Origin: Pectinatus frisingensis
GTDB lineage: Bacteria > Bacillota > Negativicutes > Selenomonadales > Selenomonadaceae
DNA length: 64,000 bases
Assembly: GCF_015732285.1 (NCBI RefSeq)
Contig: NZ_WIQU01000016.1
Coordinates: 1-64,000, forward strand
Direction: 5' to 3'
In this document: in pieces, positions 1 to 64,000 of the stretch
Numbering within the stretch: position 1 is the first letter of the stretch
Layout: every line of letters begins with the position of its first letter
Program-made: the position numbers and the translations under genes
The notes under the pieces: generated by a model
The model's input: the letters and a program-made list of their open reading frames with translations, nothing else
Told to the model about the DNA's origin: nothing
Databases searched by the model: none

Positions 1-306
1 GATATAAGAATCCATACTGGGGGAAATTCCTACGACGGTTGTCCGGTGGCGGATTCCCCGATTGAGTCGCTCCAGCATATTGGTAGAAGCGATTTTACGA
101 AAGTCTATTGGGGTAAAATCATAAAACTGCAGTGAATCTTCCAGTCCATCTTCTAAAACGGCTGTCGCTTCCGGATAAGATTTCCCAACAGATTCTATGA
201 AAGAATGAGCATATTCCTTGGCGCTGTCGTAATCAGGTAGCAGCCAAATTTGTTTTAGCCTTCCGACAGACTGGGCTTCCCTTTCCGCAAAAAACCATTG
301 AGCCAT
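1..306 (-). pseudogene. IS256-family (Mutator) transposase fragment, truncated
   Basis: The minus strand reads about 102 codons that run off the left edge. The motif NMLERLNRGIRHRTTVVGI is the conserved C-terminal block of IS256-type DDE transposases, which cut and paste their own element. The frame opens at an ATG at 304-306, but two codons upstream there is an in-frame TGA (313-315), and the catalytic N-terminal two thirds of a roughly 400-residue transposase are missing. The upstream side is PhzF coding sequence, not the rest of the transposase. This is therefore a 5'-truncated remnant; the C-terminal end lies outside the window. No terminal inverted repeat is visible. It suggests past insertion or deletion at this edge of the accessory region. 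Confidence 0.8.
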
Positions 307-337
307 AATATATCACCAGACAAATCTTAACCATAAA

Positions 338-1243
338 TTAAATTTCAAATTCTGATGAAAAAGCAATAACAGCCTCTCCGATTATTTGTACAAGTATAGG
401 TTTGTTAAGTTTCTTTTTTACAAATACCCGCATGCCACCATCACGATTAATTGCTTCCCCTTGTAATATAGAAAAATTAAAAGAATCCTCCTTCTCTAAG
501 CCTTTACAAATCCCATAATGTACCAGATAAGCTCCGAGAGGGCCATTTGCATTTCCTGTGACCGGATCTTCAACAATACCAATTGCAGGGGCAAACATTC
601 TTCCATGAACTAAAATTTCATCATTAGGATTCAGTGTAAATACATAATATCCGTTACATCCGATTTCTGCACTGATATCAGTTAATTCTGCAAGATTTGG
701 TTTCAATTCATGCAAATACTTATTCGATCGAATACCAACCATCACCTTAGAATGCCCTGTTGATGAAATAGCCACGGGGCAGTCACTTCTTAAATAATCT
801 ATTTCTATCCCAATTGCGTGTGCTATCCGCTTCACAGTTTCATAATTGAAAGGATTTCCTATTTTTGGAGTCCCTTGTGTCATTATAATAGAGTAATCAT
901 TATTTTCCCGAATTATATCAACCGGTAACATTCCCGCTCTTGTTTTTTGTATAATCCGACCGGAAGTAGCAGCGCCTTCAATAGCTCTGACATAATGGGC
1001 AGCAATCGTTGCATGTCCACATATTGGAACTTCCATTGTTGGAGTGAAAAATCGTACTTCAACATCATACGCTGCAGAAGTTGATGGAAAAATAAAAGCA
1101 GTTTCAGAATTATTAAGTTCTCGCGCAATTTGCTGCATCTGTTCATCTGTTAGCCCTTCCGCGTTAGGTACAACACCTGCTGGGTTCCCATGAAATTTTT
1201 GACGTGTGAATGAATCTACCTGATAAATTTTATATTTTTTCAT
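338..1243 (-). CDS. PhzF family isomerase/epimerase-like protein
   Basis: The 301-residue protein matches the PhzF family in length and layout. The N-terminus has FHGNPAGVV near residues 17-25 and the NNSETAFI block that carries the catalytic glutamate (E47). A second half contains GRMFAPAIGIVEDPVTGNANGP-type residues, the second copy of the hot-dog-like fold. PhzF itself isomerises a phenazine precursor; most family members outside phenazine clusters have unknown substrates, and no phenazine genes are seen here. AGGAGG stands nine bases before the ATG at 1243. It is a cytoplasmic enzyme with no signal peptide. It is monocistronic as far as can be seen, next to a broken transposase on one side and a hairpin-containing gap on the other. 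The family call is firm; the substrate is unknown. Confidence 0.9.
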   Translation of the reverse strand: MKKYKIYQVDSFTRQKFHGNPAGVVPNAEGLTDEQMQQIARELNNSETAFIFPSTSAAYDVEVRFFTPTMEVPICGHATIAAHYVRAIEGAATSGRIIQKTRAGMLPVDIIRENNDYSIIMTQGTPKIGNPFNYETVKRIAHAIGIEIDYLRSDCPVAISSTGHSKVMVGIRSNKYLHELKPNLAELTDISAEIGCNGYYVFTLNPNDEILVHGRMFAPAIGIVEDPVTGNANGPLGAYLVHYGICKGLEKEDSFNFSILQGEAINRDGGMRVFVKKKLNKPILVQIIGEAVIAFSSEFEI

Positions 1244-1418
1244 AAATATTATCCTCCTATAAGGCGTATACCCGGCAGTATTTTGAATGATTTATGAAAT
1301 CGCCATCCCATAGAACCATCTCCTACAGATTTTTAATGCAAATTCTTATGATAAGTATTTTTCAGTATTATGATAGCTATTTGTTATTCCAATTTTTATT
1401 GTAGCTACTGCTGAATGT

Positions 1419-1459
1419 GTTTCCATAGTGCCACGCGCTGCTTGGCATTCTGTGGAAAC
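1419..1459. repeat. Imperfect inverted repeat in intergenic gap
   Basis: GTTTCCA and TGCCA on the left (1419-1433) face TGGCA and TGGAAAC on the right (1443-1459), giving an imperfect stem of about 14 pairs with a short CG-rich loop. It lies in the 338-base gap 1244-1581, which otherwise holds only the terminator at 1538-1571. No T-run follows on either strand, so it is not an obvious terminator. It may be a remnant of a mobile element end. Function is unknown. Confidence 0.45.
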
Positions 1460-1537
1460 GCGGACGTATATTGCTGCATTTTTTGCGATAATATCATTTG
1501 TCCACATTCAAACTACCTCATTTTCATTTGGTTAATA

Positions 1538-1571
1538 AAAAGTGTGTCTTTTAAGTTTAAGACACACTTTT
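1538..1571 (-). terminator. Intrinsic terminator downstream of the radical SAM gene
   Basis: A perfect 13-bp stem (AAAAGTGTGTCTT at 1538-1550 and its complement at 1559-1571) with an 8-base loop lies ten bases after the stop of the radical SAM gene. Read on the minus strand it is followed by a T-rich tract, as expected for factor-independent termination. Confidence 0.8.
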
Positions 1572-1581
1572 GTACTGTTAA

Positions 1582-3213
1582 CTATATTGCAATATTTATA
1601 ATGTCTCGTTTTTTATCCAAATTTTCATGTCGATAGAACTGTAATACATAATTTATTTTTTTGTTTTTATATGAAAACTTATCATTAGACACAAGGAAAA
1701 TCAACTTATTTTTTTCAGATTTAGTCAATGTATGAAATGCAGTTTTCCACTGCTGTGTAACACCATTTTCTTCATAATATTTCCGGTAAGTAAGAATATC
1801 TTTAGGCATAGATAATATTTCAAAAAACTCTTCCTTATTTTTACCAAAGGCTCTTTCAAAAAATGATCTATCTCCACCAAAAACTCCTTTAGAAACATTT
1901 AAAATAGCTTTTACACTGCGTAAATAATGAAGATTCCAGTTAGAATCTACATGTCCACGCTGTTTGTTTTCAATGGGTTCAAACTTCATTGGGAAAGAAT
2001 AAATATGAACTCCTAATTCTTCGGCTAAACTTACATTGATTTCTAAGCGCTTATATAAATCAAATGGATTATCTTCAAAATTATATAATAGGTAATTTGA
2101 AAACTCACATACATTATATTTAGCGGCTAACCTAATTGCCTTTTGATAGATTTCACTGTATTTGATTTTATCAAAAGCTATACGAAATGGCCTAATTGGC
2201 AGGGCACTTAAGATAGCCATTTTTTCTTCAGTTAATAAGCGCCCATCCATTCCTTGATTGAAATCAACATATCTTTGCATAGACTTTTTATATGCATACT
2301 TTTTTTCTAATTTTATAAAGAAATCTATGTTGTCTATTATCATTTGAAATTTATCAACATATAAGGAACCTATATTTAATATATGCTCATCCAGTGCATT
2401 CTTATATTTAACGGCCATTTTTTTAGTTTCTAATTTTTTATAGACTAATAACATTTTTTCTCTTATTAAAGCTGTATTTTGCTTACAACTTTCATATCTG
2501 CAATAGGTATCAAAAAGCTTTAAGAACTCAGATGGATATTTATAATTAGGTTCATTAACAAATCCTAGTTCATTTAAATCGTCGACGATTTTTTGTAAAT
2601 TATTAATAGGTATACCTAAAATGTTGTTGTCCATCAATAAGACATTCCTTTTATCACCATACAACTCACGAGCCGTTCTGATTTGTTCGACTATATTGTT
2701 AGTGATTGTTAGTTTGCCTTCTAGCGTTGGTACGGCACAAAAAGGACACTTATTTACGCAACCTCTCGTGGTATATGCAAAAAAATTATCTCCGGAAGGA
2801 TAAACATACTCAGTATCATTTAATATGTCATAATCTAATGGTAATATATCAATATTAACGTGATCATTAAATCCCAACATGGCAGAATCCAATAAGCGAC
2901 CTTCTACTATATTTCCTATATCACTATCTGCTCTTAAATCATCAGATAATAACGTTGCCATTATGCCCCCCACATAAATATTGTTTTTGTCAGTAACATA
3001 TTTCTTATAATGATTAATTGTTTTCAAAACATCCTTATAATTGAATGTAAATAATGTTGTTATATAAATTCTATCCCATTTACCATATAGTTTTTTATTT
3101 CCTTTTATAAATACAACTGTATCTTTTCTTTGTTTATGATAAGTACTTATTTTCATAAGACTCATTGGTGGATATTTGTTTTTATATGCTGGTTCTACTA
3201 ACAGTACGTCCAT
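1582..3213 (-). CDS. Radical SAM protein of unknown substrate
   Basis: The 543-residue protein carries a radical SAM cluster motif, RGCVNKCPFC, with C152, C156 and C159 in CxxxCxxC spacing, which binds the [4Fe-4S] cluster that cleaves S-adenosylmethionine. Residues 1-120 look like a degenerate cobalamin-binding-type Rossmann segment (MDVLLVEPAY, a PPMSL stretch, then YVGGI), as in many B12-binding/radical SAM proteins. The C-terminal 200 residues are unassigned. GAGGAG stands before ATG 3213. The gene follows the ParB-like gene by 67 bases on the same strand and ends at a strong terminator, so the two are probably cotranscribed. The chemistry is unknown. Location beside AAA/TOPRIM genes suggests, but does not show, a role in defence or nucleic-acid modification. 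Confidence 0.8.
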   Translation of the reverse strand: MDVLLVEPAYKNKYPPMSLMKISTYHKQRKDTVVFIKGNKKLYGKWDRIYITTLFTFNYKDVLKTINHYKKYVTDKNNIYVGGIMATLLSDDLRADSDIGNIVEGRLLDSAMLGFNDHVNIDILPLDYDILNDTEYVYPSGDNFFAYTTRGCVNKCPFCAVPTLEGKLTITNNIVEQIRTARELYGDKRNVLLMDNNILGIPINNLQKIVDDLNELGFVNEPNYKYPSEFLKLFDTYCRYESCKQNTALIREKMLLVYKKLETKKMAVKYKNALDEHILNIGSLYVDKFQMIIDNIDFFIKLEKKYAYKKSMQRYVDFNQGMDGRLLTEEKMAILSALPIRPFRIAFDKIKYSEIYQKAIRLAAKYNVCEFSNYLLYNFEDNPFDLYKRLEINVSLAEELGVHIYSFPMKFEPIENKQRGHVDSNWNLHYLRSVKAILNVSKGVFGGDRSFFERAFGKNKEEFFEILSMPKDILTYRKYYEENGVTQQWKTAFHTLTKSEKNKLIFLVSNDKFSYKNKKINYVLQFYRHENLDKKRDIINIAI

Positions 3214-3280
3214 AATAATGCTCCTCTTATTTTATTCCATGGTTATTATCTCATGGGCGCACATTATATGTCAAGACCGA

Positions 3281-4921
3281 CTAATTTTCTATATGTTTTA
3301 AATCAGTATTTAATATATAATTTGCCACTATTAAAAAATTTTCTGCATTCATTTCTATAATAGTAGGATCTCTTCGACTGTGATGCACTGATAAATCTAA
3401 TGCATCTTTAAAACCATCTTTAGTAAAAAGTGCATTATATTCGCGACGTACTTTTTCATCTTTGAATAAATCTTTTTCCTTAGGATTTATAGTATTTATT
3501 AATTTACTCAAAAGCGGATCATTCCCATTCCTTGATATTCTTCCATACGATTGGGGCATTGCATTTCTTAAAAGATACTTGAGAGATTGTTCTACCAAGC
3601 TTCTCAATAAAACTGTAGCAGCTATAGGGTATTTTTTATATGGATAACTCCCTCCACTTCCCTTTGAGAATCGTATTATTTCTTCACAAATGTTAATTAA
3701 TGGTATATTTTCATTATCATCAGTATTTACATATGCATATTTTAAATTTCTACAAAATTTATTTTTTTTGGGAGATCTTGTTTTAGGTTTCTGTGATTTT
3801 ATATTAACGTTAGTACTTATATTTTTAACTTGATTTACAGATATCGATTTTTCTTTCTCCCCACTAGTTTCTGTTGTGCTAATATTTCTTTGTGGAGATA
3901 TTCCCTCTGATTTAGATGCTGCATTATTTGTTACTCTATCTGTATCTGATACTGTCATTTTTGAAATAAAAGTATCATAATTAGCCTTATATTTCGCTCT
4001 CTCTACAAGTTCTTTTGAATGTGCTAATTCATTAATATAAGGATCAAAAATTATTTTCGTATTACTCAATGCATACTCTGCTATATTTTTATCAAAAATA
4101 TAACTATAAACAAAATCATCTTGCAAAGATACTTTTTGTGCGATTTCACTTGCAGGTTTTTCATCAACTAACATAAAAAATGATGTTATAATTTTATCCA
4201 AAATATTTTCAGAAAAATAAGAAATAATTTTATTATCACTATCAAATTCCACCCCTAATAATAACATTATTTCTTTTCTATTTAAAAATCTTTTCATTTT
4301 TGCATTCCATTGACCCTCGTTTATGGTTTTAATAACTTTGGCGCTATGGCTATCATTCTTATCCCTGGTCAAGTATTCCAATAAATATGCAAAAGCTAAA
4401 TCTGTTGATATTTCTCCATACGCATCCTTATTATGTTTTGATTTTGCTTGTGGGCTCCAATTTATTTGTTTAGTACCTGGATCACCATCGCTATGTATTT
4501 GTGCAAGCTTTTTATTTACGTAGGCCAAATCATTAGAAACGATGCATTCTATTTCAGTAATGTCGGATGATAATTGATTTAATTGTTCTTTGTCGTTTTC
4601 AGTTAAATTAAATTTGTCCCATTTATTTTTATAAGTAGTTATTAGTTTTAAGCTAGTAAGACGCCTATTACCATCGTAGACCATAAAATAACCTTCATTG
4701 TCTTCCAATGCCATAACAATAGGCAATTCAGTAGGCAAAAGGCCGTTTTGGGAAATATCCCTACAGAGATTTATTACATGGTCTTTTCTTAAATTTATAA
4801 TACTGTTTATTCCTAAAACTTCATCTTTTGATTTAGTTTCTTGATCATAAAAACGAGCGTTGTTAGGATTTATCACTAATTTTTCTAAAGAAATTTCTTT
4901 TTTTTCATATTGTCCCAGCAT
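3281..4921 (-). CDS. ParB/Srx-like N-terminal domain protein
   Basis: This 546-residue protein starts with a ParB/Srx-like fold: LEKLVINPNNAR (13-23), then a regulatory-looking segment and DGNRRLTSLKLI (83-94), which corresponds to the ParB box II arginine motif. ParB-fold domains bind nucleotides (CTP or ATP), and some act in DNA modification or nuclease systems. No ParB helix-turn-helix follows as in chromosome partition ParB. Instead there is a Lys/Ser-rich linker (about 320-390) and a C-terminal helical domain (about 400-540) that I do not recognise. It is not next to parA, so a partition role is unlikely. The start has GAGGATG just upstream. It lies upstream of the radical SAM gene and probably forms a two-gene unit with it. 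Confidence 0.75.
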   Translation of the reverse strand: MLGQYEKKEISLEKLVINPNNARFYDQETKSKDEVLGINSIINLRKDHVINLCRDISQNGLLPTELPIVMALEDNEGYFMVYDGNRRLTSLKLITTYKNKWDKFNLTENDKEQLNQLSSDITEIECIVSNDLAYVNKKLAQIHSDGDPGTKQINWSPQAKSKHNKDAYGEISTDLAFAYLLEYLTRDKNDSHSAKVIKTINEGQWNAKMKRFLNRKEIMLLLGVEFDSDNKIISYFSENILDKIITSFFMLVDEKPASEIAQKVSLQDDFVYSYIFDKNIAEYALSNTKIIFDPYINELAHSKELVERAKYKANYDTFISKMTVSDTDRVTNNAASKSEGISPQRNISTTETSGEKEKSISVNQVKNISTNVNIKSQKPKTRSPKKNKFCRNLKYAYVNTDDNENIPLINICEEIIRFSKGSGGSYPYKKYPIAATVLLRSLVEQSLKYLLRNAMPQSYGRISRNGNDPLLSKLINTINPKEKDLFKDEKVRREYNALFTKDGFKDALDLSVHHSRRDPTIIEMNAENFLIVANYILNTDLKHIEN

Positions 4922-4933
4922 ATAAATTCATCC

Positions 4934-5068
4934 TCACTTTATCTCCGAATATTCTCCAACCGTAGATTTAATTCTATTATGAAGGTCAGCAACAAATGTG
5001 TCTTCGTCAGACCACTTTATTGTATTTATTTGATAGCATACATTTTCGTTGTTTTTGATTTTCAGCAT
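4934..5068 (-). CDS. Possible 44-residue small protein upstream of the ParB-like gene
   Basis: An ATG at 5066-5068 opens 44 codons ending at TGA 4934-4936, 12 bases before the ParB-like start; the ribosome binding site of that gene overlaps this stop. The peptide is charged and contains KWSDEDTFVADLHNRI near its C-terminal half, which reads like genuine protein. An in-frame TAA lies ten codons upstream, and no clear Shine-Dalgarno sequence precedes the ATG. It may be a small leader gene coupled to the ParB-like gene, or the 3' remnant of a lost gene. In the rest of the 303-base gap (5069-5224) I see nothing convincing. Confidence 0.35.
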   Translation of the reverse strand: MLKIKNNENVCYQINTIKWSDEDTFVADLHNRIKSTVGEYSEIK

Positions 5069-5224
5069 TAACCCATGGAGTTTACACAGAATGGATTACA
5101 CTCTCGATTGCTCCTTTGTAGATTGTCTTTTAGCGATCACATTCTAACACAAGGTTCATCATTATGGATTATTTCATTTGATTAACTGTTCAATTTCATT
5201 TTACAACTGACCAATCACTTTAAA

Positions 5225-5992
5225 CTAATCGTTGTTATATTTTTCACTTTTCTTACATAATTTCATAACATCATTGTAAATTTTATCATATTCAGTACCT
5301 TCTTTTTTAAAAACCAAATGAGGTACTTCATCAATTCCTGCAGCTTCTCTGTATAAACTTATTATGGCAAATCCATCAAGTAATAATATCGACATTGTAT
5401 TATAATCATCATTCAAATATAGTTTTACTTTATAATCTTTCCTTAACCACTCATCAATATGATAAGAAATAACTTCCTTTATTTTTGCGGGATAGTAAGA
5501 TTCTTCGTGATGATTTCTTTTTGATAATAATGTCATTAGCGCAGTGTTATTATAATTTAATAAAATTACATTTGTTTCATGTAATTCTTGAGATAACCTT
5601 TCATTAAATAAAGCATTATTACCAGAAATAAAACTTTTACCATCATTCATAACCAAATAAAATTTTTTACTATGAATAAATTCTGTTTTAATTTCTTTAT
5701 CATTTAATGGAAAATGTTCCCTTATATCTACCAATCCATATTGCGCACATTTTTTATTAATGGGAAAAACATTATCAAAAATTCTACTTATCGAATTATC
5801 TGATTGAATAGATAGGATTATTGAAAGAGGGGCACTCACTAAAAATGCTGTTGCCATAGTTTGAAAAAACTTATAAAAAACATTATTCTGCTCAAAACAA
5901 GTTGTTATTACTAAACATGCACAACCAGCTACAACAAATGCTAACATACATGCTATTTTTTTCCAAAACTCTTCTTTACTACATCTGTTCAA
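5225..5992 (-). CDS. Two-TM membrane-anchored protein, possible degenerate PLD-like domain
   Basis: The 255-residue protein has two hydrophobic segments (about 13-33 and 44-62), then a soluble domain of about 190 residues. The C-terminal pattern, SILLLDGFAIISLYREAAG, then VPHLVFKK and a final helix, resembles the second half of phospholipase D-like domains found in some sensory and defence proteins. I see no HKD catalytic motif, so catalysis is doubtful. The likely start is a TTG at 5992 with weak GAAG upstream. It lies about 100 bases downstream of the AAA/DUF4435 pair on the same strand and may be cotranscribed with it. A membrane effector or accessory role is inference from context only. 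I do not recognise the family with certainty. Confidence 0.55.
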   Translation of the reverse strand: MNRCSKEEFWKKIACMLAFVVAGCACLVITTCFEQNNVFYKFFQTMATAFLVSAPLSIILSIQSDNSISRIFDNVFPINKKCAQYGLVDIREHFPLNDKEIKTEFIHSKKFYLVMNDGKSFISGNNALFNERLSQELHETNVILLNYNNTALMTLLSKRNHHEESYYPAKIKEVISYHIDEWLRKDYKVKLYLNDDYNTMSILLLDGFAIISLYREAAGIDEVPHLVFKKEGTEYDKIYNDVMKLCKKSEKYNND

Positions 5993-6093
5993 CTTCTATG
6001 CCTTCTTATCTTTATATTTTTTTCTTGTGAAAGTCTATAACCCTATCTCCTTCAGTATTCCTTAAGTTTTAGAACGAATATTTAATTATATTA

Positions 6094-6942
6094 TTAATGT
6101 AATAATGGTTTTATTTTTTCTTCAATTGTAGCAGTCAATTCATTTACTGCATCACAACAAGATATATTTTTTAATAAATCTACAGTAAATACATCTACAT
6201 TTCTTTTTTCGAATGAATCATTATACTTCGATTTAAAAACATAAAATAGTATTGCTAATTTTTGTTTTCCATGAGTTACTTCTTCCTGTTGGTATTTATC
6301 AGCTTTTTCAAAAAGAAGTTTTTCTTCATCATATTTTTCATTTAATGCAACTTTGCTTTCCTTAATTCCTATTTTTTTTAGACTTCCTAATATATAATCT
6401 CTTAATTCTTCGGCTTTTAAGTTATTATCCTCAAGCCATCGTACGATATTACATTCTTCTAATTTAATATCCCAATGTTGTTTTAATTTTATTAAACAAA
6501 AAATAACGTATGGTTCTATTTGGGCTTTTACTTCTTTTATAATATCATTAGTAGAAAATTTTCTATGAAGTGATTGAAAATCTTTATTAGTTGCATCTAT
6601 AACGGCTTCAGTTGTTAAATAATTTTCCATTGTATAATAATGCGTATATACTATATTGTCATCAGTAAGACAGCTTTTTAAATAACCATCATAGTCTTTA
6701 TCTAACAAAATTACACATGGGAAATTAATCGTTTTACTTTTATATGCTGTAATTATTGCGCTTTTTGATTCACCAATTATAAAATCAATTGTACTAAGTA
6801 CTTTACTGCTAGAAAACATTTTATCATAAATACTTATATCTGTTTTACCTTCTACAATTAATCCTGGAAGTGTGTGTGGTTCTAAAAGAGATGTATTGAT
6901 TTTATCTTCTAAATTTATTGATGGTATACAACTTTCATTCAT
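6094..6942 (-). CDS. DUF4435 TOPRIM-type protein, AriB-like (PARIS system)
   Basis: The 282-residue product has the acidic residues of a TOPRIM nuclease core: an EGKTD motif (E31) and LLDKDYDG (D81, D83, D85), followed by HYYTMENYLT, which is typical of DUF4435 proteins. In the PARIS anti-phage system the DUF4435 protein AriB is a nuclease toxin held by the ATPase AriA and released on sensing phage anti-restriction proteins; it cleaves tRNA in the studied case. Here the gene follows an AAA ATPase gene and overlaps it by 8 bases, the same order as ariA-ariB. ATG 6942 is chosen because AGGTG lies six bases before it; ATG 6945 or GTG 6951 are alternatives. Membership of DUF4435 is likely; that it acts as PARIS is inferred. 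Confidence 0.7.
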   Translation of the reverse strand: MNESCIPSINLEDKINTSLLEPHTLPGLIVEGKTDISIYDKMFSSSKVLSTIDFIIGESKSAIITAYKSKTINFPCVILLDKDYDGYLKSCLTDDNIVYTHYYTMENYLTTEAVIDATNKDFQSLHRKFSTNDIIKEVKAQIEPYVIFCLIKLKQHWDIKLEECNIVRWLEDNNLKAEELRDYILGSLKKIGIKESKVALNEKYDEEKLLFEKADKYQQEEVTHGKQKLAILFYVFKSKYNDSFEKRNVDVFTVDLLKNISCCDAVNELTATIEEKIKPLLH

Positions 6943-8485
6943 CATATTCACCTACTTTTACTACTTTATCTCTATAATGAGAAATAATAAAAGGCGTATG
7001 TGTTGTCATGATAAATTGCATATTTTTATTATAAATTTTGTCTATAAATTCTCTTTGCCATGTAATATGTAGAGAAAGTTCAGGTTCATCTATCAAAATT
7101 ATTTTTTTCCTACCTAGAAAAGTGTACACAAATAATGATACTAGTTGTTTTTCTCCGGCAGAAAGATTTTCAAAATATAAATTCTTATTATTTTTTTTAA
7201 ATGTGATATGTGAATTTATCTCAACAGACATTTTTAAAAAGTACTGTAAGATGTTCTCTAAATTAACTAGAGGGATTCTTCTTTGTTTTATTTTCTCACA
7301 TGTATCCTTATATAACTTTAATATTTCATTTACTTTTCGATAAATAGATATTGTATTTGAGTATCTATTTAAATTTTTTAACATAGTATCCAGCATACCA
7401 TCTATACCGTTAGAATTTTTTTCTTTAATATTTTTTGATTGTTCAAGAGCTTTATCAATAAAATCTCTTGCCCATTCTATGTCTTCAATTAATGAATCTA
7501 TTTTTTGCTGCATATTATTATTAATACTCCCAAGTGTTTCATATCCAAGTTTTTCAAAAATTCCTGTACGTGAAAATACTTCAGTTAGCTCATTTTTCAA
7601 TTTTTCGCAATCAACATCATGAATATTAGGTGAATCTTCATTTTCTAATTTAGTGTCCAAAAATATAGATATGAAATTACTTGCTAATGATCCTAGTAAC
7701 TTGTGTTCTTCAATATTTATTTCTCTCAAAGTATGATCTAATAGTTCATTTATATCATTATTGTTTAAAGCAAAGACTGTATTAGGAAAATTACTGTTTT
7801 CATTATATATGTTTTTATATATGTTAAATCTTTTATTTTCAAAATCATTAATATCATTATGTTGTAAACTTGGTATTAAATCATTTATATCTATTTCAAA
7901 TCTTCTATATGTGGGAAAATAACTTGTTGAAACATTAAAAGCAAAATCTCTAAAAATATAATTAAAATCTTTTGATGAAAAATTTTCATGCCAATCAAAA
8001 TATTTTTCATCTTCTATAGGTATAAAAATAAATACTTTACTAATAATGTTTTGTATATTATCAGTGTCTGCATTAGGTAATAATTCTACAGGATTAGTGT
8101 TTGTATTTAAATAAAATTTATGCTTATTGCGACTAATATAATGATGATAGTTACTTTGCTTTCTATTTATAGCTTTTTCTATTTCTTCAAATTTTTCTAT
8201 TGGTAAATCTTTTATATTTTGCATATCGGTTCTTTTAATAGTTAATTTCTGGGCATCTTTAATTATACATAGACAACCTTCTTCAGCTTTTAATTCTATT
8301 TTTTCAAATTTATATAGTAATAATCTTTTAAATTGTTTTCCACATATAATACTAAGTATATTTAATATAGTTGTTTTGCCAGAACCATTAAATCCAACTA
8401 ATATTGTAATATCTTGATTGAAATTTATGTTTTTGTCGTTTCCTTCTATTCCAAATAAATTTTTTATATAAAGGCTTTTTAACAT
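6935..8485 (-). CDS. SMC/OLD-like AAA ATPase, AriA-like (PARIS system)
   Basis: The 516-residue protein is an ABC-type AAA ATPase (AAA_15/AAA_21 class). It has Walker A GFNGSGKT (31-38), an ABC signature NLSAGEKQ (about 440-447), Walker B IILIDEPELSLH (about 462-473) and a switch TTHTP. The helical middle (about 200-420) matches the coiled insert of such ATPases. AriA of PARIS has this architecture, pairs with a DUF4435 partner and forms a large ATP-dependent sensor. The downstream gene is exactly such a partner and overlaps it. The start is ATG 8485 with GGGGTG upstream; a GTG three codons earlier lies inside that site. The coding sequence is very AT-rich, like its neighbours. A different AAA/TOPRIM defence pair is the main alternative. 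Confidence 0.75.
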   Translation of the reverse strand: MLKSLYIKNLFGIEGNDKNINFNQDITILVGFNGSGKTTILNILSIICGKQFKRLLLYKFEKIELKAEEGCLCIIKDAQKLTIKRTDMQNIKDLPIEKFEEIEKAINRKQSNYHHYISRNKHKFYLNTNTNPVELLPNADTDNIQNIISKVFIFIPIEDEKYFDWHENFSSKDFNYIFRDFAFNVSTSYFPTYRRFEIDINDLIPSLQHNDINDFENKRFNIYKNIYNENSNFPNTVFALNNNDINELLDHTLREINIEEHKLLGSLASNFISIFLDTKLENEDSPNIHDVDCEKLKNELTEVFSRTGIFEKLGYETLGSINNNMQQKIDSLIEDIEWARDFIDKALEQSKNIKEKNSNGIDGMLDTMLKNLNRYSNTISIYRKVNEILKLYKDTCEKIKQRRIPLVNLENILQYFLKMSVEINSHITFKKNNKNLYFENLSAGEKQLVSLFVYTFLGRKKIILIDEPELSLHITWQREFIDKIYNKNMQFIMTTHTPFIISHYRDKVVKVGEYDE

Positions 8486-8689
8486 TATAAACACCCCACT
8501 GTTAGATATAATAATTTTTATTTAAACATTAATTATTTATATTACTTAAGTATTTAACATTAACCTTCCTTCCCAAAATGCACTTCTCGATGGCAATTCG
8601 GATAAAGCATAATCATTTTACTCTGGTTTAATGTGAATTATTTTATATAAATATTATTAAAAATTTTTTCATATTAGCTCCACATTTCT

Positions 8690-9223
8690 TTAATTAATTT
8701 CTAATGTATTAATGGATTTATCTATAGTAGGTATAAATTCTTTTGCATTACCTGGCGTTGTCACGTATATTACGAATGCCAATTTTTTATTTTTTAATAC
8801 CATATATATAATACCAACTAAAGGTGTACCATTTTGTGCAGCAGCAGTAATATAACTGGCAACCGCTGGTGTTCCATTTACCATGGTTTTTGTATAGTTA
8901 GGTTTATTAGTAACTGTTCCACTGCCAATCATTTTTCCAAACATAGAATATATAGCTCCAGATATTTGTGCATCCGAATAGTTGTATAGTGTTGTACTTT
9001 TAGGCATAGTGGGATAATAGATTGATACCAAATATATGAATTGCTCCTTCCCACCACTCAAAAAGGTATCATATAGATTATTATTTGAAATATAATTACT
9101 TTTTATTACTTTCCAATTATCTGGAATCGTTATTGATATATTTTGCGGATCAGTATAGACTTGTGCAAATACCGTACTTGAAGTCATATATAATAATAAA
9201 ACAATTAATAAAATCCTTTTCAT
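8690..9223 (-). CDS. Small secreted protein, paralogue of the one at 12316-12864
   Basis: The 177-residue protein has a signal peptide (MKRILLIVLLLYMTSSTVFA, cleavage near residue 20) and a mature part starting with VYTDPQNISITIPDNWKV, a PsbP/DUF1795-like fold pattern in which a short N-terminal strand precedes a beta sheet. The family has no agreed function. A clear paralogue lies at 12316-12864: both share signal peptide, YTDP after cleavage, VNGxPA in the middle and a C-terminal KSINTL. The gene lies 15 bases after the membrane protein gene on the same strand and is likely in its operon. The product should be outside the cytoplasmic membrane. Its place beside prophage immunity genes suggests a carried (moron) gene. 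Confidence 0.65.
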   Translation of the reverse strand: MKRILLIVLLLYMTSSTVFAQVYTDPQNISITIPDNWKVIKSNYISNNNLYDTFLSGGKEQFIYLVSIYYPTMPKSTTLYNYSDAQISGAIYSMFGKMIGSGTVTNKPNYTKTMVNGTPAVASYITAAAQNGTPLVGIIYMVLKNKKLAFVIYVTTPGNAKEFIPTIDKSINTLEIN

Positions 9224-9238
9224 ACGAAGCCACTCCTT

Positions 9239-10102
9239 TTAATTAAAGCCTAAACATTTATAAACGTATTTTCCCCCATTCCAATAAATTGATATGCCTA
9301 TTCTATTATCACTAATCAAATCAATATGAACTAAATTATCAGACTGTGATTTATATATTTTCATTTGGCATCCTTTAGCTATATTTGAAAAAGCGCCTTT
9401 ACTTATACTACTTACATCAAATAATTCTTGAACTTTATTATCTTTTTCCCCTATTATCTTAAAATCATTTAAAAATCCACCTGAGCCATCAATGAAATAA
9501 TATATTAAATCACTTTTATTATCTCTAGTGTTTGCAAAATAAAAAGAATATCCATTTCCCAATATAGTCGTTTTAAATAAAACATTTAAATCCATATCAA
9601 TAATAAATAGCTTTGTCTTTGCGCCCTTTTCACGTGTAATAAGTATATTATATAGATATCCTTTGCCTGCCATATCATATACCATTTTTTCAGGAAACTC
9701 TTTAAAACAAAAGAAAGGCTTTATCCCTGGAATGCTTTTTCTACTTTTTATTTTCATTAGTACCCACAAAACAGCCATAACAGTCACTGCATATAATGCG
9801 AAGAGTTCAATTGAGTCGACAGTTGTCAGCTTATTGTAATTTATAAATCTGACTATCTGTTTGCCATATTCTACGCTTACTGATTTTTCTGGTAATGTAT
9901 AAATATATACACCTGCGATAATTATATTAATAATTGCAACATGCCCAATGTGCATAATCATGGGGATTTTTTTCATAATATTAAATTTACCAAAAAGAGC
10001 AAATAAAAAAATTCCTATCATATAAATAACGATGGCAGTAAAAATAGTTGACCAAAATATAATTCCTGAAAAATACAACCAATTACTAATAATGAAACTC
10101 AT
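9239..10102 (-). CDS. Multi-pass membrane protein of unknown function
   Basis: The 287-residue product has about four hydrophobic segments in the first 125 residues (for example near 6-35, 45-70 and 97-118), followed by a soluble C-terminal domain of 160 residues rich in beta-strand-like stretches. I recognise no domain. AAGGAGG lies six bases before the ATG at 10102. It is followed directly by the small secreted protein gene, with 15 bases between them, so the two are probably translated from one message and could act together at the envelope. Confidence 0.6.
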   Translation of the reverse strand: MSFIISNWLYFSGIIFWSTIFTAIVIYMIGIFLFALFGKFNIMKKIPMIMHIGHVAIINIIIAGVYIYTLPEKSVSVEYGKQIVRFINYNKLTTVDSIELFALYAVTVMAVLWVLMKIKSRKSIPGIKPFFCFKEFPEKMVYDMAGKGYLYNILITREKGAKTKLFIIDMDLNVLFKTTILGNGYSFYFANTRDNKSDLIYYFIDGSGGFLNDFKIIGEKDNKVQELFDVSSISKGAFSNIAKGCQMKIYKSQSDNLVHIDLISDNRIGISIYWNGGKYVYKCLGFN

Positions 10103-10262
10103 GTAATACCTCCTTGTATTAAAATATAAGTTTTGCTAATATTTCAACTTTCTAGGTTAAAATTCACATTGCATAATATCATTCAACAGTCTATGAACCG
10201 TTTTAGGGTTCGGTTGTTTTTCAGGTATTATCCGATGTCACCAATCCCCACTATACTCATGT

Positions 10263-11813
10263 TTAGTGAACTTGTTTCATTTTCATACTTTCTCTATATT
10301 GTTCAGCATCGGGCAATTTTTTAAATTCTACCGTTCCGTCAAAATTTTCTTTAACAACATGTTCAATTTGGTCTAAGGAAACATTGAAAAATTCCCGACG
10401 TGTATTAATCAAATTAAGTTTTTTATTATCAAAAGCATTATGCAATGCAGTTTCCAACTTTGGTGCATCATCACTAAAAATCATCGCATGTACATCAAAA
10501 TTGAACGGTACCGATGCATCGCTTAGCTCATATATCCTCTCCATTGGATCTAGGCGACGTGTCATTCCAATCTTATAAATATTGTTTCCGAATGATCCTA
10601 TGTTAGAAATAACGTAAACATATCCAGCTCGTTGATTTGCTTCACGATAATCTATATCAGATAAATTTTTCTTAATTTCTTCCATCTGATTTTCCAAATC
10701 ATTAATTTTTTGCGTAAGGGCATTTCTTTCCTGAGAATCCAATGACTCTTGATACTGTTGTTTTGCGGCTTCAAGAGCATTGCTGTAATGTATCTTTTCT
10801 TTTTCAATCTTAAGGCGTTCAGCTTCGATTTCTTTCTGTAATCTGGCTTCTTCTCTCATACGAGCACGAACTTCACGCTGATGTTCTTTTTCCTTCTGTT
10901 TCATCTGTTGATATTCAAATGCTAAGTGCAATTCTTTAATCTTTAAATTATAGTATTCAGAACTAATATTAATCTGCATAACCTGCCCCAGTTTAGAAAT
11001 GGCAGTATAAGCATTTGTTATCCTTTTTTCGCAGGACTCAAAATTATTATATTTTACTTTTCCAGTGACATGTTCACATTCACTATTGAACGCCCTAAGT
11101 AATAGCTTTTGAGTATCTTGCACCATTTTCCGGCCTGCAATTTTATTGTTATTTACCGTCCAGTTTGTATCACCATCAGCAGCAGTTTTTTGTTTTATCA
11201 TATCTTTTTGTCTTTGTCTTATATAATCAAGTCTAGACTTATATTGCTCTGAATTAATAAAATCATACATAGGCTTATATAAAGAAAAATCTTGAAGTAA
11301 GGCTTCTTCATCTAATTCTATTATTTTTTCTTTTTTCTCAGCAATTTTATTATCTAAGACGTACATATATGTCTCTTTATTACTGATATCAGCTGAGATT
11401 TTTTCCACTTTTTTCTTAGTACGCATTTCAGCATCTTCGATTATTTGATGTATAATGGCATCTTTATTAGAAATTTTACTTTCTAATTCTGCAAGAATTT
11501 TTTTCTTTTCGATATTTTGATTTTCAGCATAAGTCGTTGCAGATTTAATAATATTATCTACTAAATCTTGTTTATTTTTAATTTTAGTATTTAAATTCTC
11601 TAATTTAGCTTCAGTTGTCTGCATAATCTTGTCTGCTTCTTCTTGAGCTAAAACGAGTTTATCCTGTGCTAGGACTCGTAATTTTTTCGTCTTGAAAATA
11701 ATTAAGGGAATAACCAAAATAGCTGCAAATGGTTTTATAGAACAAATTATCAGCAATATAGAAATCGTCACATTATTAAAATACCACTTTTCTTTGAGTG
11801 ATATCTTATCCAT
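10263..11813 (-). CDS. DUF4041 protein with C-terminal T5orf172 GIY-YIG domain
   Basis: The 516-residue protein begins with a hydrophobic segment (about 14-40), continues as coiled coil (about 45-180), then a DUF4041 region (about 185-300), a second Glu/Lys/Arg-rich coiled coil (about 305-390), and ends in a GIY-YIG-like T5orf172 domain: AGYVYVISNIGSFGNNIYKI, then GMTRR and the downstream AMIFSDD and LHNAF segments. T5orf172-type domains are nuclease folds common in phages and repressor fusions. Such proteins recur near prophage repressors, which fits the ImmA and CI-like genes upstream. AGAGG precedes ATG 11813. The role is unknown; DNA nicking or phage exclusion are possible. The family assignment is fairly sure. 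Confidence 0.8.
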   Translation of the reverse strand: MDKISLKEKWYFNNVTISILLIICSIKPFAAILVIPLIIFKTKKLRVLAQDKLVLAQEEADKIMQTTEAKLENLNTKIKNKQDLVDNIIKSATTYAENQNIEKKKILAELESKISNKDAIIHQIIEDAEMRTKKKVEKISADISNKETYMYVLDNKIAEKKEKIIELDEEALLQDFSLYKPMYDFINSEQYKSRLDYIRQRQKDMIKQKTAADGDTNWTVNNNKIAGRKMVQDTQKLLLRAFNSECEHVTGKVKYNNFESCEKRITNAYTAISKLGQVMQINISSEYYNLKIKELHLAFEYQQMKQKEKEHQREVRARMREEARLQKEIEAERLKIEKEKIHYSNALEAAKQQYQESLDSQERNALTQKINDLENQMEEIKKNLSDIDYREANQRAGYVYVISNIGSFGNNIYKIGMTRRLDPMERIYELSDASVPFNFDVHAMIFSDDAPKLETALHNAFDNKKLNLINTRREFFNVSLDQIEHVVKENFDGTVEFKKLPDAEQYRESMKMKQVH

Positions 11814-11853
11814 AGATTCAACCTCTTTTCATAAGTTAGATTTTTATAATATT

Positions 11854-12279
11854 TTACACATCAATTAGCTGACCTAGTGTCCGCTTCACTTCATGCGGAT
11901 TAGGTTGTTCATCATTCAAAAACTGTATTACCTGTGCTGCATCAATATCGCTTGAATATGACAATAAGTGAACGGCATATTCATTTGCCTCTCGTTCTCG
12001 ACGGCTTGGAATATAATAAGCCTTGTCAGCGTGTAGATAGTACCCATATCCGTTATGTAACTGCGAGTGACCAATCTCATGGCAGATAGTAATTTTCTGC
12101 CCTATGTATGACAAGTTATCGTTTAAAATTATATATTTTCTTCTTAATACACGCGCCAACATGCCACGAATATGGTCTGGTAAAGGCACGTGTATTATTT
12201 TTAGATCAAGTCCATCTGCCAGTTGAAAAGGGTTGGCTGTACCATATCTTTGTACGAGATTTCCCACTCGTATTTTCAT
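11854..12279 (-). CDS. ImmA/IrrE family metallo-endopeptidase
   Basis: This 141-residue protein has the zincin motif HEIGH (67-71) and a downstream glutamate in REREANEYAVHL, the pattern of ImmA/IrrE (DUF955, M78) peptidases. ImmA of ICEBs1 cleaves the element's repressor to trigger excision and expression. The gene is near the CI-like repressor at 13077-13460 on the same strand, separated by one secreted-protein gene. It therefore probably inactivates that repressor on a signal. The length is normal for a single-domain ImmA. It ends 40 bases before the DUF4041 gene. Regulation is unknown. Confidence 0.88.
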   Translation of the reverse strand: MKIRVGNLVQRYGTANPFQLADGLDLKIIHVPLPDHIRGMLARVLRRKYIILNDNLSYIGQKITICHEIGHSQLHNGYGYYLHADKAYYIPSRREREANEYAVHLLSYSSDIDAAQVIQFLNDEQPNPHEVKRTLGQLIDV

Positions 12280-12315
12280 ATATTAGAATCAATCCTTTTT
12301 ATATCTTGCTAAAAA

Positions 12316-12864
12316 TTATTCTATATATAGTGTGTTAATTGATTTTTCTATTATAGGTAAAAATTCGTCCGATTTATTTTTAGGGCAAGCGTAGGTTATC
12401 GTTATAACTTTTGTATCTTTTATAATATAGTATCCATACACTAGGTAATTATTATATTGATAAGTCTCGTCAAGTATTATAACAATAGCAGGATAACCAT
12501 TTACGGTAACTTTTTTATAGTTGGGGTTATTAAGTGCTTTAATATTAATTGTTGCTAGTTTTTTAAATACGTCATTAGATATATCTGCTAGTTCTTGTTC
12601 CGAGAAATCGTTTATAGTATTGGGCGGCCCAGAAGATGATATTTGAGATGTTATCATAATTTCTTTTTGCGCCTTTTCTATTGCAGCGCTATCTGCGAAT
12701 GTAGTTTCGTATTTATTTTCTGTAGGTAATTCCCTTTTTGCTACTAATTGATAACCATCTGGAATATCCAATGACACACCATGTGGATCTGTATACACTT
12801 TATCAGCAAACGCTGTTGAACAAACCAAGCACAATAAAAATGCGATTGTAAGTATCTTCTTCAT
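12316..12864 (-). CDS. Small secreted protein, paralogue of the one at 8690-9223
   Basis: The 182-residue protein has a signal peptide (cleavage near residue 20, after STAFA) and a mature part that starts KVYTDPHGVSLDIPDGYQLV. It ends with IIEKSINTLYIE, matching IDKSINTLEIN in the 8690-9223 product; a shared VNGxPA block is also present. No catalytic motif is evident. AAGGAGG precedes the ATG at 12864. It lies between the repressor and ImmA genes, where lysogenic morons often sit, and is probably expressed in the lysogen. Function is unknown. Confidence 0.65.
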   Translation of the reverse strand: MKKILTIAFLLCLVCSTAFADKVYTDPHGVSLDIPDGYQLVAKRELPTENKYETTFADSAAIEKAQKEIMITSQISSSGPPNTINDFSEQELADISNDVFKKLATINIKALNNPNYKKVTVNGYPAIVIILDETYQYNNYLVYGYYIIKDTKVITITYACPKNKSDEFLPIIEKSINTLYIE

Positions 12865-13076
12865 GGAGTCGGCCTCCTTGTTAAAATAAAAATTGGACTA
12901 CAAATTACACTGCAACCCGTTACATCCTCTACACAGAATAAAATAAATTGTTCATTTAGTTAACTCATTGTTTATTCAATTTTTTAAACCTATCGAATTT
13001 GATAGGTTTAAAATTTGGCCTGTTCAAAGATTTTCATAATTTAGTTTATTTTTTAACCGCCTCGAATTCGACACGA

Positions 13077-13460
13077 TTAATCTTTTTTCCTTTTATTCCG
13101 TTTTTTAGCATCAAAAAAAGCAAGCTCTAAAGCAGAACGAATTTTTGTGCGGTCATCATCAGTCAGCTTGTATGTATCGCTATCAAACGTCACTTCGGCT
13201 TGCTGTAATAATTTATCTAAATTTCCCAGGTCCTTTTTTGTTAGTTTGACGGAGTCGGTTTTAAGGGAATCATTTCCGAGTAAATGATCTGTAGAAACGT
13301 TAAAATAATTAGCAATCTTTTTTAACATCTCGGGATCAGGTGAAGTCCTTCCGACTTCCCAGCTACCAATAGCCTGTTGTGAGACGCCAAGAATAGTTGC
13401 TAAATTAGCTTGTGATAATCCCTTATTAGTGCGCTCTTTTTTTAATATTTCTGGTAACAT
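13077..13460 (-). CDS. XRE-family HTH repressor, CI-like
   Basis: Residues 1-60 form an XRE helix-turn-helix: LKKERTNKGLSQANLATILG, then VSQQAIGSWEVGRTSPDPEML and IANYFNVSTDHLLG. The remaining 65 residues are charged and probably form a dimerisation or regulatory part without a LexA-type protease. GGAG stands eight bases before ATG 13460; a GTG three codons upstream lies in that site and is not preferred. It is divergent from a Cro-like gene at 13614, and the gap holds four copies of an operator-like repeat. With ImmA nearby, it is likely the lysogeny repressor of the deleted prophage. Confidence 0.88.
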   Translation of the reverse strand: MLPEILKKERTNKGLSQANLATILGVSQQAIGSWEVGRTSPDPEMLKKIANYFNVSTDHLLGNDSLKTDSVKLTKKDLGNLDKLLQQAEVTFDSDTYKLTDDDRTKIRSALELAFFDAKKRNKRKKD

Positions 13461-13482
13461 AAAAATCACTCCTTCACTTATA

Positions 13483-13597
13483 TTACCTCAAAATGTTGTT
13501 ATTTGGAATATCTAACTACAAAATGAATATAAAAACATTGATAACTTCAAAATGTAGTAATATTATATACATATGGAGTAACTACAAAACGAAGTTA
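13483..13597. promoter_or_regulatory. Four operator-like repeats between CI-like and Cro-like genes
   Basis: Four 19-bp imperfect palindromes related to TAACTACAAAATGTAGTTA are seen at 13483-13501, 13513-13531, 13542-13560 and 13579-13597. All share the core CAAAAYG, and the last (TAACTACAAAACGAAGTTA) is the most symmetric. They are spaced 30, 29 and 37 bases, about three helical turns, in the divergent region. This is what a lambda-like operator set looks like. The repeats likely bind the CI-like and Cro-like proteins and set the lysis/lysogeny choice. No biochemical proof is available. Confidence 0.75.
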
Positions 13598-13613
13598 AAC
13601 GGGAGGGGAAAAA

Positions 13614-13841
13614 ATGAAAAAAAATTTATTGCAAGTTTTACGAGGTAATAAATCACAGAGCGAAATAGCTTCAAGTTATGGAGTTAGTCAGCAAGCGTGG
13701 CGCTCATGGGAAAGTGGGCGTACTGTCCCTAATAACGAAATCATGTTAAAAATGGAAAAAGAATTTCCAATACCTATGGAAGTAATTTTTTTTGATTCTT
13801 TTAACTACAAAAATGAGTTAAATAATGAGAAATCAGCATGA
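13614..13841 (+). CDS. Small XRE-family HTH protein, Cro-like
   Basis: The 75-residue protein is almost entirely an XRE helix-turn-helix (SEIASSYGVSQQAWRSWESG, then RTVPNNEIMLKMEKEF). It shares the VSQQA..SWE.GRT.P recognition helix context with the CI-like protein, so both probably bind the same operators. GGGAGGGG precedes the ATG at 13614. It is the first gene of the rightward, early-type transcript and is followed 9 bases later by a 71-residue gene. Cro-like or excision regulator is the best call. Confidence 0.82.
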   Translation: MKKNLLQVLRGNKSQSEIASSYGVSQQAWRSWESGRTVPNNEIMLKMEKEFPIPMEVIFFDSFNYKNELNNEKSA

Positions 13842-13850
13842 GGTGATTGA

Positions 13851-14066
13851 ATGAAAGACAGCAAGTTATTAAATGTAGTTCAGGAAGTTCTTGGTGTGCT
13901 AATCAAAAACAACCTGAGTGTTCAAGATTCATTAAGAACCTTGGATGTAGTTAATGAAAATTTGCTAAGAATAACCATAATACCTGATGATGCAAAAATC
14001 AAAGATATTAGGCCTAATGCATTAAGCCAAGATGTTTGCTTAACCAATCCGATGCCGTCTTATTGA
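13851..14066 (+). CDS. Small phage early protein of unknown function
   Basis: The 71-residue product starts with MKDSKLLNVVQEVLGVLIKN and has no recognisable domain. GAGGTGATTG stands before the ATG, and spacing of 9 bases to the Cro-like gene suggests an operon. Its last 53 bases overlap, tail to tail, the Cas2-like pseudogene on the other strand. The C-terminal part may therefore have been remodelled by the rearrangement that joined the two. Confidence 0.5.
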   Translation: MKDSKLLNVVQEVLGVLIKNNLSVQDSLRTLDVVNENLLRITIIPDDAKIKDIRPNALSQDVCLTNPMPSY

Positions 14067-14292
14067 TCCATCCTTGTTGGTTTTGCGTTATCTCACATAC
14101 GTATAAGTTATCATTTTTATCCATATGCTCACTAAGAATATTAAATATATCATTAGCAGAACCATTGTAGTACACAAACCATTGAGATTTTAATACTTTT
14201 GCCCAGCCAGGGAATTTTTCAATAGTACCAATAAGATTTGAATAATCTTGTCCAGGATTATTCAAATCTTATGAAACTAAGTAAACAGCCAT
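14014..14292 (-). pseudogene. Cas2-like (SinR-annotated) small protein gene with in-frame TAA
   Basis: Starting from ATG 14290-14292, which has a perfect AGGAGGTG site, the frame reads MAVYLVS, then TAA, then DLNNPGQDYSNLIGTI and continues to 14014. Intact relatives of this roughly 90-residue family read VSYDLN at this point, so the stop replaces a tyrosine codon (TAT or TAC to TAA). The family is ferredoxin-fold, related in shape to CRISPR Cas2, and is usually annotated as a hypothetical or SinR-like protein; its role is unknown. An 83-codon product could start at TTG 14265, but nothing resembling a ribosome binding site precedes it. I call it a pseudogene by nonsense mutation; a sequencing error or readthrough are alternatives. 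Confidence 0.65.
14231..14272. repeat. Perfect 17-bp inverted repeat inside the Cas2-like pseudogene
   Basis: ATAAGATTTGAATAATC at 14231-14247 has its exact complement at 14256-14272, with an 8-base loop. The right arm contains the interrupting TAA codon on the minus strand. If that codon had been TAT, the palindrome would be imperfect at exactly that base. Confidence 0.9.
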
Positions 14293-14322
14293 TATAATCA
14301 CCTCCTTCTAAGGTGATTATAA
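14292..14322 (-). promoter_or_regulatory. 12-bp hairpin sequestering the ribosome binding site of the Cas2-like gene
   Basis: TTATAATCACCT at 14292-14303 and its exact complement at 14311-14322 flank a 7-base loop. On the minus-strand message the stem contains the GGAGGTG ribosome binding site and the first base pair of the start codon. Such a structure would hide the site and lower translation, or it could be an operator. The structure is seen in the sequence; the effect is inference. Confidence 0.6.
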
Positions 14323-14690
14323 CATCACGGAAACAATAATCGAAGGGAGTGATTGAATGAAAAAATGAGTATAAGTCTAGCACTCCCTTATACTCACCTA
14401 ATCCCACATTTTTTTACCTGTCATTTTGCAGTATCATTCTTCGAGTTTTACGTGCAACGCCACGATCCAAATACGGTTAGTGCTAGCTAACCTGCTTAAA
14501 ATAGATTTCTCTTTAGCAGTGTGGTTCTGCATAAATTTAAAGCCCTTTAGCTTCAATCTTTAAACAGGAGCGGGCGAATTCAAAACCTGTGTCAAGATGA
14601 CCAGATCCCTTCCTCGCCTGTTGGCACTTTAAAAAATACCATGTTGCAAAACAATAGTCAAATATATTTGACATAGTAAAGGAGATAGTC
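14323..14690. other. Non-coding junction between prophage immunity and late regions
   Basis: This 368-base stretch holds no convincing gene. It contains short inverted repeats: GAGTATAAG at 14367-14375 with its complement at 14387-14395, GGTTAG/CTAACC at 14476-14493, and a perfect 16-bp palindrome GTCAAATATATTTGAC at 14657-14672 just upstream of a small ORF. Replication, packaging and head genes expected between the Cro-like and late genes are absent, so it probably contains a deletion junction. A minus-strand frame across 14537-14848 has no homology I recognise. Confidence 0.5.
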
Positions 14691-14780
14691 ATGGATTTTG
14701 GTGAGTTTCTAAGGCTTAACAGAAAAACATTTCCACTATTCGACAAAGTGCAGTTGCCAGTGGAAATGCTCCGCAAATAG
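14691..14780 (+). CDS. 29-codon ORF overlapping the 5' extension of the polyvalent frame
   Basis: ATG 14691 follows AAAGGAG with six bases between and encodes MDFGEFLRLNRKTF followed by 15 more residues. The first residues resemble the start of an HTH repressor. Inside this ORF, the frame of the giant polyvalent gene opens at 14720 without any strong start of its own. The ORF may be the translational start of that gene separated from it by a frameshift, or a truncated gene left at a deletion end. Low confidence as an independent gene. Confidence 0.35.
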   Translation: MDFGEFLRLNRKTFPLFDKVQLPVEMLRK

Positions 14781-14887
14781 AAACACACGGGAAAAACTAT
14801 ATACAGCAAGCCCAAAATGATCGAAAAATAAAACAAGCCATAAATCAATTACCGCAATCTAAAACGACTGGCGAAGCACTTATCCAA

Positions 14888-17800
14888 TTGGCTAAAGATA
14901 ATCAGATTCCCATGAATGCGAAATTGCAGACAGACTTACAGGCAAATAAACCTTTGGCCATAAAAACTATGCAGAATAGAATCACTCAAAAAGCTGCAAA
15001 GGAAGGATTGAATATAAATGAAAGTACCGAAAGTCAAAACACCGAAACCCCGCAAGGTATCAACACCGAAAATCAAGTTTCAGACAACATTCCTGAACAA
15101 AGCGAAAAAGAGCAAGTAATATCTAATAAAGCCACTGATAACCAGCAGATAGACGGTACAAATGTCGAACAGCCTGCCAATAATGCAATTCCTCCAAATC
15201 TGAACATTGTTAATTCAAAAGCCATGTATTCCGATAAAAATGGAGAATTCAGGGGCGGCATAAAAGATGGCAAACTGACAATATGGGCTAAAGGTACGCG
15301 CAAGAACGACGCACCTATAACCATGACACTCACCGACGTACAGCAGGCTGCAAATGAGAGCGCTAATAGTGCTGCAGGTATTCGTAGACTTGCCAAGCAG
15401 CGCATGATGGATACAACCGACGAGTGGATTAATGCAAGCGAAAATGAGTCATTGCGTCAAAAAAGGCGTAATTTATGGGAAAATGATACAGCCCAAGGGA
15501 AAAATTCAGCTTTTGTAAACAGAAATATTGATTCCATCGCCAATGTGGCCAAAGCACTTTATGAAAAATCAACGGGTGAAAAACCTGTTAGTGCATATGA
15601 AAAAAGGACACAGGGGAAAACCGTACAAAATAATGTTTCATCAAATGATGAACTAAAGTCAAAAGAAAATCAGCCTGAAATAAAGCATAAAGCACAATCT
15701 GAAAAGCAGACAAACAAAGACAGCAAATCACGTTTCGGCGATGAAAAGGAAGCTGAAAGCGACTTACTCAAGGCATTTGGGAAGCAATCTCCTACAGAAA
15801 AACCAGAATCTAAAAAACTGTTAAATATAATTGATGACAGTGACGATGCACTTTCTGCCGCCACTAAGGACTTTGACAGTGAAATAAATAATATTTCAGT
15901 GAATCCCGTATTTAACCCAAAACTTATGATTGCCGGTTTTAAAATAGGCATGATCCACCTGCAGCGCGGGGCGAACAATTTTGCTAATTGGTCTAATAAA
16001 ATGCTTGAATCAAGTGAAAAACTCAAACCATTTTTAAAATCAATATGGGAATCAATAAATGCCTATCCCGGAAATGTTAAATTTAATGAAAACCAGATGT
16101 CTGCCGTTATGCGCTATATTGGCACTCAATATGATAAGGGTATTACTGACAAAACCCAATTGAAGAATCTCCTTGAAAAAACAATAGGTAAAGAGTATTC
16201 TAACCTTATAGATAGTGCATATGCAGGAGTAATAAATTATCCGACCACGGAGGAAATAAAAAATGGGAATGTTAGCATCGACACCAAAGGATTGGTTACA
16301 CGAGATAGCGAAGGGCAAAATAAAAACACAGTGGGGGCAGATGATGAAATCACCAACTCCGGAACTGGAAGAAGGCAAGGTTTACAAAAGGCTGGAAAAG
16401 AAGGGGGTAGACTGGCAGGCAATCACAGCTTTTCTTCTGGTGGGACCGGTGGTGGCGGAACGTCTGGCAATAGCCCAGTACAGCCAGAAAAATCCGCAGA
16501 TACGGGCAGTGGCACCGGAAATACTAAATTATCAAGAAGCATTACAGATAGCTATGAAGGACAACCCGTATATGACGAAGGAGGATATCAATCAGCTGTT
16601 GAACCTTCTAAAGTCGGACGAAACAATGCAGGAAATATCATAAGGCCAAAAACGAGAATAGGGATTAAGCAGGCAGGAAACTTAGAGTCAATTAAAAAGG
16701 ACCTGCCTTTTTTATTGCCCGAACAGCAGGAAGATGTTGCTTTTGCCGAAAAAAGATTAATCAAAAATAATGGCAAGGGTGTTTTATTTACAAACGGTAC
16801 AGGTACCGGGAAAACATTCACAGGACTTGGTGTCATTAAACGTTTTGTTAATGCCGGTAAATCGAATGTTTTAATTCTTACGCCAAGCAACGAAATAATT
16901 TCTGCGTGGGTAAAGACAGCCCGTAAATTTTTTGGCTTAGCAGTAACACCATTGAAAACTACCAGTGACGCCGGCCATGGCATAACGATAACAACTTATG
17001 CCAATATGGGTGATAATGACAGCCTTGTTAAAAGGAGATTCGATCTGATTGTGCCGGATGAAGCGCACAGCCTTATGCAGTCTGAAAAAGGGGAACCTAC
17101 GGCAGCACTTGAAAAACTGCGGGCATTAACACTTCACAGCAATGGTTTTGATGAACGTTTCAAAATGTTGCATGCCGCTGATTACGCTAAATTAGATAAT
17201 TGGGTAGCTGAATCTAAAGATAAAAGAATCAGCAATAAAAGGTTGCCCAAACTTCAAGAAGGAATCGACAAACTTAATGCCCGTTTGCAATTAGACAGGA
17301 AAAAAGCTATTTCTGAATGGGAAAAGATGAGTGATAATAAAAAACCAAAAGTTACCTTTTTGTCAGCAACACCGTTTGCCTATGTAGCAGATATTGACTA
17401 TGCTAACGGATATTTGTTCAGTTACGACAAAAAAGATAGTGGTGGATATAATACACCAAATGGCAAAGAAGATTTCTTTATAAATAACTTTGGTTATCGT
17501 ATGCGCTACAATAAACTCACAAAACCTGATGCAGATGTTGACAATGGCATTATGGAAAGAAGTTTCCATGAAAAATTGCGCAAAGCCGGTGCATTATCCG
17601 GCCGTGTACTGACAATTGATAAGGACTATGACCGCGGCTTTATTCTAGTCAATGGCGGCATTGGCAAAAAAATAGATGAGGGTTTTGAATGGCTCAGCGA
17701 TAAGAATAAAAATAAAAGTAACTATGATGAACTTTATAATGTACTAAAAAGCCAATATAAACACTATGACAAAATGTATTTACTTGAAGCAATAAAGGCA

Positions 17801-20800
17801 AAAGAAGCTGTTGACCTGATTGACCAATATGTAAAATCCGGTAAAAAGGTAGTTATATTCCATGACTACAATAAAGGCGGTACATCAAACCCGTTCATTT
17901 TAAATGCAAAAAATTTAGCTTCCGAAGCTGCTAGAAACAATGACAGTTCATTACGTGATAAAGTTTTTAAACAATATGAAGACTTTAAAGCTTCACGACC
18001 TGATTTATTTAATCTTGATTTGAAGCAAATTCCGTCCCCTATAAAGGCATTAACAGCAAAATACGGCGACAATATTCTTTTATTCAATGGTACAGTTGAC
18101 AAAAAGACACGCTCTAAAAATGTACAACTCTTTAATGATGACAACAGCGGTAAGAGTATTATCCTTGTCCAGTCCGATGCAGGTCAGGCCGGTATAAGCC
18201 TGCATGATACTACAGGTAAACATCAGCGTGTATTAATCAATCTTGGGCTGCCGACGAAACCGGTTGCAGCGATACAAATAGAAGGGCGCATATATCGAGT
18301 TGGCAATAAATCCAACGCCATATTCAGGTATCTTAATACCGGTACAAATATTGAACGCAATGCTTTCGCTGATAAAATAGCGCAGCGCGCATCCACTGCT
18401 GAAAATTTAGCACTTGGCGATGAAGCACGTACCCTAAAGGAATCTTTCATTAATGCGTTTGATGAATCGGATGACTCGAACGAATGGGAAAAATATCTGC
18501 CCGGAAGCAAAAATGAAGGTACCGGCGGGAAAAATACAGATAAGGCAATGCGCTCGGATATAAATAATTTTGACAAGGCAATAACCTTTTACTATGGACA
18601 GCAAAAGAAAACTGCCCACAATAAAGTGCAAGAAGGTGCAGATTATTTTGCGACACCTGAACCGCTGGGCGAGAAAATGGTTGAATGGGCCAAACTTACA
18701 TCTAATGATAGTGTTCTTGAACCCTCATCAGGACACGGGGCTATTTCCAGATGGCTGCCAGAAAATACAAAGAACGTTATTATTGAACCATCAAGTACAC
18801 TGTTTTCAAAAGCAAAGATGAATTTGCAAAGTGGTAATGCTATAAATGGACGTTTCGAAGATTATCATATAGGGAATAAATTTAATGCCGTAATAATGAA
18901 CCCGCCTTTTGGTACTGGCGGTAAAACTGCGGTTGAGCATCTAGCTAAAGCGTTTAACCATTTAAAAGATGGCGGCCGCGTAATAGCAATATTGCCTGAT
19001 GGACCATCAATGCAAAAACATTTTGATAAATGGTTTTATGGCGATGGGAACGGCAAAACAAAAGCCGAACGTGACGGGCAGAAAAATGCCATCATGATGA
19101 AAGAAATATCCCTGCCAACTGTCACTTTTAACCGTGCCGGAACTTCAGTAAAAACCAAATTAGTAATCATTGATAAGCAAAATACACCAGAAGGAGTGAA
19201 AGGCGCACAATCACTGGCACAGGGAAATAGTTCCATAACTGCCGATAATGTCAACACTCTATTTGATAAGCTGCGCAATATGAACGCTCCGGAAAGAATT
19301 ATTCCTGTGCAAAAAGAACCATCTAATATTATTGAAACAAAAATTAATGGCAGCGACGTTGTTATTAATCGCAGTGATAAGACCGTAACCGGCAATACTT
19401 ATCCAGTAAAGACAGTTATAAAAAACTGGGGTGGTAGATGGAGTAAAACCCAAAAAGCATGGATATTTAAAGATGATAATAAGTTAAATGACTTTATCAA
19501 CCAATTCAGTAATGGACCTGCAAAATTGTCAGCTGCTATTAAAAATAATGATAAAATATCATCCACCGATCAACGTATTCAAAAAATGTTTGCCAGTAAA
19601 CAGGATATTGCACCAGCTGATTTGACCGGCAGAGAAAAAGCTATAGTTGACTTTGCCCAAAAGTTGGGTAATAAAGTCCAATTTTTTGAAGGCCCAGCAG
19701 AACTTAATGGTTATTATCAGGACAATACTACTTACCTTAATAGGAAAAGTAATGCCGGCCATTCATGGACTTTTTGGCATGAGTTGTTTCATTGGATGCG
19801 CAGCAACAATAATGAACTATATAACAAAATGGTTGATTATATTTCCAATACCCAGCAATTCACAGATAAGCAGCTTAGCGCATACAAAAAAAGCATCGGC
19901 AGAGAGAATTTAACTGATGCAGAAGCTATTGAAGAAATGATGGCTGACTATATGCCGGAGGTAAAGAACCGGGTCTCGTTCATAAAAAACCTGAGCAAGG
20001 AAAATTCTTCACTTGCACAAAAATTCGTCTCATGGATCCGCAGCATAATGGACAAATTTACTTCATACATGAACAATCCTAAAGCCGGGCTTACTACCAA
20101 TCAAAAAAATTCTATGGTTAATGCTTTTAATAAGTTGGCCAAAGACGTAGTTAATGAAAATGGACAACATATTTTTTCAGATAATGAACACCAAAAAAAT
20201 CTGACTGGAGAGCAGCGACTTGCCAGTGACGTCAAAAAGTGGCAGGGACTTTGTAATCTTTATGATTCTTCAGATAAACTCACGTGGAAAAGAAAAAACA
20301 ATGGTGTCCTTTTCAAGTTTATGGATATGCCGCTTGTTTTAGAAATGATTGGTGCCAAAAATATGAAGCTGAACGTATATGGCAGCTTTTTTGCGCATGT
20401 TATCAATCCCAAACACCCTGACATGGATATCAAGATCGTAAAAGAGTTACCGGCAGCTATGGCCGACCCCATGATGATTCTTAAAACCGATAATCCCAAG
20501 AAGTTTATCTTTGGACTGTCAGTAAAAGATAATAGCGGTGCCACAATTATTGTTCCTGTAGAATTGCAGAAAAAAGATGCTCGTTATGGCATAATTAATG
20601 TTTTAAATACTGCATACGGCAAAAACAATGCACAGTGGTTTATAAATGGCATTAAACATAAGGAATTGCTATATGTAAATAAAGAAAAAGCACTTCAAGG
20701 TGTAGGCCATCAGGGACGCTTTTCCCTGTGGGATCTTACACTCAAGAGTGCTCTATCTGATCCCAGTATAAAGACGGAAAATGATCTTGTCAAGGAAAAA

Positions 20801-23611
20801 TCAGCACAGCCGACCAGATATTCTGTCCAGGCAGACGAGATTGAAAAGCAGGATAAATCTTTCATGGAACGCATGAGTGAGAGACTTGCTGCCAAGCTTG
20901 AAAAAGGCAATGGGCAAATAAAAATCAATAGCCAGCAGACTGATAGTTCTTTTGGTATATTAAAACATTATGTCTGGTCTCCGTCACGAATAGCCGAAAA
21001 GGTGCCGGGTTTTAAACAGTTTTATAATTATGCCGATAACGCCATGAATAAGCTCACCAAACTTCGCTCCGACTACAGCAGAAAATTGGATACTGCCTTG
21101 AATTTAGTAAAGGACAGGGAAGATAAAAAAGCACTGTATGAAATATTATGGAATGGCGATGCCGAAGGAAAAGATTTTACTAAACAAGAATTGCTTGATA
21201 CAGGCGTAAAGGAAAATGTTGCCGATGCATATAAAGGTGTTCGCCAGCTTATGACCAAGGCTTATATCATGCTTAATGAAGCCAGACGGCGGGCACAGGT
21301 AAAATCAGAACACGTTATACCAAAACGTCTTGAAGAATTAAAGAATAATAAATTTGTCCATATTATTAAAGAAGATGATAGCGGCCTTGTCACATATAAG
21401 GAATATGCCAATTGGACAAAAAAGTTTGTCGTAAACAAAGAAGAATTCGACAGAATTAAAAATGATGCTGCCGTTCAGGTTTTAGATTATGAAAAAGCTG
21501 GATTTGATGATGCCGGGACACAAATGTTCAATGTAAATGTCAGGGAAAGCATACCGGATATCAACAAATTAAAAGGATATATACCACATTTTTTCCATGA
21601 TTATATGGTTAAATTGCAAACCACCGATAATGATGGTGCCGTTATTAACGCTACTATCGGCAGTGGACGCACTATCAATGATGCATATAAAATTGCTGAA
21701 AAATATCTTAGTGAGCATAAAACAAAGCCGACAGATAAAATTGCCATCAGCCCTAAGGTATTTGATTTTACCAGCCTTGGTCTCGATGAAACAAAATATG
21801 CTGCTGTTATGGGTGACAGGGATTATAACAAGATGCTAAATACAATTGCTAAGAATAATGATATGTCACTGGGGGAAGCCAAAGAATTAGTCCAGGGATC
21901 GGTAAAACAGAAAAACAGGCACAGGTTTTTTGGTAATTTTATGCAGCGCAAAGGTGTGGAAGGATTTGAAACAGATTTGGATTGGGTATTACGCCATTAC
22001 TTCAATTCTGCATCAAGGTATACTGCCCTTGAAACAGAATTCAAGCCAAAGGCAATAAGCTTATTCGAACGCCTGTACGGCCGGTTTGATAATGAGCATA
22101 ACGGTATAGCCAAATATACTAAAGAATATATCAATGATATAAACGGTGTTCCGTCAAATGTGGAAACATATATAAATAAACTGCTCCATAATCGTATTTT
22201 ATGGCGGTACTTAGCTGAATCCAATTTTGGGGATAGAGCTGCCGTGCAATTGTCTAACAGTATATCCCGCAAAATATCAATGCTGAAACTTGGTTTTTTA
22301 AATGTATCTTCTGCGTTTATCAATCTTACACAATTAGCTAATGCTGCTGCATATACTGGTGACGTGAAAGTATTGTGGCAAGCACTTCAAAGGGGAAGTA
22401 AGAAAAAATATACCGGTAAAGATCTGCGCACCCTTATTGAAAGCAATGTAATGAATGATATCGGGCTTGACAGCGGCAGCGGCTATGACATGTGGCGCAA
22501 TATGAAAAGTGTAAACCTTAAAAACCCGCATGGTATAGTAGATGTATTATCTAATGCCAACTCAGCATTTAACGCTATCGGTAATAAAGGAATGGTCTTA
22601 TTTAAGCAGACGGAAGGTGCCATTCGCCGTGGTACTGTACTTGCAGCATATGACAAGGCAATAGCAAAGGGAATGGACCATAAGCAGGCCATTGAATATG
22701 CGAAGGAGATTGACCGTAAATCCAACTTTGATTATTCAGTGGCCGACGCACCTAATGTTTTCAGGCGTGGAAGTATTTTTTCACAGCTGGCTTTACAATT
22801 TAAGAAATATCCGATTAAAGAATTAGAAGTTATGAAAGATTTTCTGCCTCTGATTTCAAATAATACAGACAAAAAACAAAAGATGCTGTTTTGGGGTGCA
22901 TATTTCCTGTTTGCCGGAGCCTTGCAGGTTCCATTTTTTGATTGGTTCGATGAACTATCAAAAAGTGTTTTGGGTAAATCACCAAGGGATTATGCGATAA
23001 AAAGCATCATGAAATTATGTGATGAAATGCCATTACTAAAGCCACTGGGGGAAATAGCACTGTACGGTATATTAGCACCGGCCAATATTGATATATCTTA
23101 CCGTGCAGGTGTAGCCGATGTACTTCCAACAAAATTATCTGATGCTGCCGGACCAACCGCGACAACAGTGTCAAGGACATTAGGCAATCTTATACAAGGT
23201 AACGCAATGGCAGCACTGCGCTCATTATCACCATCTTTATCCAACATCGTTATGGCAATGACGGGTGAAGCTGTCGGTAACCGCGGTAGAATAACAGCCC
23301 AATATTCGACACCATATGAAAGGCTTTTGCGGGCATTCGGGTTCCGATCGGTAGACGAGGCAAACAGTATTAACATTCAAAGTATTATTTATGATGATAA
23401 GGATAGACTCAGTCAGGACAAAAAAGATGCCATTGACGATTATATTAAAAACCCGTCCACTAAAAATGCAATGCGATTAAAAGAATTGAATGTCAAACCT
23501 GATACCGTGAAAAAAGAACGTGCCAGGAAAAATATGACTACAAGACAGCGTACAGAATCATCCGTAACTAAAGATGAGGCTAAAAATTATAAGTATATGT
23601 TTGGTTTTTAA
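14888..23611 (+). CDS. Giant phage polyvalent protein (helicase, N6-adenine methylase, zincin, MuF-like, membrane C-terminus)
   Basis: From TTG 14888 the frame gives 2907 residues. Domains seen in order: low-complexity N-terminus (1-300); helical segment (about 330-450); Gly/Ser-rich linker (about 460-590); superfamily 2 helicase with Walker A NGTGTGKT (about 636-643), DEAH (about 723), SATPF (about 825) and EGRIYRVG (about 1130); DNA N6-adenine methyltransferase with YFATPEPLGEKM (about 1255), VLEPSSGHG and MNPPF (about 1336); zinc peptidase WHELFHW (about 1628); a MuF-C-like part (about 1800-1945); a long helical C-terminus with a hydrophobic segment near 2668-2690. Polyvalent proteins of phages carry such enzymes into the host with the DNA to counter defence. 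The frame is open back to 14720, yet no ribosome binding site precedes 14888, so the true N-terminus may be lost. Confidence 0.85.
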   Translation: MAKDNQIPMNAKLQTDLQANKPLAIKTMQNRITQKAAKEGLNINESTESQNTETPQGINTENQVSDNIPEQSEKEQVISNKATDNQQIDGTNVEQPANNAIPPNLNIVNSKAMYSDKNGEFRGGIKDGKLTIWAKGTRKNDAPITMTLTDVQQAANESANSAAGIRRLAKQRMMDTTDEWINASENESLRQKRRNLWENDTAQGKNSAFVNRNIDSIANVAKALYEKSTGEKPVSAYEKRTQGKTVQNNVSSNDELKSKENQPEIKHKAQSEKQTNKDSKSRFGDEKEAESDLLKAFGKQSPTEKPESKKLLNIIDDSDDALSAATKDFDSEINNISVNPVFNPKLMIAGFKIGMIHLQRGANNFANWSNKMLESSEKLKPFLKSIWESINAYPGNVKFNENQMSAVMRYIGTQYDKGITDKTQLKNLLEKTIGKEYSNLIDSAYAGVINYPTTEEIKNGNVSIDTKGLVTRDSEGQNKNTVGADDEITNSGTGRRQGLQKAGKEGGRLAGNHSFSSGGTGGGGTSGNSPVQPEKSADTGSGTGNTKLSRSITDSYEGQPVYDEGGYQSAVEPSKVGRNNAGNIIRPKTRIGIKQAGNLESIKKDLPFLLPEQQEDVAFAEKRLIKNNGKGVLFTNGTGTGKTFTGLGVIKRFVNAGKSNVLILTPSNEIISAWVKTARKFFGLAVTPLKTTSDAGHGITITTYANMGDNDSLVKRRFDLIVPDEAHSLMQSEKGEPTAALEKLRALTLHSNGFDERFKMLHAADYAKLDNWVAESKDKRISNKRLPKLQEGIDKLNARLQLDRKKAISEWEKMSDNKKPKVTFLSATPFAYVADIDYANGYLFSYDKKDSGGYNTPNGKEDFFINNFGYRMRYNKLTKPDADVDNGIMERSFHEKLRKAGALSGRVLTIDKDYDRGFILVNGGIGKKIDEGFEWLSDKNKNKSNYDELYNVLKSQYKHYDKMYLLEAIKAKEAVDLIDQYVKSGKKVVIFHDYNKGGTSNPFILNAKNLASEAARNNDSSLRDKVFKQYEDFKASRPDLFNLDLKQIPSPIKALTAKYGDNILLFNGTVDKKTRSKNVQLFNDDNSGKSIILVQSDAGQAGISLHDTTGKHQRVLINLGLPTKPVAAIQIEGRIYRVGNKSNAIFRYLNTGTNIERNAFADKIAQRASTAENLALGDEARTLKESFINAFDESDDSNEWEKYLPGSKNEGTGGKNTDKAMRSDINNFDKAITFYYGQQKKTAHNKVQEGADYFATPEPLGEKMVEWAKLTSNDSVLEPSSGHGAISRWLPENTKNVIIEPSSTLFSKAKMNLQSGNAINGRFEDYHIGNKFNAVIMNPPFGTGGKTAVEHLAKAFNHLKDGGRVIAILPDGPSMQKHFDKWFYGDGNGKTKAERDGQKNAIMMKEISLPTVTFNRAGTSVKTKLVIIDKQNTPEGVKGAQSLAQGNSSITADNVNTLFDKLRNMNAPERIIPVQKEPSNIIETKINGSDVVINRSDKTVTGNTYPVKTVIKNWGGRWSKTQKAWIFKDDNKLNDFINQFSNGPAKLSAAIKNNDKISSTDQRIQKMFASKQDIAPADLTGREKAIVDFAQKLGNKVQFFEGPAELNGYYQDNTTYLNRKSNAGHSWTFWHELFHWMRSNNNELYNKMVDYISNTQQFTDKQLSAYKKSIGRENLTDAEAIEEMMADYMPEVKNRVSFIKNLSKENSSLAQKFVSWIRSIMDKFTSYMNNPKAGLTTNQKNSMVNAFNKLAKDVVNENGQHIFSDNEHQKNLTGEQRLASDVKKWQGLCNLYDSSDKLTWKRKNNGVLFKFMDMPLVLEMIGAKNMKLNVYGSFFAHVINPKHPDMDIKIVKELPAAMADPMMILKTDNPKKFIFGLSVKDNSGATIIVPVELQKKDARYGIINVLNTAYGKNNAQWFINGIKHKELLYVNKEKALQGVGHQGRFSLWDLTLKSALSDPSIKTENDLVKEKSAQPTRYSVQADEIEKQDKSFMERMSERLAAKLEKGNGQIKINSQQTDSSFGILKHYVWSPSRIAEKVPGFKQFYNYADNAMNKLTKLRSDYSRKLDTALNLVKDREDKKALYEILWNGDAEGKDFTKQELLDTGVKENVADAYKGVRQLMTKAYIMLNEARRRAQVKSEHVIPKRLEELKNNKFVHIIKEDDSGLVTYKEYANWTKKFVVNKEEFDRIKNDAAVQVLDYEKAGFDDAGTQMFNVNVRESIPDINKLKGYIPHFFHDYMVKLQTTDNDGAVINATIGSGRTINDAYKIAEKYLSEHKTKPTDKIAISPKVFDFTSLGLDETKYAAVMGDRDYNKMLNTIAKNNDMSLGEAKELVQGSVKQKNRHRFFGNFMQRKGVEGFETDLDWVLRHYFNSASRYTALETEFKPKAISLFERLYGRFDNEHNGIAKYTKEYINDINGVPSNVETYINKLLHNRILWRYLAESNFGDRAAVQLSNSISRKISMLKLGFLNVSSAFINLTQLANAAAYTGDVKVLWQALQRGSKKKYTGKDLRTLIESNVMNDIGLDSGSGYDMWRNMKSVNLKNPHGIVDVLSNANSAFNAIGNKGMVLFKQTEGAIRRGTVLAAYDKAIAKGMDHKQAIEYAKEIDRKSNFDYSVADAPNVFRRGSIFSQLALQFKKYPIKELEVMKDFLPLISNNTDKKQKMLFWGAYFLFAGALQVPFFDWFDELSKSVLGKSPRDYAIKSIMKLCDEMPLLKPLGEIALYGILAPANIDISYRAGVADVLPTKLSDAAGPTATTVSRTLGNLIQGNAMAALRSLSPSLSNIVMAMTGEAVGNRGRITAQYSTPYERLLRAFGFRSVDEANSINIQSIIYDDKDRLSQDKKDAIDDYIKNPSTKNAMRLKELNVKPDTVKKERARKNMTTRQRTESSVTKDEAKNYKYMFGF
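16263..16643 (+). CDS. Nested 126-codon gene overprinted on the polyvalent linker
   Basis: This +1-frame ORF lies wholly within the giant gene. GGAGG (16249-16253) stands nine bases before its ATG, as good as any start in the prophage. The product looks like a real helical protein: MGMLASTPKDWLHEIAKGK, then VDWQAITAFLLVGPVVAERL, then LNYQEALQIAMKDNPYMTKE and DINQLLNLLKSDETMQ. In contrast the polyvalent frame over the same bases encodes a Gly/Ser/Thr-rich, probably disordered linker. A disordered linker can tolerate an overlapping gene. Homology is not known to me; the central part could be a membrane or amphipathic helix. Alternatively the enclosing frame arose by fusion of two genes once separated by this one. 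Confidence 0.6.
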   Translation: MGMLASTPKDWLHEIAKGKIKTQWGQMMKSPTPELEEGKVYKRLEKKGVDWQAITAFLLVGPVVAERLAIAQYSQKNPQIRAVAPEILNYQEALQIAMKDNPYMTKEDINQLLNLLKSDETMQEIS

Positions 23612-23629
23612 TCAAGTGAGGTTTTTATT

Positions 23630-23704
23630 ATGAAAATACGTTCACCATGCCGCAGGAGAGCGGTTATTTTTATATCTAAGAGGGGGATGAAAAGTTGCAG
23701 ATAA
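23630..23704 (+). CDS. Possible 24-residue basic peptide before the holin
   Basis: AGTGAGG precedes an ATG at 23630 that opens 24 codons (MKIRSPCRRRAVIFISKRGM and four more), ending at TAA 23702-23704, overlapping the holin TTG start. It is very basic. It might couple translation of the holin gene, since GAGGGGG for the holin lies in it. It is too short to support by sequence alone. Confidence 0.25.
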   Translation: MKIRSPCRRRAVIFISKRGMKSCR

Positions 23705-24147
23705 TAACAGAGTTTTTTAAAAGCATACTGCCTGTCAGGACAGAGCTCGAGACAGGAACAGCCGTATCCATACTGGGTACGGTTTTTGTATATATGACCG
23801 GAGCTTTTGACAAGCTGATTGAGGCTTTACTGGTACTCATGGTTGTCGATTATATAAGCGGCATAATAGCAGCTTATGAAAATCCTAATAAAAGTCTGGA
23901 CAGCAGGCGTGGTCTTAAAGGCATTGGGAAAAAAATTATGATCCTGCTTCTGGTTGCCACAGCCCATTTTGTTGATTATGTGACCGGTCAGGAAATTGTC
24001 CGCACGGCAATAATATTTTTCTTTATTGGCAACGAAGGTTTATCAATATTAGAAAACGCTGCCAATGCCGGTATTCCTGTCCCTGACAGGTTGAAGTCCA
24101 GTCTTGAGCAATTTACTAAAGAAAAGAACGAGAAAAGGGGTAATTAG
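23695..24147 (+). CDS. Phage holin family protein
   Basis: The 150-residue protein matches the holin_4 (Cph1/TcdE) family. It has hydrophobic segments near 25-45, 48-60, 80-95 and 100-115, and the family patterns MVVDYISGIIAA, SRRGLKGIGKKI and NEGLSILENAANAG. Such proteins form holes in the membrane so that the endolysin reaches peptidoglycan. The start is TTG 23695 with GAGGGGG ten bases before it. The endolysin gene begins directly after the stop. This is a standard lysis cassette at the end of the late operon. Confidence 0.9.
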   Translation: MQIITEFFKSILPVRTELETGTAVSILGTVFVYMTGAFDKLIEALLVLMVVDYISGIIAAYENPNKSLDSRRGLKGIGKKIMILLLVATAHFVDYVTGQEIVRTAIIFFFIGNEGLSILENAANAGIPVPDRLKSSLEQFTKEKNEKRGN

Positions 24148-24642
24148 ATGGAAAGAGTAAAACTTATTGATACCGGACTGAGCTACGATTACAATCAATT
24201 GAAAACCAGAAGTAAAACAGATATGGTTGTTATCCATCACACCGGCAATCCCACTGACGATGATTTATCCGCACAGGAAATAAATGCCAGCCATCAGGCA
24301 CAGGGCTGGACCTGCATCGGTTATCATTATGTAATTCGAAAGAATGGCATTGTAGAATTGGGCCGACCACATTGGACTATTGGTGCCCATGCCTATGGTG
24401 AAAATTCCCATACAATCGGCATACACATCTGCGGCAACTTTGAACAGGCAAAACCAACAGCGGCGCAGATAGAATCACTGGCGATGCTGCTGGCCAATAT
24501 ATGTACCGATTATGGATTGCCGATTGATTCCAGCCATATTGTCGGGCACAGGGATTTGATGTCCACAGCCTGTCCCGGTAAAAATCTTTATGAAATGCTG
24601 CAGAAGATAATCGGCAAAAGCATCTTTTACCAACAGCAATAA
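24148..24642 (+). CDS. N-acetylmuramoyl-L-alanine amidase (endolysin, Amidase_2/PGRP)
   Basis: The 164-residue protein is a single Amidase_2 domain. MVVIHHTGNP supplies zinc ligand H30 with H31, WTIGAHAYGENSHTIGIHICG is the central sheet, and VGHRDLMSTACPGKNL holds the second histidine and the cysteine ligand. The enzyme cuts the bond between N-acetylmuramic acid and L-alanine. There is no signal peptide, consistent with release through the holin coded just upstream. There is no separate cell-wall-binding domain. GGGGTAATTAG precedes the ATG. Confidence 0.93.
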   Translation: MERVKLIDTGLSYDYNQLKTRSKTDMVVIHHTGNPTDDDLSAQEINASHQAQGWTCIGYHYVIRKNGIVELGRPHWTIGAHAYGENSHTIGIHICGNFEQAKPTAAQIESLAMLLANICTDYGLPIDSSHIVGHRDLMSTACPGKNLYEMLQKIIGKSIFYQQQ

Positions 24643-24697
24643 GCCGCTTGCATGGTGTGCAGACGGTATTTTTATGCCCCGAAGGGAGGTGGGATAA

Positions 24698-24895
24698 TTG
24701 AATTTATTTAAAGCATTAGCCGGATTATTTATAAAATCCAAGCTTGACGAACAGAAAAATAGATTGGCTGACAAACTAAACACCCAGATCGCCACAACCA
24801 ACTCGGACTATGTAAAAGGAAGAAATGCCGCATATCTTGATTTACTTGATGCAGCGGACAAGGCCGTTACCAACAAAATAGCAGAAAAATTATAA
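24698..24895 (+). CDS. Small late phage protein
   Basis: The 65-residue product starts at TTG 24698 after GGGAGGTGGG. It is helical and charged, with FKALAGLFIKSKLDEQKNRL near its start and AYLDLLDAADKAVTNKIAEK near its end, and has no recognised domain. Placed after the endolysin, it may be an accessory lysis or structural protein. It is followed by another small gene after 21 bases. Confidence 0.55.
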   Translation: MNLFKALAGLFIKSKLDEQKNRLADKLNTQIATTNSDYVKGRNAAYLDLLDAADKAVTNKIAEKL

Positions 24896-24916
24896 TTTAT
24901 GAGGAGTGTATTTATT

Positions 24917-25213
24917 ATGGATTTAAAAACAATTGACTGGAAAGAAACTGCAAAAGAAGCTTTTACCGAAGTGCTCAATGACATGAAAGGTGATGCTGCT
25001 GAGCTGATAAAAAACCAGATACTGCCAGGCATTAAGGCGGCCAAGGACGATTTAGTGAATGACCTGAAGACTGAGGCCGGCAACAGCTCGTCGGCATGGG
25101 TTAAAATCCGCAATGCGGGCATTGTTATCGTTGTAAATATCGTCTGTGCCGTAGGCAGCAAAGTTATTGATAAACTTGCTGCTAGCAATGTGACCGCAAC
25201 GTCGGTACAGTAA
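24917..25213 (+). CDS. Small late phage protein with C-terminal hydrophobic segment
   Basis: The 98-residue protein starts at ATG 24917 with GAGGAG ten bases upstream; an earlier ATG at 24899 lies before that site and is not used. The first 65 residues are amphipathic helix (EVLNDMKGDAAELIKNQIL), then AGIVIVVNIVCAVGSKVI could be a membrane segment. It is the last gene of the prophage and is followed by a terminator at 25281-25303. A second holin-like or spanin-like role is possible but not shown. Confidence 0.55.
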   Translation: MDLKTIDWKETAKEAFTEVLNDMKGDAAELIKNQILPGIKAAKDDLVNDLKTEAGNSSSAWVKIRNAGIVIVVNIVCAVGSKVIDKLAASNVTATSVQ

Positions 25214-25280
25214 TAAAATTATATTGCAAAATAAATAGTCCAAGTTTATAATGAACTTGAACTTATATTATCTTACTCAG

Positions 25281-25303
25281 TCCTGCATCTATATGGTGCA
25301 GGA
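25281..25303 (+). terminator. Terminator of the prophage late operon
   Basis: TCCTGCA and its complement TGCAGGA flank a 9-base loop, followed on the plus strand by six Ts. It lies 68 bases after the last late gene. Confidence 0.8.
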
Positions 25304-25357
25304 TTTTTTCTTTTATATATAGATTAAAATCAAAATAAATATTTATTTACAACAAAA

Positions 25358-25382
25358 AACCGGCAGAAAAATTCTACCGGTT
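25358..25382 (-). terminator. Terminator facing left at the prophage right end
   Basis: AACCGGCAGAA and TTCTACCGGTT form an 11-bp stem with one G-T pair around a 3-base loop; on the minus strand it is followed by a T-run. It stands right after the stop of the integrase-like tail. Confidence 0.75.
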
Positions 25383-25383
25383 A

Positions 25384-25470
25384 TCATTCTAATTTACAAG
25401 TTTGTGCCCAATTTGTGCCCATCGACCAACGGACTAGATTGTGACCAAACCGGTAAACCCTTATGCTTAT
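25384..25470 (-). pseudogene. Possible 3' tail of a tyrosine integrase gene
   Basis: Reading leftward from the tRNA 3' end, one frame gives VYRFGHNLVRWSMGTNWAQT, then CKLE and TGA at 25384-25386, immediately followed by a terminator. Tails ending in GTNWAQT or similar are common at the C-terminus of phage tyrosine integrases. No integrase body is present in the window, so this would be the short part separated from the gene by integration or deletion. The match is short and the call is tentative. Confidence 0.35.
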
Positions 25471-25547
25471 TGGTGCGCCAAGCAGGATTCGAACCAGCGA
25501 CACACGGCTTAGAAGGCCGTTGCTCTATCCAACTGAGCTATTGGCGC
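25471..25547 (-). tRNA. tRNA-Arg (anticodon TCT)
   Basis: The minus strand folds as a tRNA: acceptor stem GCGCCAA with TTGGCGC, D-arm AGCTCAGTTGGATAGAGC, anticodon arm ACGGC-CTTCTAA-GCCGT with TCT (bases 25511-25513), T-arm with GGTTCGAATCC, and an encoded CCA at 25471-25473. It reads AGA codons. Its 3' end faces the prophage, so it is the probable attachment site. The opposite end of the element is not seen: no second copy of the 3' tRNA sequence occurs elsewhere in the window. Confidence 0.97.
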
Positions 25548-25593
25548 AATAAAGTTGCCCATTGACAACGAAAAATATTATATTATAAAAATA

Positions 25594-26955
25594 TTAGTTT
25601 GTCAAGCTTCTGATTGGTGCCGGAATTCTGCCGCCCCGGGCAATAAATGCTGTGGAATTGTATTTGTTTCTCACCGGTACTATTGGACAACGACCAAGTA
25701 GCCCACCAAAATTAACAGAATCACCGACTTTTTTACCTGGAACCGGAATTATACGTACAGCGGTAGTTTTATTGTTTATCATACCAATAGCAGCCTCATC
25801 GGCAATTATTGCAGATATAGTTGACGCGGATACATTACCTTCAACAGCGATCATATCAAGACCGACAGAACATACACATGTCATAGCTTCAAGCTTTTCG
25901 AGTGATAAACTACCCCGTTCGACAGCGTTTATCATGCCGGCATCTTCACTTACAGGAATAAAAGCACCGCTTAATCCTCCAACGTGTGATGAAGCCATCA
26001 GACCGCCTTTTTTTACTGCATCGTTCAGCAGCGCCAGCGCTGCTGTGGTCCCGGGTGCGCCACAGCTTTCAATACCCATTTCTTCTATTATATGTGCAAC
26101 GCTATCACCCACTGCCGGTGTAGGTGCTAATGATAAATCAATTATTCCAAAGGGAACACCCAACCGTTTAGAAGCTTCTTTAGCAACCAATTGTCCGACG
26201 CGGGTGATTTTAAAAGCAGTTCTTTTTATAGTTTCGGCAACTTCTGTAAAATCAGCACTTTTCAATCCTTCCAACGCATGTTTTACAACACCAGGACCGC
26301 TTACACCGACACTGACAACTTTTTCAGCTTCACTGACGCCATGAAATGCACCGGCCATAAAAGGGTTATCTCCTGGAGCATTAGAGAACACCACAAGCTT
26401 GGCACATCCTATAGCTTCATTATCGCGAGTCAGCTCAGCAGTCCTTTTGATAATTTCGCCCATTTCACGTACACAGTCCATATTAATACCAGCTTTTGTC
26501 GAACCAAGATTCACTGATGAACAAACAATATCGGTTGTTGCCAATGCCTGCGGAATAGATTTTATAAGTATTCTGTCACCATTAGTGTAGCCTTTTTCCA
26601 CCAATGCTGAAAACCCACCAATGAAATTAATGCCTACTTCATGAGCTGCCTTATCCAATGCTTCAGCCACAGGTACATATGTATCGGTTTTACAGGCTTC
26701 AGCAGCAATGGCAATAGGTGTAACCGATACTCGTTTATGTATTATAGGAATACCATATTCGTTTTCAATATCTTCTCCTGTTTTAACCAAAAATTCGGCC
26801 GATTTAGTTATTTTATCATAAATATTACGGCAAAATTGGTCTATATTAGGATGAGCACAATCACGTAAACTGATCCCCATAGTGATGGTTCTCACATCTA
26901 ATTTATTTTCTGTGATCATGCGGTTTGTTTCCATTATATCATTAATGGTAATCAC
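25594..26955 (-). CDS. UPF0210 (PFL/DUF711) family protein
   Basis: The 453-residue protein matches the UPF0210 family over its full length: [19 protein letters not shown] at the start, [20 protein letters not shown] in the middle, and [18 protein letters not shown] near the end. The fold relates to pyruvate formate-lyase-like proteins; biochemical function is not established. The start is GTG 26955 with GGAGGG seven bases before it. It follows an ACT-domain gene by 29 bases. The same ACT plus UPF0210 pair is conserved in many Firmicutes, which suggests joint function. Confidence 0.93.
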
Positions 26956-26984
26956 TATTTTCCCTCCAAGTTTAGGCAGTAAAA

Positions 26985-27254
26985 TTAAACATCATGCATT
27001 ACATTAAAAATATCCTGATGCTGTACTTTAATGTCGAGACTGATTTCATTGCCCTTTTCTTTTAAAATATTCTGCAGTTCTTGCAATTTAATCTTGCTGT
27101 CAGTCATCTCGACAATCATAACCATATTAAAAAAACCTTCCATGATGTTTTGATTGATATTTAAGATGTTAACGTTATTTTCAGCGAGAATATTGCTGAC
27201 CATAGCAATTATACCCACACGATCTTTCCCTACAATAGTCACGACAAGTTTCAT
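26985..27254 (-). CDS. ACT domain protein (UPF0237 family)
   Basis: The 89-residue protein is a single ACT domain: [20 protein letters not shown], then [23 protein letters not shown] domains bind amino acids or other small ligands and regulate partner proteins. AGGAG precedes ATG 27254. It is the first gene of a two-gene unit with the UPF0210 gene, and probably senses a metabolite for it. The ligand is unknown. Confidence 0.92.
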
Positions 27255-27364
27255 TGAAATTACTCCTATTCATTAAGATATACTTATTAAGTATATCATA
27301 TAATACCGATGTTGACACTGAATTTATCTTAAAAATATTAACTAATACGACTATTTAAAACAAA

Positions 27365-27399
27365 AAAATTCCACCCATCAATTTGATGAATGGAATTTT
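27365..27399 (-). terminator. Terminator of clpB
   Basis: A 16-bp stem with two G-T pairs (27365-27380 with 27384-27399) lies just after the clpB stop and is followed on the minus strand by a T-run. Confidence 0.75.
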
Positions 27400-27407
27400 G
27401 TAAGCTA

Positions 27408-29984
27408 TTATTTAGTCACTGAAAAAGTAAATTTATCATCAACGAGGCCAATCTGCACAGTATTACCTTCTTTTACTGTACCCTTGATAATTTCCTTGCT
27501 CAACTCAGTTTCAACTGTATGTGTGAGCAGACGGCGCAATGGCCGGGCGCCAAAATGAGGATCAAATCCTTTTTCAGAAAGTTTTTCAAGAACTTCGTCT
27601 GTCCATTTCAAAGAAATTTTTACTTGTTTTTGCAGACGTTTGTTCAAATTTTCCAAAAGGATAGCCGCAATTTTCTTGACTTGATCTTTTGCCAAACCTT
27701 TAAATACTATTATATCATCAACCCGGTTCAAAAATTCCGGACGAAAATAATTTTTCAACAGTTCCAAGACACTGGCCTTAGCCTTGTCAAAATCATTTTC
27801 TTCTAATATTTCGTGAGATCCCAGGTTAGATGTCATTATAATTACGGTATTCTTGAAGTTTACCACTCTTCCCTTACCATCGGTCAAACGGCCGTCATCA
27901 AGAATTTGTAATAAAACATTAAATATATCTGTGTGTGCTTTTTCAATTTCATCAAGTAATATCACACTATATGGATGGCGCCGTACAGCTTCTGTCAGCT
28001 GGCCGCCTTCGTCATAGCCAACATATCCGGGAGGTGCTCCGATAAGACGTGATACTGTATGCTTTTCCATGTATTCCGACATATCAATACGAATCATTGA
28101 ACGTTCATCATCGAATAAAGCTTCAGCCAGAGTCTTTGCCAGTTCTGTCTTACCTACACCGGTAGGGCCAAGGAATATAAACGAACCTATTGGTCTGTTG
28201 GGATCTTTAATACCGGCACGAGCACGTATAATAGCTTCACTAACAGCTTTTACAGCTTCATCCTGTCCAACGACACGTTTATGAAGTCCATCCGACAAAT
28301 GGATAAGTTTTTCTCTTTCTCCTGTCATCATTTTAGTGACTGGTATACCGGTCCAACGGCTGACTACATTGGCAATATCTTCTTCACCAACTTCTTCTTT
28401 CAAAAGTCTGGAATCCTTATTTTCTGTCATTGATTTTTCTTGTGCGACCAGTTCTTTCTGTAAAGAAGGTAATCTGCCATACCTCAATTCCGAAGCCTTA
28501 GTCAAATCCCCATCATGTTCAGCCTTGGTCATTTCATGTTTTACGTTGTCAATTTCCTGTTTTATGCCACGAGTACGGGTAATGAGTTGTTTTTCATGTT
28601 CCCACTGTTTCTGCAGTTTTGTTTCTTCGGCCTCAGCCGTTTTAATTTCTTCAGCAAGTTTTTGTAAACGCTCTTTCGATGCGTCATCAGTTTCTTTATT
28701 GAGGGCTTGTTCTTCAATTTTCATCTGCAAAATCTTCCGACGTACCTCATCAAGCGGTGCCGGCATCGATTCGATTTCCGTACGAAGCTTTGCGGCTGCC
28801 TCATCAACTAAGTCAATTGCCTTGTCCGGTAAAAATCTGTCGGAAATATATCTATCAGATAATACTGCTGCAGAAATAAGTGCATTATCACGGATTCTTA
28901 CACCATGATGAACTTCATAACGTTCTTTTAATCCTCTTAAAATAGAGATTGTATCTTCGACAGTCGGTTCACCAACCATCACTGGTTGAAACCGCCGTTC
29001 CAATGCTGTATCTTTTTCAATATATTTACGATATTCGTTTAGAGTAGTAGCCCCAATGCAACGCAATTCACCACGTGCCAGCATAGGTTTTAAAATATTG
29101 CTGGCATCCATTGCACCTTCAGCAGCACCAGCACCAACAACCGTGTGGACTTCATCGATAAACAGCAAAATCTGACCATCAGATTTTGCGATTTCATTTA
29201 AAACAGCCTTTAGACGTTCTTCAAACTCACCACGGAATTTAGCACCGGCCACCATCGATCCCAAGTCAAGCGCATAAAGAGTTTTATTCTTTAACGATTC
29301 AGGCACATCACCGGCAACAATCCGCCGCGCCAGTCCCTCAACTATTGCAGTTTTACCGACACCTGGTTCCCCAATCAATACTGGATTGTTTTTCGTACGG
29401 CGTGACAAGATCTCGATTGTCCGACGAATTTCTTCGTCACGGCCGATGACAGGATCAAGCTTTCCCTTCCGCGCTGCTAAAGTCAAATCACGGCCATACT
29501 TTTCCAAACTTTTGTATTCACCCTCAGGATTATCAGAATTGACGTTGTTTTTTCTATTATTTTTGATAACTGATTGTATTTTAGTTTTATTCAAACCAAA
29601 TTCCCTGCAAATTTTCTGAACAGAATCGTCAGCATCATCGACTATAGCCAATAAGAGATGTTCTGTGCTTATATAGTCATCCTTCATACTATCAGCAATT
29701 TGACGAGCCCGTCCCAGCACACGGGCCAGTTCCACACTCATCGACAGACGGTCTTGTCCCTTTACTGCCGGTATCTTATTTAACTCTTGTTCAAGACGTA
29801 CTTTGAGCATCGGTAAATCTGTTTTGCATTCATCAAAAATCGTAGAAAGCAACCCTTCCGGTTCTTTGACAAGTGCAAGTAAAACATGTGCTGTAGTTAT
29901 CTCCTGATGATAATGCATAGCCGCATTTTGCTGGGCACTTTGTAATGCGGTTAAAACTTTTTGTGTATATTTTTCTTCTGCCAT
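27408..29984 (-). CDS. clpB: ATP-dependent chaperone ClpB
   Basis: The 858-residue protein has the complete ClpB layout: N-terminal Clp repeats (1-145), first AAA module with [15 protein letters not shown], a middle domain (about 400-520), and second AAA module with [19 protein letters not shown] followed by a C-terminal domain ending near [10 protein letters not shown]. ClpB disaggregates proteins with DnaK/DnaJ/GrpE in the cytoplasm. The middle domain separates it from ClpC. The start is ATG 29984 with AGGAGG nine bases upstream; a TTG seven codons further up contains that site and is rejected. A sigma-A type promoter and GTCAAA repeats lie upstream at 30057-30122, which suggests stress control. 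It is monocistronic. Confidence 0.97.
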
Positions 29985-30056
29985 AATATAAAACCTCCTG
30001 ATCAATTAAGATCAAAATTCTGTTTGCATTTTTATGTTTAATTTGATTACAAGCTC

Positions 30057-30122
30057 ATTATAATCAATAAAGGTCAAAAAGTCAAATATTATTTTGACTT
30101 TTTGACTTTTATTGATTATAGA
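30057..30122. promoter_or_regulatory. Symmetric divergent promoter/operator between clpB and korA
   Basis: A near-perfect palindrome has 27-bp arms (30060-30086 and 30093-30119, one mismatch) and a 6-base centre. Each arm holds two GTCAAA words and a full promoter pointing outward. Leftward: TTGACT (30080-30085) and TATAAT (30057-30062), 17-base spacer, towards clpB. Rightward: TTGACT (30094-30099) and TATAGA (30117-30122), 17-base spacer, towards korA. The repeated GTCAAA resembles the CtsR heptamer, but repeats are separated by one base rather than three. A repressor on the centre would block both -35 elements. Confidence 0.75.
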
Positions 30123-30254
30123 GATTAGTCATTTATAATACAGAGACAGACAAATATCGAAAAATTAAAAGGTATAACAATAATTTCACAGAAATAACTA
30201 TCAAGAGAATTTTTATTACACAGCTGTTTAAATAAAGTGCAAAGGAGAATGAGA

Positions 30255-31925
30255 ATGTATAATTTATTGATTGGTGGTGCAGCGGGACAAGGTGTTGATA
30301 CAACTGCGGCGATTTTGGAAAAATCTTTCAAAGCATCAGGGTATAATGTTTTTAGCGTTAAAGATTTCATGTCACGTGTTCGCGGTGGTCATAATTTTTC
30401 CTTAATAAGATTCGGTACAACCGAAATAGTTTCGCATAGCACTATTATAGATGGAATAATCGCACTCGATGATGATACTGTCAGACTTCATAAGGATAGA
30501 CTAAAAGCATCCGGTTTTATTCTTTGTGATATAAAATTGCAAACAACTGATAAACGAGCCATAAAGATAAATATGACACAAATGGCTAAAGAAATTGGTA
30601 ATCCCCGTGTAGCTGGCAGTATATTAGTAGGCGCAATATTAAAACTATTTGATGAATCCCTTGCTCATATCGAAAAGGTATTAAAGACCTCAGTCAAGAT
30701 AAATTATCTTCCAATGAATAATGCAGCCGTCAAAGCCGGGTATAATGCAGTCAAAAAACATTTCTCCCATATAAATGGAAACTATGCCGGACATATGTTG
30801 ATATCAGGAACGGAAGCAGTGGCAATGGGTGCTGTTGCAGCAGGTTTAAAATTTTATTCAGCATATCCAATGTCTCCGTCAACAGGTATAATGGAAGCAT
30901 TAGCTGCAAAAAGCAACAAAGCTGAAATCGTCGTTGAACAGGCAGAGGATGAAATTGCTGCTGTAAATATGGCCATAGGTGCTTCCTATGCAGGAGCATG
31001 TTCCATGACGGGGACGTCGGGCGGTGGCTTTTCCCTGATGGTAGAAGCTTTAGGACTTTCCGGTATAGCTGAAATCCCCTTGGTAGTTATCGATGTCCAA
31101 CGCCCCGGGCCAGCCACTGGCCTACCTACCAGAACAGAGCAAAGCGATTTGTTATTTGTTAAATCAGCTTCACAAGGAGAATTTCCACGCATGGTCATTG
31201 CGCTGCGTAATGCCCAGGATGCCTTTTACCAAACTATGCGGGCTTTCGATATAGCTGAGCGATATCAAATGCCGGTCATCTTGCTTAGTGATCAATATCT
31301 TGGGGACGCCTTATCTACAGTTGAACTTTTTGACCCCCAGCGTATCAAACCGGCAAAACCTCTATTTTCATACACGGGTAAAAATGAATATTTACGCTAT
31401 GCTTACACAAAAAGCGGCATATCACCGCGGCTTATACCAGGAAAAAGTGATCAAGTCGTAATTATTGACAGTGACGAACATGATGAACAAGGGCATATCA
31501 CCGAATCAGCCGAAGTCAGAACGCAAATGGTCAATAAACGTATGAAAAAACTTACCGGATTATATCATGAATTAATAGAACCCGATTTTATCGGCAATAA
31601 TGATTTTTCAATATTACTATTAGGATGGGGGTCCATCTGGGGGCCATTAAAAGAGGCTGTGGATCTGCTAAACCAAAATACGTCAAAAAAATATGCTGCA
31701 TTGATATTTGGCGATATATATCCACTGCCGACTAAACTTTTAAAGGAAAAAGCCAATCAAGCCGACTCTATTATAAATGTCGAACAAAATGCCACAGGCC
31801 AGCTGGCAAAATTGATACGGGAAGAAACCAGTATCACTATTGATAACAGCATATTAAAATACGACGGCAGACAATTATCCGGTGAAGAAATAGCCCGGCA
31901 GATAATGGGGAGGGACGTATTATGA
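30255..31925 (+). CDS. korA: 2-oxoacid:ferredoxin oxidoreductase, fused gamma-alpha subunit (KorA-like)
   Basis: The 556-residue protein starts with a gamma-domain Rossmann motif, LLIGGAAGQGVDTTAAIL (residues 4-21), followed by the alpha (pyrimidine-binding) part with SAYPMSPSTGIMEALA, then domain II. This fused architecture is typical of two-subunit 2-oxoglutarate or other 2-oxoacid:ferredoxin oxidoreductases, which decarboxylate a 2-oxoacid to an acyl-CoA and reduce ferredoxin. The start is ATG 30255 with AAGGAG seven bases upstream. The beta subunit gene overlaps its stop by four bases. The substrate (2-oxoglutarate or branched 2-oxoacid) cannot be told from sequence. Transcription probably starts in the palindrome shared with clpB. 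Confidence 0.92.
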   Translation: MYNLLIGGAAGQGVDTTAAILEKSFKASGYNVFSVKDFMSRVRGGHNFSLIRFGTTEIVSHSTIIDGIIALDDDTVRLHKDRLKASGFILCDIKLQTTDKRAIKINMTQMAKEIGNPRVAGSILVGAILKLFDESLAHIEKVLKTSVKINYLPMNNAAVKAGYNAVKKHFSHINGNYAGHMLISGTEAVAMGAVAAGLKFYSAYPMSPSTGIMEALAAKSNKAEIVVEQAEDEIAAVNMAIGASYAGACSMTGTSGGGFSLMVEALGLSGIAEIPLVVIDVQRPGPATGLPTRTEQSDLLFVKSASQGEFPRMVIALRNAQDAFYQTMRAFDIAERYQMPVILLSDQYLGDALSTVELFDPQRIKPAKPLFSYTGKNEYLRYAYTKSGISPRLIPGKSDQVVIIDSDEHDEQGHITESAEVRTQMVNKRMKKLTGLYHELIEPDFIGNNDFSILLLGWGSIWGPLKEAVDLLNQNTSKKYAALIFGDIYPLPTKLLKEKANQADSIINVEQNATGQLAKLIREETSITIDNSILKYDGRQLSGEEIARQIMGRDVL

Positions 31926-32770
31926 ATAACAAATTTTGCACGTATGAAACAGCTTGGTGCCCGGGCTGTGGAAATTTTGCTATTATTGACTGCTTAAAAA
32001 CAGCCTTGACAGAACTGGGGAAAAAACCATCGGAAGTTTTAGTGGCGGCAGGAATAGGACAAGCTGCCAAAACACCTCAATATATAAATGCCAATGCTTT
32101 TTGCGGACTGCATGGCAGATCCCTGCCGGCGGCTGCAGCTGCTAAGATTGCCAATGAAGATCTGACCGTCATCGTCAATACCGGTGACGGTGATTCCTAC
32201 GGTGAAGGTGGTAATCATTTTTTGCATAATATACGCCGCAACATAGACATTACTCATTTTGTCCATGACAACCAAATCTATGGACTGACCAAAGGCCAGG
32301 CTTCGCCTACTTCGATGCTGGGAATAGTGACAGGCGTCCAAGTAGACGGTAATTTCAACGAACCACTGAATCCGGTTTTACTCGCCATCGCAGCTGGTGC
32401 CGGATTCGTTGCCAGAACTTTTTCCGGCCGCAAAGAACACCTTACTAAGATCATGAAAGCAGCTATAAACTATAAAGGATATGCTCTAGTAGATATTTTA
32501 CAGCCTTGTGTCAGTTTCAATAAAATAAATACCTTTGGCTGGTACAATAAAAGAGTTTATGAGCTACCGTCAGATTATGACAGCAGCAATAAAACCACCG
32601 CTATAACAACAGCCATGGAATTTGGTGATAAAATCCCTATCGGCATACTTTATAATAAAGAAAAACCTGTTTATCATAGAAAAAATAGAGTATTATCAGA
32701 TGGTATACCATTATTGGATAAACCGACATCCCAGTCAGTAGTTCAGGAGTTGCTGCAAAATTATATATAA
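31922..32770 (+). CDS. korB: 2-oxoacid:ferredoxin oxidoreductase beta (TPP) subunit (KorB-like)
   Basis: The 282-residue protein has WCPGCGNFAI near the N-terminus and the thiamine pyrophosphate site TGDGDSYGEGGNHFLHNIRR (about 81-100). It carries cysteines that can bind a [4Fe-4S] cluster in two-subunit enzymes (C14, C17 and a later cysteine near 197). It works with the KorA-like protein coded immediately upstream; ATGA overlap indicates translational coupling. Separate delta (ferredoxin) or gamma subunits are not present, fitting the KorAB type. No further gene follows in the operon. Confidence 0.93.
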   Translation: MNNKFCTYETAWCPGCGNFAIIDCLKTALTELGKKPSEVLVAAGIGQAAKTPQYINANAFCGLHGRSLPAAAAAKIANEDLTVIVNTGDGDSYGEGGNHFLHNIRRNIDITHFVHDNQIYGLTKGQASPTSMLGIVTGVQVDGNFNEPLNPVLLAIAAGAGFVARTFSGRKEHLTKIMKAAINYKGYALVDILQPCVSFNKINTFGWYNKRVYELPSDYDSSNKTTAITTAMEFGDKIPIGILYNKEKPVYHRKNRVLSDGIPLLDKPTSQSVVQELLQNYI

Positions 32771-32950
32771 CAGTATTTCTAGTTATAATTATTTTCTTTT
32801 AAAATATGGACTTATAGGCAATAAAAATAAACAAATTTTTTTAACCTTATTAATATTACGTGCCTAAATATTAATAAAACAAAATCGAACAAAATAATTT
32901 CTAATATCTTTTGTTGTTCATCGCAACATGAAATTAAAAATAAGAACAAA

Positions 32951-32994
32951 CTTGAATAAACCGGCTTTCATATACGAAAGCCGGTTTATTCAAG
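32951..32994. terminator. Perfect 19-bp inverted repeat downstream of korB
   Basis: A perfect 19-bp stem (32951-32969 with 32976-32994; core ACCGGCTTTC) and a 6-base loop sits 180 bases after korB and 66 bases after the end of the converging 33060-33485 gene. No long T-run follows on either strand, though AT-rich sequence does. It is probably a bidirectional terminator. The remainder of the 32771-33059 gap shows nothing else. Confidence 0.55.
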
Positions 32995-33059
32995 TAAAAT
33001 ATAGTGGTTTAATATCTTAGTAAAAATATTAGAACACCTGCCTTAATATTGACTAAATC

Positions 33060-33485
33060 TTATAATTGGGTAATGCCCCTGCCAAATACATAACGCCCCG
33101 TAGAATTATATATATCATCATACGACGCCAATTGACCTGCTAATCGCTGCGGATTTAGACCATGGACAATTGTCTGAACATTGACCATTTTCATATACCA
33201 TACCAGAACAAATATTGATATTTTCATATCACTAAAATTTCTAAACACAGCACCACGTTTTACCGCCAGGCAATAAGCTATTCCACCCTTATAAGAAGGA
33301 ATACGTTCATCTTCGCGGATTTCTAATATATCATCAATATTTCCAGCAAACGCTCCATCTGAAATTTGACAATATTTGCCAATATTGGGAATATCAATGC
33401 TTTTATTATTAATACACCACTTCGAACCGCATACAAGATACGTATTACTTTTAGTAACCTTTTTTGTTTTTAATTCATAGCACAT
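33060..33485 (-). CDS. Hypothetical protein
   Basis: This 141-residue protein is not recognised. It starts MCYELKTKKVTKSNTYLVCG and contains a CxxC-like pattern, YLVCGSKWC, and a moderately hydrophobic stretch (ISIFVLVWYMKMV, about 90-102). There is no signal peptide. AAGGAGGCC stands before the ATG. It is alone between korB and the dcu gene. Real gene status is likely from the ribosome binding site and composition. Confidence 0.5.
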   Translation of the reverse strand: MCYELKTKKVTKSNTYLVCGSKWCINNKSIDIPNIGKYCQISDGAFAGNIDDILEIREDERIPSYKGGIAYCLAVKRGAVFRNFSDMKISIFVLVWYMKMVNVQTIVHGLNPQRLAGQLASYDDIYNSTGRYVFGRGITQL

Positions 33486-33624
33486 TCGATGGCCTCCTTT
33501 TCATAACTTTCTTTTATTATAACATAATAATACAGTAATTGGTATTATTGGTATTATTTTTTTTAAAATTTTCGAAAGGATAAAGTCTTGCTACTATTAA
33601 AAACCCTGAAAAATTTTGCAATAA

Positions 33625-33657
33625 AAAAAAGCTTCTCAATAACGAAAAAGCTTTTTT
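33625..33657. terminator. Terminator of the dcu gene
   Basis: AAAAAAGCTT at 33625-33634 pairs with AAGCTTTTTT at 33648-33657. On the minus strand it follows the dcu stop by 15 bases and ends in a long T-run. The plus strand also ends in Ts, so it can work in both directions. Confidence 0.7.
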
Positions 33658-33671
33658 GTTGCGTTTTATTC

Positions 33672-35015
33672 TCAATATAATATATGGGCTATAACATAAC
33701 CTACGCAACAACCTGTTGCTACACCGATTAATCCAGGTAATATAAAACTATGATTTATTACGTATTTACCGATACGTGTCGTACCCGAACGATCAAATCC
33801 AATACAAGCCAAATCGGAAGGATAAGTAGGAAGAACAAAATAACCATAGCAAGCGGAAATAAACGAAATAATAATCAACGGATTGACACCAACGCTCAAA
33901 GCCATGGGAACAACAATTGCCAATGCCGCTGCTTGTGAATTAACCAATTTTGATATTAAAAACAGTACTACTGCATAAGTCCAGGGATATTGAGTAACTA
34001 TTTGGCCCAAAGTCTTTTTAAATCCGGGTAAATAAGCTCCAAAATAGGTTTCAGCCATCCACGCTACACCATAAACTGAAACAACTGCTACCATACCTGA
34101 TTTAAATACTGAACCATTTGCTACGTCATTGACCTTTACTTTACAAACAAGTAAGATAATTGCCGCTATGACAAGCATACATAACTGGATAGTCGGAGTC
34201 ATAGACAGGGGTTCCCATATTCCCTTGGCATTCGGAACAAGTGGCAATAATTCTTTCGGGAAACTGCCAAACAAGGCAATGACAACAATTCCTGCCAAAA
34301 AAATAAATGTAGCTTTATAAGCAGTAGCAGGTAATTTCATACTGGCAACAGATTCTTGCTGTTCTTCATAAATATAAGCCTGTTGTTCAAGATCAGCCAG
34401 CTTAGCCTGAAATACCGGATCTTTGTCCAAATCCTTACCACGTTTCAGACTCCATAGACCAGCTACAACCACCCCACAAAAAGTAGCCGGAATGGACACT
34501 ATTAAAATCTGAACAACACCTAAAGGATGTGATGTATTCGCCAGCATAGCAACCATAGAAACTACAGCAACAGAAGCAGGTGAAGCACAAATTCCCATTT
34601 GCGAAGCTACTGAAGCGACTGCCATTGGACGTTCCGGACGAATGTTCTGCTTAATGGCAATATCGTAAATAATGGGAAACATCGTATAAACGACATGTCC
34701 TGTACCGCATAAAACAGTAAGAAACCATGTTGTAATTGGAGCCAATACAGTTATTTTCTGCGGATTTTTTCGCAGCAGTTTTTCTGCATATTTCAGCATT
34801 ACATCAAGTCCCTTTGAAGCTTGCAAAAATCCTGAACAAGTGACAACAGCCATAATTGTCAGCATAACATCAATAGGCGGTTTTCCGGGAACCAGCCCGA
34901 CAACAAAAACGAAGAAAGTTAAACCAATACCTGAAACTGCTGCTAAGCCTAATCCACCAAATCTAACACCAACGACCAAGCAGCCAATTAATACGATAAA
35001 CCCTAATAATACCAT
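33672..35015 (-). CDS. Anaerobic C4-dicarboxylate transporter, DcuA/DcuB family
   Basis: The 447-residue protein is highly hydrophobic with about ten to twelve membrane segments. It shows DcuA/B signatures near TWFLTVLCGTGHVVYTMFPI, ICASPASVAVVSMVAML and FISACYGYFVLPTYPSDLAC. Such carriers exchange fumarate, malate or aspartate for succinate during anaerobic growth. It is monocistronic and divergent from typA across a 328-base region. It fits a fermenter with a fumarate-reduction branch. DcuA versus DcuB cannot be decided. Confidence 0.92.
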   Translation of the reverse strand: MVLLGFIVLIGCLVVGVRFGGLGLAAVSGIGLTFFVFVVGLVPGKPPIDVMLTIMAVVTCSGFLQASKGLDVMLKYAEKLLRKNPQKITVLAPITTWFLTVLCGTGHVVYTMFPIIYDIAIKQNIRPERPMAVASVASQMGICASPASVAVVSMVAMLANTSHPLGVVQILIVSIPATFCGVVVAGLWSLKRGKDLDKDPVFQAKLADLEQQAYIYEEQQESVASMKLPATAYKATFIFLAGIVVIALFGSFPKELLPLVPNAKGIWEPLSMTPTIQLCMLVIAAIILLVCKVKVNDVANGSVFKSGMVAVVSVYGVAWMAETYFGAYLPGFKKTLGQIVTQYPWTYAVVLFLISKLVNSQAAALAIVVPMALSVGVNPLIIISFISACYGYFVLPTYPSDLACIGFDRSGTTRIGKYVINHSFILPGLIGVATGCCVGYVIAHILY

Positions 35016-35255
35016 GTGCCCCTCCTAAAATAAATAATAATGTTTATTATTAAATCTATATTATTCTATCAATCTGCCTGATTTTAGTCAAATTAAGAAA
35101 AACCATGAAAATAAACTTTTAAAATCTTAGTCAGACAAGGATTTACTATAAGGCAAAGATATTATTTCCATTTGATATTGATCATAAGTATCATATAAAA
35201 TAAATTTAATTAATCATATAATTATTTTATAGCTGATAATAAATAAACCATATAA

Positions 35256-35284
35256 TTGACAGCGCTTGTATTTTATACTATCAT
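35256..35284 (+). promoter_or_regulatory. Sigma-A-type promoter for typA
   Basis: TTGACA (35256-35261) and TATCAT (35279-35284) are separated by 17 bases in the 328-base gap upstream of typA. The rest of the gap 35016-35343 is AT-rich, with no gene or clear operator. Confidence 0.6.
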
Positions 35285-35343
35285 TATGAAGATATACAAT
35301 TAATTAATATTGATACTATTTCCTGGAGGAATGTACGTAAATT

Positions 35344-37158
35344 ATGACCACAAATGAAAAACTTAGAAATATTGCTATAATAGCCCATGTCGATCATGGC
35401 AAAACAACATTAGTTGACGCTATGTTAAAACAAAGTCATGTATTCCGTGCCAATGAACAAGTTGCTGAACGTGTTATGGATTCAAATGACTTAGAACGAG
35501 AACGCGGCATCACCATATTGTCAAAAAATACGGCTGTCATGTACAAAGGTATAAAGATAAACATCGTTGACACCCCCGGTCATGCTGATTTTGGTGGTGA
35601 AGTTGAACGTGTATTAAACATGGTTGACGGAGTGTTATTACTGGTAGATGCTTTTGAAGGTCCGATGCCACAGACTAAATATGTACTGCGTAAGGCATTG
35701 GAACAAAAATTAAAACCAATTGTTGTAATAAATAAAATTGACCGTCCTGATCAACGTGTCGATGATGTTTATGATGAAGTACTGGAATTATTTATGGAAC
35801 TAGGCGCTGATGATGATCAACTGGATTTTCCGGTTGTTTATGCAGCAGCCCGTGACGGTATTGCTAAGCTTTCAATGGATGATGACAGCAAGGATTTAGG
35901 GCCTTTAATGGATCTGCTGATCAAAGAAATCCCAGCTCCCCGCGGTGATGCTGACGGACCCTTACAAATGATGGTTACTACACTTGATGCCGATGAATAT
36001 GTCGGTCGTGTAGCTATAGGTCGGATTATTCGCGGCAGCGCCAGAGAAGGTCAAAATATCATCGTCATAAGCGGTGATGACCAAAGGAAAGCCAAAATCG
36101 GCCAGTTATTTGTTTACCAGGGTCTTAAACGTGTACTGGTTCCTAACGCTGAAATGGGTGAAATTGTAGCTGTTACAGGCTTAGGTGATATCAGTATTGG
36201 AGAAACCATCGCCGATGCCGAGCAGCCCGAAGCTTTACCAACTATCAATATTGACGAACCTACACTTTCAATGACGTTTGGTGTAAATACTAGTCCTTTT
36301 GCCGGTAAAGAAGGTAAGTTTGTAACATCCCGCCATCTGCGTGACAGACTATTTAAAGAAACTGAAACAAATGTAAGTTTGAAAGTGGAAGAAACAGATT
36401 CCGCAGATACCTTCAAGGTATCCGGTCGTGGTGAACTGCATTTATCTATATTAATAGAAACAATGCGCCGTGAAGGATTCGAACTGCAAATAGGCAAACC
36501 AGAAGTTATTTATAAGACTATTAATGAAAAATTATGTGAACCTATTGAAAATCTATCAATAGAAGTTCCTCAAGATTTCATGGGAACTGTCATGGAGTCT
36601 TTGGGAACACGTAAGGCTGAGCTATCTAATATGGTTGAATTGTCAGGTTATATCAGAATGGAATTCACCATACCGGCACGTGGCCTTATCGGCTTTAGGT
36701 CGGAGTTTTTAACTAATACCAAGGGAAATGGTATCATGAACCATGTTTTCCATGGTTATGCTCCATATAAAGGAGATATTCCCGGACGTGTCCGGGGTTC
36801 ATTAGTAGCATTTGAACATGGTGAAACTACTGCATATGGTATTTATACACTACAGGATCGTGGTACAATGTTCATAGCACCTAATCAACAGGTTTATGAA
36901 GGCATGATCGTAGGAGAAAACAGTCGTGATATTGATATAGATATTAATCCTTGTAAGAAAAAAAATGTATCCAATATGCGTTCAAGCTCTGCTGATGAAG
37001 CAATCAGATTAACACCACCACGCATTCTAAGCCTGGAACAAGCTTTGGAATATATCAATAAAGATGAATTAGTCGAAGTAACACCAGAAAGCATTCGTTT
37101 GAGAAAGGCAGTACTCAATCGTCAGCAGCGTGGACGTATGAGAAAAAATACAAAATAA
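35344..37158 (+). CDS. typA: Ribosome-associated GTPase TypA/BipA
   Basis: The 604-residue protein has the G-domain motifs [20 protein letters not shown] and NKIDRP and the elongation-factor-like C-terminal domains, ending near RQQRGRMRK. TypA binds ribosomes in a GTP-dependent way and is needed for assembly and stress growth. The length is typical. GGAGGA is 13 bases before ATG 35344, longer than usual; a short overlapping ORF starting at 35331 is too close to the same site to be used. It is followed by sepF 102 bases on, same strand. Confidence 0.97.
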
Positions 37159-37260
37159 TTTATAAAAAAATAAAATCTTTAGAAGGATTTTATTTCTTTA
37201 TGTAGAATTGCAAATATAACAATCCTATTTCGACAGAAATTAAAACAGGGGGTGAATCTA

Positions 37261-37761
37261 TTGAAGCTGATAAACAAAATAGCAAACATATTAATGCCAA
37301 TTGAGGAAGAAATCGAGGAATCAGCAGAAAATACCACTTTTACGTCAGACGAAGCGGCAGACAATTTCGCAGGAGAACAGACACAGCCTGGCAGACCGGA
37401 ATCCTCAGCAGTAAAAATGAACACAGCACCAATATCATCTGCACGTTCCCGTTTATCTGTACGTAAAAATAAATCCACTGACATGCAAATTCTTGTATTC
37501 AAGTTAAATTCTTTTGATGAGGTTAAATCTGTGGCCGATGAATTAAAACAAAAGCGCGCCACCCTTGTTAATTATGAAAAAGTCGATGTTGAAACACAAA
37601 AAAGAATCTGTGATTTTATCAATGGTGTTTGTTATGTACTGAATGGCGAAGTTAAACGTATATCCAGTACAATGGTATTATATGTCCCGGAAAACATCAC
37701 TATTGGCAACGGTATTGTCAGAGGGGCCGACGGTATTTTCAGAAATGACCTTGCCAGTTAA
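37261..37761 (+). CDS. sepF: Cell division protein SepF
   Basis: The 166-residue protein has an N-terminal amphipathic helix (KLINKIANILMPI), an acidic/Pro-rich linker (about 15-70) and the SepF core with VFKLNSFDEVKSVADELKQ and RICDFINGVCYVLNGEVKRI. SepF binds FtsZ and the membrane and helps form the division ring. AGGGGGTG lies seven bases before TTG 37261, so the TTG is chosen over the GTG at 37252, which lies in that site. It is outside the usual ylm/dcw cluster context, after typA. Confidence 0.92.
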   Translation: MKLINKIANILMPIEEEIEESAENTTFTSDEAADNFAGEQTQPGRPESSAVKMNTAPISSARSRLSVRKNKSTDMQILVFKLNSFDEVKSVADELKQKRATLVNYEKVDVETQKRICDFINGVCYVLNGEVKRISSTMVLYVPENITIGNGIVRGADGIFRNDLAS

Positions 37762-37823
37762 TTTTTGCTATTATAGCTAGTATGTTTGCAATTTAAAATC
37801 GTTTTATTTTTAATAGTTATCTT

Positions 37824-37877
37824 ATAAAAGCCCTGAGAAAATCAGTATTTATTAACCGATTTTCTCAGGGCTTTTAT
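37824..37877. terminator. Bidirectional terminator between sepF and the VIT1 gene
   Basis: A perfect 20-bp stem (37824-37843 with 37858-37877) with a 14-base loop separates two converging genes; T-runs occur on both strands. Confidence 0.88.
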
Positions 37878-37908
37878 TCATTATTTTTATTCATTGATTA
37901 ATTTTTTA

Positions 37909-38784
37909 TCAAATCTCAATACCGAGTAAATATTTGGCACCTATACCAAGTACATAGGAAAGTGCTGCTACCCCAAGACTAATAACAGCCATTTCAACAA
38001 ATTTAGGCCAAAACGCAGCCGTCTGTACAACTGCAATATAAAAATTGAAAAGATATATTATTAATACAACTAACAATAACATAATGACAAATGCTGTCAC
38101 ATAATATTCATCCGGCAGCAATAAATATGGCATAATTAATATTATAACTGTTATAAGATATGCCATACCAGTATATACGCTTGATTTAACAGCATCTTCA
38201 CTTTGATTTGCTCTTTGTGCCAAATAATTAGATGCTGCCATAGATAACGTAGCAGCCCCACCGGTTATAATAGCTGCCAATGCCACTAATTTAGTATTAG
38301 TCAGTGCAAACGTTACACCGGCTATAGTACCCGTTAACTCAACCAATGCATCATTAAGGCCCAATACCATTGAACCTACATATTTTAAACGCTCTTCATT
38401 TATCATACTGATGAGTTGATTTTCATGTTTTTCTTCCTGGTCACTGATTTCACGGGCAATTGGAATTTCTGCAGCAATATCATCTAATTCTTTCTTATCA
38501 AATTCCTCATTGCGTTCCAGTGACTTAATTATGAAAGTTTCTCCCAAAATAAAGAATAAAAATCTATAAAGAAAAATTTTTAAGTAATCTGGTTTTATAT
38601 CATGATTAGTAAAACTTCTCCAACGTTTATAATGCTCATTTTCAACCTGTGATATTTCCAGTAACACATCTTTATTTTTGCTTTCATGCATTAAAACAGC
38701 AATTTTTTTATATAAAATACTTGCCGTTATTTCTGATTTTTGAAATTTTAATATGCGTTTATAATTTTTTTGCGATAATGTCAT
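37909..38784 (-). CDS. Ferritin-like/VIT1-CCC1 family membrane protein
   Basis: The 291-residue protein has a helical N-terminus (1-130) with the rubrerythrin-like pattern LLEISQVENEHYKRW and later EEKHENQLISM, in which glutamates and histidines could bind a di-metal centre. The C-terminal half (about 140-291) is a CCC1/VIT1 unit with VGSMVLGLNDALVELTGTI and about five membrane segments. Such fusions (MbfA-like) export iron or manganese. Its start lies one base after the stop of bcp, which joins metal handling with peroxide defence in one operon. Confidence 0.88.
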   Translation of the reverse strand: MTLSQKNYKRILKFQKSEITASILYKKIAVLMHESKNKDVLLEISQVENEHYKRWRSFTNHDIKPDYLKIFLYRFLFFILGETFIIKSLERNEEFDKKELDDIAAEIPIAREISDQEEKHENQLISMINEERLKYVGSMVLGLNDALVELTGTIAGVTFALTNTKLVALAAIITGGAATLSMAASNYLAQRANQSEDAVKSSVYTGMAYLITVIILIMPYLLLPDEYYVTAFVIMLLLVVLIIYLFNFYIAVVQTAAFWPKFVEMAVISLGVAALSYVLGIGAKYLLGIEI

Positions 38785-38785
38785 T

Positions 38786-39250
38786 TTATCTGCTTTCTTC
38801 TAAATATTTTAAAATATCGGCGGCATTGGTATCCGGTTTTACTTTAGGCATAACTTTTTCAATCAATCCCTGCTCATCAATAATATAAGTAGTACGAATC
38901 ACGCCCATACTAACTTTTCCATAGGACTTTTTTTCCTGCCAGACATCGTAAGCCTTAATAGCTTGCAAATCCGGATCAGACAACAAAACAAATGGCAGGT
39001 TATATTTTTGAATAAATTTTTGATGTGAAGCTTCACTATCCTTGCTAATGCCAATAACCACTGTCTTTTGCACCATAAATTCATTATATGTGTTAGCAAA
39101 AGCGCAAGCCTGTCTGGTACATCCAGGTGTATTATCACGCGGATAAAAATATAATACCACTTTTTGTCCGAGAAAATCAGTTAAATTAAATATTTTACCA
39201 TTTTTATCAGGCAGTTCAAAATCAGGAGCTCTATCGCCAACCTTTAACAT
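38786..39250 (-). CDS. bcp: Thioredoxin-dependent peroxiredoxin, Bcp/PrxQ
   Basis: The 154-residue protein has the Bcp/PrxQ active site TPGCTRQAC, with peroxidatic C44 and resolving C49. It reduces peroxides with electrons from thioredoxin. GGAG stands eight bases before ATG 39250, which overlaps the end of the yaaA reading frame by seven bases. The gene is flanked by yaaA and the ferritin-like/VIT1 gene, so the three form a peroxide-iron stress operon. Confidence 0.95.
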
Positions 39251-40015
39251 TTTTCATTTCTCCTTTGTAAAAATACCAGATCATACTCTGTTGAAAACTG
39301 AGCACAATACACGTATGATAAACAATCAAATTCTTTTAGCTCTGCAATACTGTTCACATTATTTTCCGCAAGCCAGCGAACCATTGCACCTCGCGCCATT
39401 TTACATTTTATTCCTTTTTCAACAAGATGTCCTTCACATAATTCGGCAAAAATACAATTAAACACTGAAATTTCTGATGGTAAATTGCTGATAAGCATCT
39501 TGCTGTACTCTCGTGATGCCAGATTCAAAAGCAAATCATCATTTATCGGACAGTCGTAATTTAATTGCTCTTTCCAATATGCATAAAGGTCCTTAAATCT
39601 ATCAGTCAGTACTTTAGACTGCATCTCCAGACGATATGGCACAACGCCATCCAAAGGGCGCAGCAAACCATAAAGACCCGACATTATAAATAAATGCTTA
39701 TTGATATATTGTAACTGATTTATTTCAAATACACCAGGAGCCATATATTTATACTGAATTCCATCATAAGCCATAATGGCTGGTCAAATTATGATATAAA
39801 TCCATTGTTTTGATTCGTTCATAATTTAATTGAGCAATAGCATCATTACATTTCCACATTTTCTGCAAGTCAGTATAATCAACCTGTTGCAATATAGCTA
39901 ACAATTCTTTTGCAGCGTTGATAAATAAAGGATAACTGCGTACCGGCAGACTGTTAGTATCAACTACCATTTTTTTAGCCGGAGAAATTATTATCTGCAC
40001 ACTCGCACCATCCAT
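39244..40015 (-). pseudogene. yaaA: Peroxide stress protein YaaA, frameshifted
   Basis: Two frames together make one YaaA (DUF328/UPF0246). The first, from 40015, reads VQIIISPAKKMVVDT to DLYHNLTSHYGL and stops at 39764. The second, in another frame, begins AIMAYDGIQYKYMAPGVF and runs through SGLYGLLRPLDGVVPYRLEM to 39244. The junction is at about 39770-39785, where one missing base explains the shift. YaaA limits free iron and DNA damage under peroxide stress. It is the first gene of the bcp operon. A single-base deletion, a sequencing error or frameshifting are the possibilities. Confidence 0.8.
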
Positions 40016-40095
40016 TCGATTAAAATAGTGTAATCATTACTATTACACCTGTATTATAACAAAATAATACTAATACATAAACCTCTTTATAAAAA

Positions 40096-40132
40096 GGCTG
40101 CATGACAAATTAATATTACTTGCCATGCAGCC
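40096..40132 (-). terminator. Terminator of the lct-lut operon
   Basis: GGCTGCATG (40096-40104) and CATGCAGCC (40124-40132) form a perfect 9-bp stem; on the minus strand it is followed by five Ts. It stands downstream of the lutBA fusion gene. Confidence 0.75.
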
Positions 40133-40147
40133 ATGTAAGGGGATATT

Positions 40148-40244
40148 CCTTATTTTCAGATGAGCTGGGAGGATCAGCTGAAAAATAAGGCTATATTATC
40201 CGGCATAAATACATTCTTTAGGGGGGAAAACGTATTTACGCCGG
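40148..40244. repeat. Two further hairpins downstream of the lct-lut operon
   Basis: CCTTATTTTCAG (40148-40159) pairs with CTGAAAAATAAGG (40178-40190) with one bulged base. CCGGCATAAATAC (40200-40212) pairs with GTATTTACGCCGG (40232-40244) with one mismatch. They are tandem with the terminator at 40096-40132. They may protect the mRNA 3' end from decay or be remnants of a repetitive element. Confidence 0.6.
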
Positions 40245-40267
40245 GGAAATATGCAACTGTTACAAAA

Positions 40268-42439
40268 TTAATTATCTCCAAGATTTTCAGCCAGAATATC
40301 AGCAATGTGCTTAATTTTTATATTAGGTGCCATCTTATCTATACCTCCACCGATCTGCATCATACAGGCCGGACAGGCCACTGCCACAGTGGTGGCACCA
40401 CTTTCCTTGATATTCTTTAATTTTCTATTTAAAAGCTGTATTGATAAATCAGCATACTTCATGCCAAAAGAACCTGCCATACCGCAGCATTGATCAGCAC
40501 CGGTCATTTCCACAAATTCATAACCTGGAGCAGACTTCAATAATTCACGCGGTTCTTTATAAATTCCCAAACTGCGCCGCATGTGACATGAATCATGATA
40601 AGTAATTCTTTCCTTGCCTGCAGTATTTTTCAGCCGGCCATTATCAGCATAAATCTGTTCAACAAAAGAACTAAATTCTTTTAATTTTTTACTCAGCTTT
40701 TCAGCCCGTTCCAGCCAGACTTTATCATCTTTAAATAGTTCTTTATATGTTTGTTCCAATGTTTCAGCACAAGTAGGACAGGCCGCAATTACATAATCAG
40801 CATTAGTTGCTTCTAATGCTGCTATATTTTGTTTTGCCAGTCTACGAGCCGTATCCAAATCTCCGGCACCGATTATCGGCTTACCACAGCAGTTCTGTTC
40901 CTGTGGATAAATTACTTCAGCCCCAATATCTTGTAATACTTTCACCACTGATTCGCCAGTCTCTGGAAATACGAAATCAAGATTACAGCCACTAAAAAAT
41001 GCTATCCGCATTTTAGGATTGGCAGGATTATTCTGCAATAATTTTTCTGCTCTATCTCGAAATGGTTTATCAGCTATTGCAGGTAAACTACGGCCTTCCG
41101 TCATCTTAGCGAAAAACAATGGCAGATTGCGGATAAATTTACCTGATTTTACAGGTTTTTGTCCAAGTGAAGCTGCTCGCAGCAATGAATGAAAAACTTT
41201 ACGATTAGTCATTATTTTTTGGAATATCATTTTTTCAGGGAAGGATAAGCCTTTTTTGGCTACTTGACGATTACGCAGTTCCTGAATTAAATCAGGTATA
41301 TTTATCTTACCGGGGCAAACCGTAGTACAGCGACGGCAGCCTATACATAAATCACTAAACTGGGAAAATTCATCCAACCCATTTAATAATCCGGTCAATA
41401 TTGCACCTATCCCGCCAGAATAAATATGCCCGTAAACATTACCGCCTACTGTTGACCATATAGGGCAGACATTAAGACATGATGCGCAACGCACACACTG
41501 ATAAACTTCTTTCATTACCGGATCATGAGCAGCTTTTAGACGGCCATTATCCAGCAATATAGCATAGACTTTCTTATTTTCTTCAACCATTTCACCATTT
41601 TTTTCACGAATTATCGGTGTAGGCCCGTCAACTAAAGTCAAATAGCTTACCATTCGCTGACCTGTACCATTACGTGGTAAAAGTCGCATTATCTTTGATG
41701 CATCGCTGGTTTTTGGTATAAGTTTTTCATACCCCATTATAATTACATGAATTGGTGGTATAGTGGTAACGATGCGGCCATTGCCTTCATTAGTTACAAG
41801 ACCGATTGCCCCATTTTCTGCAATGCCGAAATTAGCTCCTGATATACCCATATCTGCATTCAAAAATTCTTTACGTAATACCCGTCTGGCAGTTTGTACC
41901 ATAAAGGGAATATCACTGGGAATATCTTCTTTAAGTTCATCAGAAAAAAACTTGGCACACTGATTTCGATTTAGATGAATAGCCGGCATTACCATATGTG
42001 AAGGATGCTGACCGGCAACCGACAACATCCATTCACCCAAGTCAGTTTCTTTTACACGCAGTCCCTGCTCTTCCAAATAATCATTAAGCCTTATTTCTTC
42101 CGTTGCCATTGATTTAGATTTAACAATATTATGGACATCATTTTCCTGGCATATTTTCAACAATATTTTCTTTAACTCATCGCCGTCTTTAGCCCGAAAA
42201 ACTTTACCGCCTCTTTGTTCCAATGAAGTTTGAAATTCATCGGCCAATTCCTCAACATGAGCAACTGAATATTGTTTCATGTCGCGCAAATCATCGCGTA
42301 ATTCGTCTATATCTGCAACATTGGCATAAGCTTTGGCTCTTGCGGCAGGATATTGTTGGGAAAAATTCTCCAGATTACTGCGCAGGATTGGATCATGTAT
42401 CTTTGATTCTATTTCTGCCTTGATATTACGTGTTTCCAT
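40268..42439 (-). CDS. LutB-LutA fusion: lactate utilisation iron-sulfur protein
   Basis: The 723-residue protein joins two proteins that are separate in Bacillus. Residues 1-430 are LutB-like: a LUD domain (about 60-290), then CVRCASCLNVCP and CIGCRRCTTVCPG, each binding a [4Fe-4S] cluster. Residues 470-723 are LutA-like with two CCG domains: SGCNLDFVFPETG, NCCGKP, then HDSCHM, QCCGMAG and ACPACM. Together with LutC this system oxidises L-lactate to pyruvate. GGAG stands eight bases before ATG 42439; a GTG three codons earlier lies in that site. It is the last gene of the lct-lut cluster. Confidence 0.9.
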   Translation of the reverse strand: METRNIKAEIESKIHDPILRSNLENFSQQYPAARAKAYANVADIDELRDDLRDMKQYSVAHVEELADEFQTSLEQRGGKVFRAKDGDELKKILLKICQENDVHNIVKSKSMATEEIRLNDYLEEQGLRVKETDLGEWMLSVAGQHPSHMVMPAIHLNRNQCAKFFSDELKEDIPSDIPFMVQTARRVLRKEFLNADMGISGANFGIAENGAIGLVTNEGNGRIVTTIPPIHVIIMGYEKLIPKTSDASKIMRLLPRNGTGQRMVSYLTLVDGPTPIIREKNGEMVEENKKVYAILLDNGRLKAAHDPVMKEVYQCVRCASCLNVCPIWSTVGGNVYGHIYSGGIGAILTGLLNGLDEFSQFSDLCIGCRRCTTVCPGKINIPDLIQELRNRQVAKKGLSFPEKMIFQKIMTNRKVFHSLLRAASLGQKPVKSGKFIRNLPLFFAKMTEGRSLPAIADKPFRDRAEKLLQNNPANPKMRIAFFSGCNLDFVFPETGESVVKVLQDIGAEVIYPQEQNCCGKPIIGAGDLDTARRLAKQNIAALEATNADYVIAACPTCAETLEQTYKELFKDDKVWLERAEKLSKKLKEFSSFVEQIYADNGRLKNTAGKERITYHDSCHMRRSLGIYKEPRELLKSAPGYEFVEMTGADQCCGMAGSFGMKYADLSIQLLNRKLKNIKESGATTVAVACPACMMQIGGGIDKMAPNIKIKHIADILAENLGDN

Positions 42440-42444
42440 TTTTA

Positions 42445-43044
42445 TCACTCCGTTTTATCTACTGCCATTAGTATCAGACGACTCGGGCCATGTACACCCA
42501 GAGTTAAAACTCTTTCTATATCAGAAGTACGGCTTGGACCCGTTACAAAACCCGTATAACCTCTGTCAAAAACCTGTTCCAATATTTCAAAAGCCTCTGT
42601 CATTGTATCAACAATATTATTTTTATTCATAAAGACAATATTGATTGCCGGCAGCATACTTACCAATCTTGCTTCATAGGCATAATTATCAACACAAACG
42701 CTGCCAGTTTCTCCCACACCAAATTCTGCTGTTGATATTCCTATATCAATAGACGGAGCATTTTTAGCAATAGTAAACTTATCTGTATATACTTGATACT
42801 GTTGTCCCAGATTATTATACACAGCCTGCAGTTCAGGATAGTCTTCACCATTAACAGCACCAATTTTTTCGGCATCAGCAGCTGCGATAACTTTATTTAT
42901 TATTGGCAGTGCCTCATCATATGTTTTTATTTCATGCAATTCCACGGCTGCCGCCAATGCATTTTCTTTAAACGCCGGCCAATAATTTTTGTCGATAAAA
43001 CCTTTATCCAAATATTTCTGCCATTCATGACATATTTTTTTCAC
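42445..43044 (-). CDS. lutC: LutC-like LUD domain protein
   Basis: The 199-residue protein is a LUD domain: DIGISTAEFGVGETGSVCVD in the middle and TGPSRTSDIERVLTLGVHGP near the C-terminus, the family hallmark. LutC acts with LutA and LutB in L-lactate oxidation. GGGAG is nine bases before GTG 43044. It lies 52 bases after lctD and 5 bases before the LutB-LutA gene, in one transcription unit. Confidence 0.9.
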   Translation of the reverse strand: MKKICHEWQKYLDKGFIDKNYWPAFKENALAAAVELHEIKTYDEALPIINKVIAAADAEKIGAVNGEDYPELQAVYNNLGQQYQVYTDKFTIAKNAPSIDIGISTAEFGVGETGSVCVDNYAYEARLVSMLPAINIVFMNKNNIVDTMTEAFEILEQVFDRGYTGFVTGPSRTSDIERVLTLGVHGPSRLILMAVDKTE

Positions 43045-43096
43045 CTTGTTCCACTCCCTGGTAAGTTCTATAAATTTTTGAATATGAACCGGTAAA

Positions 43097-44500
43097 TCAA
43101 TCCTGACAAACTTTATGAGGATTTAATATATTAAGCGGATCAAAAACCTGCTTAATTCCTTGCATGATAGCAATAGCTTTATCTGGCATAGATTCTTTTA
43201 AATATTCTTTTTTTGCGTAACCTATACCATGTTCGCCGGACACGTTTCCTTTTAAACTGCGTGCCTTTGTATACATTTTTTCCATTGTTGCCTTAAGAAC
43301 TTTTTGCCACTGTTCGTCATTCAATTGGTCTTTCAAGATATAAGCATGAAGATTCCCGTCACCTGCATGTCCAAAGCATTTTATCCGTACACCAATTTCT
43401 TTTTGCAAGTCATGAATATATTCAACAAAATCATTCACCATACTGCGTGGTACTACCACATCCACTTCATCCATCATCGTTGTGGAACTTTTTATTGCTT
43501 CAAGGAATGCTCCTCTGGCCTTCCAAATAGCTTCCGCACGTTCTTCAGTATCAGCAATGAGAATATCTGCAGCACCTTGTTCTAAGCATATCTGAGCTAC
43601 CCCATCATAATAAGAGGCAATTTCTTCCAGTGTATTACCATCAAACTTTAGTAATAAATACGCATCAGCCTGATTGTCCGGAAATTTTCTCCCCAGATAT
43701 TCTTCAGCATCTATAATTACTTCTCGTTCCATAAACTCTATTGCAGTTGGAATTGCCTTTGATTTTATTATCGGTGGCACCGCCCCTATCGCCTGAGCCA
43801 AAGTTGGAAACGGAACGAGCAGACTAACCGTTTTTTGCGGCAGCGGCAGCAGCTTCAATATTGCCTTAGTTATCACTGCCAACGTCCCCTCTGAACCGAT
43901 AATAACATCTTTTAGATCATAACCGGAACTATTTTTTACAGCTTTTCCACCTACAGTCATCACTGTACCGTCTGCCAGTACAATTTCAAGACCACGTATA
44001 TAATCACGGGTAACACCAAATTTTACAGCTCTCATTCCACCAGCATTAGTACTGATGTTACCGCCTATTGTAGCTGATTTTTCACCAGGATCAGGTGGAT
44101 AGAAATAACCTCTTTTTTCTACATAATCAGCCAGTTCCATCAATAGCACACCTGGTTCCAATGTAAGTGTGAGATTTTGTTCATCCAATTCCAAAAAATG
44201 ATTCATTAATGTAGTATCAAGCATTATACCATGTTCTATGGCAACTGAAGCCCCAACCAAACCAGTACCAGCGCCACGCGGAGTTATAGCAATGTTATTC
44301 TGACTGGCATAACGCATAAGCTTTGCCACTTCCTCAGTTGACACCACTCTTGCAACAATATCTGGATAATACTGTCCTGCGCTTAATTCATCATGACTGT
44401 ATTCTTCATTGACTTCTTTAGCCCACAAAAGGCGATCCCGGTCAATAAATTCTGCAATATTATTAAGGTCCTTTTCATCAACTTGTTTATAGGGTTTCAT
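43097..44500 (-). CDS. lctD: FAD-linked lactate dehydrogenase, LctD/GlcD family
   Basis: The 467-residue protein has an FAD-binding (PCMH) domain with [19 protein letters not shown] and [20 protein letters not shown], and the FAD-oxidase C-terminal domain with [16 protein letters not shown] and [13 protein letters not shown]. In Acetobacterium woodii LctD forms a complex with EtfA/B (LctC/LctB) that oxidises lactate with NAD by using reduced ferredoxin (electron confurcation). Here the same three genes are adjacent, which supports that role. Its start overlaps the stop of the EtfA-like gene by four bases. Confidence 0.9.
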
Positions 44501-45693
44501 AATATAGTTCCCCCTGTTTTAATTTTCTGGATAAGTTCTGGTATTATATCATAAATATCCGCAGTTATAGCATAATTTGCCGTTTTGAATATGGCCGCTT
44601 TAGGATCGCTATTTATAGCAATAATCGTTTCAGCATGATTCATGCCCGCAACAAACTGCACGGAACCTGATACTCCGCAGGTTATTATTAATTTAGGCCT
44701 TACAGTACGGCCGCTCAGACCGATCTGCCTTTTTGGATCAACCCAGCCAGCTTCCACTAACGGCCTTGTTGAGGCAAGTTCCCCACCCAGACTTTTTGCC
44801 AGATCTTCTATCAATTTCAAATCCTGCCGTTTCTTGACTCCCCGGCCGGCTACAACAATGACATCAGCTGCATCTATCGTTTTTTCCTTTGGTTTTTGAG
44901 TTATGCCCAACACTTCTATATTGGCTTTAAGTTTTTCTTCGGCTATTTCCAGTTTTTCTATCTGTCCAGATACGCTGTCGATCCATTTAGGTGCATCCAT
45001 AACCTTATAACGTACTGTAGCCATTTGCGGACGATTATTAGGTGTCAGTATTTCTGCCATGATATTACCGCCAAAAGCCGGACGTATCTGAACAAGATCA
45101 GTATTTTCTTTAATATCGAGAATAGTACAATCTGCCGTAAGACCGGTATTAAATCGTGCTGCCGTACGCGGTGCCAATTGTCTGCCGACTGATGTTGCTC
45201 CCACCAAAATAGCACTGGGTTTTACTTTATTGATAAATTCTTCAAAAACACTAGTATAAGCTTCAATTTTAAAATATTCTAACTCTGGTTTGTCACATAC
45301 ATATACTTTATCAGCACCATAATGCAGTAATTCTTCTGCAGCATGCTCTATATTACTGCCAATAAATAATGCATATACTGGTTGATGAATTTTTGCTGCT
45401 AACTCCTTAGCTTTGCCTAAAAGTTCATATGTCACAGGATGCACTGCTCCATCCACATGATCTACATATACGGCGATCCCCCGCCATTTAGTCTTATCAA
45501 TTGCCGGTACTTTTTTATCTTCAACATACTCGACGGCACCTTTAGGTCCTTTTTTTACGCAGATTCGGCACATACGGCAGCCGGCAGTGATCGTTATTTT
45601 ACCATCCTTTTCCTGCATGGCGCCAAATGGACATAAAGCTGCCAATGCTTTTGCATCAGTAATTTTTTCTTGGTGTACAACGAGTTTGGCCAT
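44497..45693 (-). CDS. lctC: Electron transfer flavoprotein alpha subunit with N-terminal [4Fe-4S] site, LctC-like
   Basis: The 398-residue protein is an EtfA with an added N-terminal domain. C21 (LCPFGAM), C39, C42 and C45 ([13 protein letters not shown]) can bind one [4Fe-4S] cluster; a fourth cysteine expected in a ferredoxin CxxxCP is replaced by Gly-Pro and is supplied by C21. The EtfA core has [20 protein letters not shown] and the FAD-binding [19 protein letters not shown] region. Etf alpha subunits of this type occur in LctBCD and CarCDE confurcating complexes. GAGGAG precedes the ATG. The gene is between lctB and lctD. Confidence 0.92.
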
Positions 45694-45709
45694 TTTTTTC
45701 TCCTCTTTA

Positions 45710-46501
45710 TTATGCGATAAATTTCTTTTCTTTTAGTGTTTCGTAAATTTTTACTGCCAATTCTTCAGTTGTTCCCTGCCAATGCTGCTGCACCTTATCA
45801 CTGACCGGTGGAAAAATTCTCTGCACATGCGTCGGTGAACCATTCAAACCATATTTATTCTCATCTTGATCTTCCATATCGCTGAAAGTAAAAACATCAA
45901 TATCCTTTTTGCTGGTTTCTTTTTGCTTTAGATACGATGGCAAACGCGGTTGGTAAATATCTTTTTGTACCGTCAACAAACAGGGAAAATAAATTTTAAT
46001 TCGTTCAATATCCTGCGGCATATCCATGTCGACAATGATATTATCTTTTTCTACTTTTTCAATTCTTTGTACATTACAGACACTGGGAATTTTAAGCTGC
46101 TCAGCGACCTCCGGTCCCACCTGCGCCGTGTCTCCATCAGTGGTCTGTAAACCACATAATATTATGTCAAAATCGCCAAATCTTTTTATACCTTGTGACA
46201 ATGTCCGGCTTGTCGCCAATACATCTGCCCCGCCAAATTTTCTATCTGTTATCAATGCTCCTTCGTCAGCTCCCATTGAAAAAGCCTCGTAGAGTACTGC
46301 TTTTGCCTGCGGTGGTCCCATAGTAATAACACTTACTGTCCCACCGTATTTTTCTTTCAGCCTTACACCTGTTTCCAAAGCATACAAATCATATGGATTC
46401 ATCTTGCTATCGGCGCCATTTCTTTTCAAGACACCGGTTTTTTCGTCAACTTCTACCTTATTAGTACCGGGAACTTGTTTTATACACACCAATATTTTCA
46501 T
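45710..46501 (-). CDS. lctB: Electron transfer flavoprotein beta subunit, LctB-like
   Basis: The 263-residue protein is EtfB: KILVCIKQVPGTNKVEVDE at the start, MNPYDLYALETGVRLKEKYG, then ADVLATSRTLSQGI and LCGLQTTDGDTAQVGPEVAE, the AMP/FAD-binding motif that in bifurcating Etfs binds a second FAD. It pairs with the EtfA-like product coded 16 bases downstream. GGGGAG is eight bases before ATG 46501. The cluster order lctP-lctB-lctC-lctD matches a dedicated lactate complex. Confidence 0.92.
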   Translation of the reverse strand: MKILVCIKQVPGTNKVEVDEKTGVLKRNGADSKMNPYDLYALETGVRLKEKYGGTVSVITMGPPQAKAVLYEAFSMGADEGALITDRKFGGADVLATSRTLSQGIKRFGDFDIILCGLQTTDGDTAQVGPEVAEQLKIPSVCNVQRIEKVEKDNIIVDMDMPQDIERIKIYFPCLLTVQKDIYQPRLPSYLKQKETSKKDIDVFTFSDMEDQDENKYGLNGSPTHVQRIFPPVSDKVQQHWQGTTEELAVKIYETLKEKKFIA

Positions 46502-46527
46502 TTTACTTCTCCCCTAAACATGTATTA

Positions 46528-48291
46528 TCACTGCAGTTTATATTGCTGCATATTTCTATTTGATGGAACCGCTAACAGTTTCCTTGCTAAAAACACCAAA
46601 CAAAATGACACTAATAGAATTAGTATGCTGCTGGCTGAAATCACTGTATTTCCAGCAGTTTGTGCCACTGATGAACCTGCTTCGGTCCCCAACAGGGCCA
46701 CAAATAAATCTTTATAGAAATAAATGATACAACAAATAATCGCCAATAAAATCATGGAATGTTTCATACTGAATTTATATATTTCGCCTTCCTTGCCGGT
46801 TAAACCAGTGGTACCTGCTGCAATAGCAATGGACTGCGGTGAAATCATTTTACCAACTGCACCACCGGCTAAATTGGCACCTATCCCCATTACAGGCATT
46901 ATTCCTACAGCAGAAAAAGCTGTTGTCTGCAACTTACCAAAAAGTGCATTTGCCGATGTATCAGACCCGGTGACAAAAACACCCAGCCAGCCGACAATCG
47001 GAGCAAATAAGGGGAACAAGTCACCGGTTTTTGAAACCAGCAACCCCATTGTCGTTGTCATGCCGCTGTTATTAGCAACATACGCATAAGCCAAAACACC
47101 ACTTATAGTCAATAAAGCAATTTTTAATTCATTTAAAGTCGAACCAAAAATACTGAACGATTTACTTAAAGGGACTCGTAAAATAATACATGACATAAAT
47201 GCTGCGATAATTATTCCGGTGCCTGCCGCCGAAAGCCAGTTGAAATTAAATATTGCCGGTGATACTTTATCAGTAGTGCCATTTATTATAGCATTGTGCA
47301 AAAAAGGCAGCGGAAAAGCAATGCTGACCATATCCAGTAATTTTGCTACACTCTTCATTCCCCAGTCAGCAATAAACACAATTAGCACAATGAACGGACT
47401 CCATGCTCTTATAATAGCTTTTTTACTAAGTACGGTATTGTTTTGAACAGATTCGCTTTCACCTTCAAACCGATATATGTGCTTTGGCTGCCATACTTTA
47501 AGAAATAAAACCAATGCAATCATTGAAGCCAGCGATGCTGTTATATCAGGTAAAATTGGTCCTACAAAATATGATGTCAGGCACATCGGTATTGAAAAGG
47601 TCACAGACGTTACCAGTACTGCCGGCCATACTTCTTTTATACCTTTCAGTCCGCTCATGACTATGATAAGATAAAAGGGAACAATAAAACCGATTATTGG
47701 ACAGATGAACGCTAACAATTTAGCCAGATAATCTCCTGAAAACCCAGTTACCTGAGCTGCTACCAATACCGGTATGCCTAACCCGCCAAAGGCAACCGGA
47801 GCGGTATTAGCCAACAAACTTAAGCATGCTGCTTTTTTTGCTTTAAAACCCATACCTATCAACATTGCTGAAGTTATTGCCACCGGAGTTCCAAAACCGG
47901 CGGCACCTTCTAAAAATGCTCCGAAGGAAAAAGCAATCAGTAAAACTTGAAGCCGGCGATCATCAGTGATCGATACAATGGATTTTTTTATTATTTCAAA
48001 TTGACCTGTTTTTACACTTATGTTATAAAGGAATACTGCTCCTATTACGATCCAGCCAATCGGAAATAAACCATATAAAGCTCCATGAACCGCCGACATG
48101 GCCGACAGTACAATGGGCATCTTATACACCCACCCAGCTATTATTATGGCCAAAACAGTAGTAGATAATGCAGCCAGATGGCCTTTAATTTTAAATACTA
48201 TCAATACCACGAAGAAATAGACAATCGGTAAAAATGCTAATATTGCTGATAAAACCATATTATTGACCGGGTCAAAATTCTGTATATACAT
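46528..48291 (-). CDS. lctP: L-lactate permease, LctP family
   Basis: The 587-residue protein is a multi-pass permease with about 13 membrane segments. Typical LctP stretches are GALYGLFPIGWIVIGAVFLY, FGAFLEGAAGFGTPVAITSA, and GSDTSANALFGKLQ. It imports lactate with protons. GGGGAG lies seven bases before ATG 48291, so the longer frame from 48339 is not used. It is the first gene of the lct-lut transcript, with a promoter at 48519-48548 and a leader of about 220 bases. Confidence 0.93.
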   Translation of the reverse strand: MYIQNFDPVNNMVLSAILAFLPIVYFFVVLIVFKIKGHLAALSTTVLAIIIAGWVYKMPIVLSAMSAVHGALYGLFPIGWIVIGAVFLYNISVKTGQFEIIKKSIVSITDDRRLQVLLIAFSFGAFLEGAAGFGTPVAITSAMLIGMGFKAKKAACLSLLANTAPVAFGGLGIPVLVAAQVTGFSGDYLAKLLAFICPIIGFIVPFYLIIVMSGLKGIKEVWPAVLVTSVTFSIPMCLTSYFVGPILPDITASLASMIALVLFLKVWQPKHIYRFEGESESVQNNTVLSKKAIIRAWSPFIVLIVFIADWGMKSVAKLLDMVSIAFPLPFLHNAIINGTTDKVSPAIFNFNWLSAAGTGIIIAAFMSCIILRVPLSKSFSIFGSTLNELKIALLTISGVLAYAYVANNSGMTTTMGLLVSKTGDLFPLFAPIVGWLGVFVTGSDTSANALFGKLQTTAFSAVGIMPVMGIGANLAGGAVGKMISPQSIAIAAGTTGLTGKEGEIYKFSMKHSMILLAIICCIIYFYKDLFVALLGTEAGSSVAQTAGNTVISASSILILLVSFCLVFLARKLLAVPSNRNMQQYKLQ

Positions 48292-48518
48292 CTTATCGCT
48301 CCCCATGTAGTAAATTTTGTCGATATTTTCAAGCCGCAATACTATTCCTAATATACTTTGTTATATTGCCATTGTTCACCTACATTTCCTATTTTTCAAA
48401 TTTTTCGCTCAATTATCATCTTTTCCAAAACTGAAAAGTCTCCAAATCTTTTTGTATTCTTTTCAGTAAAATAATAATTAATAATAATTTTCTCAGTACC
48501 GATTTGTATTATGCCTTT

Positions 48519-48548
48519 ATAATACGAAGAAAACAGCTATAAAGTCAA
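48519..48548 (-). promoter_or_regulatory. Promoter of the lct-lut operon
   Basis: On the minus strand TTGACT (48543-48548) and TATTAT (48519-48524) are separated by 18 bases. The leader to lctP is about 220 bases and contains CTGAAAAG/CTTTTCAG (48431-48466), a possible regulatory hairpin. The whole gap 48292-48978 holds no gene. Confidence 0.6.
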
Positions 48549-48723
48549 TGCAGTCAATGGTTACAATAAATTGTCTTGAATAAAAAATCAATTCATTATT
48601 TTCTTTATTTAACAGGGATAAAAATAGCTTGGAAATTACCTTGAATATCAGTGAAAATGTTTATTCAAAAATTCATTTCATGATAACAGATATGAATAAT
48701 GTATACATATTTTTTATTGATTT

Positions 48724-48791
48724 TTATTGAATTTTTAAATTCAATAACATTATCAGTAAAAATAGTTTATAATAATACTATTATAAACTAT
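48724..48791. promoter_or_regulatory. Two operator-like palindromes between the lct operon and the HTH gene
   Basis: TTATTGAATTT at 48724-48734 pairs perfectly with AAATTCAATAA at 48737-48747. ATAGTTTATAAT at 48762-48773 pairs perfectly with ATTATAAACTAT at 48780-48791. Both lie in the divergent region. Either could be the site of the HTH protein coded at 48979, or of another lactate regulator. Confidence 0.55.
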
Positions 48792-48978
48792 CTATATCAA
48801 TTAATTATTGTCCATAATAACGGACATAAAAAAATAGAACCATATTATAAATAAAACCAATTCTAAGACATTTTTAAAATAAATCAAATTCCTTGGCTGC
48901 GTGAATAATTTTAGGTTATGTTATATAATGTTTATATAAGTGTAAGATATCTTATATATTTCGGAGGTAGTTTTTGCT

Positions 48979-50502
48979 ATGGTAAATAATTTTTCAATGG
49001 CATTAAAACATTTAATCAAGTTTTCCGGTATCAAAATAAGCAGTCTGGCTGATTTTATAAGCTATGATGTTTCCTATATCAGTAAGTGGTGCAACGGCAA
49101 CAATCAACCATCACCTAAGCATGTTAACCGCATTAATCAACTTATCGCATCATTTATTGCAAAAGAATTGATGCGGCAAAATCGAGCTTATCCCTTTTTC
49201 AACGAATTCAATATATCAATAGAGACAACATTATCTGCAGAGGATATGAAAATACGTTTACTTGATGAATTAGAAAATTTTCTAAATAATGCTTATTACC
49301 AAAGCAGTCCGAGTGACCCCAGCAACAAACTCTGCAGAGAATCTGCCAATCTGTCTGCCCAAACTATTATTGGCAGAACTAATGTGAAAAAGTTCTTCAA
49401 TAATGAATTGGCTCCTTTGCTAAGCAGCATAAAGGGAAAAATTGTCATATACGTGACCGGTGATGTCACTATGGCATTACATAATAACAGCATGGCTGAT
49501 TTTCTTGCTCATTGCCAATTTTCTACTACTGATATCGACATACATATCGGCTGTAATTTAAACAAACTTCAACAAAAATCTGATGACTTTATTGATTCAT
49601 TCTATGAATTATTAAATAAACACTTGCAAATAAATTTTCATGTTTACGACAATAAGGATTATACTAATTCAAATATAATATTGTTAAAAGATTATTTTGC
49701 TATGCAATACTCAATACATTCCGATGATTCTATTGACATATGCACTTATATAACCGATAAAAAAATAATAAAAGACATTTTTGAACGTACCCGTGACAAA
49801 TTCAATCGCAGCAATTATGTATTAGAGCCTAAAAGTGATATAGAATTAATTCGTTTTCGTTCCTTTTTTTATCTCAACAGCCAGCTTCTGCTATTTTGTG
49901 CCAAGGGATTTGAGTTTTTCCTGCCACCGCAGGCATTTAACCGTCTACTGCGTTCTTCTGCCAATTATCGCTATTCTTCCGATTTGCAAGAAACAATAAA
50001 AAACATGCAAATAACATGGGAGGAACAATTTGATGAAGCCCATATAGATTTTTTTATGCCTGAGGCAAATATTGTAAATTATATAGAAACAGGATCACTC
50101 ACTTATGGTGAAATCGATTATGTAACTTCCCCTGAAGAACGTGAACTGCAGCTGCAGCAATTGATAAAATCCATGAAAAAAAATCCTAATATAATCATTC
50201 ATGTATTGACTGCATCACGCCCGCAAAATGATCAGGATTATGCCAAACTATCTTATTACAGCAATAACAGTACCGCTTATCTCAAAAAGAATCGTAGTTT
50301 TCTGCAAAAAAAAGATAAGACAATTTATATGATCAAATCACCACTATTAATTGACAAATTTAATCATTTTTTCCGCAGTTTGAACAGCAAAGCCAATTGT
50401 CATATATTTTCTGCAGAGGATATTGAAAAAACATACAAAAAAAATAGTGCCTTATTGCACCGGATTTGGGAAAAAAATACACCGGATATACAATCAAAAT
50501 AA
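48979..50502 (+). CDS. HTH-containing protein of unknown family, candidate lactate-operon regulator
   Basis: The 507-residue protein starts with an HTH-like segment (LKHLIKFSGIKISSLADFIS, then YDVSYISKWCNGNNQPSPKH), the shape of an XRE domain. The rest (about 90-507) is not recognised: it has predicted alternating helices and strands, no membrane segment, and no known ligand-binding motif. CGGAGG is upstream of ATG 48979. It is divergent from the lct-lut operon across 690 bases with palindromes, so a regulatory link is plausible. The long C-terminal part might be an enzymatic or sensory domain. Confidence 0.65.
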   Translation: MVNNFSMALKHLIKFSGIKISSLADFISYDVSYISKWCNGNNQPSPKHVNRINQLIASFIAKELMRQNRAYPFFNEFNISIETTLSAEDMKIRLLDELENFLNNAYYQSSPSDPSNKLCRESANLSAQTIIGRTNVKKFFNNELAPLLSSIKGKIVIYVTGDVTMALHNNSMADFLAHCQFSTTDIDIHIGCNLNKLQQKSDDFIDSFYELLNKHLQINFHVYDNKDYTNSNIILLKDYFAMQYSIHSDDSIDICTYITDKKIIKDIFERTRDKFNRSNYVLEPKSDIELIRFRSFFYLNSQLLLFCAKGFEFFLPPQAFNRLLRSSANYRYSSDLQETIKNMQITWEEQFDEAHIDFFMPEANIVNYIETGSLTYGEIDYVTSPEERELQLQQLIKSMKKNPNIIIHVLTASRPQNDQDYAKLSYYSNNSTAYLKKNRSFLQKKDKTIYMIKSPLLIDKFNHFFRSLNSKANCHIFSAEDIEKTYKKNSALLHRIWEKNTPDIQSK

Positions 50503-50517
50503 TTGTATATCCGGTGT
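50479..50517. terminator. Bidirectional terminator at the end of the HTH gene
   Basis: A perfect 16-bp stem (50479-50494 with 50502-50517; core CACCGGATATAC) with a 7-base loop overlaps the HTH gene stop. On the minus strand it is followed by seven Ts, so it mainly serves the gerMN-type gene at 50528. Confidence 0.8.
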
Positions 50518-50527
50518 TAATCAGCCA

Positions 50528-51112
50528 TCATAAAATATTTTTTATTCTTGTAACCGGAGCTGTCAAGTCCATGTGTCCGCTTAGTGCATCCAATGGCTTA
50601 CCTTCGACATAGAATCGAACCGCTTTTACCTCTTGAAAATTAGTCAATGTATCAACTATGGAACCAATCAACATAAGTTCACCGGTTGAACCACCGGTAA
50701 AATTTTTTACAAAAGCATTATTAAAATTAACAGTGACAATACCTGCATTATCAATACCCGTATTTAATAATTGTGTGTTTTTAGGAATAACATTAGTACC
50801 TTCACCCTTTTTGGGTCCTTGCAGCAGTTCATTTACTGCCGCACTGTATTTATCGGTTCCTGCCAAATTCACTGTTCTGTCAGCAGCAAGTAATTTCTCA
50901 CCGTTTTCATTAGGAAAATAAATAATCAATTTAACTTTTTTTAGTTGCTGGCCGCTAGCAGATGATTTACTTTTTGTATCAGCCAGCCCGTTAGCTGTTA
51001 TTTGATTGTTTTGTTGTTCACTTTGTGAATTTTCCTGACCAGTACCACATCCAGCCGTTATTAATAACCCTATAACTAACAATGCTGCTAAAACTGCCCT
51101 TAATTGATTCAA
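50528..51112 (-). CDS. GerMN domain lipoprotein
   Basis: The 194-residue protein has a lipoprotein signal (LLITAGC, lipid-modified C22), a Ser/Gln-rich linker and a GerMN domain with LIIYFPNENGEKLLAADRTV and the later VNELLQGPKKGEG. The domain is found in GerM and in other envelope lipoproteins; function is not fully known. It follows the AMIN amidase gene by 16 bases, a pairing known from Firmicutes, so it may help cell-wall remodelling or sporulation-like processes. Confidence 0.9.
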   Translation of the reverse strand: MNQLRAVLAALLVIGLLITAGCGTGQENSQSEQQNNQITANGLADTKSKSSASGQQLKKVKLIIYFPNENGEKLLAADRTVNLAGTDKYSAAVNELLQGPKKGEGTNVIPKNTQLLNTGIDNAGIVTVNFNNAFVKNFTGGSTGELMLIGSIVDTLTNFQEVKAVRFYVEGKPLDALSGHMDLTAPVTRIKNIL

Positions 51113-51128
51113 ATCAGTTGCCCCCTAT

Positions 51129-52178
51129 TCATTCCGCCTGAAAATATTTATTAATTCCCCGGCAAATTGCCTGAGCCATTAGTGTTTGGAATGTATCGCT
51201 GTTTAATAAAGACTCTTCATTGTAATTGGAAATAAAAGCCAATTCTATAAGAATAGAAGGCATCGAAGTATGTTTCAAAACATAAAAATTGGCTTCTGAT
51301 GTACCACGATCAGTCAAGCCATTAGCTTGTATCATTTCTGACTGAACAAACGAAGCCAGCTGCTGCCCTTGATACGATGGTCCATAATAAAAAGTTTCTG
51401 TTCCATTCGCAGTTGGATTAGTAAAAGAATTAGCATGTATACTGATAAAAATATCTGTGTTCTTCAAAAACTCCGCCACATTTACCCGCGCCTGCAGCTC
51501 TTCGGCCGCGCTATCATTTGGTGCATATACATCTTTATCCGTCGTACGGGTCATAACTACCGCAGCACCATTACTAACCAGTATATTATAAACTTTTTGT
51601 GCAACAGCCAGAGTAATTGTTTTTTCCATTATTCCATCAGGCCCCACAGCACCTGAATCACTGCCACCATGACCAGGGTCAAGTACAATTGTATGTCCGG
51701 CTACAGCCGATAACGACATATTATTAGGTTTATTAGGCATTTTCTTGACATCTATTGTCAAGGCCGAACCTGATAAATGCCGCTCTTGTGAAAGCAAATG
51801 ACTTTTATAATCCGCCAATCCTGCATTATACGGCAGCGAAATAACAGCCTGTATATCATTACCCTTTTGTTGAAAACTTATTTGCTGAGCAATGGTACCA
51901 TCTAAATCAATTTGTTTTAAATTATCATTTTTCAACCTAGTATTAAAAATTGTTAATAAAAGCTGCTTATTATTATCAGGATTAACTTGCAAATTATACT
52001 TTTGATTTACACTGTCTAATTTTATTTCCATATGCAGATAATTTTCATCAGCTGATGCTTTTAAGATACTATAACGAAAATCTCTTACTGTAGGTACCGA
52101 AGCTGAACAAACTGCCTGCACGAGAAACATCAAAGACAAAAATAAAAAAATTATTTTTTTTGACAAAGCCAATCTCAC
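51129..52178 (-). CDS. N-acetylmuramoyl-L-alanine amidase with AMIN domain (Amidase_3)
   Basis: The 349-residue protein has a signal peptide (about 1-26), an AMIN domain (about 28-155) that targets septal wall or membrane, and an Amidase_3 domain (about 163-345). The zinc and catalytic residues are in VLDPGHGGSDSGAVG, MEKTITLA, ISIHANSF and LIELAFISN. It cuts peptidoglycan amide bonds for cell separation. It is coded upstream of, and probably with, the GerMN lipoprotein gene. Confidence 0.95.
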   Translation of the reverse strand: MRLALSKKIIFLFLSLMFLVQAVCSASVPTVRDFRYSILKASADENYLHMEIKLDSVNQKYNLQVNPDNNKQLLLTIFNTRLKNDNLKQIDLDGTIAQQISFQQKGNDIQAVISLPYNAGLADYKSHLLSQERHLSGSALTIDVKKMPNKPNNMSLSAVAGHTIVLDPGHGGSDSGAVGPDGIMEKTITLAVAQKVYNILVSNGAAVVMTRTTDKDVYAPNDSAAEELQARVNVAEFLKNTDIFISIHANSFTNPTANGTETFYYGPSYQGQQLASFVQSEMIQANGLTDRGTSEANFYVLKHTSMPSILIELAFISNYNEESLLNSDTFQTLMAQAICRGINKYFQAE

Positions 52179-52292
52179 TTTCTTTTAATCTTGTTATTCC
52201 ATGTTTAATATTCACTGTTGCGAAATTCTCTAATTGCTCTAATAATCAGATTTATATGTCTGTATGTAACCAATACTTAACAGTGTGCAGTT

Positions 52293-52670
52293 TTAAAGTT
52301 GCAATAAACCTACACTTAGTTTTATTGCTTCATCTACACTCTTCATTATGTGTTTATCCAATGTAGTAATTTTATTGCCGAGCCTTTTTTTATCTATTGT
52401 TCGCAATTGTTCCAATAAAACGACAGAATCGCGTTCTAATTTACACTTATTTGCCTTTAACTCGACATGTGTGGGAAGCTTCCCCTTAGTTATTTGTGCA
52501 GTTATAGCCGCAACAATAATAGTAGGACTATATTTATTACCAATATTATTTTGCAATATCAACACGGGACGCGATCCGCCCTGCTCCGAACCAATCACCG
52601 GACTGAGATTCGCATAGAAAATATCTCCGCGTTTTATTCCACTGCGACTATTTTTTTGATGTTCCTCCAT
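52293..52670 (-). CDS. MazF/PemK-type toxin (EndoA family)
   Basis: The 125-residue protein contains the PemK/MazF fold: [40 protein letters not shown] and LPTHVELKA, followed by [16 protein letters not shown]. The family cuts single-stranded mRNA at short sequences. It is coded behind and overlaps by 23 bases a ribbon-helix-helix antitoxin gene, as in Bacillus ndoAI-ndoA. Target sequence cannot be predicted. Confidence 0.93.
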
Positions 52671-52902
52671 ATAGACCTTCTTCCGCTAATGTTATATTTA
52701 TTGACCCCATTTCCTCATAGCCTTTCTTCATCTGTTCACATAATTTTCCCATAACGTTTCTATGTTTGCAATACACGACATACGCTTGTGCTGCCCTGCA
52801 TAACAGTTCTTCATGACTGGTTTGTTCAGTTTTAGCCAATTTTTCCAACTCGCCCGCTAAATCACCAGGCAAATCGATTACCACACGTTTGCATACGGAC
52901 AA
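52648..52902 (-). CDS. Ribbon-helix-helix antitoxin of the MazF-type toxin
   Basis: The 84-residue protein starts with [20 protein letters not shown], a ribbon-helix-helix (CopG-like) DNA-binding strand and helix, and ends with a helix that would bind the toxin. GGAGGGG lies just before TTG 52902, so the TTG is taken; the upstream ATG at 52917 overlaps the site. The antitoxin should neutralise the toxin and repress the operon. Confidence 0.88.
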
Positions 52903-53031
52903 TAAAATCCCCTCCATACAGCAATATAACAGGATACAATAATAGATAGTATAGAATTTTTACTTCAAATTGTCAATTTTCTCTGTTGGAAAAATATTAC
53001 CCGATAACCCGGAAACAAACACTATAAATTA

Positions 53032-53091
53032 AAATACAGCATAAAATCAAACATACCACAAATAAAATGAGTTTGATTTTATGCTGTATTT
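53032..53091 (-). terminator. Terminator of dapA
   Basis: A perfect 21-bp stem (53032-53052 with 53071-53091; core TACAGCATAAAATC) and 18-base loop stands 20 bases after the dapA stop. Runs of As before the stem become Ts on the minus strand. Confidence 0.8.
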
Positions 53092-53111
53092 AAAAATTTA
53101 TTCTCAATCTG

Positions 53112-53996
53112 TCAAATAAGATGATGCTCACTCATAAGTACTTTAAGACAATCGTAGTTTGCCGATTCCATATCAGTCAACGGCATACGTAGATTTCCCA
53201 TGTTATACCCCATTATTTTTAATGCTGTTTTCACCGGAATAGGATTAACTTCACTAAATAATGCCGTAATAAGCCTTGCCCAGTCAATCTGCAGCTGAGC
53301 AGCTCCGGTAACATCTCCGGCAAAATATAACTGACACATATCATGCGTAATGTTAGGTGCAATATTGGAAAGCACAGAAATTACCCCTTTGCCCCCTAAC
53401 GAAAGAATTGGGATAATCTGATCATCATTACCTGAATAGATATTGAGTTCATCACCGCAAAGTGCCCTTGTTTTTAATACAGCTGAAATATCACCATTGG
53501 CTTCTTTCACAGCGACAATACGGGGATGTTTAGCAAGCTGTGCATAGGTCTCTGGTTTTATGTTTACACCAGTGCGCGAAGGAACATTATATAAAATAAC
53601 CGGAATATTTATACTATCGGCAATCTGAGTAAAATGTTTTACTAATCCTTTTTGTGTACACTTATTGTAATAAGGCGTCACTGATAAAATGGCATCAGCC
53701 CCAGCTTCCTCAGCAAAACGCGATAATTGTACCGCATATGCAGTATCATTTGAACCTGTGCCGGCAATAACCGGTATACGTCCATGTACTTCATCTACTG
53801 TAAATTTTATAATTTCCTTATGTTCCTCATCACTCATGGTCGAGGCTTCACCAGAAGTTCCGGCAATGACCACAGCATCGGTATGATTGGCAATCTGAAA
53901 TTCGAGCATTTTTTTTAATTCAGGATAATTAATCCCCGTTGTCGTAAATGGAGTAGCAATAGCAACAGCCGCACCCTTGAATATTAGCTTTTTCAT
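53112..53996 (-). CDS. dapA: 4-hydroxy-tetrahydrodipicolinate synthase
   Basis: The 294-residue protein is a class I aldolase of the DapA family: TGTSGEASTMSDEEH, the catalytic tyrosine near VTPYYNKCTQ, YNVPSRTGVN, and the Schiff-base lysine in VAVKEANGD. It condenses pyruvate with aspartate semialdehyde in lysine and diaminopimelate synthesis. The start is ATG 53996 with AGAGGTG upstream. A GTG three codons earlier lies within that site. It stands alone after the M16C protease gene, 24 bases away, so it may be cotranscribed with it. Confidence 0.95.
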   Translation of the reverse strand: MKKLIFKGAAVAIATPFTTTGINYPELKKMLEFQIANHTDAVVIAGTSGEASTMSDEEHKEIIKFTVDEVHGRIPVIAGTGSNDTAYAVQLSRFAEEAGADAILSVTPYYNKCTQKGLVKHFTQIADSINIPVILYNVPSRTGVNIKPETYAQLAKHPRIVAVKEANGDISAVLKTRALCGDELNIYSGNDDQIIPILSLGGKGVISVLSNIAPNITHDMCQLYFAGDVTGAAQLQIDWARLITALFSEVNPIPVKTALKIMGYNMGNLRMPLTDMESANYDCLKVLMSEHHLI

Positions 53997-54020
53997 ACAA
54001 AACACCTCTGATATTTAATT

Positions 54021-56948
54021 TCAGGCCTCAAAAATATTACTTAAAGATTTAAATATATCTTTATGCTTTGCTAATTTGGCTTCATTGCCCACCACGCAAA
54101 TAGCACTATCAGTCAGGCAATCATTAATTAATTCTGCCAAATTCTGTATATCCGCCTGTTTAATTCCCAAAACTTCATTTCGCACATTTTGAATATCAGC
54201 ATCGCAAATATTACGGATATAAGCAACATCCGCAGCTCTTGCCTTACCGGCAGGTGTAAGTGGTGTATCTAAGGTACTTATTGTCCCAATTATATATTTG
54301 GTCATTTCACGCTTGCTGACATTAAATTCCTTTAAAAATTTGACCATATCTTTATAAACCTGCAATGTCTCGGTAAGGTTAGGATCGCGATATGATCCAA
54401 AATATAAATCACCATCGGAACCAAATTTAACAAACGCACCATACGCTCCGCCTAGTACCCGTATTCTATTCCAGAAATAAGTACAGCGCAATATAGTAGA
54501 TAATACCAATAATGAACCGTTATATGCATAACCTTTCCTGACAAAATTGGCACCACAGCCCACATACTGTACTAAACTGGAAGATTGAAACCCCTCGTTA
54601 CGTTTGTTTATCTTAAAGGGAAACGTCTCAGCCGGATACTCAGCGGTATCCAGATTACTTACAAATTCAGTAAATTTACTTTCAAATATATTGTATTGTG
54701 TATCCCTCATCGTTACACTGACTAACAAGTTGCTGCGAGTAAAAACACGTTTCAGTATTTCTGTAAAGTCAGCACATATTTCTTCATATTTTTCATCAAA
54801 ATGGTCTGACAAATTTTTGATAAAGCCATAAAAAGCCAATCCGCCTTGTTCATTATACGCGCCCGATGGTGTAAAATAAGAAGAAAGCCTTGAAGCAACG
54901 ATCTGCTGGGCTGAATTAAGCATCTCCAGCTCCATATTAGTCTTTGATTGTATTATCAATTCTTTTAAACGTTTTTTATCGCTAAATTTGCTGGTAAAGA
55001 TAATTTGATACAGCAACTCAAATAATTCCGGCAGTTTATTGACAAGTGCCTTACTTTTAACAGTAAGTTTAGGCAGAAGCGAATCCGGTTCACCTTTACG
55101 ACTGTATGCTGATAAATCAAAAGTTATACCGCCGGTGTTAAGATTTACAGCGTTAGCCAACTCTTCATAAGAATATTTTGCAGTAGCAACATTACGCAGA
55201 ATATCAACTAATAAAAATGCCTGAGGTAATTTATCAACTGGTATTACAGAAGCATCAAAATAAAAATCAACATATGCTATACCATTAGTATTTATGTTAT
55301 GCTTCAATATTTTTACATCGGCAATATTGTCATGTTCAATAATAAACTTCCTTGCCTGTTTATTAATATCGTTTAAACTCAGCATAGGTATTGTCAATAA
55401 TGCTTCTGGTGAATCAGGTGTCTGTTGACGCATCTTTAGTTTTTTTGTGTCAGCAATTATTTTCGTAATTTCCTGTGAGGACATTGCTGCCTTTTTAACC
55501 GCCATATCAGTTACTGTCTTTTGCTCGTCTGCCGCTGCTATTTTATCATCAGGGATAAAAGTGAAGAGTAATTTATGGGGATTATCAATAATAACTCTTT
55601 TTAATAATTTTTCAAAGTAATCGGTAGATATATTGGCCTTCATATCGGCCAAGAGATTTTCATACTGCAAATAGATTATTGGATCACCGTCATATAGCCA
55701 GCTTTTCATCAACTGGATATTATAAATGAGTCCCTTCGGTGCTTGTCCAAAATCTGCTTCACGCAATTTAAATTCAGTTATATTAAAAGCTGCCTGCAAT
55801 AATGTTTTATCAATGCCATTATCTATAATATCATTAATCGTATCAACAAATATCTTCTGAAACTTATCTATATTCTCCGGTTCCGCACCAGTCACAGTGA
55901 CATTCCACCAAGGCTGCATAAGCCCGTAATCAAAAGATGATGAGACATCTGCGCCAATACCGGCTTTTATAAGAGCATTTCGTAGCGGTGCCGATTGTGA
56001 TTTAAATAATACATAATCCAATAAATCCAATGCAAAACATTCGGTTGCATCGACTGATGTTCCATGACTAAAATTATAACTAAGAAAAGTTTTGTTCTTT
56101 TTATCCTCGTTTGAAGAAACGGGATAAACATCACACAATTTTTTTTCAGCTGCAAAAGGCTGCTGTTTATCTATATGTGATACAATATCAATTCTGGTAA
56201 AATTACTAAGATAGGCATCATTGAAAAACTGCAGTTTTTGCAATATATCCATTTTCCCGTACAAGTAAATATAACTGTTGGCAGGATGATAATATTTTTT
56301 ATGAAAATCAATAAAATCTTTTTGTGTGAGAGTCGGAATACTCACCGGATCACCGCCTGATTCAAAGGCATAGGTATTATCAGGGAACATATTATTTAAA
56401 AGTTTCCTTTCCAATAATTCTTCCGGTGAAGATAAGGCCCCTTTCATTTCATTGTACACAACACCGCTGTATTTAAGGGGAGCATCAACATCATTGATTT
56501 CATAATGCCACCCCTCCTGCATAAGAATCTCCGGTACTTGTGTCATCAAAGGATAAAAAACAGCATCAAGATAAACATCAATGAGATTTTGAAAATCTTT
56601 ATCATTTTGACTGGCAACCGGATACATTGTTTTATCAGGAAAAGTCATGGCATTTAGAAAAGTATTTAAAGATCCCTTTAATAATTCCACGAAAGGTTCC
56701 TTTATAGGAAATTTTCTTGAGCCGCATAATGTTGAATGTTCAATTATATGAGCCACACCGGTGTCATCAGTCGGCGTAGTACGGAAAGTTATTGAAAACA
56801 CCTTATTGTCATCATCATTGGACAGATATAAAAGACGTGCCCCACTTTTTTCATGAACAAATTGATATGCTATACTATCCAGTTCCCCTATCGGGGTTAT
56901 ACGGTTTAATTTAAAACCGTGATATATCTTATTATTTTCAAGTTCCAA
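54021..56948 (-). CDS. M16C zinc metalloprotease, presequence-protease-like
   Basis: The 975-residue protein has the inverted zinc motif HIIEH (67-71) and the downstream VYNEMKGALSSPEELL region with the third ligand glutamate. The full length with four M16 domains matches the PreP/insulinase-like M16C subfamily, which forms a closed chamber and degrades peptides. No signal peptide is present, so it is probably cytoplasmic. It lies just upstream of dapA. Confidence 0.92.
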   Translation of the reverse strand: MELENNKIYHGFKLNRITPIGELDSIAYQFVHEKSGARLLYLSNDDDNKVFSITFRTTPTDDTGVAHIIEHSTLCGSRKFPIKEPFVELLKGSLNTFLNAMTFPDKTMYPVASQNDKDFQNLIDVYLDAVFYPLMTQVPEILMQEGWHYEINDVDAPLKYSGVVYNEMKGALSSPEELLERKLLNNMFPDNTYAFESGGDPVSIPTLTQKDFIDFHKKYYHPANSYIYLYGKMDILQKLQFFNDAYLSNFTRIDIVSHIDKQQPFAAEKKLCDVYPVSSNEDKKNKTFLSYNFSHGTSVDATECFALDLLDYVLFKSQSAPLRNALIKAGIGADVSSSFDYGLMQPWWNVTVTGAEPENIDKFQKIFVDTINDIIDNGIDKTLLQAAFNITEFKLREADFGQAPKGLIYNIQLMKSWLYDGDPIIYLQYENLLADMKANISTDYFEKLLKRVIIDNPHKLLFTFIPDDKIAAADEQKTVTDMAVKKAAMSSQEITKIIADTKKLKMRQQTPDSPEALLTIPMLSLNDINKQARKFIIEHDNIADVKILKHNINTNGIAYVDFYFDASVIPVDKLPQAFLLVDILRNVATAKYSYEELANAVNLNTGGITFDLSAYSRKGEPDSLLPKLTVKSKALVNKLPELFELLYQIIFTSKFSDKKRLKELIIQSKTNMELEMLNSAQQIVASRLSSYFTPSGAYNEQGGLAFYGFIKNLSDHFDEKYEEICADFTEILKRVFTRSNLLVSVTMRDTQYNIFESKFTEFVSNLDTAEYPAETFPFKINKRNEGFQSSSLVQYVGCGANFVRKGYAYNGSLLVLSTILRCTYFWNRIRVLGGAYGAFVKFGSDGDLYFGSYRDPNLTETLQVYKDMVKFLKEFNVSKREMTKYIIGTISTLDTPLTPAGKARAADVAYIRNICDADIQNVRNEVLGIKQADIQNLAELINDCLTDSAICVVGNEAKLAKHKDIFKSLSNIFEA

Positions 56949-57114
56949 GTTATTACTCCTCTATATAATACTAATTTCAACAAATTAAACAGTGAGTTAA
57001 ATAATTATATGCTTGAATTATATCAGAAAATTCATATTCTATAAAGAGAAAAGTTTTGCAGATAGGTCAAAACCATTTTTGTATTACAGCTATTTTAGCA
57101 TAAAACAAAATATG

Positions 57115-57143
57115 TTGAACTGAAAATTATAGGGTTGTATAAT
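57115..57143 (+). promoter_or_regulatory. Sigma-A-type promoter of the M48 peptidase gene
   Basis: TTGAAC (57115-57120) and TATAAT (57138-57143) are separated by 17 bases, about 80 bases upstream of the ATG. Confidence 0.65.
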
Positions 57144-57223
57144 AAAAGCATTAAAAATATAACTATGAATAGGGTAATTGATATTCAATATAAGCAATAA
57201 CATTTAGTATAGGGAGAATAACC

Positions 57224-58327
57224 ATGACAAGGAAGCACCCATATAAAGCTGTAATGCTGTGTGCAGCATGTGCTGCGGCATTTACTTTGTCCACTTTTTT
57301 AACAATACCAAATGCGGCTGCATTCAGCCTTGATAACTTAGGAGGCAGCTTAATAGGTGTAGCAGCTTATTATGCCAGACTCGATTCCTCCGTTAACTAT
57401 TGTGATAATGACGGTCGCGGTGAATATTTCAACAAAATGAAGGAACAATATGGTGTTGATGCTGATCCCACTAAAAATGCAATATTAGATGATATCATGG
57501 CACGTTTATCATCATCAATAGCGCAAAACGATCCGAAAATAAGAGAAAAGCCCTACAATTACTTTGTCAATCCCGATAAATCTTTTAACGCATTCTGTTC
57601 ATTAGGACATAATTTAAGTGTCAATTCTGGTTTGTTTGACTTATTAAATAACAATGAAGATGAAATTGCTTTTGTTGTTGGGCATGAAATGGCACATGGA
57701 CAGCAGGAACATGTAAAAAAAGGAATAAAAAAATCATTGCCGATAAATATCATTGCCAGTGTTTGGGGATCACAGGCAGGCAGCAGCCTGGAAATCATAG
57801 GTATAGATGTACTTGCCAAACAGGCTGATGCCAATATTATTACCAAACCACAAGAATGGCAGGCAGATAATATTGGTTATGGTTATGCAGTCGGTGCCGG
57901 TTATAATCCGGGTGCAGGTGCCGCCGTATGGCAGCGATTTATTGAAAAAATGGGAAAAGACCGATCCAATTTTGTTGGCGAAATATTTTCTCCTTCGGAC
58001 CATCCTAAGGAAGCTGACCGACGTGACAACTATTCCCAAAAAATCACTCAGTACAGCAATAATCATGTCACGGTAAAAGATGGTATAGTTAAAATCAATG
58101 GTAAAGAATTTTTACATGCCGCCAATACTGAAATAATGAGTGGTGATGAACGGGCTTTTCTGATTGGCGGTGCATTGGCTGCTGTCTATCACAATAACAC
58201 TACCATACCTCAAGCATATATAGGTTCAAATAATTATCTCTATTTGGGCAATCAGGACATTTTTATCCCGACAGTAAATGATGGAGCTCCACAATTTCTG
58301 GTAAATAAATTAAATATGATAAAATAA
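57224..58327 (+). CDS. M48 family metalloprotease, exported
   Basis: The 367-residue protein has a signal peptide or anchor (about 8-33; VMLCAACAAAFTLSTFLTI) and a zincin with HEMAH (154-158) and a later EWQADNIGYGYAVGAGYNPG that supplies the third ligand. Members such as BepA/YggG-type proteases act on envelope proteins. GGGAG precedes ATG 57224. It is followed 19 bases later by a gene for another exported protein, so the two form an operon. Confidence 0.9.
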   Translation: MTRKHPYKAVMLCAACAAAFTLSTFLTIPNAAAFSLDNLGGSLIGVAAYYARLDSSVNYCDNDGRGEYFNKMKEQYGVDADPTKNAILDDIMARLSSSIAQNDPKIREKPYNYFVNPDKSFNAFCSLGHNLSVNSGLFDLLNNNEDEIAFVVGHEMAHGQQEHVKKGIKKSLPINIIASVWGSQAGSSLEIIGIDVLAKQADANIITKPQEWQADNIGYGYAVGAGYNPGAGAAVWQRFIEKMGKDRSNFVGEIFSPSDHPKEADRRDNYSQKITQYSNNHVTVKDGIVKINGKEFLHAANTEIMSGDERAFLIGGALAAVYHNNTTIPQAYIGSNNYLYLGNQDIFIPTVNDGAPQFLVNKLNMIK

Positions 58328-58346
58328 ATGAATGTGAGGTTAAAAA

Positions 58347-59081
58347 TTGCTTAACAAGAAACGTAAAGTATTAATCGCCGCATTATCCACTGCTATAATT
58401 GTTATCTGCGGCCTAATTGCTATTTATTCTATGCGGGGACTTTCCCTGTTAAACACCAGTGTTGATGATTCCTTAAAAATCTTCACACAAATAACTTTAC
58501 AAAATGATTTCACAGATGCTTCTAAAGTAGGTCTTGGCAGCCCGGCAACTATAAAACAATGGCAGGATAATAACTTACAAATAAATAAAGATTACTTTAA
58601 AAATGAATTTAAAAATACTTTGTCAGACGAAAAGCTTAACCAACTGGCAGCTGCTGAACTGGACATGAATAAAAAACGTATTATCAAAATAAGTGATGTA
58701 AAAATAACCGGCGATACCGCTACTGCTACCGTAAACATCAGCAAAGTAAATTACAGTGCCATTGTCGATACAGCTGTAAAAAATCTCACCGCGCGAAAAG
58801 AGCAGGAAAACCTCTCTTCACCGGAAAAATTATCAGCCGCACTGGCCGATGAATTGATCAGCGGCTACGAAAACGCCAAGCCATCCGATGAAATGACAAG
58901 TTTTTCTGTCACTTGTCAAAAGGGCCTTATTAATAATGATGTAAAACATTCCGGTAATGATTTAGCTAAAGCATCCGATACGTTGGCAAAATATATTTTG
59001 CCATATATAGCAGGACATTATTGGTACCCACAAAATTTTGATGATTACTTTGCTAATGTTACCAGAGCCGTTGAATCGTAA
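58347..59081 (+). CDS. Membrane-anchored or exported protein of unknown function
   Basis: The 244-residue product has an N-terminal hydrophobic segment (about 8-30; VLIAALSTAIIVICGLIAIY) and an extracytoplasmic domain that begins LSLLNTSVDDSLKIFTQI. The pattern resembles DUF5105-type proteins of Firmicutes. The start is TTG 58347 after GTGAGG. It is likely translated with the M48 protease gene. Function is not known. Confidence 0.65.
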   Translation: MLNKKRKVLIAALSTAIIVICGLIAIYSMRGLSLLNTSVDDSLKIFTQITLQNDFTDASKVGLGSPATIKQWQDNNLQINKDYFKNEFKNTLSDEKLNQLAAAELDMNKKRIIKISDVKITGDTATATVNISKVNYSAIVDTAVKNLTARKEQENLSSPEKLSAALADELISGYENAKPSDEMTSFSVTCQKGLINNDVKHSGNDLAKASDTLAKYILPYIAGHYWYPQNFDDYFANVTRAVES

Positions 59082-59084
59082 AAT

Positions 59085-59128
59085 AAAGAGTTGGGCTAAA
59101 ATGATTTCTCTCATTTTCCCAGCTCTTT
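59085..59128. terminator. Hairpin after the M48 protease operon
   Basis: AAAGAG to AAAATGA pairs with TCATTTT to CTCTTT over 59085-59128 with a small internal mismatch. It follows the operon stop. There is no T-run, so termination efficiency is uncertain. Confidence 0.55.
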
Positions 59129-59556
59129 ACTTTACAGTTGAAAAACCGGCATTAACCACTATAAAATTGCATAATTATGGACAGGTTCATTTGTACCACC
59201 AGATATCCTGCACTGTATTCATCATCAATATTATCTACCGTCACTCGTCACATCCACTTGCACATGAGTTTATCATTATCAGCAAAACCGGAATACAGCT
59301 TTCTAAAAGTGTTCGATTTAGTAGTATAACAATTTTTTAAAAGACTGACAATATAATATTTGTTCAGCATCTTTTATCGATAATTTATCTTTTTTACTTT
59401 TATTAAAAGTTCATGTGTATCCATATCATATTCCTAGCTTATTTATTTTTATTATACAATATTTACCGCTTTTTAAAATATTGCACATTATATAATATTT
59501 GGGCTATAATAATTAATGACGACGATTTATAAATAGTTTTTATGGGAGCATTTTTA
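59129..59556. other. Intergenic gap upstream of miaB without a clear gene
   Basis: The 428 bases are AT-rich towards the right. Short frames exist on both strands, but none has a ribosome binding site or a recognisable sequence. I see no promoter with consensus elements. Confidence 0.5.
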
Positions 59557-60885
59557 ATGAAATATAATGACACATACAAGATCTTAACTTATGGATGTCA
59601 AATGAACGAAAGCGATTCGGCCCGCATGAGTATGCAGCTTGAGAGCATTGGTTATAAAGCTGTTGATTCGTTGACGGATGCCGCAATAATTTTAATAAAT
59701 ACCTGCTGTGTACGGGAAAGCGCTGAAAATAAAATTTATGGTAAGATCGGTGAAATAAAGCACCTGAAACAACAAAACCCATCTTTAATTTTCGGCGTTG
59801 TCGGCTGCATGGCGCAAAAAAATGGTGAACAATTATTCCACAGGGCACCGCATATTGACTTTGTCCTCGGTACCAATAAAATACACGAACTAAATAATGT
59901 AATCAATGAAATAAAACACTCTGGGCATCACTTGACTGACCTTGCACCGGCTGACGGTGGTGTACCTCAGGAAGTTTTGCCACCAAGCAACAACAATTTT
60001 TCAGTATGGGTACCAATTATGTACGGTTGTAATAACTTCTGTACTTATTGTATTGTTCCTTATGTCCGCGGCAGAGAACACAGCAGATCTTTACAATCCA
60101 TCCTTACTGAAGTAACAAATCACGCCAAAAATGGTGTCAGGGAAATAACCCTGCTGGGACAAAATGTCAACTCTTATGGCAAAGACCTGCCGGATACGAA
60201 TTTTGCCAAGCTATTATACGAATTAGATAAAATCACCGGCATTGAACGTATTCGCTACATGACTTCACATCCACGTGATCTTAACGATGAAGTTATCAAT
60301 GTAATAAAAAACGGCCGTCATATATGCACACATTTCCATTTACCCGTCCAGCATGGCAGTGACCGCATTCTTAAAGCAATGAATCGCGGCTATACCACAA
60401 CAGAATATAAGACTCTTATAAAGAAAGTCCGCTCTGCTGTTCCTGGCTGTAGTTTGACCACAGATATCATAGTAGGATTCCCTGGTGAAACAGATGAAGA
60501 CTTTATGTCAATGCTTAACTTTCTTCGGGAAATCCGCTATGATGCCGCCTATACTTTTTTGTATTCTCAACGGTCAGGTACCCCGGCAGCCGCAATGGCT
60601 GAACAAGTACCGGAAAATATAAAAAAGAAACGTTTAAAGCAATTAATGGATTTACAAAATTCCATCAGCCTTGACATTAATAAAACATTTTTGGGAAAAA
60701 CCGTTGATGTTATGGTAGAAGGTCCCAGCCGGACTGACGCGCAGGTATATACCGGTCGTACATCGAATAATAAAATTATTTTGTGGAAAAAATCAGGCAA
60801 TGAAAAACCCGGTGATATCGTAACTATAAAAATTACTCATCCACAAACCTGGGTGCTAAAAGGTGATGCACAATATGCCAAATAA
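59557..60885 (+). CDS. miaB: tRNA-2-methylthio-N6-dimethylallyladenosine synthase MiaB
   Basis: The 442-residue protein has the MTTase N-terminal domain with TYGCQMNESDS, NTCCVRES and GVVGCMAQ, whose three cysteines bind an auxiliary cluster. The radical SAM motif CNNFCTYCIVPYVRGREHSR follows, then HLPVQHGSDRIL and a C-terminal TRAM domain. The enzyme adds a methylthio group to A37 of tRNAs reading UNN codons. ATG 59557 has GGGAG eight bases before it. mutS overlaps the end by 11 bases, a common Firmicutes order. Confidence 0.95.
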   Translation: MKYNDTYKILTYGCQMNESDSARMSMQLESIGYKAVDSLTDAAIILINTCCVRESAENKIYGKIGEIKHLKQQNPSLIFGVVGCMAQKNGEQLFHRAPHIDFVLGTNKIHELNNVINEIKHSGHHLTDLAPADGGVPQEVLPPSNNNFSVWVPIMYGCNNFCTYCIVPYVRGREHSRSLQSILTEVTNHAKNGVREITLLGQNVNSYGKDLPDTNFAKLLYELDKITGIERIRYMTSHPRDLNDEVINVIKNGRHICTHFHLPVQHGSDRILKAMNRGYTTTEYKTLIKKVRSAVPGCSLTTDIIVGFPGETDEDFMSMLNFLREIRYDAAYTFLYSQRSGTPAAAMAEQVPENIKKKRLKQLMDLQNSISLDINKTFLGKTVDVMVEGPSRTDAQVYTGRTSNNKIILWKKSGNEKPGDIVTIKITHPQTWVLKGDAQYAK

Positions 60886-63487
60886 TGATGCAGATCTTAA
60901 AACTGCCGTACCGACAGAAATAACCCCAATGATGCAGCAGTATTATGCCATGAAAGAACAATCCGGTGACTCTATTTTATTCTTTCGTCTGGGCGATTTT
61001 TATGAAATGTTTAATGATGATGCCAAAACTGCCTCGAAAGAGTTGGAACTGACACTCACTTCCCGAAGTAAAATGCCGATGTGCGGCATTCCCTATCATG
61101 CAGCTGAAAACTACATAAACCGCTTGATAAACAAGGGATACAAAGTAGCCATCTGTGAACAGATTGGTGACCCCAAAGCTAAAGGTCTTACCAAAAGAGA
61201 AATAATCAAAATCGTAACGCCTGGTACTGTGATGAATGAATCAGCTTTACCCGGTGTTCAAAATAATTATATATCCCTTATTTACGAACATGATGGACAA
61301 TTAGTTTTAACCGGTGCCGATATTTCAACCGGTGAATGTTTCTATGGAATATACGAGGGAGCTGACCGGTGTCAACTACTGTGCGATGAACTTTACCGTC
61401 TGATGATGGCAGAGCTGCTGCTTGTAGGACAATTCCCCTATGAGAGTATTCTGCAGGAATTTTTAAATTTGCGAATTCCTAAATGTGTCATTACTAAAAT
61501 GACCTCTGTTTCAGAAAATATCAGTGATCGTATCACTGAACATTTTGACGCAGCCAACCGACCGTCAAATAAAAATGCTCAAGCCGCCATTGCAACATTA
61601 CTTGACTATCTGCATGAAACGGTAAAAACTGATTTAAGTCATTTAAATCGTCTGACATATATTGACACTTCCTCCAGTCTGGTCATTGACACATATACAT
61701 TACGTAATTTAGAAATAACCCATAACCTGCATGACGGCAGTAAAAAAGGGACTCTATTTTCCGTTCTCGATTTCACATCTACGGCTATGGGCAGTCGCAA
61801 ACTGGCCAAATGGCTGGAGTATCCTTTACTGGACCGCTATAAAATTGAACAGCGGCTTGACGCTGTTCAAGAACTGGTCAACGACTTTTCCCGTCGTACA
61901 CAATTACGGGAACTATTGAAAAATGTATACGATTTTGAACGTCTCTTAACCAGAGTAGAAGTTGGTACGGCCAATGCCCGTGACATGCTGGCATTAAAAA
62001 ACTCTTTGTATGCTCTGCCACAAATAAAGACCAGTTTAAGCAACATAAAAACACAGTTATTACAAAATGTTTCTGCAAACATAAGTGTTTATACAAGACT
62101 TGCTGATTTATTAGAAAAATCAATTGCTGAAAACCCAGGGTTATTACTCAGGGACGGTGGTATAATAAAGGACGGTTTCAACGAAGAACTTGATGAATAT
62201 CGACGGTTGGCATCCGACAGCCAGTCACTCTTGCAGCAGATGGAAGAACAACAACGCCAGATAACCGGTATAAAATCACTGAAAGTCGGTTATAATAAAG
62301 TATTTGGTTATTTTATTGAAATACGCAAAAGCAATATTGATCAAGTTCCGCTCAATTATATTCGCAAACAGACATTAGTAAACACTGAACGATATATAAC
62401 ACCTGATTTAAAAGAATTTGAAACTAAAATATTAGGGGCCAAAGAAAAAATTCTTCAGATAGAATATCAATTATTCACACAGGTACGGGAAGAAGTAAAA
62501 AAATATATTCCCAGCATTCAAGTAACAGCACGTAATATTGCAACACTTGATGTCATCACCGCTTACGCAGAGGCTGCATCTGAATATAATTACATTCGAC
62601 CGGCAATAAGCAATGATGGTAATATAATTATTCGTGACGGCCGTCATCCGCTTATCGAACGCATTCTCACCCGGGAAATATTTGTACCCAATGATACAGT
62701 ACTTGATAATCAGGAAAATGAAATTCTGATCATAACCGGACCCAATATGGCTGGGAAATCAACATATATGCGTCAAAGCGCTCTTTTGACACTTATGGCC
62801 CAAGCAGGCAGTTTTATTCCGGCGCGCGAGGCAATAATCTCCCCAGTTGACAGAATATTTACCCGGATAGGAGCCAGTGATGATCTTGCCAGTGGACAGA
62901 GTACTTTTATGGTTGAAATGAATGAAGTAGCACACATACTAAAATATGCCACTAAAAATAGTTTGATCATTCTCGATGAAATAGGTCGTGGTACAAGTAC
63001 TTTCGATGGTATGAGCATTGCCCGAGCGGTAATTGAATACATTCGTGATAAAATCAGTGCTAAAACTTTGTTTGCTACTCATTATCATGAACTCACCGAT
63101 TTGGCTGATAATCAACATATTAAAAATTGTTGCGTTGCCGTCAAAGAAAAAGGAAGTAAAGTTGTATTCCTGCGCCGCATTATCAGTGGAAGCGCTGATA
63201 AATCATATGGTATCCATGTAGCCAGGCTTGCCGGCTTGCCAAAGCCAGTAACAGACCGTGCTGAAAAAATACTGACTGATTTAGAAAATAATGAACCGGC
63301 TAAAACTTCTGCGGTTAAAACCGATACTGATAAATCGATCTCAGCACCGGCAATGGATACATTGTTCACTGCAACGCTGCCGGCTGAACTGCTAAAGCTT
63401 GATGTCATGACTATGACGCCATTGGAAGCAATAAACACTCTATATAAATTACAACAACAGGCCCGGCAGGAGGCGGGAAAATTATGA
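60875..63487 (+). CDS. mutS: DNA mismatch repair protein MutS
   Basis: The 870-residue protein has the mismatch-recognition motif GDFYEMF, the connector and clamp domains, and the ATPase domain with GPNMAGKSTYMRQ (about 622-634), ILDEIGRGTSTFDGMSI and FATHYHEL. It binds mismatches and recruits MutL. The start is ATG 60875, with AAAAGGTG nine bases before it; an upstream GTG/ATG pair lies in that site. It overlaps miaB and mutL, so the three are translationally coupled. Confidence 0.97.
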   Translation: MPNNDADLKTAVPTEITPMMQQYYAMKEQSGDSILFFRLGDFYEMFNDDAKTASKELELTLTSRSKMPMCGIPYHAAENYINRLINKGYKVAICEQIGDPKAKGLTKREIIKIVTPGTVMNESALPGVQNNYISLIYEHDGQLVLTGADISTGECFYGIYEGADRCQLLCDELYRLMMAELLLVGQFPYESILQEFLNLRIPKCVITKMTSVSENISDRITEHFDAANRPSNKNAQAAIATLLDYLHETVKTDLSHLNRLTYIDTSSSLVIDTYTLRNLEITHNLHDGSKKGTLFSVLDFTSTAMGSRKLAKWLEYPLLDRYKIEQRLDAVQELVNDFSRRTQLRELLKNVYDFERLLTRVEVGTANARDMLALKNSLYALPQIKTSLSNIKTQLLQNVSANISVYTRLADLLEKSIAENPGLLLRDGGIIKDGFNEELDEYRRLASDSQSLLQQMEEQQRQITGIKSLKVGYNKVFGYFIEIRKSNIDQVPLNYIRKQTLVNTERYITPDLKEFETKILGAKEKILQIEYQLFTQVREEVKKYIPSIQVTARNIATLDVITAYAEAASEYNYIRPAISNDGNIIIRDGRHPLIERILTREIFVPNDTVLDNQENEILIITGPNMAGKSTYMRQSALLTLMAQAGSFIPAREAIISPVDRIFTRIGASDDLASGQSTFMVEMNEVAHILKYATKNSLIILDEIGRGTSTFDGMSIARAVIEYIRDKISAKTLFATHYHELTDLADNQHIKNCCVAVKEKGSKVVFLRRIISGSADKSYGIHVARLAGLPKPVTDRAEKILTDLENNEPAKTSAVKTDTDKSISAPAMDTLFTATLPAELLKLDVMTMTPLEAINTLYKLQQQARQEAGKL

Positions 63488-64000
63488 ACAAAGTTCATGT
63501 ACTCGATGAAAATACAATAAATAAAATAGCCGCCGGTGAAGTAGTCGAACGTCCTTCATCTGTTGTTAAGGAACTTATGGAAAATTCCATCGACGCCGGA
63601 GCCACTAAAATTGAAGTAGAAACAATGGCCGGCGGTACTAGTTTTATCCGTATCAGCGATAATGGACATGGCATGAACAGAGATGATGTACAAATAGCTA
63701 TACTGCGTCATGCAACAAGCAAGATAACAGCTGTCGATGATTTGCAGCATATTTCCACATTGGGATTTCGCGGCGAAGCTTTACCATCCATTGCAGCCGT
63801 ATCACGCTTTTCTATTCTAACACGGCAACCGCAGGATGAGCTGGGAACCAGTGTGAAAATAACGGGAGGTCATCTTGAAGACATTGGTGCGGCAGGTTGT
63901 AATATCGGTACCACAATCAAAGTGGAGGATCTTTTCTTTAATACACCTGCCAGAAAAAAATTTCTTAAAACCAATAATACCGAATCTAACAAAATCAATG
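63484..64000 (+). CDS. mutL: DNA mismatch repair protein MutL (partial, runs off right edge)
   Basis: The N-terminal 172 codons are in the window, starting at an ATG that overlaps the mutS stop by four bases. GHKL ATPase motifs are seen: KIAAGEVVERPSSVVKEL, NSIDAGA, RISDNGHGM, GFRGEAL and FFNTPARKKFL. MutL links MutS to downstream repair steps. The C-terminal domain lies outside the window. Confidence 0.97.
   Translation, partial: MNKVHVLDENTINKIAAGEVVERPSSVVKELMENSIDAGATKIEVETMAGGTSFIRISDNGHGMNRDDVQIAILRHATSKITAVDDLQHISTLGFRGEALPSIAAVSRFSILTRQPQDELGTSVKITGGHLEDIGAAGCNIGTTIKVEDLFFNTPARKKFLKTNNTESNKIN

Follow-up and report, generated by a model that had tools for sequence, protein, structure and literature searches.

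A gene nested in the linker of a polyvalent phage protein

We analysed a stretch of 64,000 nucleotides from Pectinatus frisingensis (hereafter the window) and found within it a phage-derived element at positions 10263-25547 (Table 1). This element comprises a repressor, an M78 peptidase gene, a PD-Lambda-1-type protein, a giant gene, a holin and an amidase, and ends near a tRNA-Arg (25471-25547). No head or tail genes lie between the repressor and the amidase, and we found no clear att repeat for the element. It is likely to be a reduced prophage that carries immunity genes and has kept the overlap described below intact. A defence-like gene cluster lies beside the prophage (window 3281-11813) and includes a PD-Lambda-5_A-like gene (3281-4921), an AriA/PtuA-like AAA ATPase with an overlapping partner ORF (6094-8494) and PD-Lambda-1 (10263-11813, E 4e-157).

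Table 1 Features of the prophage region and of the giant gene with its nested gene (window coordinates)
Feature	Position	Strand	Remarks
HTH repressor of prophage (context)	13077-13469	-	
Outer gene, polyvalent protein	14888-23611	+	2,907 aa from TTG start; frame open from 14720
Shine-Dalgarno (SD) sequence GGAGG	16249-16253	+	duplex -9.5 kcal/mol; 9 bases 5' of nested ATG
Nested gene	16263-16643	+	126-aa protein, predicted helical, in +1 frame of giant gene
Outer-frame linker, Gly/Ser/Thr-rich	16292-16666	+	predicted disordered (pLDDT < 50); coextensive with nested gene
SF2 helicase module	16673-18559	+	directly after linker; co-occurs with nested gene
ResIII of helicase module	16724-17083	+	E 6.8e-14
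Helicase_C of helicase module	18044-18304	+	E 2.6e-8
Methyltransferase domain MTS (PF05175), outer protein	18710-18997	+	E 4.3e-5
MuF C-terminal domain (PF18819), outer protein	20411-20692	+	domain match
Holin (prophage context)	23695-24147	+	downstream of giant gene
N-acetylmuramoyl-L-alanine amidase, endolysin (prophage context)	24148-24642	+	

The giant gene encodes a single phage protein with both an SF2 helicase and a DNA methyltransferase, the combination expected of a DarB-like protein. Nested within it, upstream of the helicase module, is an ORF of 126 codons (381 bases including the stop) that begins with ATG. The position of this ORF, its ATG, its GGAGG at nine bases and its 126 residues had been read from the sequence alone in an initial annotation, and all held exactly. 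That annotation also described a likely disordered Gly/Ser/Thr-rich linker in the outer protein over the nested stretch. This held as well: an AlphaFold model of the outer protein over 15920-16939 was ordered at both ends, and the predicted disorder between them spans nearly the same stretch as the nested gene. For the nested protein, AlphaFold returned a compact eight-helix model with a pLDDT of 91.1 and a pTM of 0.86 (alignment of 19 sequences), a predicted helical globule that agrees with the well-formed helical protein first proposed.

Length was rejected as evidence that the nested ORF is coding. It proves little by itself because seven antisense ORFs of 108-131 aa were found within the same giant gene. 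With the outer protein held fixed and codons drawn from local usage, the +1 frame stayed open in 0.35% of synonymous resamplings. SD pairing was far stronger at nested starts, with a median of -7.4 kcal/mol versus -2.2 kcal/mol at other in-gene ATGs (5,538 other ATGs in outer genes; p = 9e-18), and both the ATG and the SD are conserved among the nested copies described below. The suggestion that the protein is made at high level rests on this strong SD pairing only; expression is inferred, and there are no expression data.

We considered whether a +1 frameshift, and not internal initiation, might yield a product in which the nested frame is fused to the N-terminal region of the giant protein. 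In favour of this, some copies have no stop in the nested frame for up to ~34 codons 5' of the ATG. Against it, a stop lies two codons 5' of the nested ATG in the window, the ATG and SD are conserved, and two stand-alone relatives start at the same residue as the nested proteins. A frameshift product is therefore very unlikely.

The nested gene belongs to a widespread, unnamed family

We searched 60 related genomes for the 126-aa protein and found a copy with 52% identity in a different genus of the same bacterial family (genome matched to Megamonas sp. UBA1796), where it too lies inside a polyvalent gene. Viral contigs, species genomes, phage records and plasmid records yielded further nested copies. 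Altogether we collected 29 distinct overprinted proteins, all in the same frame and place, 5' of the same helicase module. Every copy combines an open outer frame with a nested frame at +1 relative to it; the third frame usually closes within a few dozen codons, 91 at most. The carriers are Negativicutes prophages and phages or plasmids of Serratia, Klebsiella, Pseudomonas, Vibrio, Ruegeria, Comamonas and Acinetobacter, among them Serratia phage Parlo, Klebsiella phage vB_KpnP_ZX1, Pseudomonas phage Skulduggery, Ruegeria phage 45A6, two Vibrio phages, and Comamonas and Acinetobacter elements. Matches in a broad Bacillota sample were confined to Negativicutes. Copies in A. baumannii were recovered by a profile search (E 2e-16) within an outer ORF of just 1,283 codons. 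We aligned 28 of the 29 overprinted copies, the A. baumannii copy being outside that alignment; one alignment was too divergent for a pattern search.

Two Acinetobacter loci (L061, 3559-7410; L016, 3621-9617) retain the nested gene within outer genes that are shorter and centre on the helicase region, in one case annotated as methyltransferase type 11.

The nested gene was unlisted in all inspected annotated regions that carry gene tables, with the caveats that PLSDB tables are known to be incomplete and that one record (L063) lists no features. The family is unannotated in the inspected phage records because gene callers rarely report fully nested same-strand genes, and the whole protein family appears to have been overlooked. 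These sequences define a widespread and so far unnamed family of proteins of ~120-136 aa, whose helical fold is predicted by model.

Selection maintains the sequence of the nested frame and the continuity of the outer frame

Because both proteins are read from the same DNA, their conservation can be compared directly. Among the 28 aligned copies, amino acid identity was higher for the nested protein than for the outer protein in 373 of 378 pairs, with means of 53% and 32%, respectively, over the 108 pairs that have 40-97% nested identity. We then compared four-fold degenerate sites of the outer frame in 14 pairs, restricting the comparison to outer degenerate codons with the same amino acid. 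Only 10.7% of such sites differed inside the ORF (n = 441), compared with 56.9% upstream (n = 606) and 58.8% downstream (n = 1738). Outer codon positions 1/2/3 differed at.43/.27/.21 inside the overlap and at.47/.39/.62 and.30/.21/.55 in the flanks, so that the third position, the most variable outside, becomes the least variable inside. The reduced synonymous change in the linker frame that the initial annotation had named as support was thus found, and it is confined to the nested stretch. A sliding window along the giant gene showed a single trough, located at the nested ORF, in five pairs. In a sixth pair, from Vibrio (L014/L015), the trough was less clean, as the upstream part also had low divergence; this pair would not be sufficient alone to prove the case, and the giant gene is probably mosaic. 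Within 4464-6383 of L014/L015, synonymous divergence is very low upstream of the overlap and high downstream, a pattern that may reflect recombination within the giant gene.

Nested identity was also far above what the outer proteins force (z = 5.6-14.6 in eight pairs). The converse comparison gave a different picture: 48% of four-fold sites in the nested frame differed (n = 479), close to the rate without constraint, and 228 of the 231 differences alter the outer residue. With the nested protein held fixed, however, an open outer frame would almost never arise by chance. Since nested synonymous sites are nearly free, sequence selection acts mainly on the nested frame. Both frames are open and conserved as protein in divergent relatives, that is, in the 28 aligned copies plus A. 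baumannii. Together, these sequence data show that the nested frame is selected for its sequence and the outer frame for its continuity. This is the opposite of the pattern that would have refuted the gene, namely stops appearing freely in the nested frame with constraint on the polyvalent frame only. We infer that the outer linker is a flexible spacer whose residues hardly matter and which need only stay open and hydrophilic.

These results bear on the possibility that the ORF is a chance opening, or a by-product of outer composition or GC-rich coding. In its favour, GC-rich relatives often have an open +1 frame when the outer protein is held fixed, in up to 83% of resamplings. Against it stand protein identity, the substitution pattern, SD pairing, the confidence of the structural model and the existence of stand-alone homologues, and the four-fold result already refutes it. 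We regard this explanation as all but excluded. We conclude that 16263-16643 is, almost beyond doubt, a genuine protein-coding gene, on the same strand as the polyvalent gene and fully nested in its linker; this rests on sequence evidence, and translation has not been shown experimentally. The core of the initial annotation, a real overprinted gene in a polyvalent linker, therefore held, as did its prediction of homologues, which were found in the same nested frame.

The nested gene is linked to the helicase module

The helicase module was present in 8 of 380 Negativicutes genomes, and the nested gene accompanied it in 8/8. Searching phage records for the module, even at E 1e-3, returned eight records, the same eight that have the nested gene. 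Comamonas and Acinetobacter plasmid relatives carry the nested gene too, and the Acinetobacter elements have kept both it and the helicase module though the outer protein is reduced to about 1,280 residues. The sole case found of the helicase without the nested gene was in Aquimarina, where a bare helicase gene has neither linker nor nested gene. A helicase scan of viral contigs, run with a single protein query, gave no matches. It is mainly because of this co-occurrence that we prefer to view the nested protein as a partner of the helicase-methylase module. However, the co-occurrence could reflect linkage alone, because loss of the nested gene would damage the outer linker.

Stand-alone copies lie beside defence systems

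Two genomes carry a gene of the family free of overlap (L021 and L047), so that homologues coded separately, a further form of support named at the outset, were also found. In L021 (1461-9025), the homologue makes up residues 1-125 of a 557-aa ORF whose remainder is of unknown type, 300 bp before a type I restriction-modification (R-M) operon, hsdR-hsdS-hsdM. In L047, a stand-alone gene of 136 aa (6552-6962) lies directly before a type II-A cas9-cas1-csn2 locus (cas9 at 1970-6034). An 84-bp repeat lies on both sides of it and contains a palindrome found only there, twice, in the genome. At a related cas9 locus (G330), cas9 and a similar upstream neighbour are present but the gene and the repeat are both missing. 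Searching the genome of the window for Cas9-family proteins was uninformative because the controls were silent. In a tree of the family, each stand-alone copy fell within a different overprinted clade (support 98/89 and 90/88), and two separate escapes from the overlap are therefore apparent. Each case is confined to a single genome; as single cases, they are a lead to an anti-defence role and not proof of one.

Searches of Pfam, NCBIfam, PHROGs, PADLOC and PDB sequences with the nested protein gave chance-level matches only. Foldseek searches with its model reached best E values of 3.3 (PDB) and 0.95 (BFVD), and the best VIA-align hit (Z 3.9) was to a designed protein, which is uninformative for helical bundles. 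The absence of a family or fold match does not prove a new fold, and the predicted fold gives no functional clue. Nested copies have a pI of 4.1-9.3 and a net charge of -14 to +3 (pI 6.6 and net charge 0 for the window copy). A DNA-mimic antirestriction protein of the Ocr or ArdA type was rejected on charge, as the nested proteins are not consistently strongly acidic.

One possible explanation is that the nested protein acts against host defences in its own right, by inhibiting restriction or CRISPR-Cas, and merely travels in the giant gene. Both stand-alone copies adjoin defence systems, the gene in L047 is bracketed by repeats that are missing with it from the G330 locus, the outer protein itself belongs to an anti-restriction type (PMC5512222), and there is a precedent in ardD, an antirestriction gene that overlaps tniA (PMC3533173). 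However, there are merely two stand-alone cases, and defence islands also gather phage remnants. The protein is not a DNA mimic and has no PADLOC match, and the basis for an anti-CRISPR role is proximity to one cas9 only. Moreover, an inhibitor would not need strict linkage to one helicase module.

A second alternative is that the protein is a factor in virion morphogenesis or ejection, such as a capsid-loading chaperone or internal head protein, with defence not directly involved. DarB-like giants are virion proteins: P1 DarB is one, the P1 protein Ulx is reported to aid its localization (PMC9024508), and the DarB-like giant gp69 of JC1 was detected by mass spectrometry in virions (PMC9144972). 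Small Dar proteins of P1 aid loading, and the nested protein is small and predicted to be helical. Against this, the gene is retained in the short Acinetobacter outer genes, and the stand-alone chromosomal copies have no phage structural genes nearby. We consider this alternative unlikely.

A proposed partner of the helicase-methylase module

The explanation we prefer is that ribosomes would initiate within the giant mRNA at the SD of the nested gene, independently of the outer start, and the small protein would thereby be made in cis with the giant protein. It may be dedicated to the helicase-methylase module, in whose linker its gene sits, as a partner that aids the module's folding, its loading into virions or its action on injected DNA. 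One stretch of DNA would serve both frames, with a tolerant outer spacer that need only be open and hydrophilic. We judge this explanation as a whole, gene and partner role, to be very likely (probability roughly 0.85), a figure that mostly reflects confidence that the gene is real and under selection. The role of its product is far less certain. A dedicated-partner function is inferred by analogy with the small P1 Dar proteins that assist DarB, there are no interaction data, and it could well prove wrong. Stand-alone loci without the helicase module fit a free-acting protein better than an obligate partner. The initial proposal of an anti-defence or structural helper likewise remains inference only.

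The initial annotation held that the gene was overprinted on a tolerant linker. The tolerant linker was supported, but the order of origin may be the reverse, with the outer linker written over an older nested gene. This order is at least as plausible because the nested protein is folded and constrained while the outer residues are nearly free. Codon usage gave no polarity for the age of the frames (15/28, p = 0.16), and we found no outgroup with a separate small gene between the upstream and helicase genes. A bolder, joint reading is also possible. The family would be an undescribed one that is chiefly an ancient overprinted gene; the giant's linker would be the overprinted product, formed when the upstream and helicase modules were fused by reading through a folded gene; and at least two copies would have escaped to host defence loci (type I R-M and Cas9). 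If true, this reading points to a new anti-defence or defence-modulating protein.

The nested protein is a candidate partner or inhibitor in phage counter-defence, and its natural stand-alone versions suit biochemistry. The locus provides a bacterial-virus overlap with strong comparative evidence, spanning elements of Bacillota to Proteobacteria, and a clean division between folded and spacer roles. It also suggests the disordered linkers of polyvalent proteins as a place to seek hidden genes.

Comparison with known systems

Our searches of the open literature on DarB, polyvalent proteins and overprinting returned no mention of a nested gene; most subscription papers were outside their scope. 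Like DarB-like polyvalent proteins (P1 DarB and the Bcep22-like giants), the outer gene combines a helicase and a methyltransferase in one giant beside lysis genes, and its relatives are annotated as DarB-like antirestriction or PLxRFG. In the DarB-like archetype, the methyltransferase comes before the helicase and is preceded by LPD36 (Iyer et al. 2017, PMC5512222), whereas in the window the helicase precedes the MTS domain. Our helicase search at E 1e-3 gave no match to P1 darB.

P1 Ulx resembles the nested protein in being a small protein coded beside a darB-type gene, but it is a separate downstream gene of 146 aa. Ulx was considered as a homologue and found to have no sequence support (hhalign probability 0.1% against the nested family), although a distant relation is not excluded. 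The ardD gene of Tn5053, whose function is antirestriction, also overlaps another mobile-element gene (PMC3533173). Unlike the nested gene, ardD lies antisense inside a transposase gene; the nested gene is on the same strand, in the +1 frame, and conserved across phyla. As in viral overprinted genes (reviewed in PMC8227390), two proteins are encoded by one DNA stretch. Compared with such genes generally, here it is the nested frame that is constrained and predicted to be folded while the outer frame is a disordered spacer, and the overlap is conserved between elements of Bacillota and Proteobacteria.
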